Assembly (NCBI GenBank): GCA_905221605.1
Contig: CAJNDS010002735.1
Coordinates: forward strand, 186,001 to 250,000
DNA: 64,000 bases
Source of the DNA: Symbiodinium natans
Lineage: Eukaryota; Sar; Dinophyceae; Suessiales; Symbiodiniaceae
Reading direction: 5' to 3'
Below are positions 1-64,000 of this stretch, in pieces. Each line of letters begins with the position of its first letter. Position 1 is the stretch's first letter. A model generated the notes under the pieces. It did no database searches. It saw only the letters and a list, made by a program, of their open reading frames with translations, and was not told the DNA's origin. The position numbers were made by a program, and so were the translations under genes.

Positions 1-220
1 AGGATACCTACTGTACAGGAACGGTTTGTGCTCCTAGCGAATCAGCTGTTTGCCAAGCACCCTCATCGGGGTTCTAACAATGGTCAGGTTGTGGGGCTGG
101 TGAACGGATGCCACAAGTGCATTCGCGCTTGGACATATTTGAGGCTGTCTCCAATCTTAGTTTTTGCGGCAGTTAACGCGCCGTTGATGGGTCAGACCTG
201 TCTATACAGCATTTTGAATT
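1..220 (+). repeat. Left arm of a 220-bp inverted repeat
   Basis: This arm is the reverse complement of 1143-1367 with few mismatches (for example AGGATACC...TGTACAGGAACGG against CCGTTCCTGTACA...GGTATCCT). The window begins inside the arm, so its true outer end is not visible. A foldback or MITE-like DNA element is the simplest reading, but no transposase is visible between the arms. Confidence 0.85.
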
Positions 221-390
221 TGATTTTTCGACCCCAGATTTGGAGTCGCGTAAACTGGCAAACATGTGTACAGTACAGAAACGACTTGGTCTCCAAGGAC
301 TTGCTGAAAATCAAGCCCCAAAAGACAATCTTGAAACCAAAACAAGTTGGCCTGATGTGGCCTCAAACCCACACGGTCTTGCTTTGTTGC

Positions 391-540
391 GACACGTTTG
401 TGGCCTGTTGTGGCCTGACGTGGCCTGAAAACCACACGTTTGTGGCCTGTTGTGGCCTGAAACACACGTTTGTGGCCTGTTGTGGCCTGTGGCCTCAAAA
501 ACACACGTTTGTGGCCTGTTGTGGCCTTGTTGTGGCCTCA
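391..540 (+). repeat. GTGGCCTGTTGTGGCCT tandem repeat
   Basis: Four imperfect copies of ACACGTTTGTGGCCTGTTG followed by TGGCCTG-type spacers. It lies inside the inverted-repeat pair. The long reading frames over this stretch on both strands are products of the repeat and are not taken as genes. Confidence 0.8.
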
Positions 541-846
541 CGGCGTATTTTTCCCCGGAAAAATGCATTGTGGCCATGGGGACTCGGAACCCTATAATAC
601 TATTGAAAGGGTCCCCACGCACAGCAGACGTAGGGTAATGAGGCCAGATCCGAAGACCGACCAGAATTTTAATCCAGGTTTTTTCCCAAGTCGCTTATCT
701 TCTAAACTGAACATTGTTACAAGTGTTCAAAGACGACCTGCACTGTTCAAAACGCGGCGCCGAAGAAAGTTGGCAGACATAGAAATCACGTGGGGCCCCA
801 TGGCTTCACCACTCCTCCGCTGCCCGTCACTGCATCACTTTCTCTC

Positions 847-875
847 ACTCCGTCGTCCTCGCTTCCTCACTCTTT

Positions 876-914
<39 letters not shown>

Positions 915-916
915 CA

Positions 917-952
<36 letters not shown>

Positions 953-1085
953 CTCACTCTCACTCTTGCTCTCGCTCTCGCTCTCACTCTCATCCTCACT
1001 CTCACTCTCACTCTCGCTCTCGCTCTCGCTCTCACTCTTATCCTCACACACTCACAGACACTCTGTCACTCTCACACGCAAGCAC
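847..1085 (+). repeat. CT-rich microsatellite block (CTCACT/CTCTCA)n
   Basis: Pyrimidine-rich CACTCT/CACTTT repeats, flanked on the left by CACTCCGTCGTCCTCGC and on the right by CACAGACACTCTGTCACTC. The same flanks and core recur in reverse complement at 1453-1600, so this is one arm of a second inverted repeat. Confidence 0.8.
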
Positions 1086-1142
1086 TTGCTGCTCCAAAAC
1101 ATACGTCTGTTTGGCTCTGGGAAGACCAGGGTCGATGGTGCT

Positions 1143-1367
1143 AAATTCAAAATGCTGTATAGACAGGTCTGACCCATCAACGGCGCGTTAACTGCCGCAA
1201 AAACTAGATTGGAGACAGCGCCAAAATATGTCCAAGCATGCGCGAATGCACTTGTGGCATCCGTTCACAGCCCCACAACCTGACCATTGTTAGAACCCCG
1301 ATGAGGGTGCTCGGCAACAGCTGATTCGCCAGGAGCACAAGCCGTTCCTGTACACTGGGTATCCTCG
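1143..1367 (-). repeat. Right arm of the 220-bp inverted repeat
   Basis: Reverse complement of 1-220. It begins at TTCAAAATGCTGTATAGACA and ends at GGGTATCCT. The pair brackets about 920 bp of repeat-rich, apparently non-coding DNA. Confidence 0.85.
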
Positions 1368-1452
1368 CTGTTCAAAGCCCAAGCCTGCCAAAAGTTTTCA
1401 TTCTGCAATGTCCAGCAGACGACTCTGCGCAACAGCAGAACATTGAGCCACG

Positions 1453-1528
1453 TTGGAGTGACAGAGTGTCTGTGAGTGTGAGAGTGAGAGTGAGAGTAAA
1501 AGTGAGAGTGAAAGTGAGAGTGAGAGTA

Positions 1529-1562
<34 letters not shown>

Positions 1563-1600
1563 GAGAGAAAGAGTGAAGAAGCGAGGACGACGGAGTACGG
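1453..1600 (-). repeat. GA-rich inverted copy of the 847-1085 block
   Basis: GAGTGAGAGTAAAAGTGAGA repeats with flanks GGAGTGACAGAGTGTCTGTG and GCGAGGACGACGGAG, which are the reverse complement of the flanks at 847-1085. The block is shorter than its partner. Confidence 0.75.
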
Positions 1601-1742
1601 ATTCCAGCTCGGCACTTGTGCCAATGAGGTCAAGAACAATGCGTGCCAGAGGGGCCTCCACGCATGCGCCATCCCGAAGTGTGGGCAGCATGGCCACGGA
1701 GCTTCTGCTTGCCCGAAGCGGAGCAAGGCTCAGTCGGAGTGA
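1593..1742 (+). pseudogene. Cys/His zinc-finger remnant of a retroelement
   Basis: Plus-frame translation reads a compact Cys/His cluster: GTCANE, NACQRGLHAC, PKCGQHGHGASACP, then KRSKAQSE and a TGA stop. The spacing of Cys and His suggests a small zinc-binding module such as those found in the N-terminal part of retroelement proteins. No start codon is visible because the sequence upstream is the GA repeat. It lies just ahead of the decayed 2OG/methyltransferase reading frames and is probably part of the same old element. Confidence 0.5.
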
Positions 1743-1781
1743 CTAGGGCCCCAATCAGTCGAGTTTGGTGACCCTGGACCC

Positions 1782-2640
1782 TTGCATTTTGCAGGTCAGG
1801 GACAGCCTGTGCAGGATGCCGTTGAGCAACCTTGCAGCAATCTCAAGCTTTCTTCTGGATCGGATGCAGTTTGGCAACCGACCCCCGGTGCAGCGAATGC
1901 CGAAGTGCAATCACTGCCGCGCGACAGTCCGAAGCTTTCTGGTGGATCGGATGCTAGCCGGCAACCGAACCTCCAGGCCCTGCGGATCGCTCCCGCGCCT
2001 GAGGGCGGGGCGACCCCAAAGCAATCTTCTTCTAGTCCCAAATCTGCCAGCCTCTTGCATGCCATTGAGACCTTCGATTCACTCCCCGATGTTGCCGTTT
2101 CACGCACTCCCCATGCCGTAAGAGAGAAAAGGTTCAGAAGTCCTTCTATTCGGGGATGTACCGCCGAGGCCCCCTTGTCGGCTTGCGATCTTCGGTCGCC
2201 CAATTCCCCGAGGCTGTCAAGGTGTTCACCCGGCTGATTGCGGAAGTGTCTCCCACTCACCAGTTCAGCAGCTTTGTTATCCTTGAGGGATCCGAGATGG
2301 GAATTCACCGCGACGCCCAAAATGCCTGTCTGCCCAACCTTGTAATCCCCTTGACCCGCTTTGAAGGAGGCGAGCTCGCGGTCGCGGACCCCGAGGGACA
2401 TGTGGTCTCTCATGGAGGTCAGTCCTTCCGTGCGCGGCTTTGTGATTTGGGACGGGGCCCCATTGCCTTCAATGCTCAAGGGTTGCAGCATGCAGTGATG
2501 CCGTTCAAGGGCCGCCGCCTTGTGTTGATTGCTTATTACCTCAAAAATGTTGCATCACTTGACAGGGCCTCTTGTCGTGCCTTGCGCGCTTTGGGCTTCC
2601 GACTTCCAGCCAAGGAGCCGCCTCCGCGCACACTGCCTGC
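1782..2640 (+). pseudogene. Decayed retroelement protein with 2OG-Fe(II) oxygenase-like domain
   Basis: A low-complexity Ser/Pro-rich segment (1782 to about 2130) passes by a frame change into a folded-looking domain read from 2156. Within it MGIHRDAQN supplies an HxD pair, and about 60 residues later GLQHAVMPFKGRRLVLIAYY supplies the distal His and an Arg. HxD...H...R is the iron and 2-oxoglutarate ligand set of the 2OG-Fe(II) oxygenase fold. The change of frame near 2130-2160 and the absence of a clean start argue for a pseudogene. The next domain of the same protein, a methyltransferase, follows in another frame. The assignment of the fold rests on these motifs alone; the link to a retroelement is inferred from the neighbouring domains. 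Confidence 0.5.
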
Positions 2641-2789
2641 AGTTGTCACTGGCTTTCCTGACCTTAGGCTTTCTGGGTGTAGTTCCCCCAGTCCCTCGGG
2701 TCACCCCGCCAGCCCTGGCCCCGCACTGCAAGAAGCCGCCGCCTCGGAGGGGCCCCCTGGGCCTTCGACTGCCATAAGCGACTCTGAAG

Positions 2790-3300
2790 CCTTGCCGGCC
2801 GTCCGGGCGCAAAACTACTGTTCCTCGAGTTATGCTGTGGGTCCGCTGGCCTCTCCACGGCGTTCCAAGCCCTGGGGTTTCAGGTCTTGGCTGTCGACCA
2901 TCCTGGCAACCGCCATGTTCCCTTGGTGCATTGTGTGCATCTTGACTTACGCTTGGAGTCTTCGTGGAGCTACCTTCGCCGGCTTGTGCAGGCCCAACAG
3001 GTCTTTCTCATTCACGTTGCGCCTCCCTGTGGCACGACCTCGCGGGCACGCGAAATCCCGATCAAAGAGCAGCCATCTCCGCCCGCCCTTCGCAGCGAAG
3101 CCTTCCCTGCGGGGCTGCCCGGCCTTTCTCCCTCGTGGCAGGCCAAGGTCGACTCTGCTAACTCGATATACCGTCGGACTGCGCGTTTCTGTGCTTGGCT
3201 GCTTGAGGAGGCGCCCCATACATGTGGTTGCTGCCTGAGTTCCGTGACTTGCGTCCTCGTTGTTCTGTTGTGCCTTATGACGCATGCATGCACGGGGGCG
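2790..3300 (+). pseudogene. Decayed cytosine-methyltransferase-like domain
   Basis: In the frame that includes 2887, the translation reads LELCCGSAGLSTAFQALGF, then VLAVDHPGN, which matches SAM-binding motif I and the acidic residue after strand 2 of class I methyltransferases. About 45 residues on comes HVAPPCGTTSRARE, equivalent to the catalytic PC motif of Dcm/C5-cytosine methyltransferases. The frame then changes near 3210 to continue with LLPEFRDLRPRC and VVPYDACMHGGA before a TAG at about 3312. At least two frame changes and this stop mean that it is not an intact gene. It is downstream of the 2OG-like domain, with which it was probably one polyprotein. Confidence 0.6.
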
Positions 3301-3724
3301 CACGCGCTAAGCATTAGGAGCTGTGGACCTCTCTGCCCGAGTTGTCCGCCCTTGCTCGCCAGTGCGACAACTCACACCCTCACCGCCCTTGGGGAATCCT
3401 CCCTTCCGGGGATTTCTCAACTGCCGATGAAGCCAAGTATCTCGAGGTGTTTTGCACTCGGTCTCGCTGGCCCTGGGTTCCTCTCATGCTATACCTTCTG
3501 TCCGGCCTCTCAAATGAGCCGGCCCGAACGGCCACACACAAGCAACCGCGCACTTCTAAGGCTGTTGTCTTGATCGATGAGAACCATTACCAGGTCACTG
3601 TCCCCCTTCCGTCCGGCCAGTTGGGCTCCGTGCCTGTCGGTTCTAAGGTTCTCCGGGTTGACTTTGAAGGTGTGAAAAACGCAGAGCTCTTTTTCACTCC
3701 ACGCTTGAGCCAAAACACCAGAGG
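3301..3724 (+). pseudogene. Continuation of the old retroelement polyprotein, cut by copia insertion
   Basis: After the TAG at about 3312 the translation continues as ELWTSLPELSALARQCDNSH, then HRPWGILPSGDFSTADEAKY and, at about 3560-3700, a segment with PVGSKVLRVDFEGVKN. I place it in the same polyprotein because it follows the methyltransferase directly and stays open. The reading frame ends at the left edge of the copia LTR (3725). No clear continuation is found on the far side at 13,931, although a reverse-transcriptase remnant occurs at 14.5-14.8 kb on the other strand. Confidence 0.45.
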
Positions 3725-4222
3725 TGTTCGGCAAGTCTCTCGCAGAGTCAGCGCAGCTTCACTTTCGTGAATTCCATCTCAACTTTGTTAAACAAAGGAG
3801 GAACACATGCAAACGTCCTAATGCTTCTCAGGACTTCAGTGCTTCAGGAAAACAAGCATACAAGTGCACAGCCACTCTGCTCGAACCTCAGTACGACGAC
3901 ACGAGCGAAGCGAGGGTCGGCGGCCAAGGTTTAAAGAGCAAACTCAGAGCAACACGCACTTCTTCAAGGATGCTCCTAAAGCATCTCGAGTGCTTCTCTG
4001 CTCATCATGCACACTCCAAGCATCTCCCGTCAAGCTCAAAGCAAGAAACACTTTCAAGCCAAGCTCCAAACATGCTATGTCCATGCCTGTTTCTGCTAAC
4101 ACCAAACAAACGGTTCAAGCACAGCTCTCAACTCACGCAATGCAAACTCATGGTTCATGTCACATGTGCAAGACATCCTGTCAACTGTAAAGGCACTCAC
4201 AAGGAAGTCAAAAACTTTCACA
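3725..4222 (-). repeat. 3' LTR of the copia element
   Basis: 498 bp, starting TGTTCGGCAAG and ending CTTTCACA on the plus strand, so TG...CA in either orientation. It is five bases longer than the other LTR because of four small indels. Confidence 0.9.
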
Positions 4223-4230
4223 CCCCCTCA
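4223..4230 (-). other. Polypurine tract of the copia element
   Basis: On the minus strand TGAGGGGG lies directly before the TGTGAAAG start of the 3' LTR, the position required for plus-strand DNA priming in LTR elements. Confidence 0.65.
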
Positions 4231-4250
4231 TGCCTGCAACAGTTGCGTCC

Positions 4251-7200
4251 TCAAGTCCTGTCTTCTTCCATAGCTCGTCTCGCACCCTTCAGCATTTCTT
4301 CTCCTAACAGCTCAGGGTACACACCTGACGCCGGGAGCTGAAGGTGGATGTGTTGGTGGCTCTCATCACAGCGGTTCCTAGCCATACTGTTGATGAAATT
4401 CGAAGAGTTACTACAAAACCACCACCTCTTCCAGGCTCTTTCAGAACCTTTCTCGAAGCAACAGCGATCGACGACACATCCCTTCGCAAGACCAAGACGT
4501 TGACTTACAGACCTAAAGACCGTTTCATTCCACAAGTCAGACCTAGCTGGCCACTCGTGAGAAAGAAGAAGACGCGGACAGTTCGCGTACGGACGGAGAA
4601 GGTTCCAAATCCTTCGCCAAGACCTCTTGTGGACCAACAGAGACTCCCGCCATCTGGCGTAGGCCTGTCCACCTTTTCGAAATCTCAAATGACGAAGTCC
4701 GCACCCAGCCGAACAAGGCGTAGACAAGTGCGCATACACCTTCACCCCTTCCTGAAGTAACACGCTAAAGACTTCTTTGAGAAGCTGGTATCCATTTTCA
4801 CTTAACAGATCCACTTGCTTCGTCACTCCAAAATACGCGATACGAGGATTCTTCGAGCAAGCTTTTGACAAAGAGCTTCCTTCTTCACAGCAGAGCTCAA
4901 CCACAACATACGAAGCCTGGTTCCTTGCTACCTTCTCTGCTGCGGCTCGCCAAGACACAGGGACGTTCAGTTCGCAGACTTCATCTGCTGGTTTATTGGG
5001 CTCTTTAAACGTGACAGAAGCGCTGGTTCCGGAATTTTTCTCTTTCCAGGGGACTGGTTCCGGAATGAGGCCACAAGCCTCGCACAAGCTGACCAAACTG
5101 TCGTTAGTCGGGCTTTTTGTTAGAGCATCTGCCGGGTTGACAGCACCTGGTATGTGCTCAATCGTGAATCTTCCAAGCTGGACAAGTTCTTGGAGAAAAG
5201 CGGCTCTTAACTCAATATGGCGGACTTTCCTCAATAATGTCCCCATTTTGGAAATGGACACGGCGCTTTCAGAGTCCGAATACCCCTTAAGAAGGTAGTA
5301 CCCCGTTTCCCGGTCCTTCGGGATGCCCTCCAAGATGGTCTCCGTCAAGAGAGCAATGTACAAACCTTCCCTGGCTATCTCAGTAAGCGCCGCAAGCTCA
5401 CTCTCGGCGCTCGAAAGGGCTGTGGTGGACTGCTTCCTGCTGAACGTTTTTAAACAGCAGTTTTCCCAAGTAATCACACCACCACTAACAGAATTCAGGC
5501 TCCAGCTTGCGTCAGTAAAGCACGATACCGCTTGGGGATCCGCATCGTCTTCCAGGATCTCCCGAGTCGACGGAAACACCTGAACCTTATGCGGAAGACC
5601 TTTGACCCATTTGAGGACATCCCTCATGCATGTTTCAGCTGCCTCGTCAGGGGCCGACTGATGACGCCCCAAAAATCCGCAGCAGAACTGCAAATCTGGT
5701 CTGGAGAGGGCAGCCCATGCTAGACGCCCTAAGGTCCTACGGTACTTCTCGTGAGCAGCTGGACTGATCTTTTCGGTTTGCCCTTTCTTAATGAGGTCAG
5801 AGTAGCGCTTCTCCAATGACGGAAGCTTGGGGTTCGGTTTGGTTATCCCATACTCTTCACAGCAGGAATCCAAATACTTAGCGTCCAGTCCAAAATAGAC
5901 TCGCTTCTCTCCCTTATTCCTGAAGATTCGCCGTCCTAGAAAGGATACTTCTCCCGCACAATTCTCATGAAGCTCACCAGTCAGTTTCAGCTTGTAGCGT
6001 TTCTGTAGATCTTCGAAAACCTTCTTCCCTTCGGAGGGGTCCTCAGAGTAGATTAACAAATCGTCAACATAAAAGAGGACAAGCGTCAGACCCTTGGAGG
6101 TCTTCCTGCGGTATATCGTCGGGTCCAAGCTTGGACTGAATCCGCTCTGCTCCAAGTGCGAACTCAGCTCCTTATACCAAGAAAGCGGTGCTGATCTCAG
6201 TCCGTTCATGGCTTTGTGTAATCGAAGATACACCTTCTTGTTTCCGGCCTTTTGAGGGATTTTAGAGTCCGCAATACTCACGTTACTCGGAAGCTCTACG
6301 TACTCAGGCCTTGACACTGCTGCATGCATAAAAGCCACGCTCACGTCACAGCTCAACACTGAACCTCTTCGACAAAGCAGTGCCAACAGAAGCCGCAATC
6401 CCTCCAAACTCGTAGTCGGGCTGTAGATACCTTCAGACAAGGTCGTGCCTCCCATCGAAGCATAATCTCTTACTACCAGACGTGACCGGTACAGCCCTTT
6501 ACGCTTGACCGTGTTGACCCACCGACTGGTAAGTACCCGCCTGCCGCTCTCACGTGCGGACTTTCGGGCCTCATCTTCAGAGATCACCTTTCCTACTCCG
6601 AACGACTCGAGTTCCTCTAGTTCCAACTTCATTGAGGCATACAAAAGGCTCGGATCCAACTGTTCTCCGGATGTTTCAGAGACCGCATTTCGTGGTACCT
6701 GGCACTTGACCCTACTTCCTCCGAATTTCAAGGTAAACGAGTCAGCCACCTCCTGTGAGGTTGCTCGAACGTCAGGTCCTCGGTACAAAGACTCCAAGAG
6801 GTGATTCGTAAGCCAATCAATCTCCATGTCCTCCATGTTTTCCCCCTCATCAGGCAGGATCCCTGCCTCACCTTCTTCCGCCGGGGCACCTACGGGAACA
6901 TAGGTATCGTCAGCAATCATCTCTTCGTCTTCTTCATCTAAAGGACCAACACCACCTTCCATGACTTCATCTTCAGGACCATTACCATCATCAACACCTT
7001 CGGGTTCATACAAGACAGGCCGTTCTGGGTCTTTACCATCAAGAACCAAAGACTGCGCAACAGCGAGGCCTTCAACAGTTCCCACCTCGCACGCTCCATC
7101 AACGATTCTTCCGGTCGGAAATACGTCAATCTCCGTACTACCAAGAGGGGCCGCGAAGATCCCTCCACCTCGTGCGTTCACGGGTCCTAAGTAAACAGCC

Positions 7201-8260
7201 TTGACTGTTTTCGCTCCCCGGTATTTAGCAAGATGCGCCTTCGACTTGCTAACTTTTGCCTGAACCACACAACCAAATGGAAGCGTTCTAGTTCGGTGAA
7301 CTATTTCCTCGTGCAGCAAATCAATGCTGGTGGTGGAGTCACCGTGGCTCGAGGACCACAGATTGTAACACCTCGACACATAGAACACACAGGCTTGCCA
7401 CAAAAGACCCCCTAAGGGAAGCTGGTACTTTCCCAGCTCTGCATCTTGACCAGGGAACTTCTTTAGAGCAATTTGGCGCTCCAAGTCCAACCACACAGCC
7501 CAGAAGCCTTGGCGTACCGATTCAACTTGTCGTTCTATCGAGCCTTTGGCTTGTGGCCTATATCCTGGAACCACATCAACAATGGTTGCGCTGTGGGGGC
7601 AGTTTCGGGACCTGCTCAGTCTTTCTGCCAAAGCAATAATAGATCCTTCTTGATCCATTCGAAACGTCACGGCTTTGCCTACCAGTCCCATCTCACGCAG
7701 CACTCTGTTGATGTTAGCAAGCAATTGTGGATCTTCGAGGTTCGGTGCGGGCAGACTGACAGTATACCTTGAACCCAGGTGTGTCATCAACAGGACCCTT
7801 AGCTTGCCGAAAAAGAAAAAATCAAGACCAACAGTCTGATTCTCCTTTTGAAGACGGCGACGCAAACGACGCGCGGGGACACGACCCTTCGACGAACAGC
7901 ATGAGTCACAGTTGGAATCATAAGGGAAATGGCCTTGAGCACGATGATGATACAAGGCGGTTGAGGACAACGGAATCCTAAAAGATCCTTCTTCTCCACT
8001 GTCCGGTGGTTCCGGTGGATTCTCTGGAGGCTTGGGGGGTCTTTCAGAAACCTCAGAAGGCTCGTAATCGGGACTTGACGGTGACGGAACCCCTTCGGGG
8101 ACCCTTGAAGACGAAAACCCGGGCTCCCCACCACGAGGAGCTTCCAAATCAAAGGGCTCAGCTTTAGTCCCTTGTCCCGGCACTGGCAGTCCTCTGTGCA
8201 TCATCCGCAGATGACACACTAATGGACTGCTCGCCGGCGGGCTCTCATCATTGCCCTTTT
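4251..8260 (-). CDS. Copia pol: integrase, RT, RNase H and methyltransferase-like C-terminus
   Basis: This minus-strand frame is open without a stop to the TGA at 4251. Order of domains: integrase zinc site (ALYHHRAQGH...CDSC, about 7,965-7,880); integrase core with GLDFFFFG (about 7,815), RMDQEG (about 7,650) and KGSIERQ (about 7,540) as the DDE triad, with 39 residues between the second D and the E; reverse transcriptase with SRWVNTVKRKG, CDVSVAFMHA and FYVDDLL (about 6,070); RNase H with CFTDASW (about 5,515), SSAESELAAL and IPGAVNPADALTKSP (about 5,130). The 600 or so bases after RNase H encode VVVELCCEEGSSLSKAC and HLSTPCSAGCGLRH, which resemble SAM-binding motif I and a PC motif of methyltransferases. 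The frame is also open upstream to 10,112, but that part overlaps the nested ORF in another frame; I place the copia junction near 8,260. Confidence 0.88.
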
Positions 8261-8914
8261 CAACAAGATCAAGCACACCAAGCCAAGCACAAACACTCCC
8301 AAGCACACTGCAAGCCTTGCAAAACAACATGCTCAACATGCAACGTGTACGTGTTTGGGGTTTTGGGGCCTTCCTATGCAAGACAAACTGCTTGTAGCTA
8401 GGCACTCGGACCCAGTGGTCCCCACAGAAAATCCTAACACTGCAGCCCTTCCTGCGCGGCCTCACTCTAAAGACCTTCCGATCCTTTTCTCCAACGGAAC
8501 ACCTTTCAAACTCGACAAACAAAAAGTGGAACCCCCAAAACACTAGACCACCCAAGAGGTGGCAGAAGCCCAAGACGGCCACGATGGCCATGACATCCAG
8601 TCCTGGCCCAAGACCATTCCTGTATAGGCTGGCGGTGGTTCGGTTGGGGTTGAAGTTAAGGTTTGGGATTTGGTGCGTTTCAAAGGGGTTTCGGGCACAA
8701 GCAAGCTCAAGCTCAAGCAATCCAAGCGGCAAACCAAGCTCAAACAACTCATGCTTCACATGTGTTTCAAGAAAACGAAACCACGCACTCACACCTTTGT
8801 TTTCTTCTCGAAAGGAAATTCGGTGCGCCGAGTCGGCGTAGTCCAGGACTCCATCCCGAACGCAAAAGAAAGCTATGATACATTCCAAGCCGGGCCCACG
8901 GCTCCAAATCCCCT
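8261..8914 (-). other. CAAGC-rich spacer on the left of the nested ORF
   Basis: Plus strand is rich in CAAGC/AAGCTCAAGC words (8,270-8,330 and 8,695-8,760). Translation is open on the minus strand but hydrophobic and repetitive, unlike pol. A similar composition occurs at 10,740-10,900 and in the LTRs. It may be element non-coding DNA or an intron; I cannot decide. Confidence 0.4.
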
Positions 8915-10569
8915 TCATCCTTTCTTGATCGTCTCCTTTGCGGCAGCCACCACCGCATCGAAGCTGGGGACATTGGCCGAGCTGCTGGAAGATGGGGCCT
9001 CCGATTCGGGAACCGTTGGCATGGAGGGCCCCGGAGCGGGGCGTGGCATCGCCTTTACCGCCGGCGGTGGCGGCGGAAGAACGAACGAGCGCTCCGAGCC
9101 CGTCTGTCCAAGACCAAGAAGAAGACGGCCGATGGAATCCCCAGGCGGGGCTGTTGAAGCAGGAGAAGGTGGCTCCAGGGGCATATCCCCGTCGTCGTGG
9201 TGGCCCGGAGTTGCAGCCGAAGTTCCCGGAACCATTGGTGGAGCTGGAGGATCTCGACCACCCATCCCTGCTTGCTTCACCATCGGTGGTGGCGCCGTCT
9301 CTGGCGTAGGGAGGCAAAGGGCCTCTTGGACTGAGATATTGTCCTCCCGGCACTTCAAGCAAAATCTCAGCGCCTCTTCGGGGCCTTCGCCATGGAGGTC
9401 TTCGTCGGCCGAAACGGAGGTGGAGCTCGAATCGCTTGATGTAGACCCACCAGGACCAGCACGGGCCTTCGGCTTCAACCTCCGGCGCGAATCTCGCGCG
9501 GCCCTGCGGGCATTGCTGGCCTCCTTCGACCGCAATGCAGCATCTGTTCGAAGCCTCAAACTCGTAGTGAGCTCGCCCCACGCGACACGTTCGTCGCGAT
9601 ACCGCGTAAAGCGCGGTCCCTCGAAGAGACGCGGCTCGTGAAGGGCCAACAACGGGCGTTCCCCCGCCTTTGCATTGATAAAGGCGCGCAAGCAGATGAG
9701 GAGCCGCTGAAGATACCCCATTGCGCTTATGGAGCATTCGCGCTCTCGGCGGTCGTTGCGCCCCCCAGCGCCCTTGGTAGCGACGCCCAGCCTGTCCATG
9801 GCTGACAGGACGTCGTGGGGCCTCAGCCCCCATTCGAAGAGGCCTTTGCCTTGGAGAAGAAGATGGAGGCGCTCTCTGCAGCCAAGTCTTGATCCACAGT
9901 GGAGGTGGCCACCTCCCGAAATCTTTTGGGACGGCGACCTTCTTCTTGTACAGGTTCGGGAAGTACCTGTGGTGGATGTGGACCTTCCGGAAACCGCGGA
10001 AGCACCGAGTGCCACGGAGTCGGGGCTGCATATTCGCTGGGACGAACCAAAGTCGCAGACCCACCAAAGATCTGGCGAGTAATCGCCGGAGACCCCAGAT
10101 GCTGCGCCACATAGGCCTCGCCTATGGTCCCGGCCATGGCGAGGGAATCGTAAATGGCACTCGGGTCTGCTGGGGGCCCATAATAATGGGAAAGCTGGGG
10201 CATTGGTTCCCCAGGCCCGGGGTACAAATGGACCCCAAGCTCGGCAGCCTCGGCAATCCTCCTCCTCATATCGAAAAGCAAAGCATGATGCAAGGCCGTC
10301 AGGCGTTGTCCCGGAATGGATGGTGGCTGCGTGGTGTCCACCGGAGTAATCCTCGGCACATCGGAATCTCCAATATCCACGGGGTCCGCCGCAATGGGGC
10401 GCCAATGCCCCCAATTCTCGGAGTCGGTAGGCGAAGGCTCCTGGACCGTCGCCATTGGCTCCTGGACCGTTGCCTCCTCCAGCGACGGGCCCACCATTGG
10501 CGAAACACTCGCCTCTCCACCAACTGGGTCCTCTATCGCAGGCCCAGAGGTTTGGGAGCCACCCATCAT
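8915..10569 (-). pseudogene. Nested ORF between protease and integrase, unrecognised
   Basis: A minus-strand protein begins with a double Met at 10,569-10,564 (MMGGSQTSGPAIED), runs Pro/Glu-rich, then has a compact part (LHHALLFDMRRRIAEAAELG, LSHYYGPPADPSAIYDSLAM). It meets a TGA near 9,823, but the neighbouring frame continues directly (GLRPHDVLSAMDRLG, MGYLQRLLICLRAFINAKAG, RPLLALHEPRLFEGPRFTRY, a basic stretch, then a Ser/Pro-rich tail ending ETIKKG at 8,915). One frameshift at about 9,830 therefore splits what was probably a single protein of about 550 residues. It does not belong to the usual copia gene set and pushes protease and integrase about 3.2 kb apart. I do not recognise a family. 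Confidence 0.55.
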
Positions 10570-10990
10570 GGAGCGGATTGCTGCTCTCCGAGCAACAAAA
10601 GCAAAAGGCTACTAGAACCAAAACACTCAAAGCTCCGGATCTGTTCCTTCGTGCACCTCCGAAAGGCGCTCCAATCCCTTGCATAAGCGAAAAACACCCC
10701 ATGAAAAACATGACGCACACACGCAAAACAAGCTCCAAAGCATGTATGTTCCCAAGGTTCCAAAGCAACATGCTCAAGCAATTCAATCCAAGCTCAAAAA
10801 CCAAGCGCAAGCTCAAGCCAAACATGTCATGCTGCTTCCTAATCAAATTCAAGCCACACATGTCATGCTGTTTCCTAAGAGCTTTGTCGAAAACAAGCTC
10901 TTCTTGAGGACTTTCGGGATTGAAGATCTCAGACCTAAACCCTCGAAGGAGAAACGAAAACGGAGTTGAAGACAAAGCGTGTCGGCCACA
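10570..10990 (-). other. CAAGC-rich spacer on the right of the nested ORF
   Basis: AT/CAAGC-rich stretch with ACATGTCATGCTGTTTCCTAA-like words repeated at about 10,825 and 10,857. It separates the protease region from the nested ORF. There is no recognisable domain in any frame. Confidence 0.4.
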
Positions 10991-13297
10991 CTGCTCATCA
11001 TCGAGCTCATCGACCTTATGCAGGCTTTTTCCTCCTTTCTTCAAGATGCTCCTGGGAGCGGTCCGCTGTCCTGAGGGGATAGGAACCTCAGATCCTGGCA
11101 CAACAGCGTCCTTCAGTGAATCAAGTTCCATGTCTTTAGGCCCCTCCGCCCCTTTCTTGGAGGAGGCTTTAGACTTCTTTCCCCCACTAAACGCCCACCA
11201 GGCCCGATTGTGACCAACCAACTTGATACTCTTCTTGTTCCCTTTGTACATTCGGGACCCCGTTTTGGACAGATAGGTCTTCCAACCCAATTCCGCCCCA
11301 CACCATGGAGAGAGGACGTTAAACCCGACATCAGCCACCAACACCTCCCCGAGTCTCAGAAGAACATCACCGAAGTAGACTTCGATATCGACCACAGACG
11401 AAACGTCGATCGAACCTCCAGAGGCGTTGAACAGACTGGCTGCCTTGTCGTGTGTCTTCACCACGCGAAATCCTGAGATAAACTGGTTGGAAACTATGTG
11501 GCACGTAGCCCCACTATCAACCAACCAAACATCCCTCGGGCTAACTCCTAGGTGCGAGCACATCTGAGAGAGGTTTCCTCTTTGAGAAAACTTCGAGCCT
11601 AAGGCCCCCATTGAATCTCCAACTACGGTGCCTACCGGCTTCACCTCTTCAGGCGCGTTCAGAACACGAGGAGGAAGAGAAGGTTCGGCCGAAGCTTCCC
11701 GCACTCCAGAAAAACCCAAAGCCATCAAGGTGGCTTCCCCAGAGTCTGCTTCCGATTCGGGCTCACCCAAGTAACGGCCTTTCCCTTTTCCTTTCTTCTT
11801 CTTCGACTTCTCCTTGCCCTTTCCGCGTCCTTTGGGGCTCTTGTCCCCGTGCTCGCTCCGAGGAGTTCCACCTCCCCGCGGCGTTCCTCCACCTTTGGGA
11901 GTTCCCCCACCTTTGGGGTTTCGGTCCCCTTTTCCTTTGTCCTTAGGCTTCTTTCGATCCTTTCCATGGTCGCCCTTGCCTTTGTCCGGACTTCCACCAC
12001 CACGGGCCTTCTCATCCCTTTGCTTCTGCCAGCATTTCTCAGCTTGGTGTCCCCGTTTCCCGCAGTAATCACACAGAGTGTCACTGAGGGATCGAGACGT
12101 TCCACCTGGAGCCTCACATAGTCGAAGCTGTTCTTCGTAGTACTTCAGACTGCTGCACAATGAGTTCCAGTCGTTGCTCTTCCCATGCAAGACAACGTAT
12201 TGACGAAGCTCGGTATTCACCGCTTGCAAAAGGATACTGCACCGATCAGCCTCTGACAGAAGAAGTTCAGGGAAATTCGACAGCTTTGCCTCAGACCGAG
12301 AAAACTCATCTTCAAGGTGCCTAATGAGGTCAGTAGGTCGCCGAATATGTTGGCACGTGTGCTGCAACTTCAAACACTGGTCACGCACGAAGACGGCTTC
12401 CATGCGGGATACTATGCTGTACTGCTGCGTGATGGTGCGCATGGCCTCGTACCCACAGGCACTCAAAGCCTGTCGCTTCGAGCAAGAGCGTAGCAACTCC
12501 AGACCCCTTTCCCACTTGCCAGGGCTTGGGTCAGGTAGTAAAACAGCTTAGCGCTCCGCGCTGCAACTTCCACACTGAGATCCTTCTGGAGTATCTCGTG
12601 TTTCACCTTCACACACAGCTGAAGCTCCCGAACGAAAGACTCGTCTTGCAAAGCCAACCATGAGCTCAAAGTCTCCACATAGCCATGCCACGTTTCCACT
12701 TCTCGCATGCGTCCTTTGCTCATGCCTTGATGCTCCAGCAATGGCAAAGGCGGTAGGTACTTCTCCGCTCGGTTCTGAAGAGTGGACCCACCACTAAAAG
12801 AAGTAGACGAAGACGACCCCGTCGCTGCTGTGGCACCAGGTCCCGAAAACGGGTCAGCAGTCTTGGCTTTAGCTGCAGCCTCAGCAACCAACTTAGCAGT
12901 CTCCGCTGCCTTCTCTTCGGCCTCGTTTCGGCGTTTCTCCTCTAAGTCCATGCGTCTCATGAGAGCAGCTATCAACTGCTGGTTCTGTTAAGTAGCCTGC
13001 CCTTGCTGACGCAAGAGCTCAAGTGCAGACTGGTTCTGCTGACGTAGATTTCCAACACGATGGCTTGAAACCCAGTCTCGGTTCCTCCACCGCTGGCTGT
13101 GGGCAAAGTTCCCCCTGCCTGACTGCCCGCTGGTAAAGCCTGCGCTTGAGCAGGAGTTGCCGGAGGGGACTCAAAGGGTTCGGTGCTTCCTGAGGTCGCA
13201 AAGTTGTCTGGCCTGCTTGACCAAACAGCAAAGCCTCTTCTTCAGGACTCACGTCCGGAACCGGCACCTGAGAAGGGTCCGGAGCTTGGGCGGCCAT
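10991..13297 (-). pseudogene. Copia gag and protease, disrupted
   Basis: Likely start is the ATG at 13,297 (MAAQAPDPSQVPVPDVSPEE). The frame changes near 13,060 to VGNLRQQNQSALELLRQQGQ, meets an in-frame TAA at about 12,988, continues as a coiled, Glu/Ala/Lys-rich segment, and changes frame again near 12,500. From there it is open: a capsid-like helical region, one CCHC knuckle (CDYCGKRGHQAEKC, about 12,075-12,030), a Lys/Gly-rich linker of GGGTPK repeats, and a retropepsin motif WLVDSGATCHIVS at about 11,525. Two frameshifts and one stop mean gag cannot be translated as it stands. The protease motif itself is intact. Confidence 0.8.
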
Positions 13298-13437
13298 GGT
13301 CTCTGCTGGAACGTCCTTAGATAAGAACCACGCTGAGACGAAGAATACGAATGATACGAAGCAGAGTTTTTGGGACACAACTTCCTGAAGCTTCAACTCT
13401 TGCTTTTCCACTCTCTTTTTCACTCCCAAAACACAGG

Positions 13438-13930
13438 TGTTCGGCAAGTCTCTCGCAGAGTCAGCGCAGCTTCACTTTCGTGAATTCCATCTCAACTTTG
13501 TTAAACAAAGGAGGAACACATGCAAACGTCCGAATGCTTCTCAGGACTTCAGTGCTTCAGCAAAACAAGCATACAAGTGCACAGCCACTCTGCTCGAACC
13601 TCAGTACGACGACACGAGCGAAGCGAGAGTCGGCGGCCAATGTTTAAAGAGCAAACTCAGAGAACACGCACTCTTCAAGAATGCTCCTAAAGCATCTCGA
13701 GTGCTTCTGCTCATCATGCACACTCCAAGCATCTCCGTCAAGCTCAAAGCAAGAAACACTTTCAAGCCAAGCTCCAAACATGCTATGTCCATGCCTGTTT
13801 CTGCTGACACCAAACAAACGGTTCAAGCACAGCTCTCAACTCACGCAATGCAAACTCATGGTTCATGTCACATGTGCAAGACATCCTGTCAACTGTAAAG
13901 GCACTCACAAGGAAGTCAAACACTTTCACA
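13438..13930 (-). repeat. 5' LTR of the copia element
   Basis: 493 bp copy of 3725-4222 with 7 substitutions. Directly inside it on the minus strand is CCTGTGTTTTGGGAGTG, the position of the primer-binding site; it does not match the initiator-Met tRNA half used by many copia elements, so the primer is unknown. Confidence 0.9.
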
Positions 13931-14488
13931 GAAGGGAGAGTGGTTTTCCCGAAGCGCCCTTGACCCAACAGCAAGCTGGCAGATCAGGTCTTGATGGCTG
14001 GCCTCTGCTGTGGCATCAATCACTTGTGGTGTGTGCAGGGACCCCTTGCAGTTTTGTCAAGCTTTCTCTCATCTTAACACACCCCTTTGACTAACCCAAT
14101 GTTCCATACCAACCTACTACCACTCCAACCTTCAAACCACCCCAAACCCTATAGGAAGACCAACTAGCAAGCCCCCACTTAAGACCCACATCAACACCCA
14201 CATCAACACCCCCAAAAGCCAAATACACTTACAAGAACCATCCCCCAACCTCCAATATGCTTTGATCAACTCAATCAGATATTTTCAGATGCACCAAAGT
14301 ACAAAAACTAACCCCCCAGACGCACTGAGAGACCAACTTATCAAATTCACCAGAACCACGGCCCAAGACCTCTTGAAACATGCCCCACTACACGCGAATT
14401 AGAAGGTCTACGCAAGCTCACGACACATAGACGGTGGTCCAACGGGTGAAAGGGAAGCTTCGTAGGTGGATTTTAAGATCCACCGTTT
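13931..14488. other. Flank of copia insertion, no gene seen
   Basis: C/A-rich sequence with AACCTACTACCACTCC and ACCCACATCAACACCC repeats at 14,110-14,220. No reading frame with recognisable content; continuation of the interrupted plus-strand retroelement was looked for and not found. Confidence 0.5.
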
Positions 14489-14800
14489 TCACAAGCGGCC
14501 TTTGCAAATCAGGGCGCGCATGATGAAGGCTGCAGTCCAAACAATCTGGTCGATGGCCCGGAGCGTGAGCTTGTCGGCACTGTTGACCCCATTTTCGGCC
14601 AAGTCATCGATGGGCCTTAGTTTCCCTCTTTGATCCACTGCAAATCGACGGACCGGACTATGAGCCCTTGAAGTAGTGTTCGAGTTCGCCAGGACCGAGC
14701 TGGGTCCAGCCACTCCTTTTCCGCAAACTCAGCATGCGTGATGTCGAAAAGATCTTGCTCATGGGGATTTGCCGGGCTTTGGGCTGTTTTATCCCACAAG
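14489..14800 (-). pseudogene. Reverse-transcriptase remnant of a non-LTR-type element
   Basis: Two overlapping minus-strand frames give FDITHAEFAEKEWLDPA and then RRFAVDQRGKLRPIDDLAE, NGVNSADKLTLRAIDQIVWT. The R-x-I-D-D block after a basic R/K-rich strand is the kind of sequence found at the start of reverse-transcriptase fingers in dinoflagellate retroelement proteins. It is only about 100 residues long, with a frame change near 14,640, so it is a fossil piece. No YxDD catalytic motif is present. Confidence 0.45.
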
Positions 14801-15239
14801 AGGGGCTTCAGGACCTCAGTCTGTTCCTCAGTTCTGCCGGTTTAGCCACAAGACGGAAGCCGCTATCAAGAGACTTCTTACCTCTTACTACGCTTGCCAC
14901 GGAAGGGTGGAGGACGCTGCAGTTGTTCCTCGCGCCCCTCAACTCCTGAGCCCACTTCCACCTGCGTCGAACAACAGTCAAAAGGACCATCAAGGAGCCG
15001 GCCTGGTCAGGTAGGGCTGTGGCTACTGAGTACTCTGGTGGGATTAAGGTTGAGGCATAGGTTGTTATGGTTTGGGTCTTCGGGTGAGTCTTTCCTAGGG
15101 TTCTACCTATGGGTCTTCGGTGGGATTAGAGTTGAGGTGTAGGTTGTTATGGTTCTTTGGGTTTTCATAGGGGGTGGTACACGAATTGTGAAAATTAGGG
15201 TGATAATGCGGGGGCTTGACGATACTTTTACCTAAATGG
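14801..15239 (+). other. Non-coding stretch with a short direct repeat
   Basis: Two related 35-base segments (15,040-15,073 and 15,121-15,155), both containing TAGGTTGTTATGG preceded by a GGTTGAGG- or AGTTGAGG-like stretch. No gene recognised. Confidence 0.4.
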
Positions 15240-16440
15240 AAATGGCCATCGCTAACTACCCCTCCAAACTCAGCAGTTTTGGAAATGCTGTCCAACGCTT
15301 GCATGACTTCATCCTGTTTAGGTATTGCTTCATTAACGTTCACTTGAAGATCAGTATATTGGGTGCATCAACAGACCAAACGGCAATATTTGGGCTGTTC
15401 ACAGACTGGCTGACAATTACCTTAGTGGCGTTCTTTTGCAGTGTAATAGGGATTGGAATCCCCGCACGAATGTGTTCAGTGACAGCAACTTCAAGCTTGG
15501 TAGGTGCAGTGATGATCCGAAGATTACCAAGGTGGAAGGCATGGATGATAGAGTGCTGCTTATTGAGGATGTGATTGATTTGAAAGGCTTGTATTATTGT
15601 CACGTCTGTAGGGAGTCTCAACATAGGCAAAGTTAGGACATGCTGAAGCCTTTGACGTGGCAATGAAACCCATGTTTGCAACTCACGTTATTTGCTTCTG
15701 ATGGAAAATCTTTGGTAGCTCAAGCGCACAAGTAGCTCGGTGCTGGCCTTCCGCAAGCGCGAAAATAGGGGATTTTTTTTGCAACTTTGACAGTACCACA
15801 TTTATTGATGAGCTGATTAATCTGTTGGTCAAAAATTGCCACAGTGCCTTCAACATAAACAAGAATGGGCTCTGACGCTTTTGGGGTTGCAGGTCCATGC
15901 AATGGGCTCTGACTCATTTGGGGTTGCAGGTCCATGCACAAGCTGACGAATAACCTTGATGCTACCCGGTTCCCGTTGTTTATCGAACTTGAGAAGCACG
16001 GCAAGCTCTCGTGTTGCCTTCTTTTCACTGTCTGTATAGGAAAAGTGTTCCAAGCAGTGCACTCGGGGTCTGCTCAACTTCCGATAGAGTGCAGGGATAC
16101 CGCCTGTGTTGTAGACATGATCTTGGGCGGATCAACGCCAATGCTGTCGCTTCTGGCTTTGGACAGCCTGCCAATGTCATCTCTAAAGTTCCAACGAATC
16201 GTCTGGGAAGGTTATCTTCGACTGTGACAACAGATGGCTTGGTGGAAAATAGCACCTTTGTGTTTGTAATCTGTTCACTCGCAAGTCCAAAAGCAATCCT
16301 GTAAGATTTTTCGGCAACACGCTGGAGACGATACTGTGCGAGCTTTGTGAAAAAGCTTTGTACCACAGGTTTGCAGTCCAAAAGGCCTTCCGACCTTCTG
16401 TCGTGAGCACAAAAAGGCAGCACCCAAATTATTCCGAAGC
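15240..16440 (-). pseudogene. Unrecognised minus-strand coding remnants
   Basis: Several minus-strand segments have protein-like composition but change frame: 16,400-16,170 (SFFTKLAQYRLQRVAEKSYR, PSVVTVEDNLPRRF), 16,080-15,930 (ATRELAVLLKFDKQREPGSI, KVIRQLVHGP), 15,870-15,690 (GTVAIFDQQINQLINKCGTV) and 15,560-15,340 (NATKVIVSQSVNSPN). Together they would form a protein of perhaps 350 residues broken by several frameshifts or introns. GC content is lower than in the surrounding sequence. I recognise no domain. Confidence 0.35.
15864..15937 (+). repeat. 37-bp tandem duplication
   Basis: AATGGGCTCTGACGCTTTTG... is repeated immediately, with three differences, ending in GGTTGCAGGTCCATGC. It disrupts the minus-strand remnant described above. 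Confidence 0.8.
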
Positions 16441-16479
16441 TATCCGACCGCTGAGGCGTGCTGTGCAGTAAAATTGAAC

Positions 16480-16545
16480 CGCGGGGGGGTGGGTGGGGTG
16501 TATTGGGGGGTGGGAGGGCTGGAAGGGAGTGGGGGAGTGGGGAGT

Positions 16546-16576
<31 letters not shown>

Positions 16577-16830
16577 GGGGGGGAGTGGGGAGGGAGGATG
16601 GGGAGTGGGTGGTTGGGGAGCGCAGAAGCATGTCGTGATGCACTGCGGGTGAAAAGTGCTGGAAGTGGTCCAGGTTGGGGGTTTCGAGCCCGAAACCTGG
16701 ACTTGGGAGAAGAGGGCAAAAAAGCAAGGAGTTGGGGGGGGGGAGGGGGGAGTGGGGGGGAGTGCGGGGGAGTGGGGGGAGTGAGGGAGTTGGGGAGTGG
16801 GGAGGGGGAGTCGCGGGTTTGGGGGCACCG
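16480..16830 (+). repeat. G-rich tract with a 30-G run
   Basis: GGGAGTGGGG-type repeats with an uninterrupted run of 30 G at 16,546-16,575, and a second G-rich block at 16,731-16,812. On the G strand this has strong quadruplex potential. The Pro-rich minus-strand frames over it (PPPPHSPTP) are taken to be products of the repeat. Confidence 0.85.
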
Positions 16831-16850
16831 GAGCCCTCAAAACACTGCAT

Positions 16851-17800
16851 TTCCTTGTATTTTCATTATTAAATTGTATGGTCTTTTAGTATCTTGCTTA
16901 CGCGCCTATAGCATACATGAAAAGGGCGCGCGTATTTCGTTCTCATTTCGTTCTTACAATTCACGCGTTCGTTTGCTTCGTTCACTCGCTTGTAATTGTA
17001 TTCACTTCGCTCATGTTGTGCGCGATAAAAGAATTCGCGAGCGTGAATACAAAAAGGAAAAAGCAAATTATAAGAGTGTGAATGTAGTGAGCCCGTGTAC
17101 TTTCGTAAACTCACTCACTGTTCTCACCTTCTAATTTCATAAGAGCCGTACAAAAGACCTTAATTTTGGTCCCTTTGAATCAGACCTTTGATGCAGTATT
17201 AACAAAGGGAGAAGAGGTCCTAGAAAGATAGGTGGTTAAGAGAGATCAATTGGATTACAAACGAGTGAAACGAGTGCGTGAATCTAATGAGCGAACGAAT
17301 GAACCGCCCCCGGGATACAATGAACAAGGGTGAATAACCACCATCATTGAGACGCATTATTAACCTAGCTCGTTGGCCCTTTTAATGCACTCCTTTCAAT
17401 CACTTCCAGGCGATAATATATGTACTAATACTGCTTCGGGGAAAAAGAGAATACGAAGTGAATAAATGAATGAGGGAACGAGTGAACGAAGAGAACAAGT
17501 AAACGAAATGAATGCGAGAACGAAGTAAAGAGGGAGGAAAGACAAAGGCAATTTTCTCATTTTGCATGCGTGATACAAAATATAGTCATTAGTGCGCACA
17601 CACTTTCATTTATGCGCAAAGAATATTAGTACTACTGAAATACTATTTATAAAAGGGGTTATTAATCCAAACATAAGATTACATGTGAACGATAGTAATT
17701 CAATGGACACAAATGAAGGTGGCTTTTGTTAGTCTTTGTGCTCACTACATTCATTAACTTGTTCACTTCGTGACACCACAAAATATGAATAAGCGAGCGC
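16851..17800. other. AT-rich island with degenerate GAACGAGTGAA words
   Basis: Base composition falls sharply. The left half has TTCGTTCACTCGCTTG-like words (16,940-17,010) and the right half their complements (AACGAGTGAACGAAG, 17,240-17,535), giving a loose inverted arrangement. No protein of any length is open. It is bordered on both sides by G-rich DNA and a shared 21-base sequence (16,830-16,850 and 17,898-17,918). Confidence 0.6.
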
Positions 17801-20800
17801 CATAAAGGGTTGGGGGCAGCGGGGAGGGCCGAGCAGCAGCGCAGGTTTGGAGAGGGTAGCGGGGGACGGGGAATACGGGCACAGCGGGGTGGGAAAAGGA
17901 GCCCTTAAGACACTGCATGTCAGATCGTGGAGGGTGTGGAGGGGGTAGGGGGCAGCGTGGGGGCGCTGGGGTGTTTAAAGGGGAGCTGGGCGCTGGAGTT
18001 TTTCCAACGGACCAAGCGACATGTCTCTTCCATAAGGGCAGGCACTATGAAGATCTTGCGGAAGTTGCAACGCTGCGAATGCAGGTTCCTGTTCCGAAAG
18101 AGGCATGTCGTCACCACGATAAATGGTCATGTCGATATTCCGCACGTTAGGCTTGAATTGTTGCCCGGCAACTTTCGTCGCGTACACCGTCGGAGTGAAG
18201 AGAACCAACGCGAGGACATGCAAGCGTAGCAAGCACACCTCTCAAATGCAAAGCTGTCGCCTAGGTTTGTGCGGTTTATGGTTCAAAGTTGGCAAGTCGT
18301 AGCATTACCAGGCATTCTGTCACAGCGGTTTGTACATAAAGGCGGCCACAGTCTTCATGTACATAACATGTTATCGGTTACAATCGAGTTTCAAGAGAGT
18401 CGTACATTGTGGTTGCTCCGCGAAAAAAACCATTGAAAGGCAACTGTTGTGAGTAGATGTTTGGTTGGTCATCCCTGTGTGGCGTATGGCCGATGGACCT
18501 TTACCGGCACCACCACGCTACATCGCGAGTTTGGCAGCCAGGGGCATAACATTTCCAGTTTTACCTGGAGTGCCATCTGTGCGGCACTTTCATTGAGCAC
18601 CACCCAGCATGCAAGAGTTGCAAGTTCACCAAGGTGCACTCTCAGCGTGTGTTTCGCCTGAGCTGTGTGTTCTTTCTGGTATGTGCAGTTGGCAGCCTCG
18701 TACCGAGCTCAGTGTGATTGCGTTTGTCCGGCACCGAAGTACTGCCTTGTTGTGTAAACCAAGTTGCCCTGTGTGTCCAGCACTTTAGCATCGCGCCACA
18801 TGTACATGCACAACATTGTTTTGCACAAGACCGTGAGGTACTGTTCTGGCCGATCCTCATCAAAGAGGACTTCGAGGTTTCGGGCTTTGATGCGAGCGCC
18901 TTTTTTTGTGAGCCCTGTGAGCCTGAGACATTCAGGCGTACCTTCAATGTGACGGGCCCCAGCATGGCAGGCTCTGTTGTGGACAGAAGCTCGAGGTCTC
19001 GAGGTGTGCTTTTTCTTTCATATTCAAGTGGAAGGCTTCACATCCTGAGGGAGCTCAGGAAAGCCCAGGCTCAACCCTCCGGGCCTCCTTCGTGTTATTT
19101 TGAGGGTTGATTGATGATCTCGGCGGCCAGCTGCGCCTGTGTCACTTGTGGTCATGCGTGCTGCAGGGGTGACGTCGCAAGTTGTGTTTCCATGGCTCAT
19201 GGCTCTTGAAGAGAAGTAGATGTCTGGAGATGCCTGGATATGCCTGGAAATATCACATGCTTCTGTGACGTGACATGAGGTGACGATATATGGTATCCTT
19301 CCATGCAAGTTGCAGAGTGTCAGGTGCAATCTTACGATGCTAAGCGCACAACACTACAGTAGTTTGGGCTCGGATGCCGGATGTTTCTCCGCTGATGCCC
19401 CCCTGGCGTGTTGACGTCTCGTGCTCACAGGGCGATTAGGGGGGCACACGTTGCAGCAATCAGCAAAACTTGTGCAAACCTCGTGTTTGTCATATTTTCT
19501 TCTGCAAGGACAGCCTGGGGCCGGGAGTCCTTGCAGCGACATCAACATAGGTAACGCGCTTGAAGCCCAGCCGGGGCCCAGCCCACCTTGGCTGCTTCGG
19601 TCTGAGGTCCTAGAAGACAGAAGGCCATCCTAGAAGGTCGCAGCATGCTGAAATCACTTCCATGACCCTTGACTCACACATGCTGGATCACCTCTTCTTC
19701 GTGCCGCTGCTTCTAGCCACGGTGCCAAGGGGCTTTGTATCGGTAGGGGTCAGCTCGTATCTTTTGCAGAGTTCAAGGGCTAGTTTGTTGTGACAATTGT
19801 GCGCCGCCCTGTATTGCGCTTTGCGGCGCCCTGCTGCCCGACATCGCCAAGATGTTCTCCGCACAGAAGTGGGCCGACATGCTGCGGTCTCGGCTAGGCA
19901 ACAGTTGTCCTTCATGTCGTGCAAAACCTGACATCCAATCCATGTCTTCGGCGCTGAGGCGGCAGATGCAATTGAATTACAGGCAAGACCTGCAGGACCA
20001 TCATCATCATCATCATCATCATCATCATAGCAGACGCTTTACATGAGTGTGTGCTGAGCAGTGTGGCCCAAACATTTTCTTCCCGAGAGCCGTTAGTGCA
20101 GGAACGACAGACACGCTTTTCAAGAAGCTTATGGAGTCCAATATGGTCCAATGGTCCCCACTGCTTCTGCAGGATCCGGCAGTTGACACTGGCCGCACAC
20201 AGCGTGTCGCAGTGCTCACCTTAGAGCTCAGAGCACTGCGATGTGCCCTGTGCTCTTTGATGCTCTTTGCTTTGGAGAAGTTCTTTCTTTTTTTGTGAGA
20301 TCGGCCTGCTCGGCCTCGCCCTTTTCATCGGCATCGTTGCTTTGGGCTCGCAGCCGGCGTGGGGCCCCAGATGCGGAGCCCAGAGCACAGTCAGATTGTC
20401 TGTATCACACAACAAAATTGAGCCACAACTGCAAAAAGAAATTGCACAAGACGGCTCAACCCTTCCCTTTGAGGGCAGCCCAGAGCGAGCTTCCGCCAAA
20501 GACGTCGTCAAGTTCACCGCGCCTCGGGGGCTATGGGGGGCTGTCTGACACCGGTCATGTTGGGCAGTTGGGGCACTGAGGACAGCATATCACAGCATAA
20601 CACAGCTCTCATGGTTTGCACAATTTTGGCACAATTTTGCACAGGCTGTGGCTGGTGAGAAGAAAGGCACCAACGTGGAGGAGAGGGAGAAGGCAGGCTG
20701 AGGGGGCTTTCTTTGCAGCACGCTCTCTGTCGATTTATCGATGTCTGAACACAGCATGCCCCGCACCAATGATGCCAATCAAGTGTTGGGTTGCGTTCAG

Positions 20801-21718
20801 GATCAGCAGTTTTGTTCGTTTTCTGTTCAGCCCTTCACTCACGTAGAAGTTTTGAGTGAATCAGCAGCTCTGGAGTTTTTGTTGCTGCTAAAGAGGGACG
20901 AGTGCTGAAGGTATGGCAAGTAGAGTGCACTGGATTGTGCAGGTGTAGGTGTCTACTTGTGTCTTCGAGGGCCAAGCCTTACGACACGACATACCTTGCC
21001 CGGTGATAGTATGCGACTTGCGCAAGCATATTGTTGGACTCTGAGTCACTGAGCGTTCCATACGTACCAGCATGGGGCATGGGAGCAAAGGAACCAGATT
21101 CGCATCGCGTTGAGCATTCGTTCATATTCGTTCCATGACTCGTTCCATGGAGCATGAGAAAGGGTGCCCACACGAAATTGGTAAGCGAAGTGGATCGCTC
21201 CTGCCAGATGTCCATGGAGATCCTGGACATGCAGTCAGAAGTTTCGAAGGTCCAAGCGACACTTGATCACCTCCGGCTCCCCGGCGCTTTCAGTAGTGGT
21301 GTCGTGCATGCAAGACCCAACATATCGAAAACCATTGAAATGCTCTTCGGACCACGTACTTGTCGAAGACATAAGGCTTCCTTTTCTTCATTTTTTTTGT
21401 GGCCCGATTCTTTGCTGTTTTGTTGAACGCAGGGTGAACGGACTCCGAGGTCGGCCGTGGATTCCTGCGGTGACACAGGTGAGGAATGCGGGCGGCCGAG
21501 CCAAGCCTGGCTTGTCATGAGCTTCATTTGGCTTCTCATGGTATCCCTGAGGGTCCGTTATCTAATCTGATGTGGCCTGGTTTGGGCGAGCCATCTCGTT
21601 GGGTCAACCAAGGTGCGCACCCTCGGCAGTGCCTGCGTCCCAGATATGTGAGTGGAGATTCGCCGATTCGCGGACCGTTGATGATACGGCACGCCCCCCG
21701 GTGCGCTGAGGCTGTCAG
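17801..21718. other. No recognisable gene
   Basis: Starts with a G-rich block (17,810-18,000). A minus-strand frame at 18,238-17,975 (MCLLRLHVLALVLFTPTVYA start) looks like a signal peptide followed by an acidic segment but has no other support. The rest shows short frames on both strands with no familiar motif. Confidence 0.4.
19999..20028 (+). repeat. (CAT)10 microsatellite
   Basis: Ten uninterrupted CAT triplets. A short plus-strand frame through it would encode a His run, but there is no other sign of a gene. Confidence 0.95.
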
Positions 21719-22130
21719 GGTGTACAGTGCTGTGCCGACGGCACACAGTGCTGCGACAGCATCTCCGGCATGTGTTCCTTGTGGAGTCGTCTTCGAGTGC
21801 TTTACTTGTTGCGGGCAGCTCTGTTAGTTGAACTCTTTTGTTGGCTCCTTCAGGTGGCAATTGCTGCGCTGCCAACGACGTGTGCTGTCATGGAGGATGC
21901 TGCAGCCAGGGCAACGTTTGCTGCCTGGATCCAAGAATTCAAAGAGTCGTCAAAGAGTCGAAGGTCCATGGCATTGCTTGGGACAACCTTCAGTGCTCAG
22001 GTGCCAACGGTCTCTGCGGTGCTCCTGGCAGCAGATGCCAGGATGGCCTTGTCCTGGCCCCACCAATAAGTGTAACTGCCGCTCACGCAAAGGCGCGGAG
22101 GGGGCTTCTACAGGAATCTTGAAGGTGTTG
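21719..22130 (+). CDS. Small cysteine-pair protein, granulin-like spacing
   Basis: Exon-like block 1 (21,719-21,773, after an acceptor CTGTCAG) reads GVQCCADGTQCCDSISGM. A GT-AG intron at 21,774-21,853 (ATGT/GTTCC...CTTCAG/GTGGC) joins in phase to block 2, GNCCAANDVCCHGGCC, SQGNVCCLD. The result is a run of Cys-Cys pairs spaced by 2-9 residues, similar to the knotted, disulfide-rich granulin type. Further downstream (about 21,990-22,050) NLQCSGANGLCGAPGSRCQD suggests another Cys-rich block. Neither the start nor the signal peptide is visible; upstream exons must lie to the left. Function unknown; an extracellular or lumenal location is inferred only from the cysteines. Confidence 0.5.
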
Positions 22131-22225
22131 TAAAAGCTTTCTCTCATTGCCTTTCAAGAAGCGCTGTTCTCATGGAACTCGATTGTCAGCAAGAACCCTT
22201 TTGGATGCCGTTTTTTGCTTCAGGA

Positions 22226-22310
22226 AGCCGTTGAAGGCGCCAAGAAGGTGCTGGAGAAAATCGAAAGCGAGGCGTTCAAGGCTCGATGTTGCGGCTCCGT
22301 GAGCTCCGTG
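22226..22310 (+). CDS. Exon-like block following the cysteine-pair gene
   Basis: After a pyrimidine tract and CAG acceptor (TTTTTTGCTTCAG) the sequence reads EAVEGAKKVLEKIESEAFKA, a charged helix. It may be a later exon of the cysteine-pair gene or of another gene. Assignment is inference from the acceptor and composition. Confidence 0.3.
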
Positions 22311-22815
22311 CGAACGAGTGTGAATACAAGCAGTTACAAGCATATGCGTATTTTTCTTCGTGTGTGTTCACACGTCTCAAAACGTCTGAAACAACACACG
22401 TGATCTGCTATACTGGCAATTTCTGAATTCAGAATTCGCCAGTATGTTACAGAATGTCCGGTCGGATCCAAGACTTGGATTTCAACGTGTTCTGTGAGTC
22501 TTGCGCAAAGCGCTCTCTCGCTGCTTGTTCCTTACTTTTCCAAGTCAAGCCGATGTGTAAAGTGTTGTGAAGGCACAAGCAAACGCAAGGCACTGGGAAA
22601 TGCTCGGACTCATGCGCTCCATGAGAAGCCGCAATGCTGCAAAACCTGGAATCAGGAACATGGTATTCAGCTCGCCCCATGATACGCCAAACCGGAATCA
22701 GGAGCACTTGGCGTTCACCATTCGCTGGAATCAGGAAGCGTGAACACCAAGCTAAGGTTCGAAAGTGACGGAAGCTTCGAGGATCGAGAAACGAACAATA
22801 AACAAAGCTTGAAAA

Positions 22816-23232
22816 GTGACGGCGCTCGCACTGCGGGTCTGGTGGGGCTCCTTCCCGCCCCCGCCAGACGACGGGGAGGATAAGGGGAAGGGCGGGAAGC
22901 GAGAGAAGTGGCCCTCCCAGAAGAAGCGAAAGGACCGCGGGTCATCGCGGGCGGGAAAGGCGGAAATTGGGACCTGGGCCCAGGAGCCTGACTCTGACTA
23001 CGACAGTCGCGAGGATGGCGCACCGCACATGCCTCGTCCTTGTGACTGTCTGCACTTTTTGAAGCATGCAATGACCAACACCATGCCAAAACGCTTGGTT
23101 TCCACCCCTGGTTTCCGCAACTGCAGCTCGGGAGCGCTTTTGGACGCTCCGCACGCCCTCGCACGCTTTCGGACGCTTTGCGAACATCAATTGCAAACGC
23201 ACAATTCCCAGAAGCGCCCCAAATCGGGATAA
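22816..23232 (+). CDS. Hypothetical charged segment
   Basis: A 138-residue open frame with PPPPDDGEDKGKGGKREKWP, SQKKRKDRGSSRAGKAEIG and QEPDSDYDSRED, i.e. a disordered, Lys/Asp-rich stretch. The composition is protein-like only up to about 23,010; the rest may be intron. No domain recognised. Confidence 0.25.
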   Translation: MTALALRVWWGSFPPPPDDGEDKGKGGKREKWPSQKKRKDRGSSRAGKAEIGTWAQEPDSDYDSREDGAPHMPRPCDCLHFLKHAMTNTMPKRLVSTPGFRNCSSGALLDAPHALARFRTLCEHQLQTHNSQKRPKSG

Positions 23233-26200
23233 TATGAAAAACTGGGACACTTGCCAGTTGGTCACTCGGATGGGAGAGCTACCGATCTTTTTTTTTTAAA
23301 TTGGTTTTGTTTTATTGACAATTCGCCACCTGAAGCATTACCCCCCCGCAGAAACAAACCCATAGCTGCCATAGCTTGCTAGTTTCGGCAAGCAGTGGTT
23401 TGTTGATGTTCACAAACACAAAAACAATGTGACAAAGCCTTGGAATGAGAGAGGCAATGCAGCAACGTAAAAGACTTATCCCGAAGCATTCGCTCCCGCC
23501 CCTGATAAGCACAAAACCGAGAACATGCTAACTTCTGACAACACATTCATAAACGTATAGATGCCAGCCGACTTTTCTATACCTGGTTTCGGTCATATTC
23601 TCTGATACCAGAGATAAGGAAAGAGAGAGTGCACTCTCACAGTCCCCCGGATTGACACGTCAACGTAGTTCCGAACTGTTGCCGGCAGGGTATGCAGTGC
23701 GGTGTATGGCAGTACCGAAATAAAAGTTTCGACAAAGGCCCGGAACAATCTTCTGGGTGCCAACCCCTGCTTGTACATCAACAAGTTCTGGGCAGATGAT
23801 CTTCGTCCGGCGGTGCCGTTTCATTCAAGAAGTCAGTAAACAAGAGCTGGCCACGCCCCAGAAAAGGCAATTCTGAGTGCATTGTTTCTAGAGCAGCCTC
23901 AGGAACCTGGCCATATTAAGTGCTTTCCAGGCCTGTTGATTGAGTTATGTAAGGAATTCGTCATTTGTTGTTGGTACGTTCTTCTTTGCGTGTTCCTGAC
24001 TTGTCCTAAGTAGAGACGAAACAGAAGCACTGGAAACATATTCCAGGTGAGTATGAACATGTATGAACATGTATGAACATGTATGAACAACATCTTGCAT
24101 TCATTCAAAGAGAGCTGGCCATCCCCTGTGTGGGTTGCATTCAAAGACTATTCATACGGACTTTAAACACATGGTCGCGCTCTCCCACATTTGTTTTGGC
24201 CTTCTTGCTTGAGTTTTAGGAGATATTCGCATAGAGCTAGATTTTCATTTCTCATCACGAAATGTACTTAGTTTCAGTACTCGGAACTTATTTCTTCCGG
24301 AAGGCGAAGGTGAAGGGGTGTGCGGGGGAGTGCGCATATGTACATATCACTGGAACACATATGCACGGCTTGTCTAGACGAAGCCAACTATTGTTCGTTC
24401 TGCTCCGGTTCCACTGGAAAGACGAAAGCCTCACAAGAAGAGCCCCGCGAAAGTAAAGTAAAGGAAGTTGGGACGGGGGAAGGGGGAGACACAGGGCTGA
24501 GCCCGTTCGCTTGCAGGCAGAAACCTGGGTCAAGAAGCATCCGCTGCCCAAACCGTCGACGTGACTTTTGAGGTCGGGCTGGAGATGTCTTGGGATGTTG
24601 TGGTCGAGTCCTTTTTCTGCCAAGGTCTGGCGCTTGCCGGCAAAACCGCCGGCACGCCTTCGAATGCAGCTCGGGACTCGGGAAGTGATAGCGACCGCTG
24701 GAGTCTGAGTCCCATGATCAGCGGCTTATGTGTTTCCACTTTTATGTTTCCACTGGAGGTGGGAAGGTCGGAGGGGCTGTCAACCTGGCCAGCCCTCTCT
24801 CAAACGGTAGGTGTGCATCTTGCTACTTTGATCGCTGCTCTTGACTGCTCTCCAACTGTTTCCGGTGGACACTGTGTCTCGGGCCTAACAGTCTCAACTC
24901 GTTGTCCCGATATGTCTCCATGAAGTCCCGACCCAACCTGGTCCGGAGGCGTCACTGTCTGCAGCAAGTGCTAAAGACTTTAAAGACCCAAGCAATTCCC
25001 ACCGTGAGGCCCCGATGCCACCCTGATTGTGGTGTAACAGGAAGACCCACGTTTTCCAGATGCTGAGGCTTTCTGATAATAAATAAAAGCACCCTTATCG
25101 ACTAGCCGTGACGCACCACAGCTTACGTGAGTTCTGGGATCCCGGGGGCTGTTTCATCCAGCCTTTGCGGAATCAAGGTCATTCCTTGGAGACTGCCGGG
25201 CACGTGCCCTCGAAGCTCAGAGCTCACTGAATTGGGAGGCGCTGGATAAAACTCCAGGCTCGCCACAGAATCTGCATTTGTTCCTTTGCGCTTTCCGTTC
25301 CGAGTCCCAAATCAGGTTGAAGATGGCTGAAGCAGTCGTTGTTAAAGACGTAAGGACCGTAAGGAGGTACCTGTCTACGCAACCTGCGAGTCTTCATCCC
25401 TCTGTGACTTTTGCAATCTTCGGCCTGTTCGAGTTGAGCATTTGCAGGGAGCTGCTCTCGCTTGCTGTGTTGAGTATGAGCAAAGTACAAGGACCTCTAG
25501 CCCTAGCAGGGCTAGCGGCTAGAGAGAGCACCTGTGCAACGATCCAGAAGCTGAAAGTACATGACTTATGCTCGACAAGATGCCCGTGTCGGATGCGGAG
25601 ACAGCGCGTTCAGACACATTGCAGGAACGCACAACTTGCACGGCTTCAAGTCCCAGTGAATGCCGCACACGCAACTAGTTGTGGATCGTTCATTCTGCTT
25701 CAAGCATTGTGCTTCTTGTCGTAGTCAGAGCTGATCCGAGCAAGCCACTGGCATGCACGCAACTGAACCTGTCTTCGTAAGCTACATTCCTGGACTTTGA
25801 GCCTCACAGCCATTGTCAGAGCTAGCCTCTTTCCTTTCATGCCCAGCGACACACACAGCACGTACACACAGAAGTCCAACCAAAGATGGCTGGCTATGCG
25901 AACACTGCCGTTGCATGTCCGACAGCCACTGCCTCACAAGACGCTTCTCTGCAAAGAGTGATAAGCTGAGCAGTTGGTTGAAAACAAACAGAAGTTGCGC
26001 TTTCCCAAACTGCCCTGGGTTGAGGGGTCAGGAGGTCGGTCATGCTCATGAGGCATGAGAAGAAGGGAGCCATCGAAGGGTCCTGGTGCAGGTTAGGCAG
26101 TTTGGGCCGGTCTTGTTGGAAATTCACTGTCTGCAACCAAACATAGCAGAGTACGACTCCGCACTGGCGCTTTGCTTGTTACAGGTTCAGTTTCAAGTTT

Positions 26201-26512
26201 TCAGGCTGAGGATCGAATTGAGATGTGCATGGGGCTGTCGTAGGAATCCAGAGGGGCCATGGCTGATGCTCACGATGCTGGCCTTCTGCCGGGGTTTCCG
26301 CTCGTGACGCGCTCCTTCCCCATATTCAGCCTGTTCATCATGCCCGCTTGGCCTTGAGCCTCGTGAAGAGAGAGTCTCTCTTCCTGCGGTGTGTCAACGA
26401 TTCTTGCCGTTTATTCCGGGCGGAGAATTTCTACTGGTGGGTTGTTGTCGGAATACCTGTAGCATGTGTTTAGCCAAGGGGGCCCCTTTGAAGATTTTCG
26501 ACCCAGGTCCAA
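23233..26512. other. No recognisable gene
   Basis: Contains a T10 run at about 23,290 and the 10-bp repeat at 24,051. Frames are short on both strands and none shows a familiar motif. Confidence 0.4.
24051..24090 (+). repeat. GTATGAACAT tandem repeat
   Basis: Four copies of a 10-bp unit, the last ending in AA instead of AT. Confidence 0.95.
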
Positions 26513-29500
26513 ATGGAGGAGTTGCAGCGCCATGCAGCAGCGTTGCGAGAGGAGTTGCAACAGGCAGCCCAGAATGTGCTTGGTTTCCGCATGTTTACCT
26601 CCTGAAAAGTGAATATGATGTAAGGTGTGATGGTTGTTAGTTCGCAGCTGATGTTGTGAGGTCGAGGCTGAGATTGAAAGAGAGGAGGTGCCGCGCTTGA
26701 GCTGCCTTTCGAATCTTGTGCATTCGGGTAGCACGGGAGCTCGACACGTCGTTCTCTTGTGGTTGCAAGCGACTGAGGCGTTGCTGAGCTCTAACACGGC
26801 GCAGCCCAAGCTCCACCATCGCCCCAGCTATTCACTCTTGAAGGGCACTGATGACGCTCGTTTTGAAAATAGCACAGTGGAGGCGGCAAGGCACATCCCA
26901 TGTTGAAGCCGGGGTGGACTTGCTGTTCAGGATGAGCAGCCCCCTTGCGCGCCGGTGCGTCAAGTCAGTGAGCAGAACTTCGATGAATTGTTGAGGCACC
27001 TCGCGGAGAGTTTGGGGCAGCCCGAATGAGGCCGTAGTGTCTTGATGCCTGATGGAAGTGATGGAAGGTCCTTTCCGAGCCTGGAGATATCACCCATTGG
27101 GTCCTACAACCACTGGGACCGACGAGAGCCGCTGGGCTCGTGAAAAGGTGTGGGGGCGGTTTCAATCGTGTCTTCACGTCCAGAGGATATGGGCCCTAAG
27201 CTTTTGTTGAAGCTTGTGGAACTTGATCCTAACGTCGGCTTTCGACGATCTGAGATGTGCGCGAGGTGTGCCGTGGCCAATGCGGAAGCCTGGAAGGCCG
27301 AGTGCTCGAAGTACCAGCAGGTCTGGCACACCCCATGTTCACCACACGAGCTTTGCAAGCAGAAGCTTTTTCTCTTTGTCTGTTCTCCTCGGCACTGCTT
27401 TGCTAGAGCACAAGTCGAGGTTTTGAAAGCTGTCGGAGACGTAGCGACAGAGAGTGCTCGGGGGATGAGTGCTCTCGTCAGCTCGTTTTCGCGTTTCGCG
27501 GAGGCGGTGCTGAAGGGCAGAGCGCAGATTCCGAAAGTGATCCACCAGATCTGGATCGGCCCCAAGGACGCTGAAATCACCTTTTTGCGGCGGGATAGGG
27601 GCGTTTAGGAAGGTTTTGCACATGCTTTGCACTTTGTTGAACCTGTTCTTTTTTAAAGGAGCCTCCCTGCCTTTGGATCGATACCTTCCGCGTGGAATAC
27701 CTGGCTGCGCACCCGGAGTGGGACTTCCATCTCTGGAGTGACGAGGAGGAGCGAGCGCAAAGCGAGCATGAGAGAATGATATTTGGTGAGTTTATCGTGC
27801 ATACCCCGAGTGTTGCTTTAAGTGGTTCGGTTCTGATGTGTTCCGATGTGGTGCAAGCGCTGTGAAAATGGTGATGTCCATAAGTCCATAAGCATGCCGT
27901 CGACTGTTTTGGCTGGCTTCGTCCACTATACACAGCTTCGCGACGTGTGAGATGAGGGCCAAGACGCCGCAATAGTTGAGGACGAGTCATGGTAGGCTTC
28001 CATACCACTGCCCCAAGGGTTTTTTTGGCCGCAACCTTAAAACTTGCAGCTCTGAGGGCCACCACTGCCCAGTACTCGATGATCCCTTACCTACCTATGC
28101 ATGCGCTCATAATATGGCAACTTGCCAAGATAAATACAACTCTTGCCCTTGTACAAGCAGAGGCACATTTGAGCTCCGTGACACAAACCGGGGGTTCAGG
28201 TGAGACTCGGTCTAACACAGAAAGTGACAACATGCATTTGAGGCTATTGTTGATGTTGGGTTGGCAAGTCGTCGTCGTACAAGCGGTGGAACCGGTGGAG
28301 TGGGTACTGGCACATGGGGTACCAAGTAAGGCCAGTCAATGCCAACATACGAGTATTACTGTTACTTTGAGCATTGCCCGGGCAACAGCATAGCTGCGAC
28401 GTTGGAAGGTGGCCAAGCTACCGATGATCAATGACCAGATTTACCATCAGGTGGGGGCGCTTTTGCATAAGTGCTCTGGTCAGGGCAAAAGCCATCTAAG
28501 CCATCTTTGGGACTGCTCCTTCTTCTTCTTTTGCGAAATTTCCCCCGAAGTTCCCCCCCTGAGACTTCTCTCGCAAAAATGCAGTGCGGAGGAGAAGATG
28601 TGGCAGTGCAAGGCGGACATTTTGAGGCTGGAGTTCCTCTGGCACCACGGAGGCCTCTACGTGGACGCGGCGGCTCGGCGCTCCGAGAGCCCCCCCCTCA
28701 AAAAATAGGGCCCCGAGAGGTGGTGTGGTGGTGGTGGTCCCCTACATATGCATTGTTTTTTTGTGGCACAAGTATTTTGCTTCGGTTTTTTTGGCAGCTT
28801 GAGGACATGATCTCTGTGGAGCAGATTCTTGAACCGCAACATAGAGAGAGCAAGGATGGCTTGCCTTCCAGAGCTGCTATAGCTGCCATACCACCACAAG
28901 GCACCAGCTTCATGGATACTTTGTGTAACTGATTGTGCAACTGCTTGTGTGGCTTAGGAAGAAGCTGGATGGAATCCTGGAGCTGGGCAAAGAGACTGGC
29001 TGGGCCATTCGCTTGGAAGTGTAGTCAGTGGAGTGTCGCAAGAAGAGATCTGCAGACCGCAGCTCTTCGAATCGAATGATGGCCTGAGGTCATTGCCTAC
29101 GAGCCAGACACCAAAGATAAGCCGTATTCAATCCTGGGCAACTCTGTGCACCTTTGGCTGCAAGCCTTCGCTGCATGATTCTACTCTTGCTGCCGCTCGT
29201 GCCATGTGCCACTGGCACAGGATTGCGTGCACGCCACACCATCCCCTCACCCTGATGCTGATTCTGTACCTGCCTTAGCCTCTCAGGCATTCATGTGCAA
29301 TCAGATTCTTGGTCAAGCTTCGCTGCATGCGCTCCCATCTCCCAGATACCTCAAGCAGACGTACCAGCACAAGCGCAACCACATTGAGGCCCGGAAGAAC
29401 AAGCGAGGACTCGACAAAGAAACTTCTCTTTTTCGTCGCCCCCTGTAGGTCTTCGCCGTGACAGGGCCTGTGATGTACACCAAGTGCCTGGTGGACAGTG

Positions 29501-30375
29501 GCATGCCCTTCTCCCTCGCACCACAGGAGTGGTTGTATCCGGCCTCTCGACGAAGGGCCAAGTATGGCGAAGTCCAGCTGAGTGTGATGAATGTAATCAA
29601 CAGGTCATAAAGCTCATTTTTCTTGTGCCTCTATATGTCGCAGATTGCGCAGACCGTGCAGTGGGTTCTCAGGCTTTCCATTTCGTGCCAAATCCAGATG
29701 CAATCAACTTCTCTGCCTTCCCAAAGTGCCTCATGCTGCCAGCTCGCAATCTCTGCGATCGATTGGTGACCTGAGCATTAGCCTGCTCGTTTCTTGCATA
29801 AAACTTCCGTGCAAAGTGCACCGCACTGAGGTTCCAGTTCGGCTACACGTGCTCCGGCTTGGAAGGTGCCTGTCGGGCTGTACTTAGTGCTGTTCAGAGT
29901 CTGGAGCTGCTTCGTCATGCAGGCTATGTGAAATCCAAGAACCGCTGCAAAAAAGTGCTGCCCTCAGACCAAGTTTACCAGTTTGACCGACATTCTCGCT
30001 ACAGTGTCGTGATAGCACCGCATGCAGAACAGCACTTCTCAGCGAGGCTCGTCAGTGTCCCTTCCATTCCAAGAAGGCTCGTTGACTTCATCTGTTTCAT
30101 TCTGTTTCTGATGGCATCCACCCCTCTGCAGCATGGTCCAGCTTCCAGCACAGGTTATGATCACTCAAAGGTTTTTCTTTCCCAGGACCAGTCATGACTA
30201 GTCCCTGTCCTTCCTAGTTCAGTACAAAGTTGTCTAAGGCCTAAGGTCAGCGTGGGCGTTTTTCAATGTTCACAATGATCATTCTCGTTGAACTTCTTTT
30301 GACCAGGTCTGGCCGCTTGGGCCCTTCAAGGAGCTGCCGACTCTGGAGGACCTGGAAGCCAAGCTCCTGGCTTAG
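26513..30375 (+). CDS. Multi-exon OCH1-type glycosyltransferase (Gly_transf_sug)
   Basis: The core is unmistakable: an exon ending IPKVIHQIWIGPK (to 27,566), then EPPCLWIDTFRVEYLAAHPE and WDFHLWSDEEE (27,659-27,780), then KMWQCKADILRLEFLWHHGG, LYVDA (about 28,585-28,670). These match the sugar-binding DXD-family glycosyltransferases, in which KADILRyeiLyk.GGiYvDaD carries the nucleotide-sugar metal site. Later blocks: KKLDGILELGKETGWAIRLE (28,958-29,020), VIAYEPDTKDKPYSILGNS to 29,145, VFAVTGPVMYTKCLVDSGMP to 29,603, and a last block VWPLGPFKELPTLEDLEAKL ending with TAG at 30,375. Possible first exon starts at ATG 26,513 (MEELQRHAAALREELQQAAQ). The intron 27,567-27,658 is GA-AG; 29,146-29,448 is GT-AG. 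Likely acts in the Golgi on glycans; the substrate cannot be told. Exon set is incomplete. Confidence 0.75.
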
Positions 30376-30409
30376 CTCATCGCAGACTTTGCGCAGACTT
30401 TTCTGGAGT

Positions 30410-30464
30410 TGAGGGTTTAGGGTGGAGGGTTTAGGGTTTAAGGTTTGGGGTTGAGGGTTGAGGG
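30410..30464 (+). repeat. Interstitial TTTAGGG-like repeat
   Basis: Degenerate GGGTTTAGGG units just beyond the glycosyltransferase stop codon. TTTAGGG is the telomere unit of dinoflagellates and plants. Confidence 0.75.
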
Positions 30465-31068
30465 ACTTTATAGACTTTGCGGACTGACTTCAACCCCCCT
30501 GAACGGTTCGGAGCACGGTGCCAAATGGCTTCGGCTTACGAGAAGGCGTCTCAAGCACGCGAAGAACCCTGAGTCCTTGAGAACAAAAAGGCGATGCAGG
30601 CCACCGCTGTGCCCTGCCTTTGTCTCCGTGTGGTGCGCAGAGAAGGCGCAGAGGCGCAGAGGCGCAGAGTGAGAGAGCGCAGGGAGGCCATGCAGAGGCC
30701 TCGAGTCACGGTGTGGACGTGGGGTGGGCGCTGGTGACCGGAACCCGACCGGTAAGCCTTGGACGAATGGCTAGGCTGCTGCATACCTTCGCCTTGTTTT
30801 CTTCCTGCCGTTCGCTTCCTTTCTGCATGAGGGGCCAGCTCCTCCTTGGGCTCTTATCAGGGAATCCGCGTCCCCTTGCGTCTGCCAAGCTTTGTCAAGC
30901 TTTGCAGCACTGTCTCTACTGCCCCGGCTGTTCAAGGATTTGAGCAACGGGCTCCTTTGTGCGTGGGGTGTGCTCAAGACTTTGTCTTGTGCCTGCGGCG
31001 GAAAAGTTCTTGAGCTAGGATGGCTAGGTTTCTTGGGTACCCCTCTGGCTCCGAGGTTTCAGTCCCAG

Positions 31069-34000
31069 CGCGCCCCCATCCCGAAGGTCATCCACCAGGC
31101 CTCTTTGGATTTCCAGACAAAGCCGGTCACGGTTCAAAGGCCTTAAGCGTCACAGCTCAGGTGATTCCAGCAGGCCTCGACACGCACCACGACCCCCAGA
31201 GATGGAGGCAGACCTGGTACGACGGCTTCTGCCAAAGCCATCCTGGCTTCAAGTACAGGACGCTCATGAGATGGGCTGTTGAGCACTGCGAATAGGGATC
31301 TCAGGGGTCTCGTTTTGTTTTGCAAGGACTTGGACGAAAGAGCAGCTCCAAGGACGATCATGGTGCCTGGGCTGTTTTGGCGCAGCAAGCGCTTGAAGAT
31401 GCTCTTTCGGTGCTTGCCTTCCAGATGCGCGAGTTTCAGGTTCTGTGCGAATCTCTATGTCGAGCCCTGGGATGACCACGCAGTCACATCCTTGATGATG
31501 GAGGTGCTCTTTGAGGTGCAGAGGGGGGACACGATGGTACCTCATAAATCCTCATCATCTTCAAGGGGGGAAGTATGCAAGTGTGTCTCCCTAGTGGCAC
31601 GGGAGCCCGAATCCGAGGAGTGAAGAAACCGTGACTCCCTCGAATTGGCCAGTCAAAATCAGTCTTCGAGCATGCGTGGCTGAGGAATGTAGATGAACCC
31701 CACAAAAACCCACTCAGAAGCCGTTCCCTGACTGGTGTGCGTTTCTGTGCTTTGACCAGGAGGGAGGCTTCTACGTTCCACTCTCCACACTGCACCAGCC
31801 TGGCAGTGAGGAGAGGGAGGTGTTGCTCAGTGTGATGGCGAACCCGATCTTCCTGCCAAAGTAAAGCAGTATTGTTGACTGGCAGTACTGCTACCAAAAC
31901 TAACAGTCACGACTTGTACTCGAGGGCGGCGAGGTTAGCAGGCTTGAGAAATCAGCTCATGCGAACAATGCTTGAGGACCATTTCTTCCTGGAGGCAACG
32001 ACGGAGGAGGACATTGATTACATTGAGGGCAACGGAGGCGTTTTTGGTGTTGCCAAAGGCACGGCTTGCAGTTGCTGGTGGGGGTTGTGTACGGTGTGTT
32101 CTACGCTCTTGTGGGGACCCCTTGAAGGCTCTCCAGAATGCTTCCGAAATCTCATGGACCTCTATGACCGGGGTGCGGTGCCTCCAATGGCGACACCCGG
32201 TCCGGATGGGCCCCGAGTTGTGCAGATGGGCTTCAGGGACGGATCCTTGGCAACATGGGACTGTCACAGCGGAATCGATGCTGCCACTGGCTGGTGTCGC
32301 AGTGCGTAGGGCGTGCAGGATTGTGCATGGGCCAATGGGGTGGGCAGTCTGAGGACTGGTGTCGCAAGCGCGCTTCTCATCTCAGACCCGATACCTGGGA
32401 GCGCCCCAGGCAAAGACTTGTCCAGGTTTCATAGCGGTAGGACCTTTTGTTTGTGTTCTGCCCTGCAGGTGGTCTCCTTCAGCAGCGTATCAGACAAGCG
32501 GCTTGAGCTTTCGACGCTGAGCTACGCGTATGACTGCATGGTAGCTCGGACCACTGGATGATCTTGGATGCCATATTGGCAGAAGCTGCCAAGCCACGTT
32601 CAGCTGCGTGTCACCATGCTTTTGATGCTCTCAGGTTCCGTGTCTGGCTGTGCGGGGAATCCCTGCCATGAGAGCTGCCGTGGGGGAGATGGGCCACTTG
32701 ACTTATCTTGACTGGGTTTACCGATTGCCACCAGTGCATGAAGTCCAAGAGATATCGGTTGTGTAGAGAACCAGGTCTCACAAGATTCAACTCATCCAAC
32801 TGCTTGGTGTGTCGCTTTCAGGCCTCTCCTCAAAGTCGGTGTTTGTGACGGACCGGGAGTTCTTCCAGATGGAGCGTCTACGGGAGGACTGTTACCCACC
32901 GTTACCCCTGTCATTACACGGATTCTCACAAAGTCTTCGGCCTCCGACCTCTGTGGCGAGAACTGTTGGTTGACCCTTTCCTCACTTCTGTTCTCCAGTG
33001 TTGCTCCTGGCGCTTTCCGCAGCTGTACCAAGTACGTAATTCAGAAACTAAGTAACTAAGTAACTAAGTAAGTAAGTAAGTAACTGAGTAATGAAGTATC
33101 TAAGCAAGTAAGTACCTAGCGACTGTCTTGTACGATGCCTTGCTTGAGGAAATGCCGGGATTCCTCGATCAACTAGGCTCGCGATCTTCCCTTGCTGCAG
33201 TTCTCACGTTGGATGTTCGCCCACGACCGCAGGGTTCTGTTGTTTCCAGTCGGCCTCTTCAGGCCCTCACGACTGGGACGCGGTTATCCTGGGCCTGGAG
33301 TGGGACACTGGAACAGAGGACTCAGAATCGGCAGAGTCTGTAGACACGGGGCTCAAAACTGTTGCTGCTGCTGCACTGCATGCTTTGGCCGCCACATTGG
33401 CCATCATGGGAGGAAGTTGTCATCTTCCAACTTGTTCCTGGTACGGCTCCGAGTTAGGGGGCAGCTGTTGCATCGGCCCCCGACAGGGTGAAGACGGGGA
33501 TCAAGCTGAGGTGGGCGCCCTCGTTGTTGCAAGATCGCGGGCTTCGTGGCCAACTTCGGCTGCGCACCCAACGAGGCAGCTTTGCAGGCAGCGTTGGCGA
33601 GATGCCTGACTGAGGACGCCTGGGGGAAAGCAAGGGGCAATTGAAGCGAAACACAGCATCAAGTGTTGAGATAGTGTGGAGATGGTGTGGAGATAGTGTG
33701 GAGATGCAGGAGGACTTCGATCCGACTCCGCTCTTCGAAGCTGCGGGGCAGCTGAAGCTGCGCTTCCTCGCTGAGAAGTACGCAGGCAGTGAAGAGCGTG
33801 AGAAAGCCTTGAGAAGAGATTGAGATGCACTTCAAGTGGCATAAGAAAGGTACCCAAGATGTCACAAGCGCCTCAGTTCTGAAGGTAGCATGGAGGAAGC
33901 CCGGCTATTCCGGAGCATGCCCCTGGTTCACCGCGCCTTCAAGAATATCTGTGGCCATGCTTGCTGGTTGCAGAATGTCGGACTGCTGGGGGTTGCTTGA

Positions 34001-34380
34001 AGAGTCATGGTGGCAGCTAAGGAGCCCCCGATGCACTTCGATAACCATGAGCTTCATGGGAACTTGATGAAGGGCTTTCAGAATGGAGCCTCGGACAGCA
34101 AAGATGCGTTTTTCTCCTCTCCTCTGCACCGCGTCTGTGTCCGTCCGGTGTTGGCTGCAGGCAACTTACGCTTTGAGATGATCTTGGAGCCGAACGGTGG
34201 GATCATGTTCCGGTGCTGGAACGATGACAACTCCACCAACTCAGAGGTTTCCTGCCCCGATCTCTGTTCCGCAGAATCAAAGCCTTGTGTTTTTGGAATC
34301 CTGAGGTCAAGATGAGCGACAGCGTGGTCGAGTGGCTGAAGGTGTACTTCAATCACCAGGAGCGGGGCCCGAAGCTGTAG
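31069..34380 (+). CDS. Second multi-exon glycosyltransferase-like gene
   Basis: Starts, after a CAG acceptor, with RAPIPKVIHQASLDF (31,069 on), followed by VIPAGLDTHHDPQRWRQTWY, DGFCQSHPGFKYRTLMRW (31,162-31,275), the same order as IPKVIHQ and HPEWDFHLW in the gene before it. The block EGGFYVPLSTLHQPGSEE (31,761-31,817) aligns with GGxYVDAD but has Pro-Leu where the metal-binding Asp pair should be. Later blocks: SHDLYSRAARLAGLRNQLMR with a Glu-rich tail (about 31,908-32,060), VVSFSSVSDKRLELSTLSYA (about 32,469), GFVANFGCAPNEAALQAALA (about 33,540), EDFDPTPLFEAAGQLKLRFL (33,711) and a final FWNPEVKMSDSVVEWLKVYF ending with TAG at 34,380. The gene may be a diverged duplicate. The start exon is not identified and it is possible that the later blocks belong to a separate gene. 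Confidence 0.5.
33047..33115 (+). repeat. TAAGTAAC/TAAG microsatellite
   Basis: Imperfect (AAGT)n and AACTAAGT units, in what would be an intron of the second glycosyltransferase-like gene. Confidence 0.85.
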
Positions 34381-35964
34381 GTGAATTGAGGAATTGGCTG
34401 ATTTCCGGGGCCGGCGGCCAATCTGATTCTTCCGACCGGTTTAGTGCCTTCACGTAGTTTGCTTTCAGTGCCCAGCTGTTCTGCAGGTGTGCAAAGAGAT
34501 TCGAAATGAACCCGTTCCATGAGCTGGCGATCTTTGTGTCACAACTCGACAGATGCACAGATGGATTCACTCCGGGCCCGGGAGGCTGGGCTTCCCGCTT
34601 CCCGATGAATTCGGATTTTGAATCTTTGTATTTTCCATTTGCAGGCGTGAGCCTGCACCCAACCTGAACCCGTTAATACGACGTGGCGTTTCACTGGCGT
34701 CCCTCTGACCTAGGCTCGCCGGTTCGCCCGAGTTACAGCTAGATTCTAAGATTTTCTTTGGCAGCTTCAGAGCGGCTTCCCGAACAAGGTGCCCACATGT
34801 GCACAGTGTGCCCTATCCTGTGACGCTTGATGCCACCGAAGTACTGGTACATTCTGGCACGGATAAGCTGTACACCACTGGCCGAGGCCGGAGAAAGGAG
34901 ACGCAGCGCCCTCGCCACCGGCTGACCGGCTGACGCTCTTTGTGGAAGCTTGTAGGGTGTGTGCGTGTATGTCTGTGTGCCTTGAAGGGCTGAGTCACAG
35001 TACACGCGAAACGACACTAGCTTGCGTCGGATATCTGAAGTGCCTGGGGCACTATTCGACCGCTAGGCAGCGGCAGTCTTGCTGTATTGCGGAGGAGGCC
35101 GACGGCAAGCAGATGCCTGTGTCGAGCGTTGTCAGAGCTGCACGACGCATTCAAGACATCCACATGTCACATTTAGAAGCTCGACGCCATGCAAACAGCA
35201 TCGATAAGAACCTGCTGCCTCATTCAGCCAGTTTCTGGTGGGTGTCCTTGTGCACACCGTGGATGCAGCACTTGCCTGGAAGTCACACAGTTTCTCAGAA
35301 GCAGCCATTAGGGCGGCCCCCCACCCCGTGAAGCTCAACATGGGAGCCTCAAACCTCTCCTACCCCTCTCGCCTGGAATTCTTCAGGTGTCAATGATCTT
35401 GTTCTTGACATGAACTTTGCTTTCCCTCTTCCCTTCGGGCCTCTCTGCTCTCACTCTTGCTTTCCTCAGGCAAGAGGGATCCACGACAGATTTCCCCGCA
35501 ATGCATCCTGACGTATCGGAACCAGTCCCTTTCAACCTCAAAGCGCCCCCTCGACTTCCTTCTACAGTTCGCTTTAGCTTGTTGTTCATCTCGTGCGTGC
35601 ATCTGATCTTTCCGTATCTTTCCGTGCTTCGATCTCGCTTTCGGCACGTGCGGCGCCCCCACGCCTGGATGTGTGCCAGCAAGAGACGCATGGCCGTGTG
35701 GGGTACCCGGTGTGGAAGTCTCGGTGAGTCAAGAAACCTGGGTCTGCCAAACCGCAAGGCACATCAGCAGCTTGCTTCTAGCACGGTTGGCGATTCGGCC
35801 ATGAGCATGTGACAGAAAAGCGAGCGCGATCTGCAGCAAGGCATAGCAAGGCTTGCGTCGCAGCGGTGCATCTGGGTAAGCTCGTGCCCCGCGGAACCAG
35901 CCCAACATCCTGCAGCATTTTTGTCGGCTCAGCTCTTTTAGAAGGGAAGTCCTGTCCCACCCGC
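34381..35964. other. Intergenic interval, no gene recognised
   Basis: Short frames only. 35,400-35,500 is pyrimidine-rich. This is the presumed upstream region of the VWD/mucin-like gene. Confidence 0.4.
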
Positions 35965-38900
35965 ATGTTGCTGCGCCTATCAGCGATTGGTCTATGCCAG
36001 CTTGCGCTGGCAACTTTCCATCGGAGCCAGTCCTCGTCCAATCTGTCCACGTGCCCTCCGTGTGACATCGACGACTGGAATGATGAGAGCTTCAAGCAGT
36101 GCAACTTCTGGGGTGACCCTCACATCACCTCCAGCTATGGTGATCTGGATGCTTTCGACTTTCAGGGCATCGGTTTGTTCAAGTGGGCGGTGTCCAGTGG
36201 ATGCGGCTACAAGTTCCAGGTGAACGCCTTCACATGCAGGTACACGCCGCGGCTTTGGAGCAACAGCATCACACGCTATCTGGCCATTCAGATGGGTGAC
36301 GACATCATCTACATCAACAACACCAATGTAGGCGGCCTCCTCAGAGGGATGCGATGCCAGCTCTCGCTGAAAGACTGGCCTTTTCAGAGCCCCTTCACCA
36401 AATCCAGAGAGCCCCCTTGACATCCCTTGACATCCCTTGACATCCCTTGACATCCCTTGACATCCCCTGACCTCCTTCGAATTCCTCCTGAAGTCACTGA
36501 ATGTCACTGAACAGGTGGCAGCGGCCTGGACATGGTGGATGACCCGACCTTCAGTCGTGCAACTGCCGGTGTCAACATCCAGAGCCCGGACAAATGCTTC
36601 CGAATGAATGTGAACGTGAAACCGCTTGATGGAGGCCTTCGTGCCTCGGAAAGATGATTTTGCCAGCAGAGAGTGTACCTCCCCGTTTGCGGCTGCCGCA
36701 AAACAAGGCTGGTACCACAATGTGAAGCTCCGCATTTTCAAGGATGTCTTGGAAAAGGACGTCTTTGTTCTGGTAGAGCATGGTAGAGCATGTAGAGTGT
36801 AGAGCCTGCACCAAGACATGTGCACTAAGCGTCAATGGCTCTGATAGGATGGCATCTGCGGTTCATCCGATCTGCTCGGTCAGTTTCTTGGCGGAATCGC
36901 AAGCTTCACATTTGTAAGCGTGAAGCACAATTCAAGACAAACTGAAGGAGACTGAAGACAGTACAACCAAGGCTCGTGTATTCTGACGATTCCGACACGC
37001 TCTTCACGGACGAGCAGCTCACCGAGATGTGCACCACCTGCACGGATCCGAACGCGCCGCCTCCGTTGGGTTGTCCCGGGACTGGGCCTGGCACTAACAG
37101 CACCCCGTTTGCAATATGGCAGCTTGCACACAGCGCAGCCACATTTGGCAAATTTATGGCCACATTTGCGATCTTCAGGTCCAGGTTGCGAGTTCATGAG
37201 CCAGTCCAGCAACCTGAACAGTTTCGAGTGCACAGAGGACAAGCTCCCGAAAGATGGGAGCTCCGTCGAGGCGGGCAACCTGAGCACGTACCAAGGTTTG
37301 ACCAAGAACGGAGACCACTGTCTAGCCTACGTCAAGACAAAGGGAGGTGGCTCCAGCGCCAGCTGCGCGCAATACTGTGAGGATATTGGCTCGACATGCG
37401 TGGGTGTGTGGGATCAACTTTCTGGTACGACCTGCGCATTGGATCCAATCAATATCACCGTGAATCACGGTGCAACTTGCCACAACCGCGCTGGCCTTCG
37501 GGACATGCTCTGCATTTGTGACAAGCCTAGTCCTGACAATCCCTTTCCTGGCCCTTCCCCGGGACGTGTCTGTGGGAGTGCCGAGTCCTTCAACGAAGCC
37601 GTGGACCTCTGCAAGGTTTGCCTCCCAAATGCTGAGTTCACAGACGCGCCAGTCGCCGAACAAGACAAGCGCCTGAGAAGTTGTGTCATCGACATCTGTT
37701 CCCTCCCGGGTACAGCCACCCTCGACGACAAGGAAGCCATCGCCGAGAACTCCTGTGAGCAGGACCCCGATCTCCCGCCCGACGGGATGAAGGTCTGCTC
37801 CGCGGCGGGGCCTCTTGCCTACTCTGAGACTGTGTCAGCTGGTCTACGCATGTCACCATATCATTCGCAACGTGCACACACAACGTACATTCACGCAACA
37901 TCTTTTTGGGTACTGGAGCAGCTGGAGGTTCTGCGAAGCCATCTGCGTCGACAACCTCGTGTTCCCAACCATTGGCGTCGCCTCCCAAGAGACCAACACA
38001 ACAACGCCTCGCAGGAAGGACTTCTATGACAGTGCCTGCCATGTTAAGAAGTTTGGTGCTGCGCCTTTTTTTGGATGTTTGTGTCCACTCCTAGGTCAGT
38101 GCCTGCCACGGCCTCTGCAAGCCTATCTTCGAGTCCAAGGTGAAGGGCGGTCTCCGGGGATTCTGCGACTACAAGGACACCTGCTCTGGCTACGACTGCA
38201 GCTCCTGGGCGGAGGGAGAGGGAGGAAGGGCCTTCTTTGTTCTCGTGCTTCTCTGGGCTTTGGTTCGAAGTGGGCGATATCTATTATTGTCTACTAACCC
38301 GCCCAGGTGACTCGTCTTACTACTGCCCGCTGCTGTGCCAGAGCTTGGAGTGCGACCAGAATGTCCAGGACTGCGATGGGAGAGTTCTGGGGCCTGAAGC
38401 CGTCTTCACAAAATATCCTTGAGGGCTCGGGGGCAGGGATAGGCATGGCAGACTCCGAGGACGGATGTTCTGGGTGCGAACAACGGTGCGCGGATCAATT
38501 CGCAGATGTGGACGACATCCTGGAGGAGTACTGTGACGATTGTTACTCAGTGCCCACGAGTCCGAGCACTTGCGACAAATCCGGGTGCCTTGGCTGAACA
38601 TGGGAACAACTCGAAAGCGTCAATCAGGTAGAGACAGTGCTCTGGCGGGAATTGTAGAAGACTTGGAGAAGTTGCTGAGAAGCTGCAGCCATGACTCTAA
38701 TCTCTTATCTCCTCACCGTCTCAGATTTTGCGCAGAGTATTGCAAGAGCGACGAGAATGGCAACAACCCGCTCCACTTTGACCCCGCTGAGTGCATTGCC
38801 TTTTGTACCAGTGATGCCGGGTACAACAGCATTATCGGCATCGTGGAATCCAAGTTCTGCCCGCACTCGAACAGCATTAGCGCCGGACAGGCGAGAACAA

Positions 38901-40350
38901 TATGCAAGACTTCCCCCAGTCTCTGCAGGATTCCGTCAACAAGAAAATCTTGTTTCAATCCATGTGCCGGTGCAGTGAGGGGGGCTACCGGCTTGGGAGG
39001 TCTTTTCCAAGAGTATTGTGGCACCTGCAGAGGTAGTACTACCCCTGCTATTACCACCGTCCCTGCCACTACCACCACCGTCCCTGCCACGACCACCACC
39101 GTCCCTGCCACGACCACCACGACCACCACGACAAGCACCTCGACAAGTACCACAACAACCAGCACCACCACCAGCACCACAACCAGCACCACCACCAGCA
39201 CCACCACCAGCACCACCACCAGCACCACCACCACCAGCACCACCACCAGCACCACCACAACATCGACAACGACCACAACAAGCACAACGACGTCGACCAC
39301 CACCACAACAAGCACAACCACTACCTCTACCACCACGACCACCACAACAAGCACGACAACAAGCACGACAACAAGCACGACAACAAGCACGACAACAAGC
39401 ACGACAACAAGCACGACAACTACGACAACCACCACCACCACGACCACCACCACCCCCACCACCACCACCCCCACCACCACCCCTACCACGACCACCACTT
39501 CCACGACTTCCACAAGCACTGCGGAAGAGGTTCCGACCACAAGCACACTGGAGGATACCACGCCTTCCCCAACAACGTCCACTCCTGGTGCCAACATCTC
39601 CATTTGTGATGACAGAGGGTCCCTTGTGCTGCAGAAAAGGTCTCACACTAGATTCACTAGATTCACTAGATTCACTAGATTCACTAGATTCACTAGATTC
39701 ACTAGATTCACTAGATGTCTTGATTGTAGCCCTGCAGAAGAGTTGTGCAAGCAAGAATAGATAGAGCAGCGTCGCAGGTTTGACAGTCACTGAGGATAAG
39801 AACATGCAGCTGACTCATGTAGCACATTCTGCAGGTGTGTTGACATGAGCTGCACATCTTTGAGAGGTTTTGTGACGCAATTTGTGACATTGGCTTCGCT
39901 GGTGCCCAGTGCCGGGCAGACTGTGGTGCGGAAGCGCGGAAGATCACTCGCACGTTCTGCAGATGTGGCGTGTGCTCCCACAGCATGCTCCAGGAAACCG
40001 AGGAAGTGGGCCTTCTGCACTTCCGTGCCCCTACGCCTGGGGCACCCGAGCTGGGCGGCGAGCTCAGCAGCTGCCGCTGCCGCGCCTCGGACTTGGGAAG
40101 GCCTCTTTTCAGACTCTTCGTCACTCCCACACACTTGTCCCTTCCGTTCCGCTCTCCACCGTTCTTCTCTCCCGCTTGTTGCTTAGGAAACCCCTCGTAC
40201 TACTGCAAGAAGCTCTGTGATGATGGCTTCAAGCGCCATGGTGACCGCGAGCTTGTTTGCGTGGAGAGCTGTCTGGTGAAGTTTCCGGAAGTGCTGCAAG
40301 TCCTGGAGACCTACGAAGACACTTGCCCAGCATGCCAGGCCCGTGCCTAA
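35965..40350 (+). CDS. Secreted VWD, cysteine-rich and Thr-rich mucin-like protein
   Basis: ATG at 35,965 opens a signal peptide (MLLRLSAIGLCQLALA), then CNFWGDPHITSSYGDLDAFD and FQGIGLFKW, the GDPH and FdG-type signature of a von Willebrand D domain. VWD continues in separate blocks: GGSGLDMVDDPTFSRATAGV (36,517), DGICGSSDLLGQFLGG (36,848-36,913) and SDDSDTLFTDEQLTEMC (about 36,980). Then come Cys-rich blocks at about 37,195-37,840, 37,915-38,027 (WRFCEAICVDN), 38,095-38,220 (SACHGLCKPIF, CDYKDTCSGYDC), 38,307-38,400 (SSYYCPLLCQSLEC), 38,450-38,590 and 38,725-39,020. A Thr-rich PTS block follows (about 39,040-39,520) with ACC, ACA and ACG codons mixed. Final Cys-rich blocks at about 39,865 (FCDAICDIGFAG) and 40,187 (PSYYCKKLCDD) lead to TAA at 40,350. 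Probably an extracellular or cell-surface glycoprotein. Confidence 0.75.
36421..36470 (+). repeat. CATCCCTTGA tandem repeat
   Basis: Five copies of a 10-bp unit, in what is read as the first intron of the VWD/mucin-like gene. Confidence 0.95.
39040..39520 (+). repeat. Thr-codon repeat encoding the mucin-like block
   Basis: ACC/ACA/ACG triplets with interspersed AGC, TCG and CCC give TTTTTSTSTTTT-type sequence rich in O-glycosylation sites. It contains a sub-repeat ACAACAAGCACG at 39,340-39,420. The Val- and Cys/Gly-rich frames on the other strand are shadows of this repeat. Confidence 0.85.
39648..39717 (+). repeat. CTAGATTCA tandem repeat
   Basis: Nearly eight copies of a 9-bp unit just after the Thr-rich exon, probably in the following intron. 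Confidence 0.95.
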
Positions 40351-40611
40351 TGTTCGGAAGCCCCGTGCCCAGAAGATGGACACAGACATCACGGCACGGT
40401 CGTAGATTTGTTTTGCGAGGCCAGGCGAGGTGATGATGACAAGGGGGACCGGGCTTGCGTGCTGCGAGGGTGGCATGTCTTCGCTCTGCCATGTTGTGTC
40501 AACATGGATCAGACATGTAAGGGCCTCCCAAGCTCTGGTCTCTTAGCACGTCGTAGCACAGGCCAGAGAAGAATAAATTATAGCATGCTCTCTTTATGCT
40601 GTCCTGCGCAG

Positions 40612-43600
40612 GACGATGACAGGAGGAACGATGACGACAAGAAGAGGGACAGTGGTGGGGCCTTCATGTCGGTGGTACGGCGCATTCACATTCTGCCGTT
40701 TCATGATGGCACTTTCCTGGTGGATGCACATGTGGAGTCACTGTTTTTGAAGACTGCAATCCTATGCTGTGAAAGTACGATCGCATCAATGCTTGTAGAT
40801 GGCAGAAGGAACAAGGATTGAAGTCTGGTTGCTTATGCTGTGCCAGTACAATCGCCAACAATGCTCGTAGGATGATGACAAAAGGCCGGATGACGACAGG
40901 AAGAAGGACATGTGGAGCCGTTGCTTTTTTGAAGTCTGCAATCGTATGCTATGGAAGTACGATCGCACCAATGCTTGTAGATGGCTGAAGGAACAAGGAC
41001 TGTAGTGTGGTTGCTTATGCTCTGGAAGTAGAATCGCAACAATCCTCGTAGGATGATGACAGAAGGCCGGATGACGACAGGAAGAAGGACATGTGGAGTC
41101 TTTGTTTTTGAAGTGTGCAAGCCTATGCTGTGGAAGTACGATCGCAACAGTGCTTGTAGATGGCAGAAGGACTGAAGTCTGGTTGCTGTGGAAGTACAAT
41201 CGCAACAATGCTTGCAGGATGACGACAAAAGGCCAGATGACGACAGGAAGAAGGACATGTGGAGTCTCTGTTTTTGGAGTCTGCATCATATGCTGTGGAA
41301 GTAGAATCGCATCAATGCTTGTAGATGGCAGAAGGAACAACAGCTGAAGTCTGGGGGCTTCTGCTGTGGAAGTACAATCGCAACAGTGCTTGTAGGATGA
41401 TGACAAAAGGCCGGATGACGACAGGAAGAAGGACATGTGGAGTCTCTGTTCTTGAAGTCTGCAATCGTATGCTATGGAAGTACAATCGCAACGCACCGAC
41501 GTGCTGTAATCGCGCTCGTTGGGAAAAGACGCAAGTCTATTATCGTTTCATTCTTTTTGCGGAATGCGTTTCACGTGGCCTGCGTGGTGCAAAAGCAACT
41601 TGGGCATTTGTACAGATCGTGAATGTTCTGGTGGAAGCACGACTTTTTTGGGTTAGATTGTTGTCTATTTTTCGGAAAAAAACGTGCGTTTCGCGTGGGA
41701 GGTCCTTTGCACGGGATTTTCGTTTTTTTTTTTTTTCTTTCTTTTTTTTTTTTGTTGGGTCAGGGCTGTGGGCGGCGGCGAAGCCGGCAAAAAGCACATC
41801 TACAAGGTAAAAAAGTGACCATTCGCATGCACTGGTCACAATCATCGTGCGGACATGGATGCTCTGGCCATTGGCACGCACTGGTCTCACAGACCTAATC
41901 ATCGCGCAGACATGGTGCTCTGGCCACTCGCACGCACTGGTCACGCAGACGTATAATCGTCATGCGGACACGAATGCTCTTGCCATTGGCACGCACTGGT
42001 CACAAAGACGTAATCATCGTGCGGACATGGATGCTCTGGCCACTCGCACGCACTGGTCACGTAGACGTATAATCGTCATGCGGACATGGATGCTCTTGCC
42101 CTTGGCACGCACTGGTCACAAAGACGTAATCATCGTGCGGACATGGATGCTCTGGCCACTCGCACGCACTGGTCACGCAGACGTATAATCGTCATGCGGA
42201 CATGAATGCTGTTGCCATTGGCACGCACTGGTCACAAAGACGAAATCATCGTGCGGACATGGATGCTCTGCCCGTTCGCACGCACTGGTCACACGGACGT
42301 AATTGTTTGTCTGCCAGAACGACGAAAAAGAAGCGAAAATGCCGCAAATCACGTGGTTTCAGCATGTCACGCGCACGAAACACTGTAAATAGCGATGGAA
42401 TCGGCATCTGCAAAACGCGCGTTTACAGCACGCCGGAGCCAGTCGCAACAATGCTTGTAGATGGCAGAAGGAACACGGTCTGAAGTCTGGGTGCTTATGT
42501 TGTGGAAGTACAATTGCAACAATGCTTGTAGGATGACGACAAAAGGCCGGATGACGACAGGAAGAAGGACATGTAGAGCCTTTTTTGTTGTTTTTTTGAA
42601 GTCTGCAAGCCTAGGCTGTGGACGTACAATCGCACCAATGTTTGTAGATGGCAGAAGGAACAGGGACTGAAGTCTGGGTGCTTATGCTGTGGAAGTGCAA
42701 TCGCAACAATGCTTGTAGGATGACGACAAAAGGCCGGGTGACGACAGGAAGAAGGACATGTGGAGCCTTTGGCTTTGAAGTCTGCAATCCTATGCTGTGG
42801 CAGTACAATCGTACAGTGCTTGTAGATGGCAGAAGGAACAACGGCTGAAGTCTGGGTGCTTCTGCTTTGGAAGTACAATTGCAACAATGCTTGTAGGATG
42901 ACGACAAAAAGCCGGGTGACGACAGGAAGAAGGACATGTGGAGCCTTTGAAGTCTGCAAGCCTATGCTGTGCAAGTACAATCGCACCAATGCTTGTAGAT
43001 GGCAGAAGGAGCAAGGACTGAAGTCTGAGTGCTTATGCTGCGCAAGTGCAATTGCAACAATGCTTGTAGGATGACGACAAACGGCCGGATGACGACAGGA
43101 AGAAGGACATGTGGAGCCGTTGCTTTTTTGAAGTCTGCAAGCCTATGCTGTGGAAGTACAATCGCACCAATGCTTGTAGATGGCAGAAGGAACAAGGACT
43201 GAAGTCTGGGTGCTTATGCTGTGGAAGTGCAATTGCAACAATGCTTGTAGGATGACGACAAAAGGCCGGGTGACGACAGGAAGAAGGACATGCGGAGCCT
43301 TTTGTTTTGAAGTCTGCAAGCCTAAATTGTGGAAGTACAATCGCACCAATGCGTGTAGATGGCAGAAGGAACAACGGCTGAAGTCTGGGTGCTTCTGCTT
43401 TGGAAATACCATTGCAACAATGCTTGTAGGATGATGACAAAAAGCCGGATGATGACAGGAAGAAGGACATGTGGAGCCTTTGTTTTTGAAGTCTGGAAGC
43501 CTATGCTGTGGAAGTACAATCGCACCAATGCTTGTAGATGGCAGAGGGAACAAGGGCTGAAGTCTGGGTGCTTATGCTGCGCAAGTGCAATTGCAACAAT

Positions 43601-46600
43601 GCTTGTAGGATGACGACAAAAAGCCGGATGACGACAGGAAGAAGGACATGCGGAGCCTTTGTTTTAGAAGTTTGCAAGCCTATGCTGTGGAAGTACGAAT
43701 CGTGCCAATGCTTGTAGATGGCAGAAGGAACAAGGACTGAAGTTTGGGTGCTTATGCTGTGGAAGTACAATTGCAACAATGCTTGTAGGATGACGACAAA
43801 AGGCCGGGTGACGACAGGAAGAAGGACATGCGGAGCCTTTGTTTTTTGAAGTTTGCAAGCCTATGCTGTGGAAGTACGAATCGTGCCAATGCTTGTAGAT
43901 GGCAGAAGGAGCAAGGACTGAAGTGTGGGTGCTTCTGCTTTGGAAGTACAATTGCAACAATGCTTGTAGGATGATGACAAAAAGCCGGATGACGACAGGA
44001 AGAAGGACATGTGGAGCCTTTGTTTTTGAAGTCTGCAAGCCTATGCTTTGGAAGTACAATCGCACCAATGCTTGTAGATGGCAGAAGGAGCAAGGACTGA
44101 AGTCTGGGTGCTTATGCTGCGCAAGTGCAATTGCAACAATGCTTGTAGGATGACGACAAAAGGCCGGGTGACGACAGGAAGAAGGACATGTGGAGCCTTA
44201 TTTTGAAGTCTGCAAGCCTATGCTGTGGACGTACAATCGTACCAATGCGTGTAGATGGCAGAAGGAACAAGGACTGAAGTCTGAGTGCTTATGCTGTGGA
44301 AGTGCAATTGCAACAATGCTTGTAGGATGACGACAAAAAGCCGGATGACGACAGGAAGAAGGACATGTGGAGCCTTTGTTTTTTTGAAGTGTGCAAGCTT
44401 AGAATGTGGAAGTACGAATCGTACCAATGCTTGTAGATGGCAGAAGGAACAAGGACTGAAGTCTGGGTGCTTATGCTGTGGAAGTACAATTGCAACAATG
44501 CTTGTAGGATGACGACAAAAGGCCGGGTGACGACAGGAAGAAGGACATGTGGAGCCGTTGCTTTTTTGAAGTCTGCAAGCTTAAAATGTGGAAGTGCAAT
44601 CGCACCAATGCTGGTAGATAGCAGAAGGAAAATGGACTGAAGTCTGGGTGCTCATGCTGTGGAAGTACAATGGCAACAATGCTTGTAGGATGACGACAAA
44701 AAGCCGGATGACGACAGGAAGAAGGACATGTGGAGCCTTTTCTTTTGAAGTCTGCAAGCTTAAACTGTGGAAGTGCAATCGCACCAATGCTTGTAGATGG
44801 CAGCAGGAACAAGGACTGAAGTCTGGGTGCTTATGCTGTGGAAGTACAATTGCAACAATGCTTGTAGGATGACGACAAAAGGCCGGGTGACGACAGGAAG
44901 AAGGACATGCGGAGCCTTTGTTTTTTGAAGTTTGCAAGCCTATGCTGTGGAAGTACGAATCGTGCCAATGCTTGTAGATGGCAGAAGGAACAAGGACTGA
45001 AGTCTGGGTGCTTATGCTGTGGAAGTGCAATTGCAACAATGCTTGTAGGATGATGACAAAAAGCCGGATGACGACAGGAAAAAGGACTTGTGGAGCCTTT
45101 TTTTGAAGTCTGCAAGCTTAAAATGTGGAAGTGGAATCGCACTAAAGCTTGTAGATGGCAGAAGGAAAATGGACTGAAGTCTGGGTGCTTATGCTGTGGA
45201 AGTACAATGACAACAATGCTTGTAGGATGACGACAAAAAGCCGGATGACGACAGGAAGAAGGACATGTGGAGCCTTTTCTTTTGAAGTCTGCAAGCTTAA
45301 GCTGTGGAAGTGCAATCGCACCAATGCTTGTAGATGGCAGAAGGAACAAGGACTGAAGTCTGGGTGCTTATGCTGTGGAAGTACAATTGCAACAATGCTT
45401 GTAGGATGACGACAAAAGGCCGGGTGACGACAGGAAGAAGGACATGTGGAGCCGTTGCTTTTTTGAAGTCTGCAAGCTTAAGCTGTGGAAGTGCAATCGC
45501 ACAATGCTTGTAGATGGCAGAAGGAACAAGGACTGAAGTCTGGGTGCTTATGCTGTGGAAGTACAATGGCAACAATGCTTGTAGGATGACGACAAAAAGC
45601 CGGATGACGACAGGAAGAAGGACATGTGGAGCCTTTGTTTTTTTTTTGAAGTCTGCAAGCTTAAATGTGGAAGTGCAATCGCACCAATGCTTGTAGATGG
45701 CAGAAGGAACAAGGACTGAAGTCTGAGTGCTTATGCTGTGGAAGTACAATTGCAACAATGCTTGTAGGATGACGACAAAAAGCCGGATGACGACAGGAAG
45801 AAGGACATGTGGAGCCTTTGCATTTCTGAAGTCTGCAAGCTTAAAATGTGGAAGTGCAATCGCACTAATGCTTGTAGATGGCAGAAGGAAAATGGACTGA
45901 AGTCTGGGTGCTTATGCTGTGGAAGTACAATGGCAACAATGCTTGTAGGATGACGACAAAAAGCCGGATGACGACAGGAAGAAGGACATGTGGAGCCTTT
46001 GTTTTTTTTTTTAAGTCTGCAAGCTTGAAATGTGGAAGTGCAATCGCACCAATGCTTGTAGATGGCAGAAGGAACAAGGACTGAAGTCTGAGTGCTTATG
46101 CTGTGGAAGTACAATTGCAACAATGCTTGTAGGATGACGACAAAAAGCCGGATGACGACAGGAAGAAGGACATGTGGAGCCTTTGCATTTCTGAAGTCTG
46201 CAAGCTTAAAATGTGGAAGTGCAATCGCACTAATGCTTGTAGATGGCAGAAGGAAAATGGACTGAAGTCTGGGTGCTTATGCTGTGGAAGTACAATGGCA
46301 ACAATGCTGGTAGGATGACGACAAAAAGCCGGATGACGACAGGAAGAAGGACATGTGGAGCCTTTGCTTTTTTTGAAGTCTGCAAGCTTAAGCTGTGGAA
46401 GTGCAATCGCACCAATGCTTGTAGATGGCAGAAGGAACAAGGACTGAAGTCTGGGTGCTTATGCTGTGGAAGTGCAATTGCAACAATGCTTGTAGGATGA
46501 CGACAAAAGGCCGGGTGACGACAGGAAGAAGGACATGCAGAGTTCGGTTTTCAAGTCTATGATTCTATGCTGTGGCAGCACGATCGCAACAATGCTTGCT

Positions 46601-49600
46601 AACAAGCTTGGGTCTCGCTGTCCCGCTCAGTCTGTTTCTTCAAAGTTGTGAGTGTCTTAAAGTCTGTGATTCTGTTTGGTGCAAGCTCTGCACAACCATG
46701 CCTTCAGGACAATGGTTACAACTGGCCGGATGACGGCACGAAGAAGGACATTGTTGATTTTCAGGCTTGTTGTGCTTCTCTTGGAATGTGTTCTGTCTGG
46801 GTGCACTCTGCTCACAGCACTGCTTGTAGGACGACGATGGCAAAGCGCCGGACGACGGCACAAAGAAGGACATGCAGAGTCTTTCGTTGTCGGTTGTTGA
46901 TTCGTAGAATCATTGTTTTTTGCTGCCTGTGGTTTTGTGCAGGACAAGCAAAGTCTTGAGATGTTGGTTATTGATGTCTGGACTTTGTGTCTCTTTTTGC
47001 TTGTCACAACAATACCTTCAGGACAACGGCTACAACTGGCCGGATGACGGCACGAAGAAGGACGTTCAGAGCTTTCTAGCAGCCTTCGGTTGATTTTGAA
47101 GTTTGTTGTGTTTCTCTTAACGTTTCTGTTTCCGCCTGATGCGCATTGTTCACAATCAATGCCTTCGGACGACGGTTGCAACTGGGCGGATGACGGTAAT
47201 TGCGAAGAAAGACATGCAGCAGAATCGCTGGTTTGCTGTGCTGCGGTTGCAGTCCGAAATCTTGTCTGGTGTGCATTGTTCACAACACTTTTTTTCAGGA
47301 CAATGGATACAACAGGCCGGACGACGGCACGAAGAAGGACACGTAGAGTCTCTAGTTGTTAGTGTTCGATGTGTTTTTGATTTGTGCAAATTCTACTGAA
47401 AGTTCTGGGTGTGTTGGGTGCAGTTGGTGCTGCACATTTAATCAGGACGACACTCACAAAAGGACAAAGGACAGCGACAAGAAAGTCATGTAGAGTCTTT
47501 TTCGGAAGTCTGCGATCCTATGCGGCGGAAGTCCGCTCGCAACAATGCCTGTAGTACGAATGATGGTAGTAGGCGGATCAGTGTCAGGCTGTGTCAGGGC
47601 GTTCCTGTCTAGGAAGTTTTGGGGGCGGCTTGTGTGCAGCCACCTCCGAATCTTGCCCCCTTCAGGGATGCTGCATCCTAGAACCACACCCCGCCTCCCT
47701 GTCGTCCAAGCCTGACGTGCACAAGCTTATCAAATCAGGACGACATCTACAAAAGGACAAAGGACGACAACAAGAAGGACGTGTAGAGTGTCATTGCCGC
47801 CTTCGAGATTTCTGGCAAGTCGCTATGTTTAGCTTTCCGGCTGTTGCGGCTTCCTATGTCATATGTGCACCAGACTTTGCCACAACCTGTAGACTGTGTC
47901 GGGTGGTGTTCCTTGTTCATCTCCGTGTTTATGAGGACGACGATGGATCGCGCAGACGCAAGGACCGGGCCTCGGGCACAGTCGCCACTTCACTCCATTT
48001 GCGAGTTTGCGCCGAAACATGTGGTAGTAACGTGGTAGTTTGTCGGTGAGGACGATGTTGATGACTCTGGACGTCGACGCAAGGACAAGGGGTGGAAACA
48101 TGCAGGAAGAATGGAGGCCACTTCACTCATGCAGGATTGCCTGTTGAGTGGTTCCCAATGCGGGATGACGATGCTTTTGGTGCTTTCAGCCTCGGACGCG
48201 GACTCTCATCTGCCATCTGCCAGCATCAGTCGTGTGCCATCCACACATACCCAACAGTCCTTGAAACTTGCGAAGTCCCTTTTGGCCCTGGACTCAAGTG
48301 GACCTGATCGTAAATGCCATTAAGGGCCTCTTGCCTGCTCGCCACCGCGAACCATCTCCGGGCCCGATGCCAATGCCTTGATCCACTGGACCCCTCCAAA
48401 CTTCTCAGAGGTGGCAGACGCCTTTTGGGAAGGCTTGTGCGTTCGCTGGGCGGCATCGTGTCAGTTGGCCGCAACGCGGCAAACTCAATGCCGCTTTCGC
48501 TTAAGGCCGCGAGCGGCGCCAAGTCCTTGACAGCTCGTCGCAGCTCGACGCTTAAGTTAGCAGTTCCTACCACCGCGCCATTTTTCACGTCATCTCAAAA
48601 GGAGTCAGGCTGCTTATGCACTGGATAAGCTACACAGACATTCACATGCGTGTCTGCATGCTATTCTTCTCAACCGCTGTAGCATGCGGAAAGCGTAAGC
48701 ATCATACAAAGATCACCAAGTCGGCGCCTTCAGCAGCTTCTGGTGGCACCTCACCGCAATGCGTTGCTTGTTCTCAGTCCCTGCCCGTACCGTGGGTACT
48801 GTTGAAACTGTTGTAGCTGGTGTTTTTGTGCCATGCTTGCCATGCAATCCGGCCAATATCCTTTATCAGAACCATTCTTGCCACGGCAGCCGGCGCACCA
48901 ATGAGTCACAAAAAGAGCCTGATTCGGCTCAGCATTACACCACACTTTCACAGCACTTGCGCCTCCTTCTTGCGCTGCGCAATGACATAGCGAAAAGGCA
49001 CCCTGCCCAGCATCGGGTGCCCTTTAAAACTGTGGCTCGTTCCGCGCCCGCTCGAGTTCGGGCACTGTGAGCCTCGCAGCGCACCTGGGTCCTCCTGTCA
49101 GACGCTTTGGCTTCAGCAAGTTTTCACAGCCAGATCACGACCGCTGCGCTTTCCACGCCTCTGCGGAAAGCGGCATGCGCTCGCCATGCAGCAGCGCAGA
49201 GCCCTCGGAGACTTGGTGGCAGATGGGGCGCACATGCCGGGTACACCTGGCTGCAACATCAAAACCATCTAGGCCGACAATCGCGCGTTCTTTTCATTTT
49301 GTAGCATGCTTAGCGCTGCATTTTCAATTGTTTCCATGATCTTCCATTGCAATGACACCTATCTGTAGGACTTGTCATTCCTTACAGATATTGCTGTTGT
49401 GTTCGCTTTTCAGACTCTGCCACACTTGTGTGTAGACTGGGCATTGCTAGTCCTTCATGCCCCCTCATGCCTGCTGAAAAGGACGATGATGGCTCGCGCC
49501 GACGCAAGGACTCCAGCTCGTACAAAGTTGTTACATGATTGCTTTCGCAGTGTCTGGGAATCACCTGGTTGTTACTGATTGTCTGTTTGTGAGGACGACG

Positions 49601-52404
49601 GAGATGACGGTAGTCGTCGTCGGCGCAAGGACTGGGGTTGAACAAATACATCGCGATGAGTGGAGGCCCAATGCAAGACAGTACTGCAATGTTGAACCTG
49701 CATCCTTTCAGCTGTCGCGCGCCACGTGCTCAGTCCAATTTTATCGCTAACGCGGCTAAGAAGTGCCCCTTTCTCGTGGGGGGGGGGGGCCGGGGGAGGC
49801 TGGTGGGGCATGGGGGGAGGGCGTGGGGGGGGGCGGGGGGTCGTGGTGGGGGGGCGCAGCCGGGATTCTCGCATCCACCCCCTGTACCTGGGAGACTCGA
49901 TACAGGTCGACTACGGGGGGTATCCATTCGGGCCATAAAAAACTCGGCCCGCGGCCCCACCCACACTGCGCTGTCTGCTTCCTGCCGGTTCGGGATCGGC
50001 ATTGATGTTTGAGGGCTTCTGTGCTTCGGTTTGAGAATGAAGGGGATTGCTTAGGGTTGTTCAGACTTCTAGGGTTGAGGGGTTGCTTGGGGCTCCTGGG
50101 CAGTACAAAAACAGAGAGCTGTGATAATGCAGAGGACGGTTCACATTTTCTTTTGTCAGACAGAGGAATGGAGGATTCCCTATTAAAGATGTAATGGTTT
50201 CCTACCAACAATGCTTCTGAGACGCCAATGATAAACAAATGGTCGGATGACGGCACAATGAAGGACATGTAGAGTCTCGTATGTTTAGTCTGCGAGCCTA
50301 CTCTGTGGACCTCAGTGCTAGTGTACATTTTTCGCAACAATGCTGAAACTCATCACTGCGTCGCATTTTCTGGGAGTCGCCTGTTGTCCATTTGTGAGGA
50401 CGACGGAGATGACGGTAGTCGTCGACGAAAGGACTGGGGCTGGGAACATGCCAGACATGCTGGGGAACGTCTGATGCTGCATCAGTGGACGTTCAGTACA
50501 AGGTGGCTTCGGTACAGGTATCTCGCACCCGCATTCCCTCCGTTGTTGTTCGCTTGTCAAGCTCAGCCACAGCGGCGTGCCGGCTGCAATGAGCGTTCGT
50601 CCTTCATGTCTCCTCATGCCTGTTAAGAAGGACGATGATGGATCGCGCCGACGCAAGGACTGGAGCTCGTGCAAATTTGTTACATGACTGCCTTCACATT
50701 GTCTGGGAATCACCTGGTCTGTTCATAAGGATGACGGAGATGACGGTAGTCGTCGACGAAAGGACTGGGGCTGGGAACATGCCAGACATGCTGGGGAATG
50801 TCTGATGTGCATCAGTGGACGTTCAGTACAAGGTGGCTTCGGTACAGGTATCTCGCACCCGCATTCCCTCCGTTGTTGTTCGCTTGTCAAGCTCAGCCAC
50901 AGCGGCGTGCCGGCTGCAATGAGCGTTCGTCCTTCATGTCTCCTCATGCCTGTTGAGAAGGACGATGATGGATCGCGCCGACGCAAGGACTGGAGCTCGT
51001 GCAAATTTGTTACATGACTTCCTTCGCATTGTCTGGGAATCACCTGGCGCTGGTCTGTTCATGAGGATGACGGAGATGACGGTAGTCGTCGACGAAAGGA
51101 CTGGGGCTGGGAACATGCCAGACATGCTGGGGAATGTCTGATGTGCATCAGTGGACGTTCAGTACAAGGTGGCTTCGGTACAGGTATCTCGCACCCGCAT
51201 TCCCTCCGTTGTTGTTCGCTTGTCAAGCTCAGCCACAGCGGCGTGCCGGCTGCAATGAGCGTTCGTCCTTCATGTCTCCTCATGCCTGTTGAGAAGGACG
51301 ATGATGGATCGCGCCGACGCAAGGACTGGAGCTCGTGCAAATTTGTTACATGACTTCCTTCGCATTGTCTGGGAATCACCTGGCGCTGGTCTGTTCATGA
51401 GGATGACGGAGATGACGGTAGTCGTCGACGAAAGGACTGGGGCTGGGAACATGCCAGACATGCTGAGGAATGTCTGATGTGCATCAGTGGACGTTCAGTA
51501 CAAGGTGGCTTCGGTACAGGTATCTCGCACCCGCATTCCCTCCGTTGTTGTTGGCTTGTCAAGCTCAGCTCGGCCACAGCGGCGTGCCGGCTGCAATGGG
51601 TGTCCGTCCTTCATGCCCTTTCATGTTTGTTGAGAAGGACGATGATGGATCGCGCCGACGCAAGGACTGGAGCTCGTGCAAATTTGTTACATGACTTCCT
51701 TCGCATTGTCTGGGAATCACCTGGCACTGGTCTGTTCATGAGGATGATGGAGATGATGGTAGTCGTCGACGAAAGGACTGGGGCTGGGAACATGCCAGAC
51801 ATGCTGGGGAATGTCTGATGCTACATCAGTGGACGTTCAGTACAAGGTGGCTTCGGTACAGGTATCTCGCACCCGCATTCCCTCCGTTGTTGTTCGCTTG
51901 TCAAACTCGGCCACAGCGGCGTGCCGGCTGCAATGGGTGTTCGTCCTTCATGCCCCCTCATGCCTGTTGAGAAGGACGATGATGGATCGCGCCGACGCAA
52001 GGACTGGAGCTCGTGCATATTTGTTGCATGTCTGCCTTCGCATTGTCTGGAAATCACCTGGTCTGTTCATGAGGATGACGGAGATGACGGTAGCCGTCGA
52101 CGAAAGGACTGGGGCTGCGAACATGCCAGACATGCTGGGGAACGGCTGATGCTGCATCAGTGGACGTTCAGTAAGGAAGGGTCGGTTTAGATATTTGAAG
52201 CATACTATCTTGTCTATCTGTTGCCTACATTCCCTCAGCTTTGTGGGATCAGGGACACGAGGACTGGCTCGTGGATATTTTAAGTGCCTGTATCCCTGTT
52301 TTCCAGGGGTCGCGGAGGGAAGATCTTTCGTCGGTCGAGAAACCCATGTCTTTGCGTCATTGATGAGTGTGGAGGACGATGATTCGTCACGACGCCGGCG
52401 CAAG
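40612..52404 (+). CDS. Putative giant gene of about 50 symmetric mini-exons with Asp/Arg-Lys charge blocks
   Basis: Over 12 kb, on the plus strand only, short blocks recur that begin directly after AG with GAC or GAT and end at AAG or AGG followed by GAC. Examples: 40,612-40,647 (DDDRRNDDDKKR), 42,532-42,567 (DDDKRPDDDRKK), 46,708-46,746 (DNGYNWPDDGTKK), 50,631-50,657 (DDDGSRRRK), 50,730-50,762 (DDGDDGSRRRK), 52,375-52,404 (DDDSSRRRRK). If spliced as GA-AG introns, the blocks are 27, 30, 33, 36 or 39 nt, all multiples of three, so they join in phase 0. Ser is coded by AGT, TCG, TCA or TCT and Arg by at least five codons in diverged copies while the peptide pattern stays, which points to selection on protein. 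Spacers are 75-310 bp. The block at 47,446-47,484 is followed by GT instead of GA. First and last exons of the gene, and its expression, are unknown; a satellite with no protein product is the main alternative. Confidence 0.5.
41500..42430 (+). other. Interruption of the 180-bp array
   Basis: Unrelated sequence with a T-rich stretch (41,728-41,755), a 57-bp tandem repeat and a terminal Lys-rich frame (42,310-42,400). The array resumes at AACAATGCTTGTAG near 42,440. Confidence 0.7.
41825..42305 (+). repeat. 57-bp tandem repeat
   Basis: About nine copies of a unit containing GCACGCACTGGTCAC and GCGGACATGGATGCTCTGGC, with two alternating variants (AAAGACGTAATCATC and GCAGACGTATAATCGTC). Confidence 0.9.
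46690..47790 (+). repeat. Divergent mini-exon blocks between the two arrays
   Basis: Seven blocks at about 46,708, 46,832, 47,022, 47,168, 47,299, 47,446 and 47,738, reading DNGYNWPDDGTKK, DDDGKAPDDGTKK, DDTHKRTKDSDKK or DDIYKRTKDDNKK. Most follow a pyrimidine-rich stretch ending TTCAG, TGTAG or ATCAG. Spacers have diverged much more than the blocks. The copy at 47,168 has lost its exact ends. Confidence 0.7.
47937..48085 (+). repeat. Two solitary charge-block copies
   Basis: 47,937 (DDDGSRRRK, with CGC AGA CGC for the Arg run) and 48,053 (DDVDDSGRRRK), each after a GAG that supplies the acceptor and followed by GAC. They lie in otherwise unique sequence. Confidence 0.6.
48226..49340 (-). 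other. Unique insert within the array, possible minus-strand remnant
   Basis: Minus-strand frames at 48,588-48,226 (KNGAVVGTANLSVELRRAVK, DLAPLAALSESG) and 48,951-48,751 (NQALFVTHWCAGCRGKNGSD) have protein-like composition and opposite polarity to the host gene, which suggests a retroelement or transposon fragment. No domain is recognised and the plus strand is also partly open. Confidence 0.3.
49484..49632 (+). repeat. Two charge-block copies before the 336-bp array
   Basis: 49,475-49,501 area reads DDDGSRRRK and about 49,593 reads DDGDDGSRRRRK with Arg codons CGT CGT CGG CGC. They are the outlying, diverged members of the 336-bp repeat. Confidence 0.6.
49780..49860 (+). repeat. G-rich tract
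   Basis: Runs of 5-11 G separated by one to three bases, with quadruplex potential, between the divergent mini-exon copies and the 336-bp array. Confidence 0.85.
50395..52160 (+). repeat. 336-bp tandem repeat with two mini-exon types per unit
   Basis: Five to six copies with a period of 336 bp in the centre (50,723, 51,059, 51,395). Each carries a DDGDDGSRRRK block (about 50,399, 50,730, 51,066, 51,402, 51,741, 52,075) and a DDDGSRRRK block (50,631, about 50,959, 51,295, 51,637, 51,976). Central copies are almost identical, so duplication is recent or homogenised. Confidence 0.9.
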
Positions 52405-54960
52405 GACATGGGAGTCACAAGCTCCCAGTCCTGCACAGCTTTGCACATCTCTGCGCAGCTTTTGGGTCAGGACTACTCCGATTGATCGGCATACAGGCCA
52501 ACAACAGGCAGCCCATCAGAGCTCCCATCCCCGACCCTCTCCGACCCCTGCAACTGCAGAGTGGGATTCCCATGCACTTCTGGAGGCGGCGGATGCGTGC
52601 ATCCTCCCATGTGCTGAGCGAGTTGATGCCCCGAACAGCGGGCATGCCCGGTGTATGCCCCGTGTAGACAGGGTCTGATCTGGTTCCAACCTTGAAGTCT
52701 TGCAGCAAGTTTCGGCCTAGTTTGGGCATGTCTCTGGCGCGCAGCCGAGCGAGTTGGGGCTTTTAAGGAGACCGAATTTTAGGGATGTGCTTCGCTTTAC
52801 CGTAGATGCGCTCTGCCAGGCCTAGGTCTCGCGACCATAGCGACTGTAGTCTTGTCAGTGCCTTATCGGTTGTGCCCTGGCAGGGCCCCGGCACCTCCTC
52901 TTAGAGGAAGCTGCCAATGAATTTTCTTGCAGTTTTTGGAGGGCTTCAAGTCCAGGATTTTGCACAACTGAGCCTCACCAGATTGGACGGATGCAAGTCG
53001 CAGTCGCTGTGGATCTCTGCGATGACTTCACGCAAGGATCTCATATTTTCTCTTGGCCCACTTCTGGTCGGCAGGTTGTGCAGACGCTCCCGATGCAACA
53101 TGTCAGCAGACTGCTCGTCGTGCTCGGAAGTTGTCACCACACCGAAACCCGTGGTTAATTCGTGCATAGACGCACAGCAGCGGAGTCGCAAGACGAGGCC
53201 TGATGGGTCCGAGTCCGCATCGATGTAGCCGCCTGTGCTGATTTGATCTGATTTGTCTCAAGTTGGGCGTACCACTTGCAGCTTCCCTAGCTGTACTCTC
53301 CGATGCCAACAGCAGATTGCTTGTGGCCCGGTGCGCCACCGAAAAAGCCACGAAGCTTTGGCCTCAGCTTCAATGCCTCGAATAGGCTTCGAGACACGCC
53401 CGGAAAGCCCTCGATTCCTGAATGTGCGTGCCAAGATGTGCCAAGGCAACACTCTGTCGGTAGAGGTACACAAGTTCTAGACCTCCTTCAGTGTCTGCAG
53501 CTCTGCTATGGCATCGCGGGCAGGTGCAGGTTGCTGCATGGGGATGTGATACTTCCGGTGCAAATGTACCGTCTCGTCCCAACGCACTTGTCTCCAGCAT
53601 GATTGGGTGTCTCTTGGCAGTGGAGATGAACCTCAATGTCTTTGCATTCCGCAGTTCCATCCTGTTCTTTATGCTAGGAACATCCACCGGGATCACTGCG
53701 AGCCACAGCCTGGACAGCGAAAGACCCACATGTGCATTATTGTGCATTCTGGCAGAGCAAATTAGCAGCACTACCTGGCACTACCTCCCATTCCCAAAAT
53801 TCAAACTTGAGAACTGCACATCCGAACAGAAGGTGGTCTCACACGCATGGCTACTGTGATTTTTGCACATTTCGGGGCGAGCGGCGTTGCGCTCGCTCTT
53901 CGTTATCAGCGCTGCGCTCAGGAATTCATTAGAAAGTGTATAAACTTCAGTTTCGGGGATGCCCTGCTGCAATGTTCCGTTTGCTGGCCTGCTTGTCTTC
54001 AATGTGGTTTTCATGTCTTTCTTTGTGTTCAGGCCCGTACGATAACGACTTCCTGCAGAAAGAACCCTGTCCGATACCCCATTCCAAGCAAGAAAGTACG
54101 AAATAAAGGGCAGCGGAAGTCGACAATCGACCAGTGTGTTCGGGACACAACCACCTTAAAAAGGTACTGCATGCCCCTTCATCTGTTTTGATTGTTTAAA
54201 AGCCATATGCCCTTTTTGGATCTCCGACCCGCGGACTTGAGCATCTCTTGTCGTGTCCAGAACTCGGCCTGCGTTGCGCTGCGCCGCGAGATGTGAGGGC
54301 CTCAGCATATGCCCCAGCATGCCTATGATTCTGCCTGCTCGAATAGTCGCTGACGTGTGGATGTGTGAGGCCAACATCGTTTTCTATTTAAGGGTTGTTG
54401 GGGTCTTGGAGGGAAAGGGCCTTGTGAAGCGGTTGCCAGGCTACTTGGGCATCTCCCGCTGCCTCTGCTGCCGAAGAAATGAAATTTCCGAAAGCCCCGC
54501 GCCACAGCGGCGCTGCGCTGGCATCAAGTGGTGCCCAGCACAAGTTTCACGAGTGCTTGATGCGTTATGCGGGGCGTGCAGCCTGATCATACACTTAACC
54601 TCCGGTGGATTTTGCTTCGAGTCTGCACAAATCTGCACAACATGGCCGTCTTCGTACCTGAATGCCTCAACGGTGCTGTGAGCGGCGTTGAAATCAGTAA
54701 CGGCGCTGCGCATCTTTCGCCAGGGGTCATCCTGCCACCCATCGCCAGTTTTGTTTGCAGGAAGGTCCTTCTGCGCGGTTATCAGGGATGTGCGAGCGCA
54801 AAAACTGATTTCTCACAAGGCTGTCCTTCACAAATGGCCCTCGATGGTGAAACGAGTTAGACACTATGACTCTGACGTCTAACGTGAGAATCCTGACATG
54901 CGGAAATGGATCACATATGCGCAGCCAACCGCAGGACGCCTCTCAGAAGATCATCAGTTT
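52405..54960. other. No recognisable gene
   Basis: Minus-strand stretches at 53,771-53,370 and 53,191-52,946 look mildly protein-like (CTCPRCHSRAADTEGGLELV; RENMRSLREVIAEIHSDCDL) but have no family and change frame. Minus-strand 54,713-54,441 is also open. Nothing is firm enough to call. Confidence 0.35.
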
Positions 54961-55048
54961 TCCTAAGCCCTAAACCTTACCAAAACCCTAAACTTTAAAC
55001 CTTGAACCCTAAGCCCTAAGCCGCCTAAGCCCTAAACCCAAAACCCGC
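54961..55048 (-). repeat. Interstitial CCCTAAA-like repeat
   Basis: CCTAAGCCCTAAACC and related units; the strand-complement of TTTAGGG, with many single-base variants. Confidence 0.8.
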
Positions 55049-57290
55049 AGAGCTGGAGGTACTGGTTCCACCTGGCGATGCAGGTGGCATTTGCCTTCCG
55101 CGAGGCGCTCGTGGTTTCGGCGCTGAGGTGGGACTGGGCAGCTTGGGTCGCACGTACTTGGAGGGGTAATTATAACCCCAATTATGAAGGATCCCCTTTT
55201 TCATACGGACCCCAATAAGGTACTCCTACTTTCGTACACTCCCACCCCCTGACCAGTGCCCGTGGGCTGACTTGTAATGTCAGGAGCTTCTGTTTGTTCA
55301 CGCCGCGTCGTGGCTGACCATTCTGAATCTTGGCATAGTCCTGTAACATGCGATTCAAGAATGTTTTTGCACGCGATGAGCAATTTCAACTCAGCGGACA
55401 GAGTGCAAGATGCAAGGATAGCCACCCGAGAGGCAGGAATCCGGGGTACCTTTTGACGGTGGTGCCAGCAAACGGCTAGCACATGCACCAGTACAGGTTT
55501 TGCAGTTGTGCACTTGGTCAGTCAGCTTGCAGATTTCTCAGCTCGCACGGCATGTGTCGGATGTTCGCGGAAGTGGAGTCAATGCGACGCTTTGAATCGC
55601 GTCGCAGGTCTGGCTCTTCTCCGGGATCCGCGAGGGCTCCGACAAGCGGAAAGTAGCAGTGGACGGACTCCTTGACATGCTGCTACTTCCGGTGTCTCTG
55701 CATTCGGAGCAGATGTCTTTGGGTCTCTGACGTGAAGGAATTGTTTGGGAGGCGCACTGGGTTCTGGGCAGCAGATGCCGAGGTTAACATCATCTTCTTC
55801 TGTGCCGTGTGCGTTCGCGTGCTGAGACTTCAGCCAGACACGCAAATGGGAAAGATGCCCCGATGCATTGACTTGCATTGATCATTGAGGCAACGAATCC
55901 CAAACTATCCCAGGGGTTCAATGTGCCATCACCCGTAAGTTGGCATGATTGAGTCTTTGCCAGTAGCAGCTGGGGCATCCGTCTTTTGCACCCCCGAGGA
56001 TGGTTCCAGTGATCATCGAAAGTGGCGACATTTACGAAGCCTTCGCGCTGTGGTCGGTGCTTGTTCTCTTCGTCAAGGCGCGACGATTAGAGGTTTCTTT
56101 GGAGCGACGCGGCGCGGCTCTCCGAAAGCTCCTCAAGTGATACTTGAACACCCACAGAACTCATGGACTCATGGAATGTCATACAGAGGCTACAGCGTGA
56201 AAGCTGGGAAGCCTGATTTGCTCGAAGGTGGTGCAGGCTGAGATGGCGGGCAGCCACTCCAACGCCATGAGCTCGTTCAGGCTCCTTCCGAATTGAACAC
56301 CCCTTGATACTTGTACCCAAAGCAACATCAACGGAGCTGACAGGTCCTTCAAGTCGATCAGCCTCCAGGGTGTCAAAGCCTGGGTCTTCATTCAGTCGGC
56401 CGCGGTAGTGTTGCCGCTTGGGCTCTGCTTTGGGCGGGGAGGGTGGGGGAAGGCGGGGAAGGCGGGGGAAGGCTGGGGGGGGGGGGCCTGCAAATCCGAG
56501 GAAGCTTATTCTTCAAGGCATCGTGGCTGTCTATGTCCCGACCTTCTGCTACTGGGCTTCGAAGTCCTGCACGAGCTGCGAGAAGCTTTATGAGGAGAGA
56601 AGGGGTTGCCTCCATGAGCACAAGTTGACAAGTGTCTGAACTGTCTGCCCTGTGAAAGGAGAACGTCGCCATTGCTCTGTCTGCTGTAACTTTCCTGCTT
56701 TGTCCCTCGCAGCAGTTCAGCTCCAATTCACATGCAGCTCTGAGAGCTGCGGACGAATTAAGAGACTCGGATTCACAGCTCAGGCTCCTTCGCCATCATG
56801 TTTGTGTTCTACTTTGAGTCTGGGTACCGGCATCACTTGGAGAAGACGGAGCCCTTGCGAGGATCTTAGAGGGTCTTGGAGTCTCAGAGATTCTCTGCGT
56901 CCTCACTGCCTCACCCGAGCTCAAAGCACAAGCCGCTGAGGTGGAAGTTCCTGGGCGTGAAAGGCCGGGGGAGACTCGAAAGATAGGCCAGAGATTCGGG
57001 TCTTCCCTCTGAAGGCATCGTGTCCGTGACCTACTTCCAGTGGCTGGTGATCTCCGCCCTCGCCTCACCATTGAAATGGACTGGCAACCAAGTCTACCTT
57101 TTCCACTGCAGCTTGGACTACCTTTGGAGGCTGCTAGGGTAGGGAAGCGAGAATCTGTGGACTGCCAGTACCCATGCGCGACGTCGACGACGCCCACCAC
57201 TTGTTCCTTTCTGTCTTCCGTTTCTATGTTCGGAATCTGGTTTTTGACAGCAGCCGGGCGCATCAGCTGTGCATTCTTGTACGATGCTGA
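55049..57290 (+). CDS. Scattered exon-like blocks of a possible multi-pass membrane protein
   Basis: Blocks after AG acceptors: 55,049-55,124 (SWRYWFHLAMQVAFAFREAL, VVSAL); 55,968-56,139 (PRMVPVIIESGDIYEAFALW, SVLVLFVKARRL); about 56,780-56,860 (GSFAIMFVFYFESGYRHHLE); 57,035-57,130 (QWLVISALASPLKWTGNQVY, LFHCSLDYLWRLL); 57,172-57,285 (VDDAHHLFLSVFRFYVRNLV). Several are hydrophobic enough for membrane segments. The acidic IYEAF block recalls the TMEM184/Ost-alpha family (RDxYEAF), but this is a single short motif. Frames between blocks were not joined and I am unsure that they are one gene. Confidence 0.25.
56430..56490 (+). repeat. G-rich GGGGAAGGC repeat
   Basis: GGGGAAGGCGGGGAAGGCGG units followed by a run of 12 G. 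Confidence 0.8.
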
Positions 57291-57888
57291 AGCCGCGCGC
57301 GATGGAAAAGCTTTAGTGGCAAGTGACACACGACCTCGGAGCGGTCGAGATACCAGAACTGTGTGCCATGGGCCTCACCCAAGCTGAGCGTGCTAGCTTC
57401 TTGGATTCTTGCAGGGCGGCTTGACACAGGCGGCGAAAGATTCTCACTGCCCAGGAGAGGAGCAAGCCCAGAGCAGGTCGAATGCAGAGAGCAACCAGCA
57501 AGAGGGTGCCGGGCATCGTTGTCGGCCGCGTGATTGGAAGGGCTCGGAGGAAGCAAGCCACAAGGGAACTTGGGTGAGGATCCTGAATCTGGGCCCTGCC
57601 CCCATGGCACGGTCAACCTAACCCTAGAACCTCCCTTCCTTGCCAGCCCGGCTGTGTTTAAGAATTTAGCCATTCAGCCCTGCAGACCTCGAAGCGCGTC
57701 GAACCTTTATGTCGTTGCCTCTGCTCGAACATCTTGGGTCGTCCTCAAATTGCGTTGCCGCCTTGCATGCAGCTCCCTAAGGCGGCCGCCCTTAAGGAAA
57801 GTGATATATACTGCCTTAGGGTGCTCATGGATTCGCCTGCTTGGGCATGCCGGAAACCACAAGATGACTTCGGTTTTCAGTTTTAGCC
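57291..57888. other. No recognisable gene
   Basis: Short frames on both strands; the Asn/Pro/Lys-rich minus-strand frame at 58,000-57,707 is read from the telomere-like repeat. Confidence 0.4.
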
Positions 57889-57985
57889 AGGGTTTAGGAT
57901 TTTTTGGGCTCAGGGGTTTAGGGGTGTAGGGTTTAGGGTTTAGGGTACGTTTGGGGTTTAGGGTGTAGGGTTTAGGGTTCAGGTT
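57889..57985 (+). repeat. Interstitial TTTAGGG-like repeat
   Basis: GGGTTTAGGGTTTAGGG with GGTGTAGGG variants; the cleanest of three such tracts in the window. Confidence 0.85.
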
Positions 57986-57988
57986 CCG

Positions 57989-58935
57989 ATGCTGAGGCAT
58001 GCTCTACGCATTCTGGATGCCGCTGCTTGCACTGGTGCATACGTTCCTGGTCACTCGGATCGTGGGCTGAAGTGCAGACACGAAGCCTTTTTGGAAGCCG
58101 AGCTTCATGTGAGGATGGAAGGTGTTTTTTGGATAAATCGCCTGGGCTTAAGTTTTGGGGTTCATAGCGCTGAGATGTGGGAGGATTGGGGCGGGGGACA
58201 AGATGTGTTCATAGATGATGTCAAGGATGTCAACATGCCTTGCTTGGCAGATGGGATCATGCTTGCTCATGTTTCATATTCTTTAGGCCCGGGTCGGTGC
58301 TGGAACGGGCTGTCTGTAGACGAGCCGAGGCCTACCCATTTTATACTCTTCGCAACTCCGAGTCGGACTGGTTAGGGGGTTTTATTGTCATTGCCTCATG
58401 CTTTCATGGCACAAAGCTGGAACCTGATCTTGATGCATAGTCTGATGTTGCAACTCCCAACAGTTCGGCTCAGGGAACTTCTGAACCCGATCCAGAATTT
58501 CGGCAGTTTCTCTGGCGAGGACCTGGCTCCCTGGTTGGTGGCCTGGCTGAAGACGCTTGGGGTTGGCGAGGAGCGTGCCGAGGCCTGACAAATGCTCAGT
58601 CCGAAGCTTCGGAATCTTCCGGAGATCCCTGTCAGGAGTGTCTCACGCCTTCCACGCCCTCCCTGCCGTCGATCTCAGGAACGATTGACGGCATCAGGGC
58701 CGCAGTGTATGGGCATTTTCCCGGGTTCAGAGGAGGCTTGCAAGCTGCAGCTGCGAAAAGGGCTTTGGCACAAGAACTCCAATCCCAATGTGCTGGGCCT
58801 TTTGAGGTCGCGCAGATGTGCTCCTGGACCAGGCTTCCAGTGGAGAAGTGCGAAGCGTCAGCCGTGCCTTGGGTCTACGAGTCGGGTTTCAGTAAGGGCT
58901 TAGGTATTCTCGATCAAGGAAGGCTAGGAGTCTAG
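57989..58935 (+). pseudogene. Unrecognised plus-strand protein, interrupted
   Basis: From about 58,310 one frame reads AEAYPFYTLRNSESDWLGGF, IVIASCFHGTKLEPDLDA, stops at TAG 58,438-58,440 and stays open in the same frame to 58,935 (DVATPNSSAQGTSEPDPEFR ... SGTIDGIRAAVYGHFPG ... AKRALAQELQSQCAGPFEV). One in-frame stop within about 200 codons suggests a decayed ORF, possibly of a retroelement, or an intron. A different frame (57,989-58,375) is open before it. No domain recognised. Confidence 0.35.
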
Positions 58936-60150
58936 GCACAAGAAGTCCATGAGTCAAACTCTCTACGATCTCTGCTGCTGCGGCCTAGGCGTATCATCAG
59001 AGCTGCTTTCCCATCCAGCTTCTTCCAAATGGCAGCTGCTGCTCTACTTCATAGTAGCTGTGCTGTCCTGCGCGGCAGCTGGACGGCACTGAGGAGGGTG
59101 CAGAACTCAAGTGTAGTTCGAAGTTGATGAGGGCTGGTGTTGAGCTTGCCCTTAGCCGCCTAGGTTTGACTGCAAAAGCCGCAATAGCTAGAGTTGGCGG
59201 AGGCACCAGCAAACTCAGCAACAGCCAGCACTTTGCCAGCATGCAGCGCGCAAGTCCGATCTGCAACGCTGCCAACTCCAAACCGAGGCAAGCTCCAAGG
59301 CGCTTCTGACAGTCCTCCCAGCCAGCGCAGCGCCCTTCGAGGCCGAGTTTGCACGTGAAACCGATGAAACAGGGCAGGCACAGTGTTCTGGGGCTGCCCG
59401 GGACAGGGTCTGTGGAAAGTTTGAAAGCGTCCACAGTCGAAGCAACAGTCCCTAGCTTTGCTGTGTCAGGATCCGCTCCGCAACATCTCCTGTGCAGGCC
59501 CTGTGGAGTGAGGGGACTGCGCACTAAGAGACCCAAGGGGGCGCACCCACGACGCACGCACGCGCCAACATCCAGCAGCACCAGTGTAGCACCTCGTGTT
59601 CCCCATACACGCAGAAGTTCGGCCGTATCAGCCCTTCTGTCAGGACAGGGAGATTTGGCACACTTCCTGCTCAACCGCCAGGACATCACGGGACCCCCCC
59701 ATGTCCTTTGGGGTCATGGACGTATTGCATCACTTGTGACGTTTGGGTCAGGACTTGCACTTTGCAATGCTGAATGACACGGCCGAACGATGGCATCAAA
59801 CTGAGGCATTCTGCAAGAGACCTTCCTGATGTTTGTGTCCCCAAAGTCCTGCGCACAATGCTCAAAATGCTTCTCAAACTGACTGAGGTCTTCTCCGGGG
59901 GTTGCCGGTGCCTGGCTGCCCCTCTGTTCAGCCACCCCCTTGGGCTGCGCACCAGGCCTGTAAAGCCAAGGAAAGGAAGGGAGGTATAATAGAGGCCCTG
60001 CGTGATGCGCCTCCACACCGTGTCTTCTTCTGGGCAGGTCATTTCGCAGATCGCCGTCCACCTTCGGTGGGCTGCTCCGCTGAAGGTGCACTCGGGGCCG
60101 GGCAGGGTCGGGCCAACACCCAACTCATGGCGTTATGAGCCCAGCCTCAA
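58936..60150. other. No recognisable gene
   Basis: Both strands have open but unfamiliar frames (59,689-58,997 minus, 230 residues, Cys/Leu-rich; 59,349-59,777 plus). Neither shows a motif and they overlap, so neither is called. Confidence 0.35.
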
Positions 60151-60159
60151 GCCACCGTC

Positions 60160-61547
60160 AGGAGTCTACACGTGGAGTGGATCATGCAGTGCAATTTCCT
60201 GTGGAGCTCCCCCCCACCTGCCGCATGCGGTTCCACGCATGCACGCCTTTTGGCAGAAAGTCGCAGGATGTTGAGGGAAACTGGCGGCTATTTGGTGACA
60301 CATCAATACCAGTTTAATACCTGTTACGGGATGGGAGTGTGTAGAAATGCGTTCGGAGCTCCACCTTTTTCAGCTTGAAGATGCTTTTTGCCTGGGACTG
60401 AGAGTGCCAAGAGCCTGCACTGGGCGATAGCGTCGGAAGAGTTTCTGGGAAGCTGGTTCAGCTGGTGGTCAGATGGGATGCGCTCCATTCTCACAAGTGA
60501 TAGGGGAGGCGTGAGCAGGGCAATCAACAATCTGTCAATGGGTGGAAGCCTGCTTATCGGGGCAGTTCACACAACCAAACCAAAAGCTCTCCTTGTTCCA
60601 ATCTAAGTGAAGCCATCACTCCATTCACAGAGTCAGCAAGCAAAACACAGCTGTGGAGAATGAAGGGTGCCAATCATGTTGGAAATGTCGGGGCCAGTCC
60701 ATTCATTTCACGTGGAGCAAACCGCAAACCAAGCACTGCTCTGAGGACATTGAGCGGCAGAACTGGACCTATGGCGTCACAATTCACTACGACTGTGCGG
60801 TGGGCTCAGCCTTAGCTTTGGCATACGGTAAAGGGAGCTAAAGTGGGGCCACATATCAGACAAGTGATGCGCTTGACTCTCCAGCCGAAGGACAAGCCTG
60901 GATATCGTGGTGATTTGAGTGCCGTGTGCAACCTGACCGGGTCTCCCGGCGTGCGATTCCCCATACATCCAGAGAGGTAATCAGATGCCCTCAAACTCCG
61001 AAGCAAACCATAATTGGGCCTTGTCCCATGCCTTGTTCCATGCAGTCTTTGCCCAGGACCTGGGTGGTCCATGGCTCCTGCGTGGAAGTGACATGTGGCA
61101 CCCCTCCCGAGGAGTCTATTCTAATCTAAGGGAGTGTGCAAGGGCATGTGGAGATGGACGTGGCGGCATGTGGCCCGTCTTTATGACGTTGCGGCCGCGG
61201 AGCTTTCACACATGCACAGTGCAGCAGCAGAATGTAGCAAAAGCGCAACAGTCATTCTGAGACACAGGCCAAGCTGCAAGCTGTTCTGGCATTAGACTTG
61301 CTTTCCCATCCGCAGGACGTCCCGCATGCTCATGCTGTCTTGGACCCCAGTCGCGGCAACGTCAGCACAGGTGCCCCAGATTGTCAGCAGATGGAGCAGG
61401 CCAGCAAAAGCACCCCGCCCTTTTGCAAGGCATGGTGGTCCGGTACCAGTGTGACGAGATGTACAACGGAACCCCTACAGCAACGTGTGGAGACGATGGC
61501 ATGTACATAAAATCAGGCCCCAGCCTGCAGTGTCTGCTTGTTCTTCG
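60160..61547 (+). CDS. Sushi/CCP-module protein, exon blocks
   Basis: Plus-strand blocks carry pieces of the complement-control (sushi) fold: SGVYTWSGSCSAISCGAPPH (about 60,160-60,230); YGVTIHYDCAVG (about 60,770-60,810); GYRGDLSAVCNLTGSPGVRF (about 60,897-60,955); VVHGSCVEVTCGTPPEES (about 61,065-61,120); MVVRYQCDEMYNGTPTATCG, DDGMYIKSGPSLQC (61,431-61,540). The W-x-G-x-C, CGxPP and YxCxxGY elements recur in the right order, so there are two to three modules, each split by introns. Modules of this type are usually extracellular. First exon, last exon and exact junctions are not resolved. Confidence 0.5.
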
Positions 61548-61876
61548 ACTCCACTCCCACCCTCTATGACACGAGGCCGCTGCCGTCGAGAATGCAGTGC
61601 GCCACCAGCTGTCCCGCAGCCTGGCAGAAGTAGGGCGTGCGTCTTTGCTTCCTTTCTAAAACATGCTGTGTTTTTGCCGAGGCACGCTGCTCCGAGGCAC
61701 GATCGTGGTCGAACGTGCATCGAATCTCTCTTGTCGCATACCATATACGATTCAAAATGTATGGTACTGTATAGTTCGATATGTAGTGTTCTACATCGTC
61801 TGAGATCTACAATGATGTATTTGACCGATCCTGATCCCAGTGGCCCAAGCTCTGCATTTGTGCCAAGAGCACCAAG

Positions 61877-64000
61877 ATGGATCCAGACGTTGAAGTCTTG
61901 TTGAAGAAGATTGAAGAGTTGAAGAGGGAGAAGCGGGAAGAGGAGGAGACCAGGGAAAGTAGAATGACACCGAAACTTCTGACACATGCGAGAACTTTGT
62001 GCCACAAGTTCATCACACATGACTTCTTGCTTGTGATAGGAGAAACGGAAAAGGGCCGAAAAGAGAGTGGAGCAGTCGTTTCAGTTGAAATGCAGCCACG
62101 AGGACTGACTTGAGATGATGAGCGTCCATCAGCAAGACGTGATTCATAGATTAGATAGTGGGGGTCCAAGCCTTGAAGGAGTCTAGTGAGCGAGCCAAGC
62201 AGCTCAAGTCCTTGGACGTGTGTTTCGTGCTGGATTGTACGAACTCGATGCAGCCCTTTATCGAATCGGTCAAGCAGAAGATCGCCGAAATCAACGTGCA
62301 GATTGAGATGCTTGGCTGATGTGAATGGTAGGGGGGTGCTGCCCTAGAGGGCTGTATGCTGACCCGATGGGTTGTGGCACATCAGCGGACGACAAGATTG
62401 CAGAATCATTCTTGCAGAATCAACTGAGGAAAAGGTTGGGAAGCGGAGCCAATGTGAGGTATGCCATGGTTTGCTATCGAGATTTCGATTGTGCAGAGCA
62501 TCCCGTGATCCTGCCGTTTGGCGACGTGCGTGCCTGCCAGCATTTCCTGGAAGGGGTCCGGGCAACCGGTGGTGAGGATTGGCGCTTTGACTAGACAGAC
62601 CGTTCGTGCAAGTTGCTGTGACGTTGTGGCTACAGGTAGGTTGACAGCATGTGCGACAGTGCAAATCTGGGGAGTGCCGAGGTGCGAGGATGTTCTTGCA
62701 GGGCTGGAGGCAGCCGTAAACCTCGATTGGCGAGGTCATGTGCGACTGCTATTTCTCCTGGCGCAGACGCCTAACCACGGTCCGCGTTTTCATGATAAGG
62801 CCCGGGGAGCAGGACACCAGGAAGGTCTTGTCCGAATCTTCAGTTGGGATGATCACTTTGATGTGGACACCGGCAAAGCAGACAGAGTCCTCCTCACTCT
62901 TGTCCAGAAGGATATCCACTTCCATTGCCTCGAGATTTCTGGCTCAACTTCGAAAATGTTTGAAGCCTTCCAGGAAGTCTACAACAACAAGGATGAGGGG
63001 CGCGTCATGAAGGTGCACACAATGACTTCGGACGCAGAATCGCTGCTGTCAACAATTGTAAAGGCATCTTGGAGCTCAGTGCAGGAGACGTTCACTAGGA
63101 CATCGGCATCGTGGTCCGTGGTCACTGGTCAAGAGCAACATCTGCCAGAGTTCAATGTCAGTAAAGTATCCCTTGATCCCAACATCGATTGGGAGAACAT
63201 GACGGGGTGGCAGAAGTTCCAGGCCAGACTTGAGTCGGTAGAGGTACAAGATGAGCTTTGCACCAAGTTCCGGACCCACGAGACCAGAACCACGGTCCAC
63301 ATTGCACCAAAGCCATTCAGCCACGGCGCCATGCGCGCTGCGTGGGCACTCTATGACGAGAGCATTAATGCAAAGCTCGTCGCGAAAAGATACATGAGAC
63401 AGGATTCACGGTACAATGCCATAGAAGTCCTAGAGGGTGACCTCCGGTCACAAGCTTTGGCTATGAGCCTGGCGGAGAAGTTCAACCGCCGCCGACCTAA
63501 CGAACCACCGCTGCATTTTGTGCAGCTGCAGCTGATGCGCATTGATGTTATGGGCAAGGAGAAGCTCATGACGGTGGAGCCCTTCATTCCTGGAGAGTAC
63601 CGTAAAGAAACCAACAATGCAAGCTTCGTTCGGGAGGGCTCTGACATAGCACAAGCCTTTAGCCATTTTTCCCATGATGTTACAGGCGGGGCTTGCATGG
63701 TGGTGGACATCCAAGGGGTCCGCGAATCTCTGACGGATCCACAAATCCACAGCAAGCACTCATGTTTCGGTCGCGGCAATCTCGGCACCAAAGGCTTCGA
63801 TGCCTTCTTCATGGTGCATCAGTGCAACGAGGTCTGCAGGCACTTGAAGCTCAAGCCAAACCCGATGCAGCTCAGCAGCCTCGCCCACGACTTGATTGGG
63901 AGCTTGGAGGCCTGTCCGTGGAAACTTGGCGCGATTTCAGGTAGACCAATCACGAGACAGAGACATCGTAAAGCATGCTTAACTGTGCGTCGGGGTGGAC
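61877..64000 (+). CDS. VWA-alpha-kinase protein (VwkA-like), right end outside window
   Basis: A likely start at 61,877 gives MDPDVEVLLKKIEELKREKR, a charged coiled coil. After an intron, SLDVCFVLDCTNSMQPFIES (about 62,201-62,309) is a VWA strand with a MIDAS-type DCTNS. Intron 62,310-62,434 fits GC-AG, then LGSGANVRYAMVCYRDFDC leads to RATGGE at 62,576. Intron 62,577-62,688 fits GA-AG, then a long exon from 62,689 starts DVLAGLEAAVNLDWRG. The alpha-kinase domain follows: PFSHGAMRAAW, LVAKRYM (nucleotide-binding Lys), VEPFIPGEYRKETNN, AQAFSHFSHD, MVVDIQGVRE, TDPQIHS and GRGNLGTKGF (Gly-rich loop). All are hallmark alpha-kinase motifs and look intact. A GT after TTTCAG at about 63,940 may end the exon. 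The same VWA plus alpha-kinase combination is known from Dictyostelium VwkA, a Ser/Thr kinase. Confidence 0.88.

Follow-up and report, generated by a model that had tools for sequence, protein, structure and literature searches.

The block series described here probably represents a single locus of a family of tandem-repeat proteins; at this locus each repeat of 9–13 residues would be encoded by its own predicted phase-0 mini-exon. The window, the whole stretch of 64,000 nucleotides of Symbiodinium natans DNA that was analysed (C2423:186001-250000, from an assembly of 759 Mb in 2543 contigs), contains 50 intact blocks on the plus strand between positions 40612 and 52404, which sum to 576 codons. 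Each repeat would open acidic and close basic, with one repeat per predicted exon, and the spacers would act as GA...AG introns, the next exon opening with G. Two types of block are present, and the KK-type blocks would belong to the same gene as the RRRK-type blocks. Exon and intron may have been multiplied jointly by unequal crossing-over, a process that would give rise to the homogenised 181- and 336-bp arrays; since every predicted exon is symmetric, repeats could be added, deleted or skipped with the reading frame kept intact.

Recognition of the blocks relied on a strict rule (AG/GAY ... AG/GAC, a slash marking the predicted boundary; 27–39 nt in 3-nt steps, stop-free, K last), which returned 48 blocks between 40871 and 52404, of 36 nt (n=28), 27 nt (n=7), 33 nt (n=7), 39 nt (n=5) and 30 nt (n=1). 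A gapped BLAST search of the plus strand that ignored frame, with 17 blocks as queries and E<1e-6, added four matches beyond the rule: two intact in-frame blocks at 40612 and 47446, both also among the 17 queries, and two broken copies at 47167 and 50226. AG stands at the left edge of 50 of 50 blocks and GAC at the right edge of 49, the remaining one having GTC, and all 50 lengths (27, 30, 33, 36 or 39 nt) are divisible by three, with the qualification that the strict rule itself demands AG/GA edges and an open frame for 48 of the 50. A looser regular expression, with no restriction on length, gave 48 blocks in the window, all of them on the plus strand and all with lengths divisible by three; it matched nothing on the minus strand, nor on either strand of five neighbouring 10-kb stretches of the same contig. 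In 100 first-order Markov shuffles of the window sequence the motif occurred 0.01 times on average and at most once, against the 48 real ones, and a chance origin of the blocks is rejected. Serine codons vary among the blocks (AGT, AGC, TCG, TCA and TCT), as do the arginine codons. An earlier sequence-only reading had described about 50 blocks on one strand over 40612..52404, with AG on the left and GAC on the right, lengths of 27–39 nt divisible by three, and differing Ser (AGT, TCG, TCA, TCT) and Arg codons among copies; all of this was borne out, save for the single GTC edge and two further copies that break the edge rule.

The 34 KK-type blocks, exemplified by DDDKRPDDDRKK, DNGYNWPDDGTKK and DDIYKRTKDDNKK, occupy the series up to 47777, and the 16 RRRK-type blocks, such as DDDGSRRRK, DDGDDGSRRRK and DDDSSRRRRK, run from 47936 on. 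The first block, DDDRRNDDDKKR (40612..40647, from BLAST), has CAG at its left edge and AGG/GAC at its right. Four diverged array-1 units follow within 40871..41431 (strict rule, TRF), their predicted 36-nt mini-exons DDD[KR]RPDDDRKK lying at 40871–40906, 41052–41087, 41218–41253 and 41396–41431. Array 1 as a whole (42443..46537) has a period of 181 bp and holds 23 homogenised 36-nt predicted mini-exons, DDDK[KR]P[DG]DDRKK (42532..46531, strict rule). Predicted mini-exons of 39 nt come next: DNGYNWPDDGTKK at 46708..46746 and again at 47022..47060, DDDGKAPDDGTKK at 46830..46868, DNGYNRPDDGTKK at 47299..47337, DDTHKRTKDSDKK at 47446..47484 and DDIYKRTKDDNKK at 47739..47777, all identified by the strict rule except that at 47446, which BLAST supplied and whose right edge reads AAA/GTC, GT replacing GA. 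The RRRK-type series begins with a 27-nt DDDGSRRRK (47936..47962) and a 33-nt DDVDDSGRRRK (48051..48083), followed by a 27-nt DDDGSRRRK in a diverged single array-2 unit (49482..49508) and by the 36-nt DDGDDGSRRRRK (49594..49629), which exceeds its array-2 relatives by one codon; the strict rule found all four. Array 2, with a unit of 336 bp (50399..52106; strict rule and tandem-repeat search), carries 11 predicted mini-exons in which 33-nt copies of DDGDDGSRRRK (at 50399, 50730, 51066, 51402, 51743 and 52074) alternate with 27-nt copies of DDDGSRRRK (at 50631, 50961, 51297, 51638 and 51975). The last block, the 30-nt DDDSSRRRRK, lies at 52375..52404 (strict rule). The copies are related rather than independent: 27 of the 50 are 36 nt long and resemble one another, array 1 containing 23 of these, and 11 stand in the 336-bp array.

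Neighbouring repeats in the window lie 72–1398 bases apart and share no contiguous frame. The 49 spacers obey no frame rule, their lengths falling into the three remainders modulo 3 as 15, 20 and 14, and 39 of them contain an in-frame stop; three array-2 spacers can be read through without one. The donors predicted after the blocks are GA in 49 cases and GT in one, and G follows AG at the start of 50 of 50 blocks, the GA and the G being demanded by the rule for 48. The predicted spacer 5' ends thus lie among the donors of dinoflagellate introns (GT, GC or GA), and the block starts agree with an AG/G acceptor. Predominant donors are given as GC/GT/GA in S. microadriaticum and GT/GC/GA in S. minutum (PMC5177918), and a review places GC or GA donors at 25–74% in Symbiodiniaceae (PMC11453091). 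Three Symbiodinium introns described in PMC4201569 have sag/GY acceptors and gy donors, whereas the window spacers have GA in all predicted donors but one. Of the 16 RRRK-type blocks, nine are preceded by GAG and seven by AAG, and none by CAG or TAG; such acceptors are unusual, yet 'sag' covers GAG. We infer that the spacers are putative GA...AG introns with phase-0 mini-exons between them. A literature search returned nothing on dinoflagellate GA–AG donor introns, dinoflagellate tandem-repeat mini-exons, or polyampholyte repeat-protein exons and introns together. Elsewhere in the genome, three of four matches to the Cpn60 family lie on contig C1992 and have an identical open-frame length of 682 codons; the family looked intronless because these three matches give the same 682-codon open frame, and it yielded no splice sites.

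Blocks and spacers share their end marks, both starting with GA and finishing with AG, and almost all junctions read AG/GA, so that in a genome where GA serves as donor and AG/G as acceptor such a junction could be used as either splice site. A speculative and rather improbable extension is that the array might work as a splicing ladder, in which each repeat is kept, skipped or passed by recursive splicing, always in frame. Were this so, a single gene would yield a length series of charge-balanced polymers, spacer-free GA...AG repeats would themselves look like introns, and whole repeats might be spliced out of coding sequence or converted into introns, which would let introns arise directly from protein repeats.

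Relatives of the RRRK-type blocks occur elsewhere in the same genome, in a different arrangement. The pattern AGGAYGAYN{6,24}MGNMGNAARGAC was found at 65+30 places genome-wide, the window accounting for 16, whereas its reversed control gave 10+14; the broader pattern GACGACGACNNNCGNCGN, with 198+190 places against 420+179 in its control, was uninformative. Outside the window many of the places cluster on C156 (17), C1926 (5) and C1867 (three clusters of 11, 15 and 14). Many of the steps between them measure 27–39 bases, head to tail, too short for a spacer to fit in; 15 of 16 steps in the C156 cluster are 36 bases, and the C1867 clusters also hold longer steps. Steps divisible by three make up 16/16, 10/10, 14/14, 13/13 and 4/4 of those in the five clusters elsewhere (57/57), against 8/15 in the window. 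An RRRK-type protein query gave 13 matches, all stop-free inside, on C156 (n=7), C1843 (n=2), C1926 (n=2), C1867 (n=1) and C2495 (n=1), in open frames of 636 codons on C156, 588 on C1843, 294 on C1867, 268 on C1926 and 98 on C2495. The C156 matches arise largely by construction, since residues 1–36 of that query are the C156 repeat, which reads DDDVDGGSRRRK; those on C1843, C1926, C1867 and C2495 span the C156-derived part together with some of the window-derived part. The same query missed two of the three C1867 clusters and the window locus itself, the latter presumably because its exons are too short.

The spacer-free arrays on C156, C1843, C1867 and C1926 encode the same kind of peptide as the window, D-rich and then RRRK, in the same register, each repeat starting with GAY and finishing with AAR, but they do so head to tail in a single open frame, with steps of 36, 30 nt or other lengths. 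These arrays lie at C156:24.6–25.4 kb, C1843:508.3–508.7 kb, C1867:797.1–797.8, 1227.6–1228.5 and 1254.6–1255.4 kb, and C1926:284.2–284.6 kb. The 16 RRRK-type blocks of the window likewise comprise several Asp, Gly/Ser, three to four Arg and Lys, in a single frame. Because this repeat also runs through long open frames elsewhere with no spacers in between, the comparison shows, at the level of predicted translations, that the RRRK-type block is a real protein repeat whose family has at least five other places in the genome. Among the spacer-free arrays no KK-type repeat was found, and a KK-type protein query against the genome at E≤0.001 matched nothing, the window locus included, each exon being too short to match, so that this negative result carries little weight.

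These relatives also bear on how the spacers may have arisen. An intron could have entered an intronless gene of the C156 or C1926 kind at an AAG/GAC repeat junction, after which exon and intron would have spread together; this is a story of origin, compatible with the mini-exon explanation, and we hold it as a tentative possibility. The existence of spacer-free relatives speaks for it, as do their head-to-tail junctions, which, judged from overlapping pattern matches, read AAR/GAY and offer a possible AG/G splice context, and introners of S. microadriaticum are described as co-opting a splice site already present where they insert (PMC9860276). Against it stands the confinement of the units: a single unit from each array, searched genome-wide, gave 28 matches for array 1 and 8 for array 2, all on C2423, and no introner family was therefore found. 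Introners in dinoflagellates, repeated introns of which some have GA or GC donors and direct repeats (PMC9860276), are dispersed, whereas the spacer units of the window, as far as one unit per array was searched, are restricted to the locus and move with their exon; near-identical introns in many genes were not seen. The direction may also have been the reverse, with the spacer-free loci being copies of spliced RNA. The pattern DDDGSRRRK with up to two mismatches occurs at 7 places in the whole genome and a KK-type block-end pattern with up to one mismatch at 31, all on C2423, and a dispersed element is rejected, as these two patterns and the array units searched are all confined to that contig.

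Identity profiles were computed without gaps over diverged copies only (35 KK-type and 21 RRRK-type pairs). Identity is 1.00 at the left-edge AG/GA and 0.64–0.88 over the outer nine block bases, falls to 0.43–0.52 in the nearest ten bases outside, and reaches 0.23–0.39 beyond 10–12 nt; within the RRRK-type blocks, low identity is found mainly at third codon positions. Among 22 aligned units of array 1, 6 of 36 columns vary in the block against 57 of 150 in the spacer (Fisher P=0.018), and all gaps fall in the spacer, the gap columns mostly in a T-rich run. Blocks and spacers therefore do not change at equal rates, where the sequence-only reading had taken equality as telling against a spliced protein.

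Substitutions were counted on minimum spanning trees and compared with simulated expectations; counted in this way, changes are not fully independent. Rows 49594 and 52375 were trimmed by one codon, the one leaving fewest differences. In the block frame the 61 changes comprise 32 synonymous and 29 nonsynonymous ones, against 44.7±3.3 nonsynonymous changes expected (0/3000 simulations as low), and the other two frames show no deficit (48.5 against 43.5 expected and 46 against 43.1 expected). The deficit is present in the RRRK-type blocks alone (6.5 against 16.3±2.0; 0/3000) and in the KK-type blocks alone (22.5 against 28.6±2.7; 37/3000), and it persists when rows 49594 and 52375 are omitted (27 against 39.6; 2/3000). 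As GAC preceding G forms a CpG, and many of the changes between GAC and GAT are CpG transitions, the test was rerun with such transitions removed. Nonsynonymous changes then number 26 against 32.9±2.6 for all blocks (31/3000), 6.5 against 11.5 for the RRRK-type (8/3000) and 24 against 29.1±2.4 when the two trimmed rows are left out as well (103/3000), while the KK-type retains no signal (19.5 against 21.3±2.0; 592/3000). Control windows placed in the spacers lack a deficit in all three frames (frame 0: 24 changes, 17 nonsynonymous against 18.5±2.0). Among individual pairs, the blocks at 47936 and 49482 differ by three synonymous changes and none other (P 0.0035), and no deficit appears for 46830 and 47299 (7.5 nonsynonymous against 7.5 expected) or for 47446 and 47739 (5 against 4.7). 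With the synonymous bias judged both with and without CpG transitions, coding selection is well supported for the RRRK-type blocks and only weakly so for the KK-type. The earlier attribution of the block pattern to selection on a spliced protein thus holds as far as protein-level selection is concerned, best for the RRRK-type, in which frame-specific bias, sharp edges and spacer-free relatives coincide; in the KK-type it loses the backing of synonymous bias when CpG transitions are left out, and splicing itself is a prediction from the boundaries.

The vanishing of the KK-type synonymous bias on removal of CpG transitions also agrees with another history, in which the blocks are former exons of a now decaying pseudogene, sustained by array homogenisation and carrying an inherited signal of selection. 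Further in its favour are the two dead copies and 23 dead 17-nt pieces of array 1. The dead copy at 47167..47215 (BLAST E 4.6e-7) has lost the left AG/G and is broken internally in frame, and that at 50226..50268 (BLAST E 4.6e-7), of the 39-nt kind, has AG followed by A rather than G at its left and a left-end frame that hits a stop; both frames were judged by eye. The 17-nt piece is a second block-like element of the array-1 units, GTAG/ATGGCAGAAGGAACAAG/GAC and its variants, present in 23 copies behind AG/A; it cannot be an in-frame exon, as its length breaks the frame and the acceptor G is missing too, and the copies are read as resembling dead exons. Decay of the whole locus is nonetheless unlikely: the frame is intact in all 50 blocks, with neither stops nor frameshifts, even though copies compared with one another have diverged at as many as 26% of block positions, a count for which an open frame was demanded by the rule in 48 of 50 and to which the frame-blind BLAST (E<1e-6) added only two broken copies. 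Loss of AG/G and loss of frame coincide, both having occurred at 47167 and 50226 and neither in the 50 intact copies, as expected if the remaining blocks are still in use, with the reservation that the dead-copy numbers are small, since the copies share descent.

Read as exons of one gene, the 50 blocks would join into a 576-residue product containing 237 Asp, 128 Lys and 98 Arg, with a net charge per residue of −0.02 and a charged fraction of 0.80. Chains of such polyampholyte composition are expected to be disordered. With 237 Asp against 226 Lys+Arg, the predicted product would be a nearly neutral, highly charged and presumably disordered polyampholyte; a repetitive polyampholyte was also the expectation of the earlier reading. 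The product might serve as a spacer, spring or hydrated scaffold, which is the weakest step of the explanation. A Pfam search with 21 of the 50 blocks joined found no family up to E 1, and a PDB sequence search with 14 of the 50 joined found no match up to E 1; known domains for the blocks are rejected on these grounds. The earlier remark that no described family like it was known accordingly stands for Pfam and PDB at this coverage, though within this genome the RRRK-type repeat has at least five other places.

Several known systems resemble the locus in part. The PEVK region of vertebrate titin is likewise a long run of short exons coding a repetitive segment, with 113 annotated in human and exon number shifting by duplication (PMC6469411), and a reference cited there calls the segment a flexible polyampholyte. 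Its exons are rich in Pro, Glu, Val and Lys, whereas the window has 27–39-nt blocks of Asp and then Arg/Lys, GA...AG spacers and spacer-free relatives, and no homology of the blocks to titin was seen in the Pfam and PDB searches (21 and 14 of 50 blocks, up to E 1). The 90-bp LRR arrays of Tetrahymena offer a protist case, in which a gene may contain as many as about 50 repeat exons in tandem, a single intron phase predominates and the repeats spread by unequal recombination (PMC6564038). The window, as predicted, shares the many tandem exons of one phase with a single repeat each, but the LRR exons are exactly 90 bp, in phase 2, leucine-rich and found in thousands of genes (PMC6564038), in contrast to 27–39 nt, phase 0, low-complexity charge blocks and one locus here. 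Zwitterionic AGLs of arbuscular mycorrhizal fungi are also disordered proteins of acidic and basic tandem repeats; they differ in being Gly/Pro-rich and secreted, with a single intron in two Rhizophagus species (PMC8786786).

An array of symmetric repeat exons is of a kind already known, and what is unusual is that the same kind of repeat is also used contiguously in the same genome. If real, the locus would provide two gene designs for one protein repeat, contiguous and with one repeat per mini-exon, and with both in one genome, comparison between loci would allow a test of how introns originate in repeat genes. Whether exons this short can be spliced with GA donors could be put to a strong test here, and the product would be a new near-neutral polyampholyte made up of oppositely charged blocks. 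Short repetitive exons are described as commonly missed (PMC6469411), and gene finders may overlook exons of 27–39 nt with GA donors, so further genes of this kind may be hidden.

The blocks could instead form the C-terminal tail of a Thr-rich gene upstream (~36.0–40.35 kb) and not a gene of their own, which we judge quite unlikely. The last frame of that gene ends in TAA at 40348–40350, a CAG/GC site nine bases earlier shares phase 0 with the blocks (by eye), and the first block lies 261 bases past the TAA; agreement in phase has a one-in-three chance of arising by accident, and the last exon matches only itself in the genome and has no Pfam match. Two similar modules of this upstream gene, GDSSYYC (~38308) and GNPSYYC (~40188), both stand directly behind AG/G, and the second requires a GA donor for its frame (both by eye).

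A non-coding minisatellite that spells charged peptides by accident, to which the homogenised tandem arrays would lend themselves, is strongly disfavoured and very improbable in view of the frame-specific bias, the spacers without a frame rule, the unbiased spacer control windows and the spacer-free relatives in long open frames. That the coding frame of array 1 is an overlapping MAEG...RMTT... frame, which has ATG (once ATA) behind AG in 23 units and extends over 42–85 codons in 19, is next to impossible and is rejected, because this frame shows no selection (94 changes, 72 nonsynonymous against 70.6±4.1 expected; 670/1000) and meets a stop after 9 codons in 4 of the 23 copies.

The block array is preceded by a multi-exon gene on the + strand (window about 36000-40350) that contains Cys-rich modules and a long Thr tract and whose N-terminal part carries the tetrapeptide GDPH, which resembles a von Willebrand type D motif. 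A Pfam search with five open frames of this gene gave no match, and a genome search found its last exon to be single copy. Directly 3' of its TAA, the same strand is open in one frame for 156 codons (40351-40818). This frame passes through the first of the Asp-Arg/Lys blocks, and its last residues, DGRRNKD, are what a 17-nt block-like piece, of the kind interpreted as dead exons, encodes when translated in frame. Within the block array, the + strand also holds a 57/116-bp tandem repeat of about 8 copies (41840-42303), which is located between 41431 and 42532 and is without blocks.

On contig C1867 of the same assembly, two arrays of the RRRK-type repeat (1227682-1228439 and 1254686-1255371) are separated by 27 kb and probably represent a duplication. 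Their spacing series are nearly equal: 30s, then 126 or 87, 96, 57, 39, 54 or 57, and 96.

Two further long frames lie near the ends of the window. On the - strand at 4254-10121, an open frame of 1956 codons matches the Pfam reverse transcriptase RVT_2 (E 1.5e-26) and presumably belongs to a Copia-like element. Short identical or similar pieces, seen as unaligned snippets, are common to 3792-4338 and 13505-13918 (+ strand), about 9.7 kb apart; these two stretches flank the long frame, one on each side, so placed as terminal repeats would be. Near the other end, an open frame on the + strand (62509-63999), truncated by the window end with 497 codons inside, encodes an alpha-kinase domain (PF02816, E 4.8e-45).
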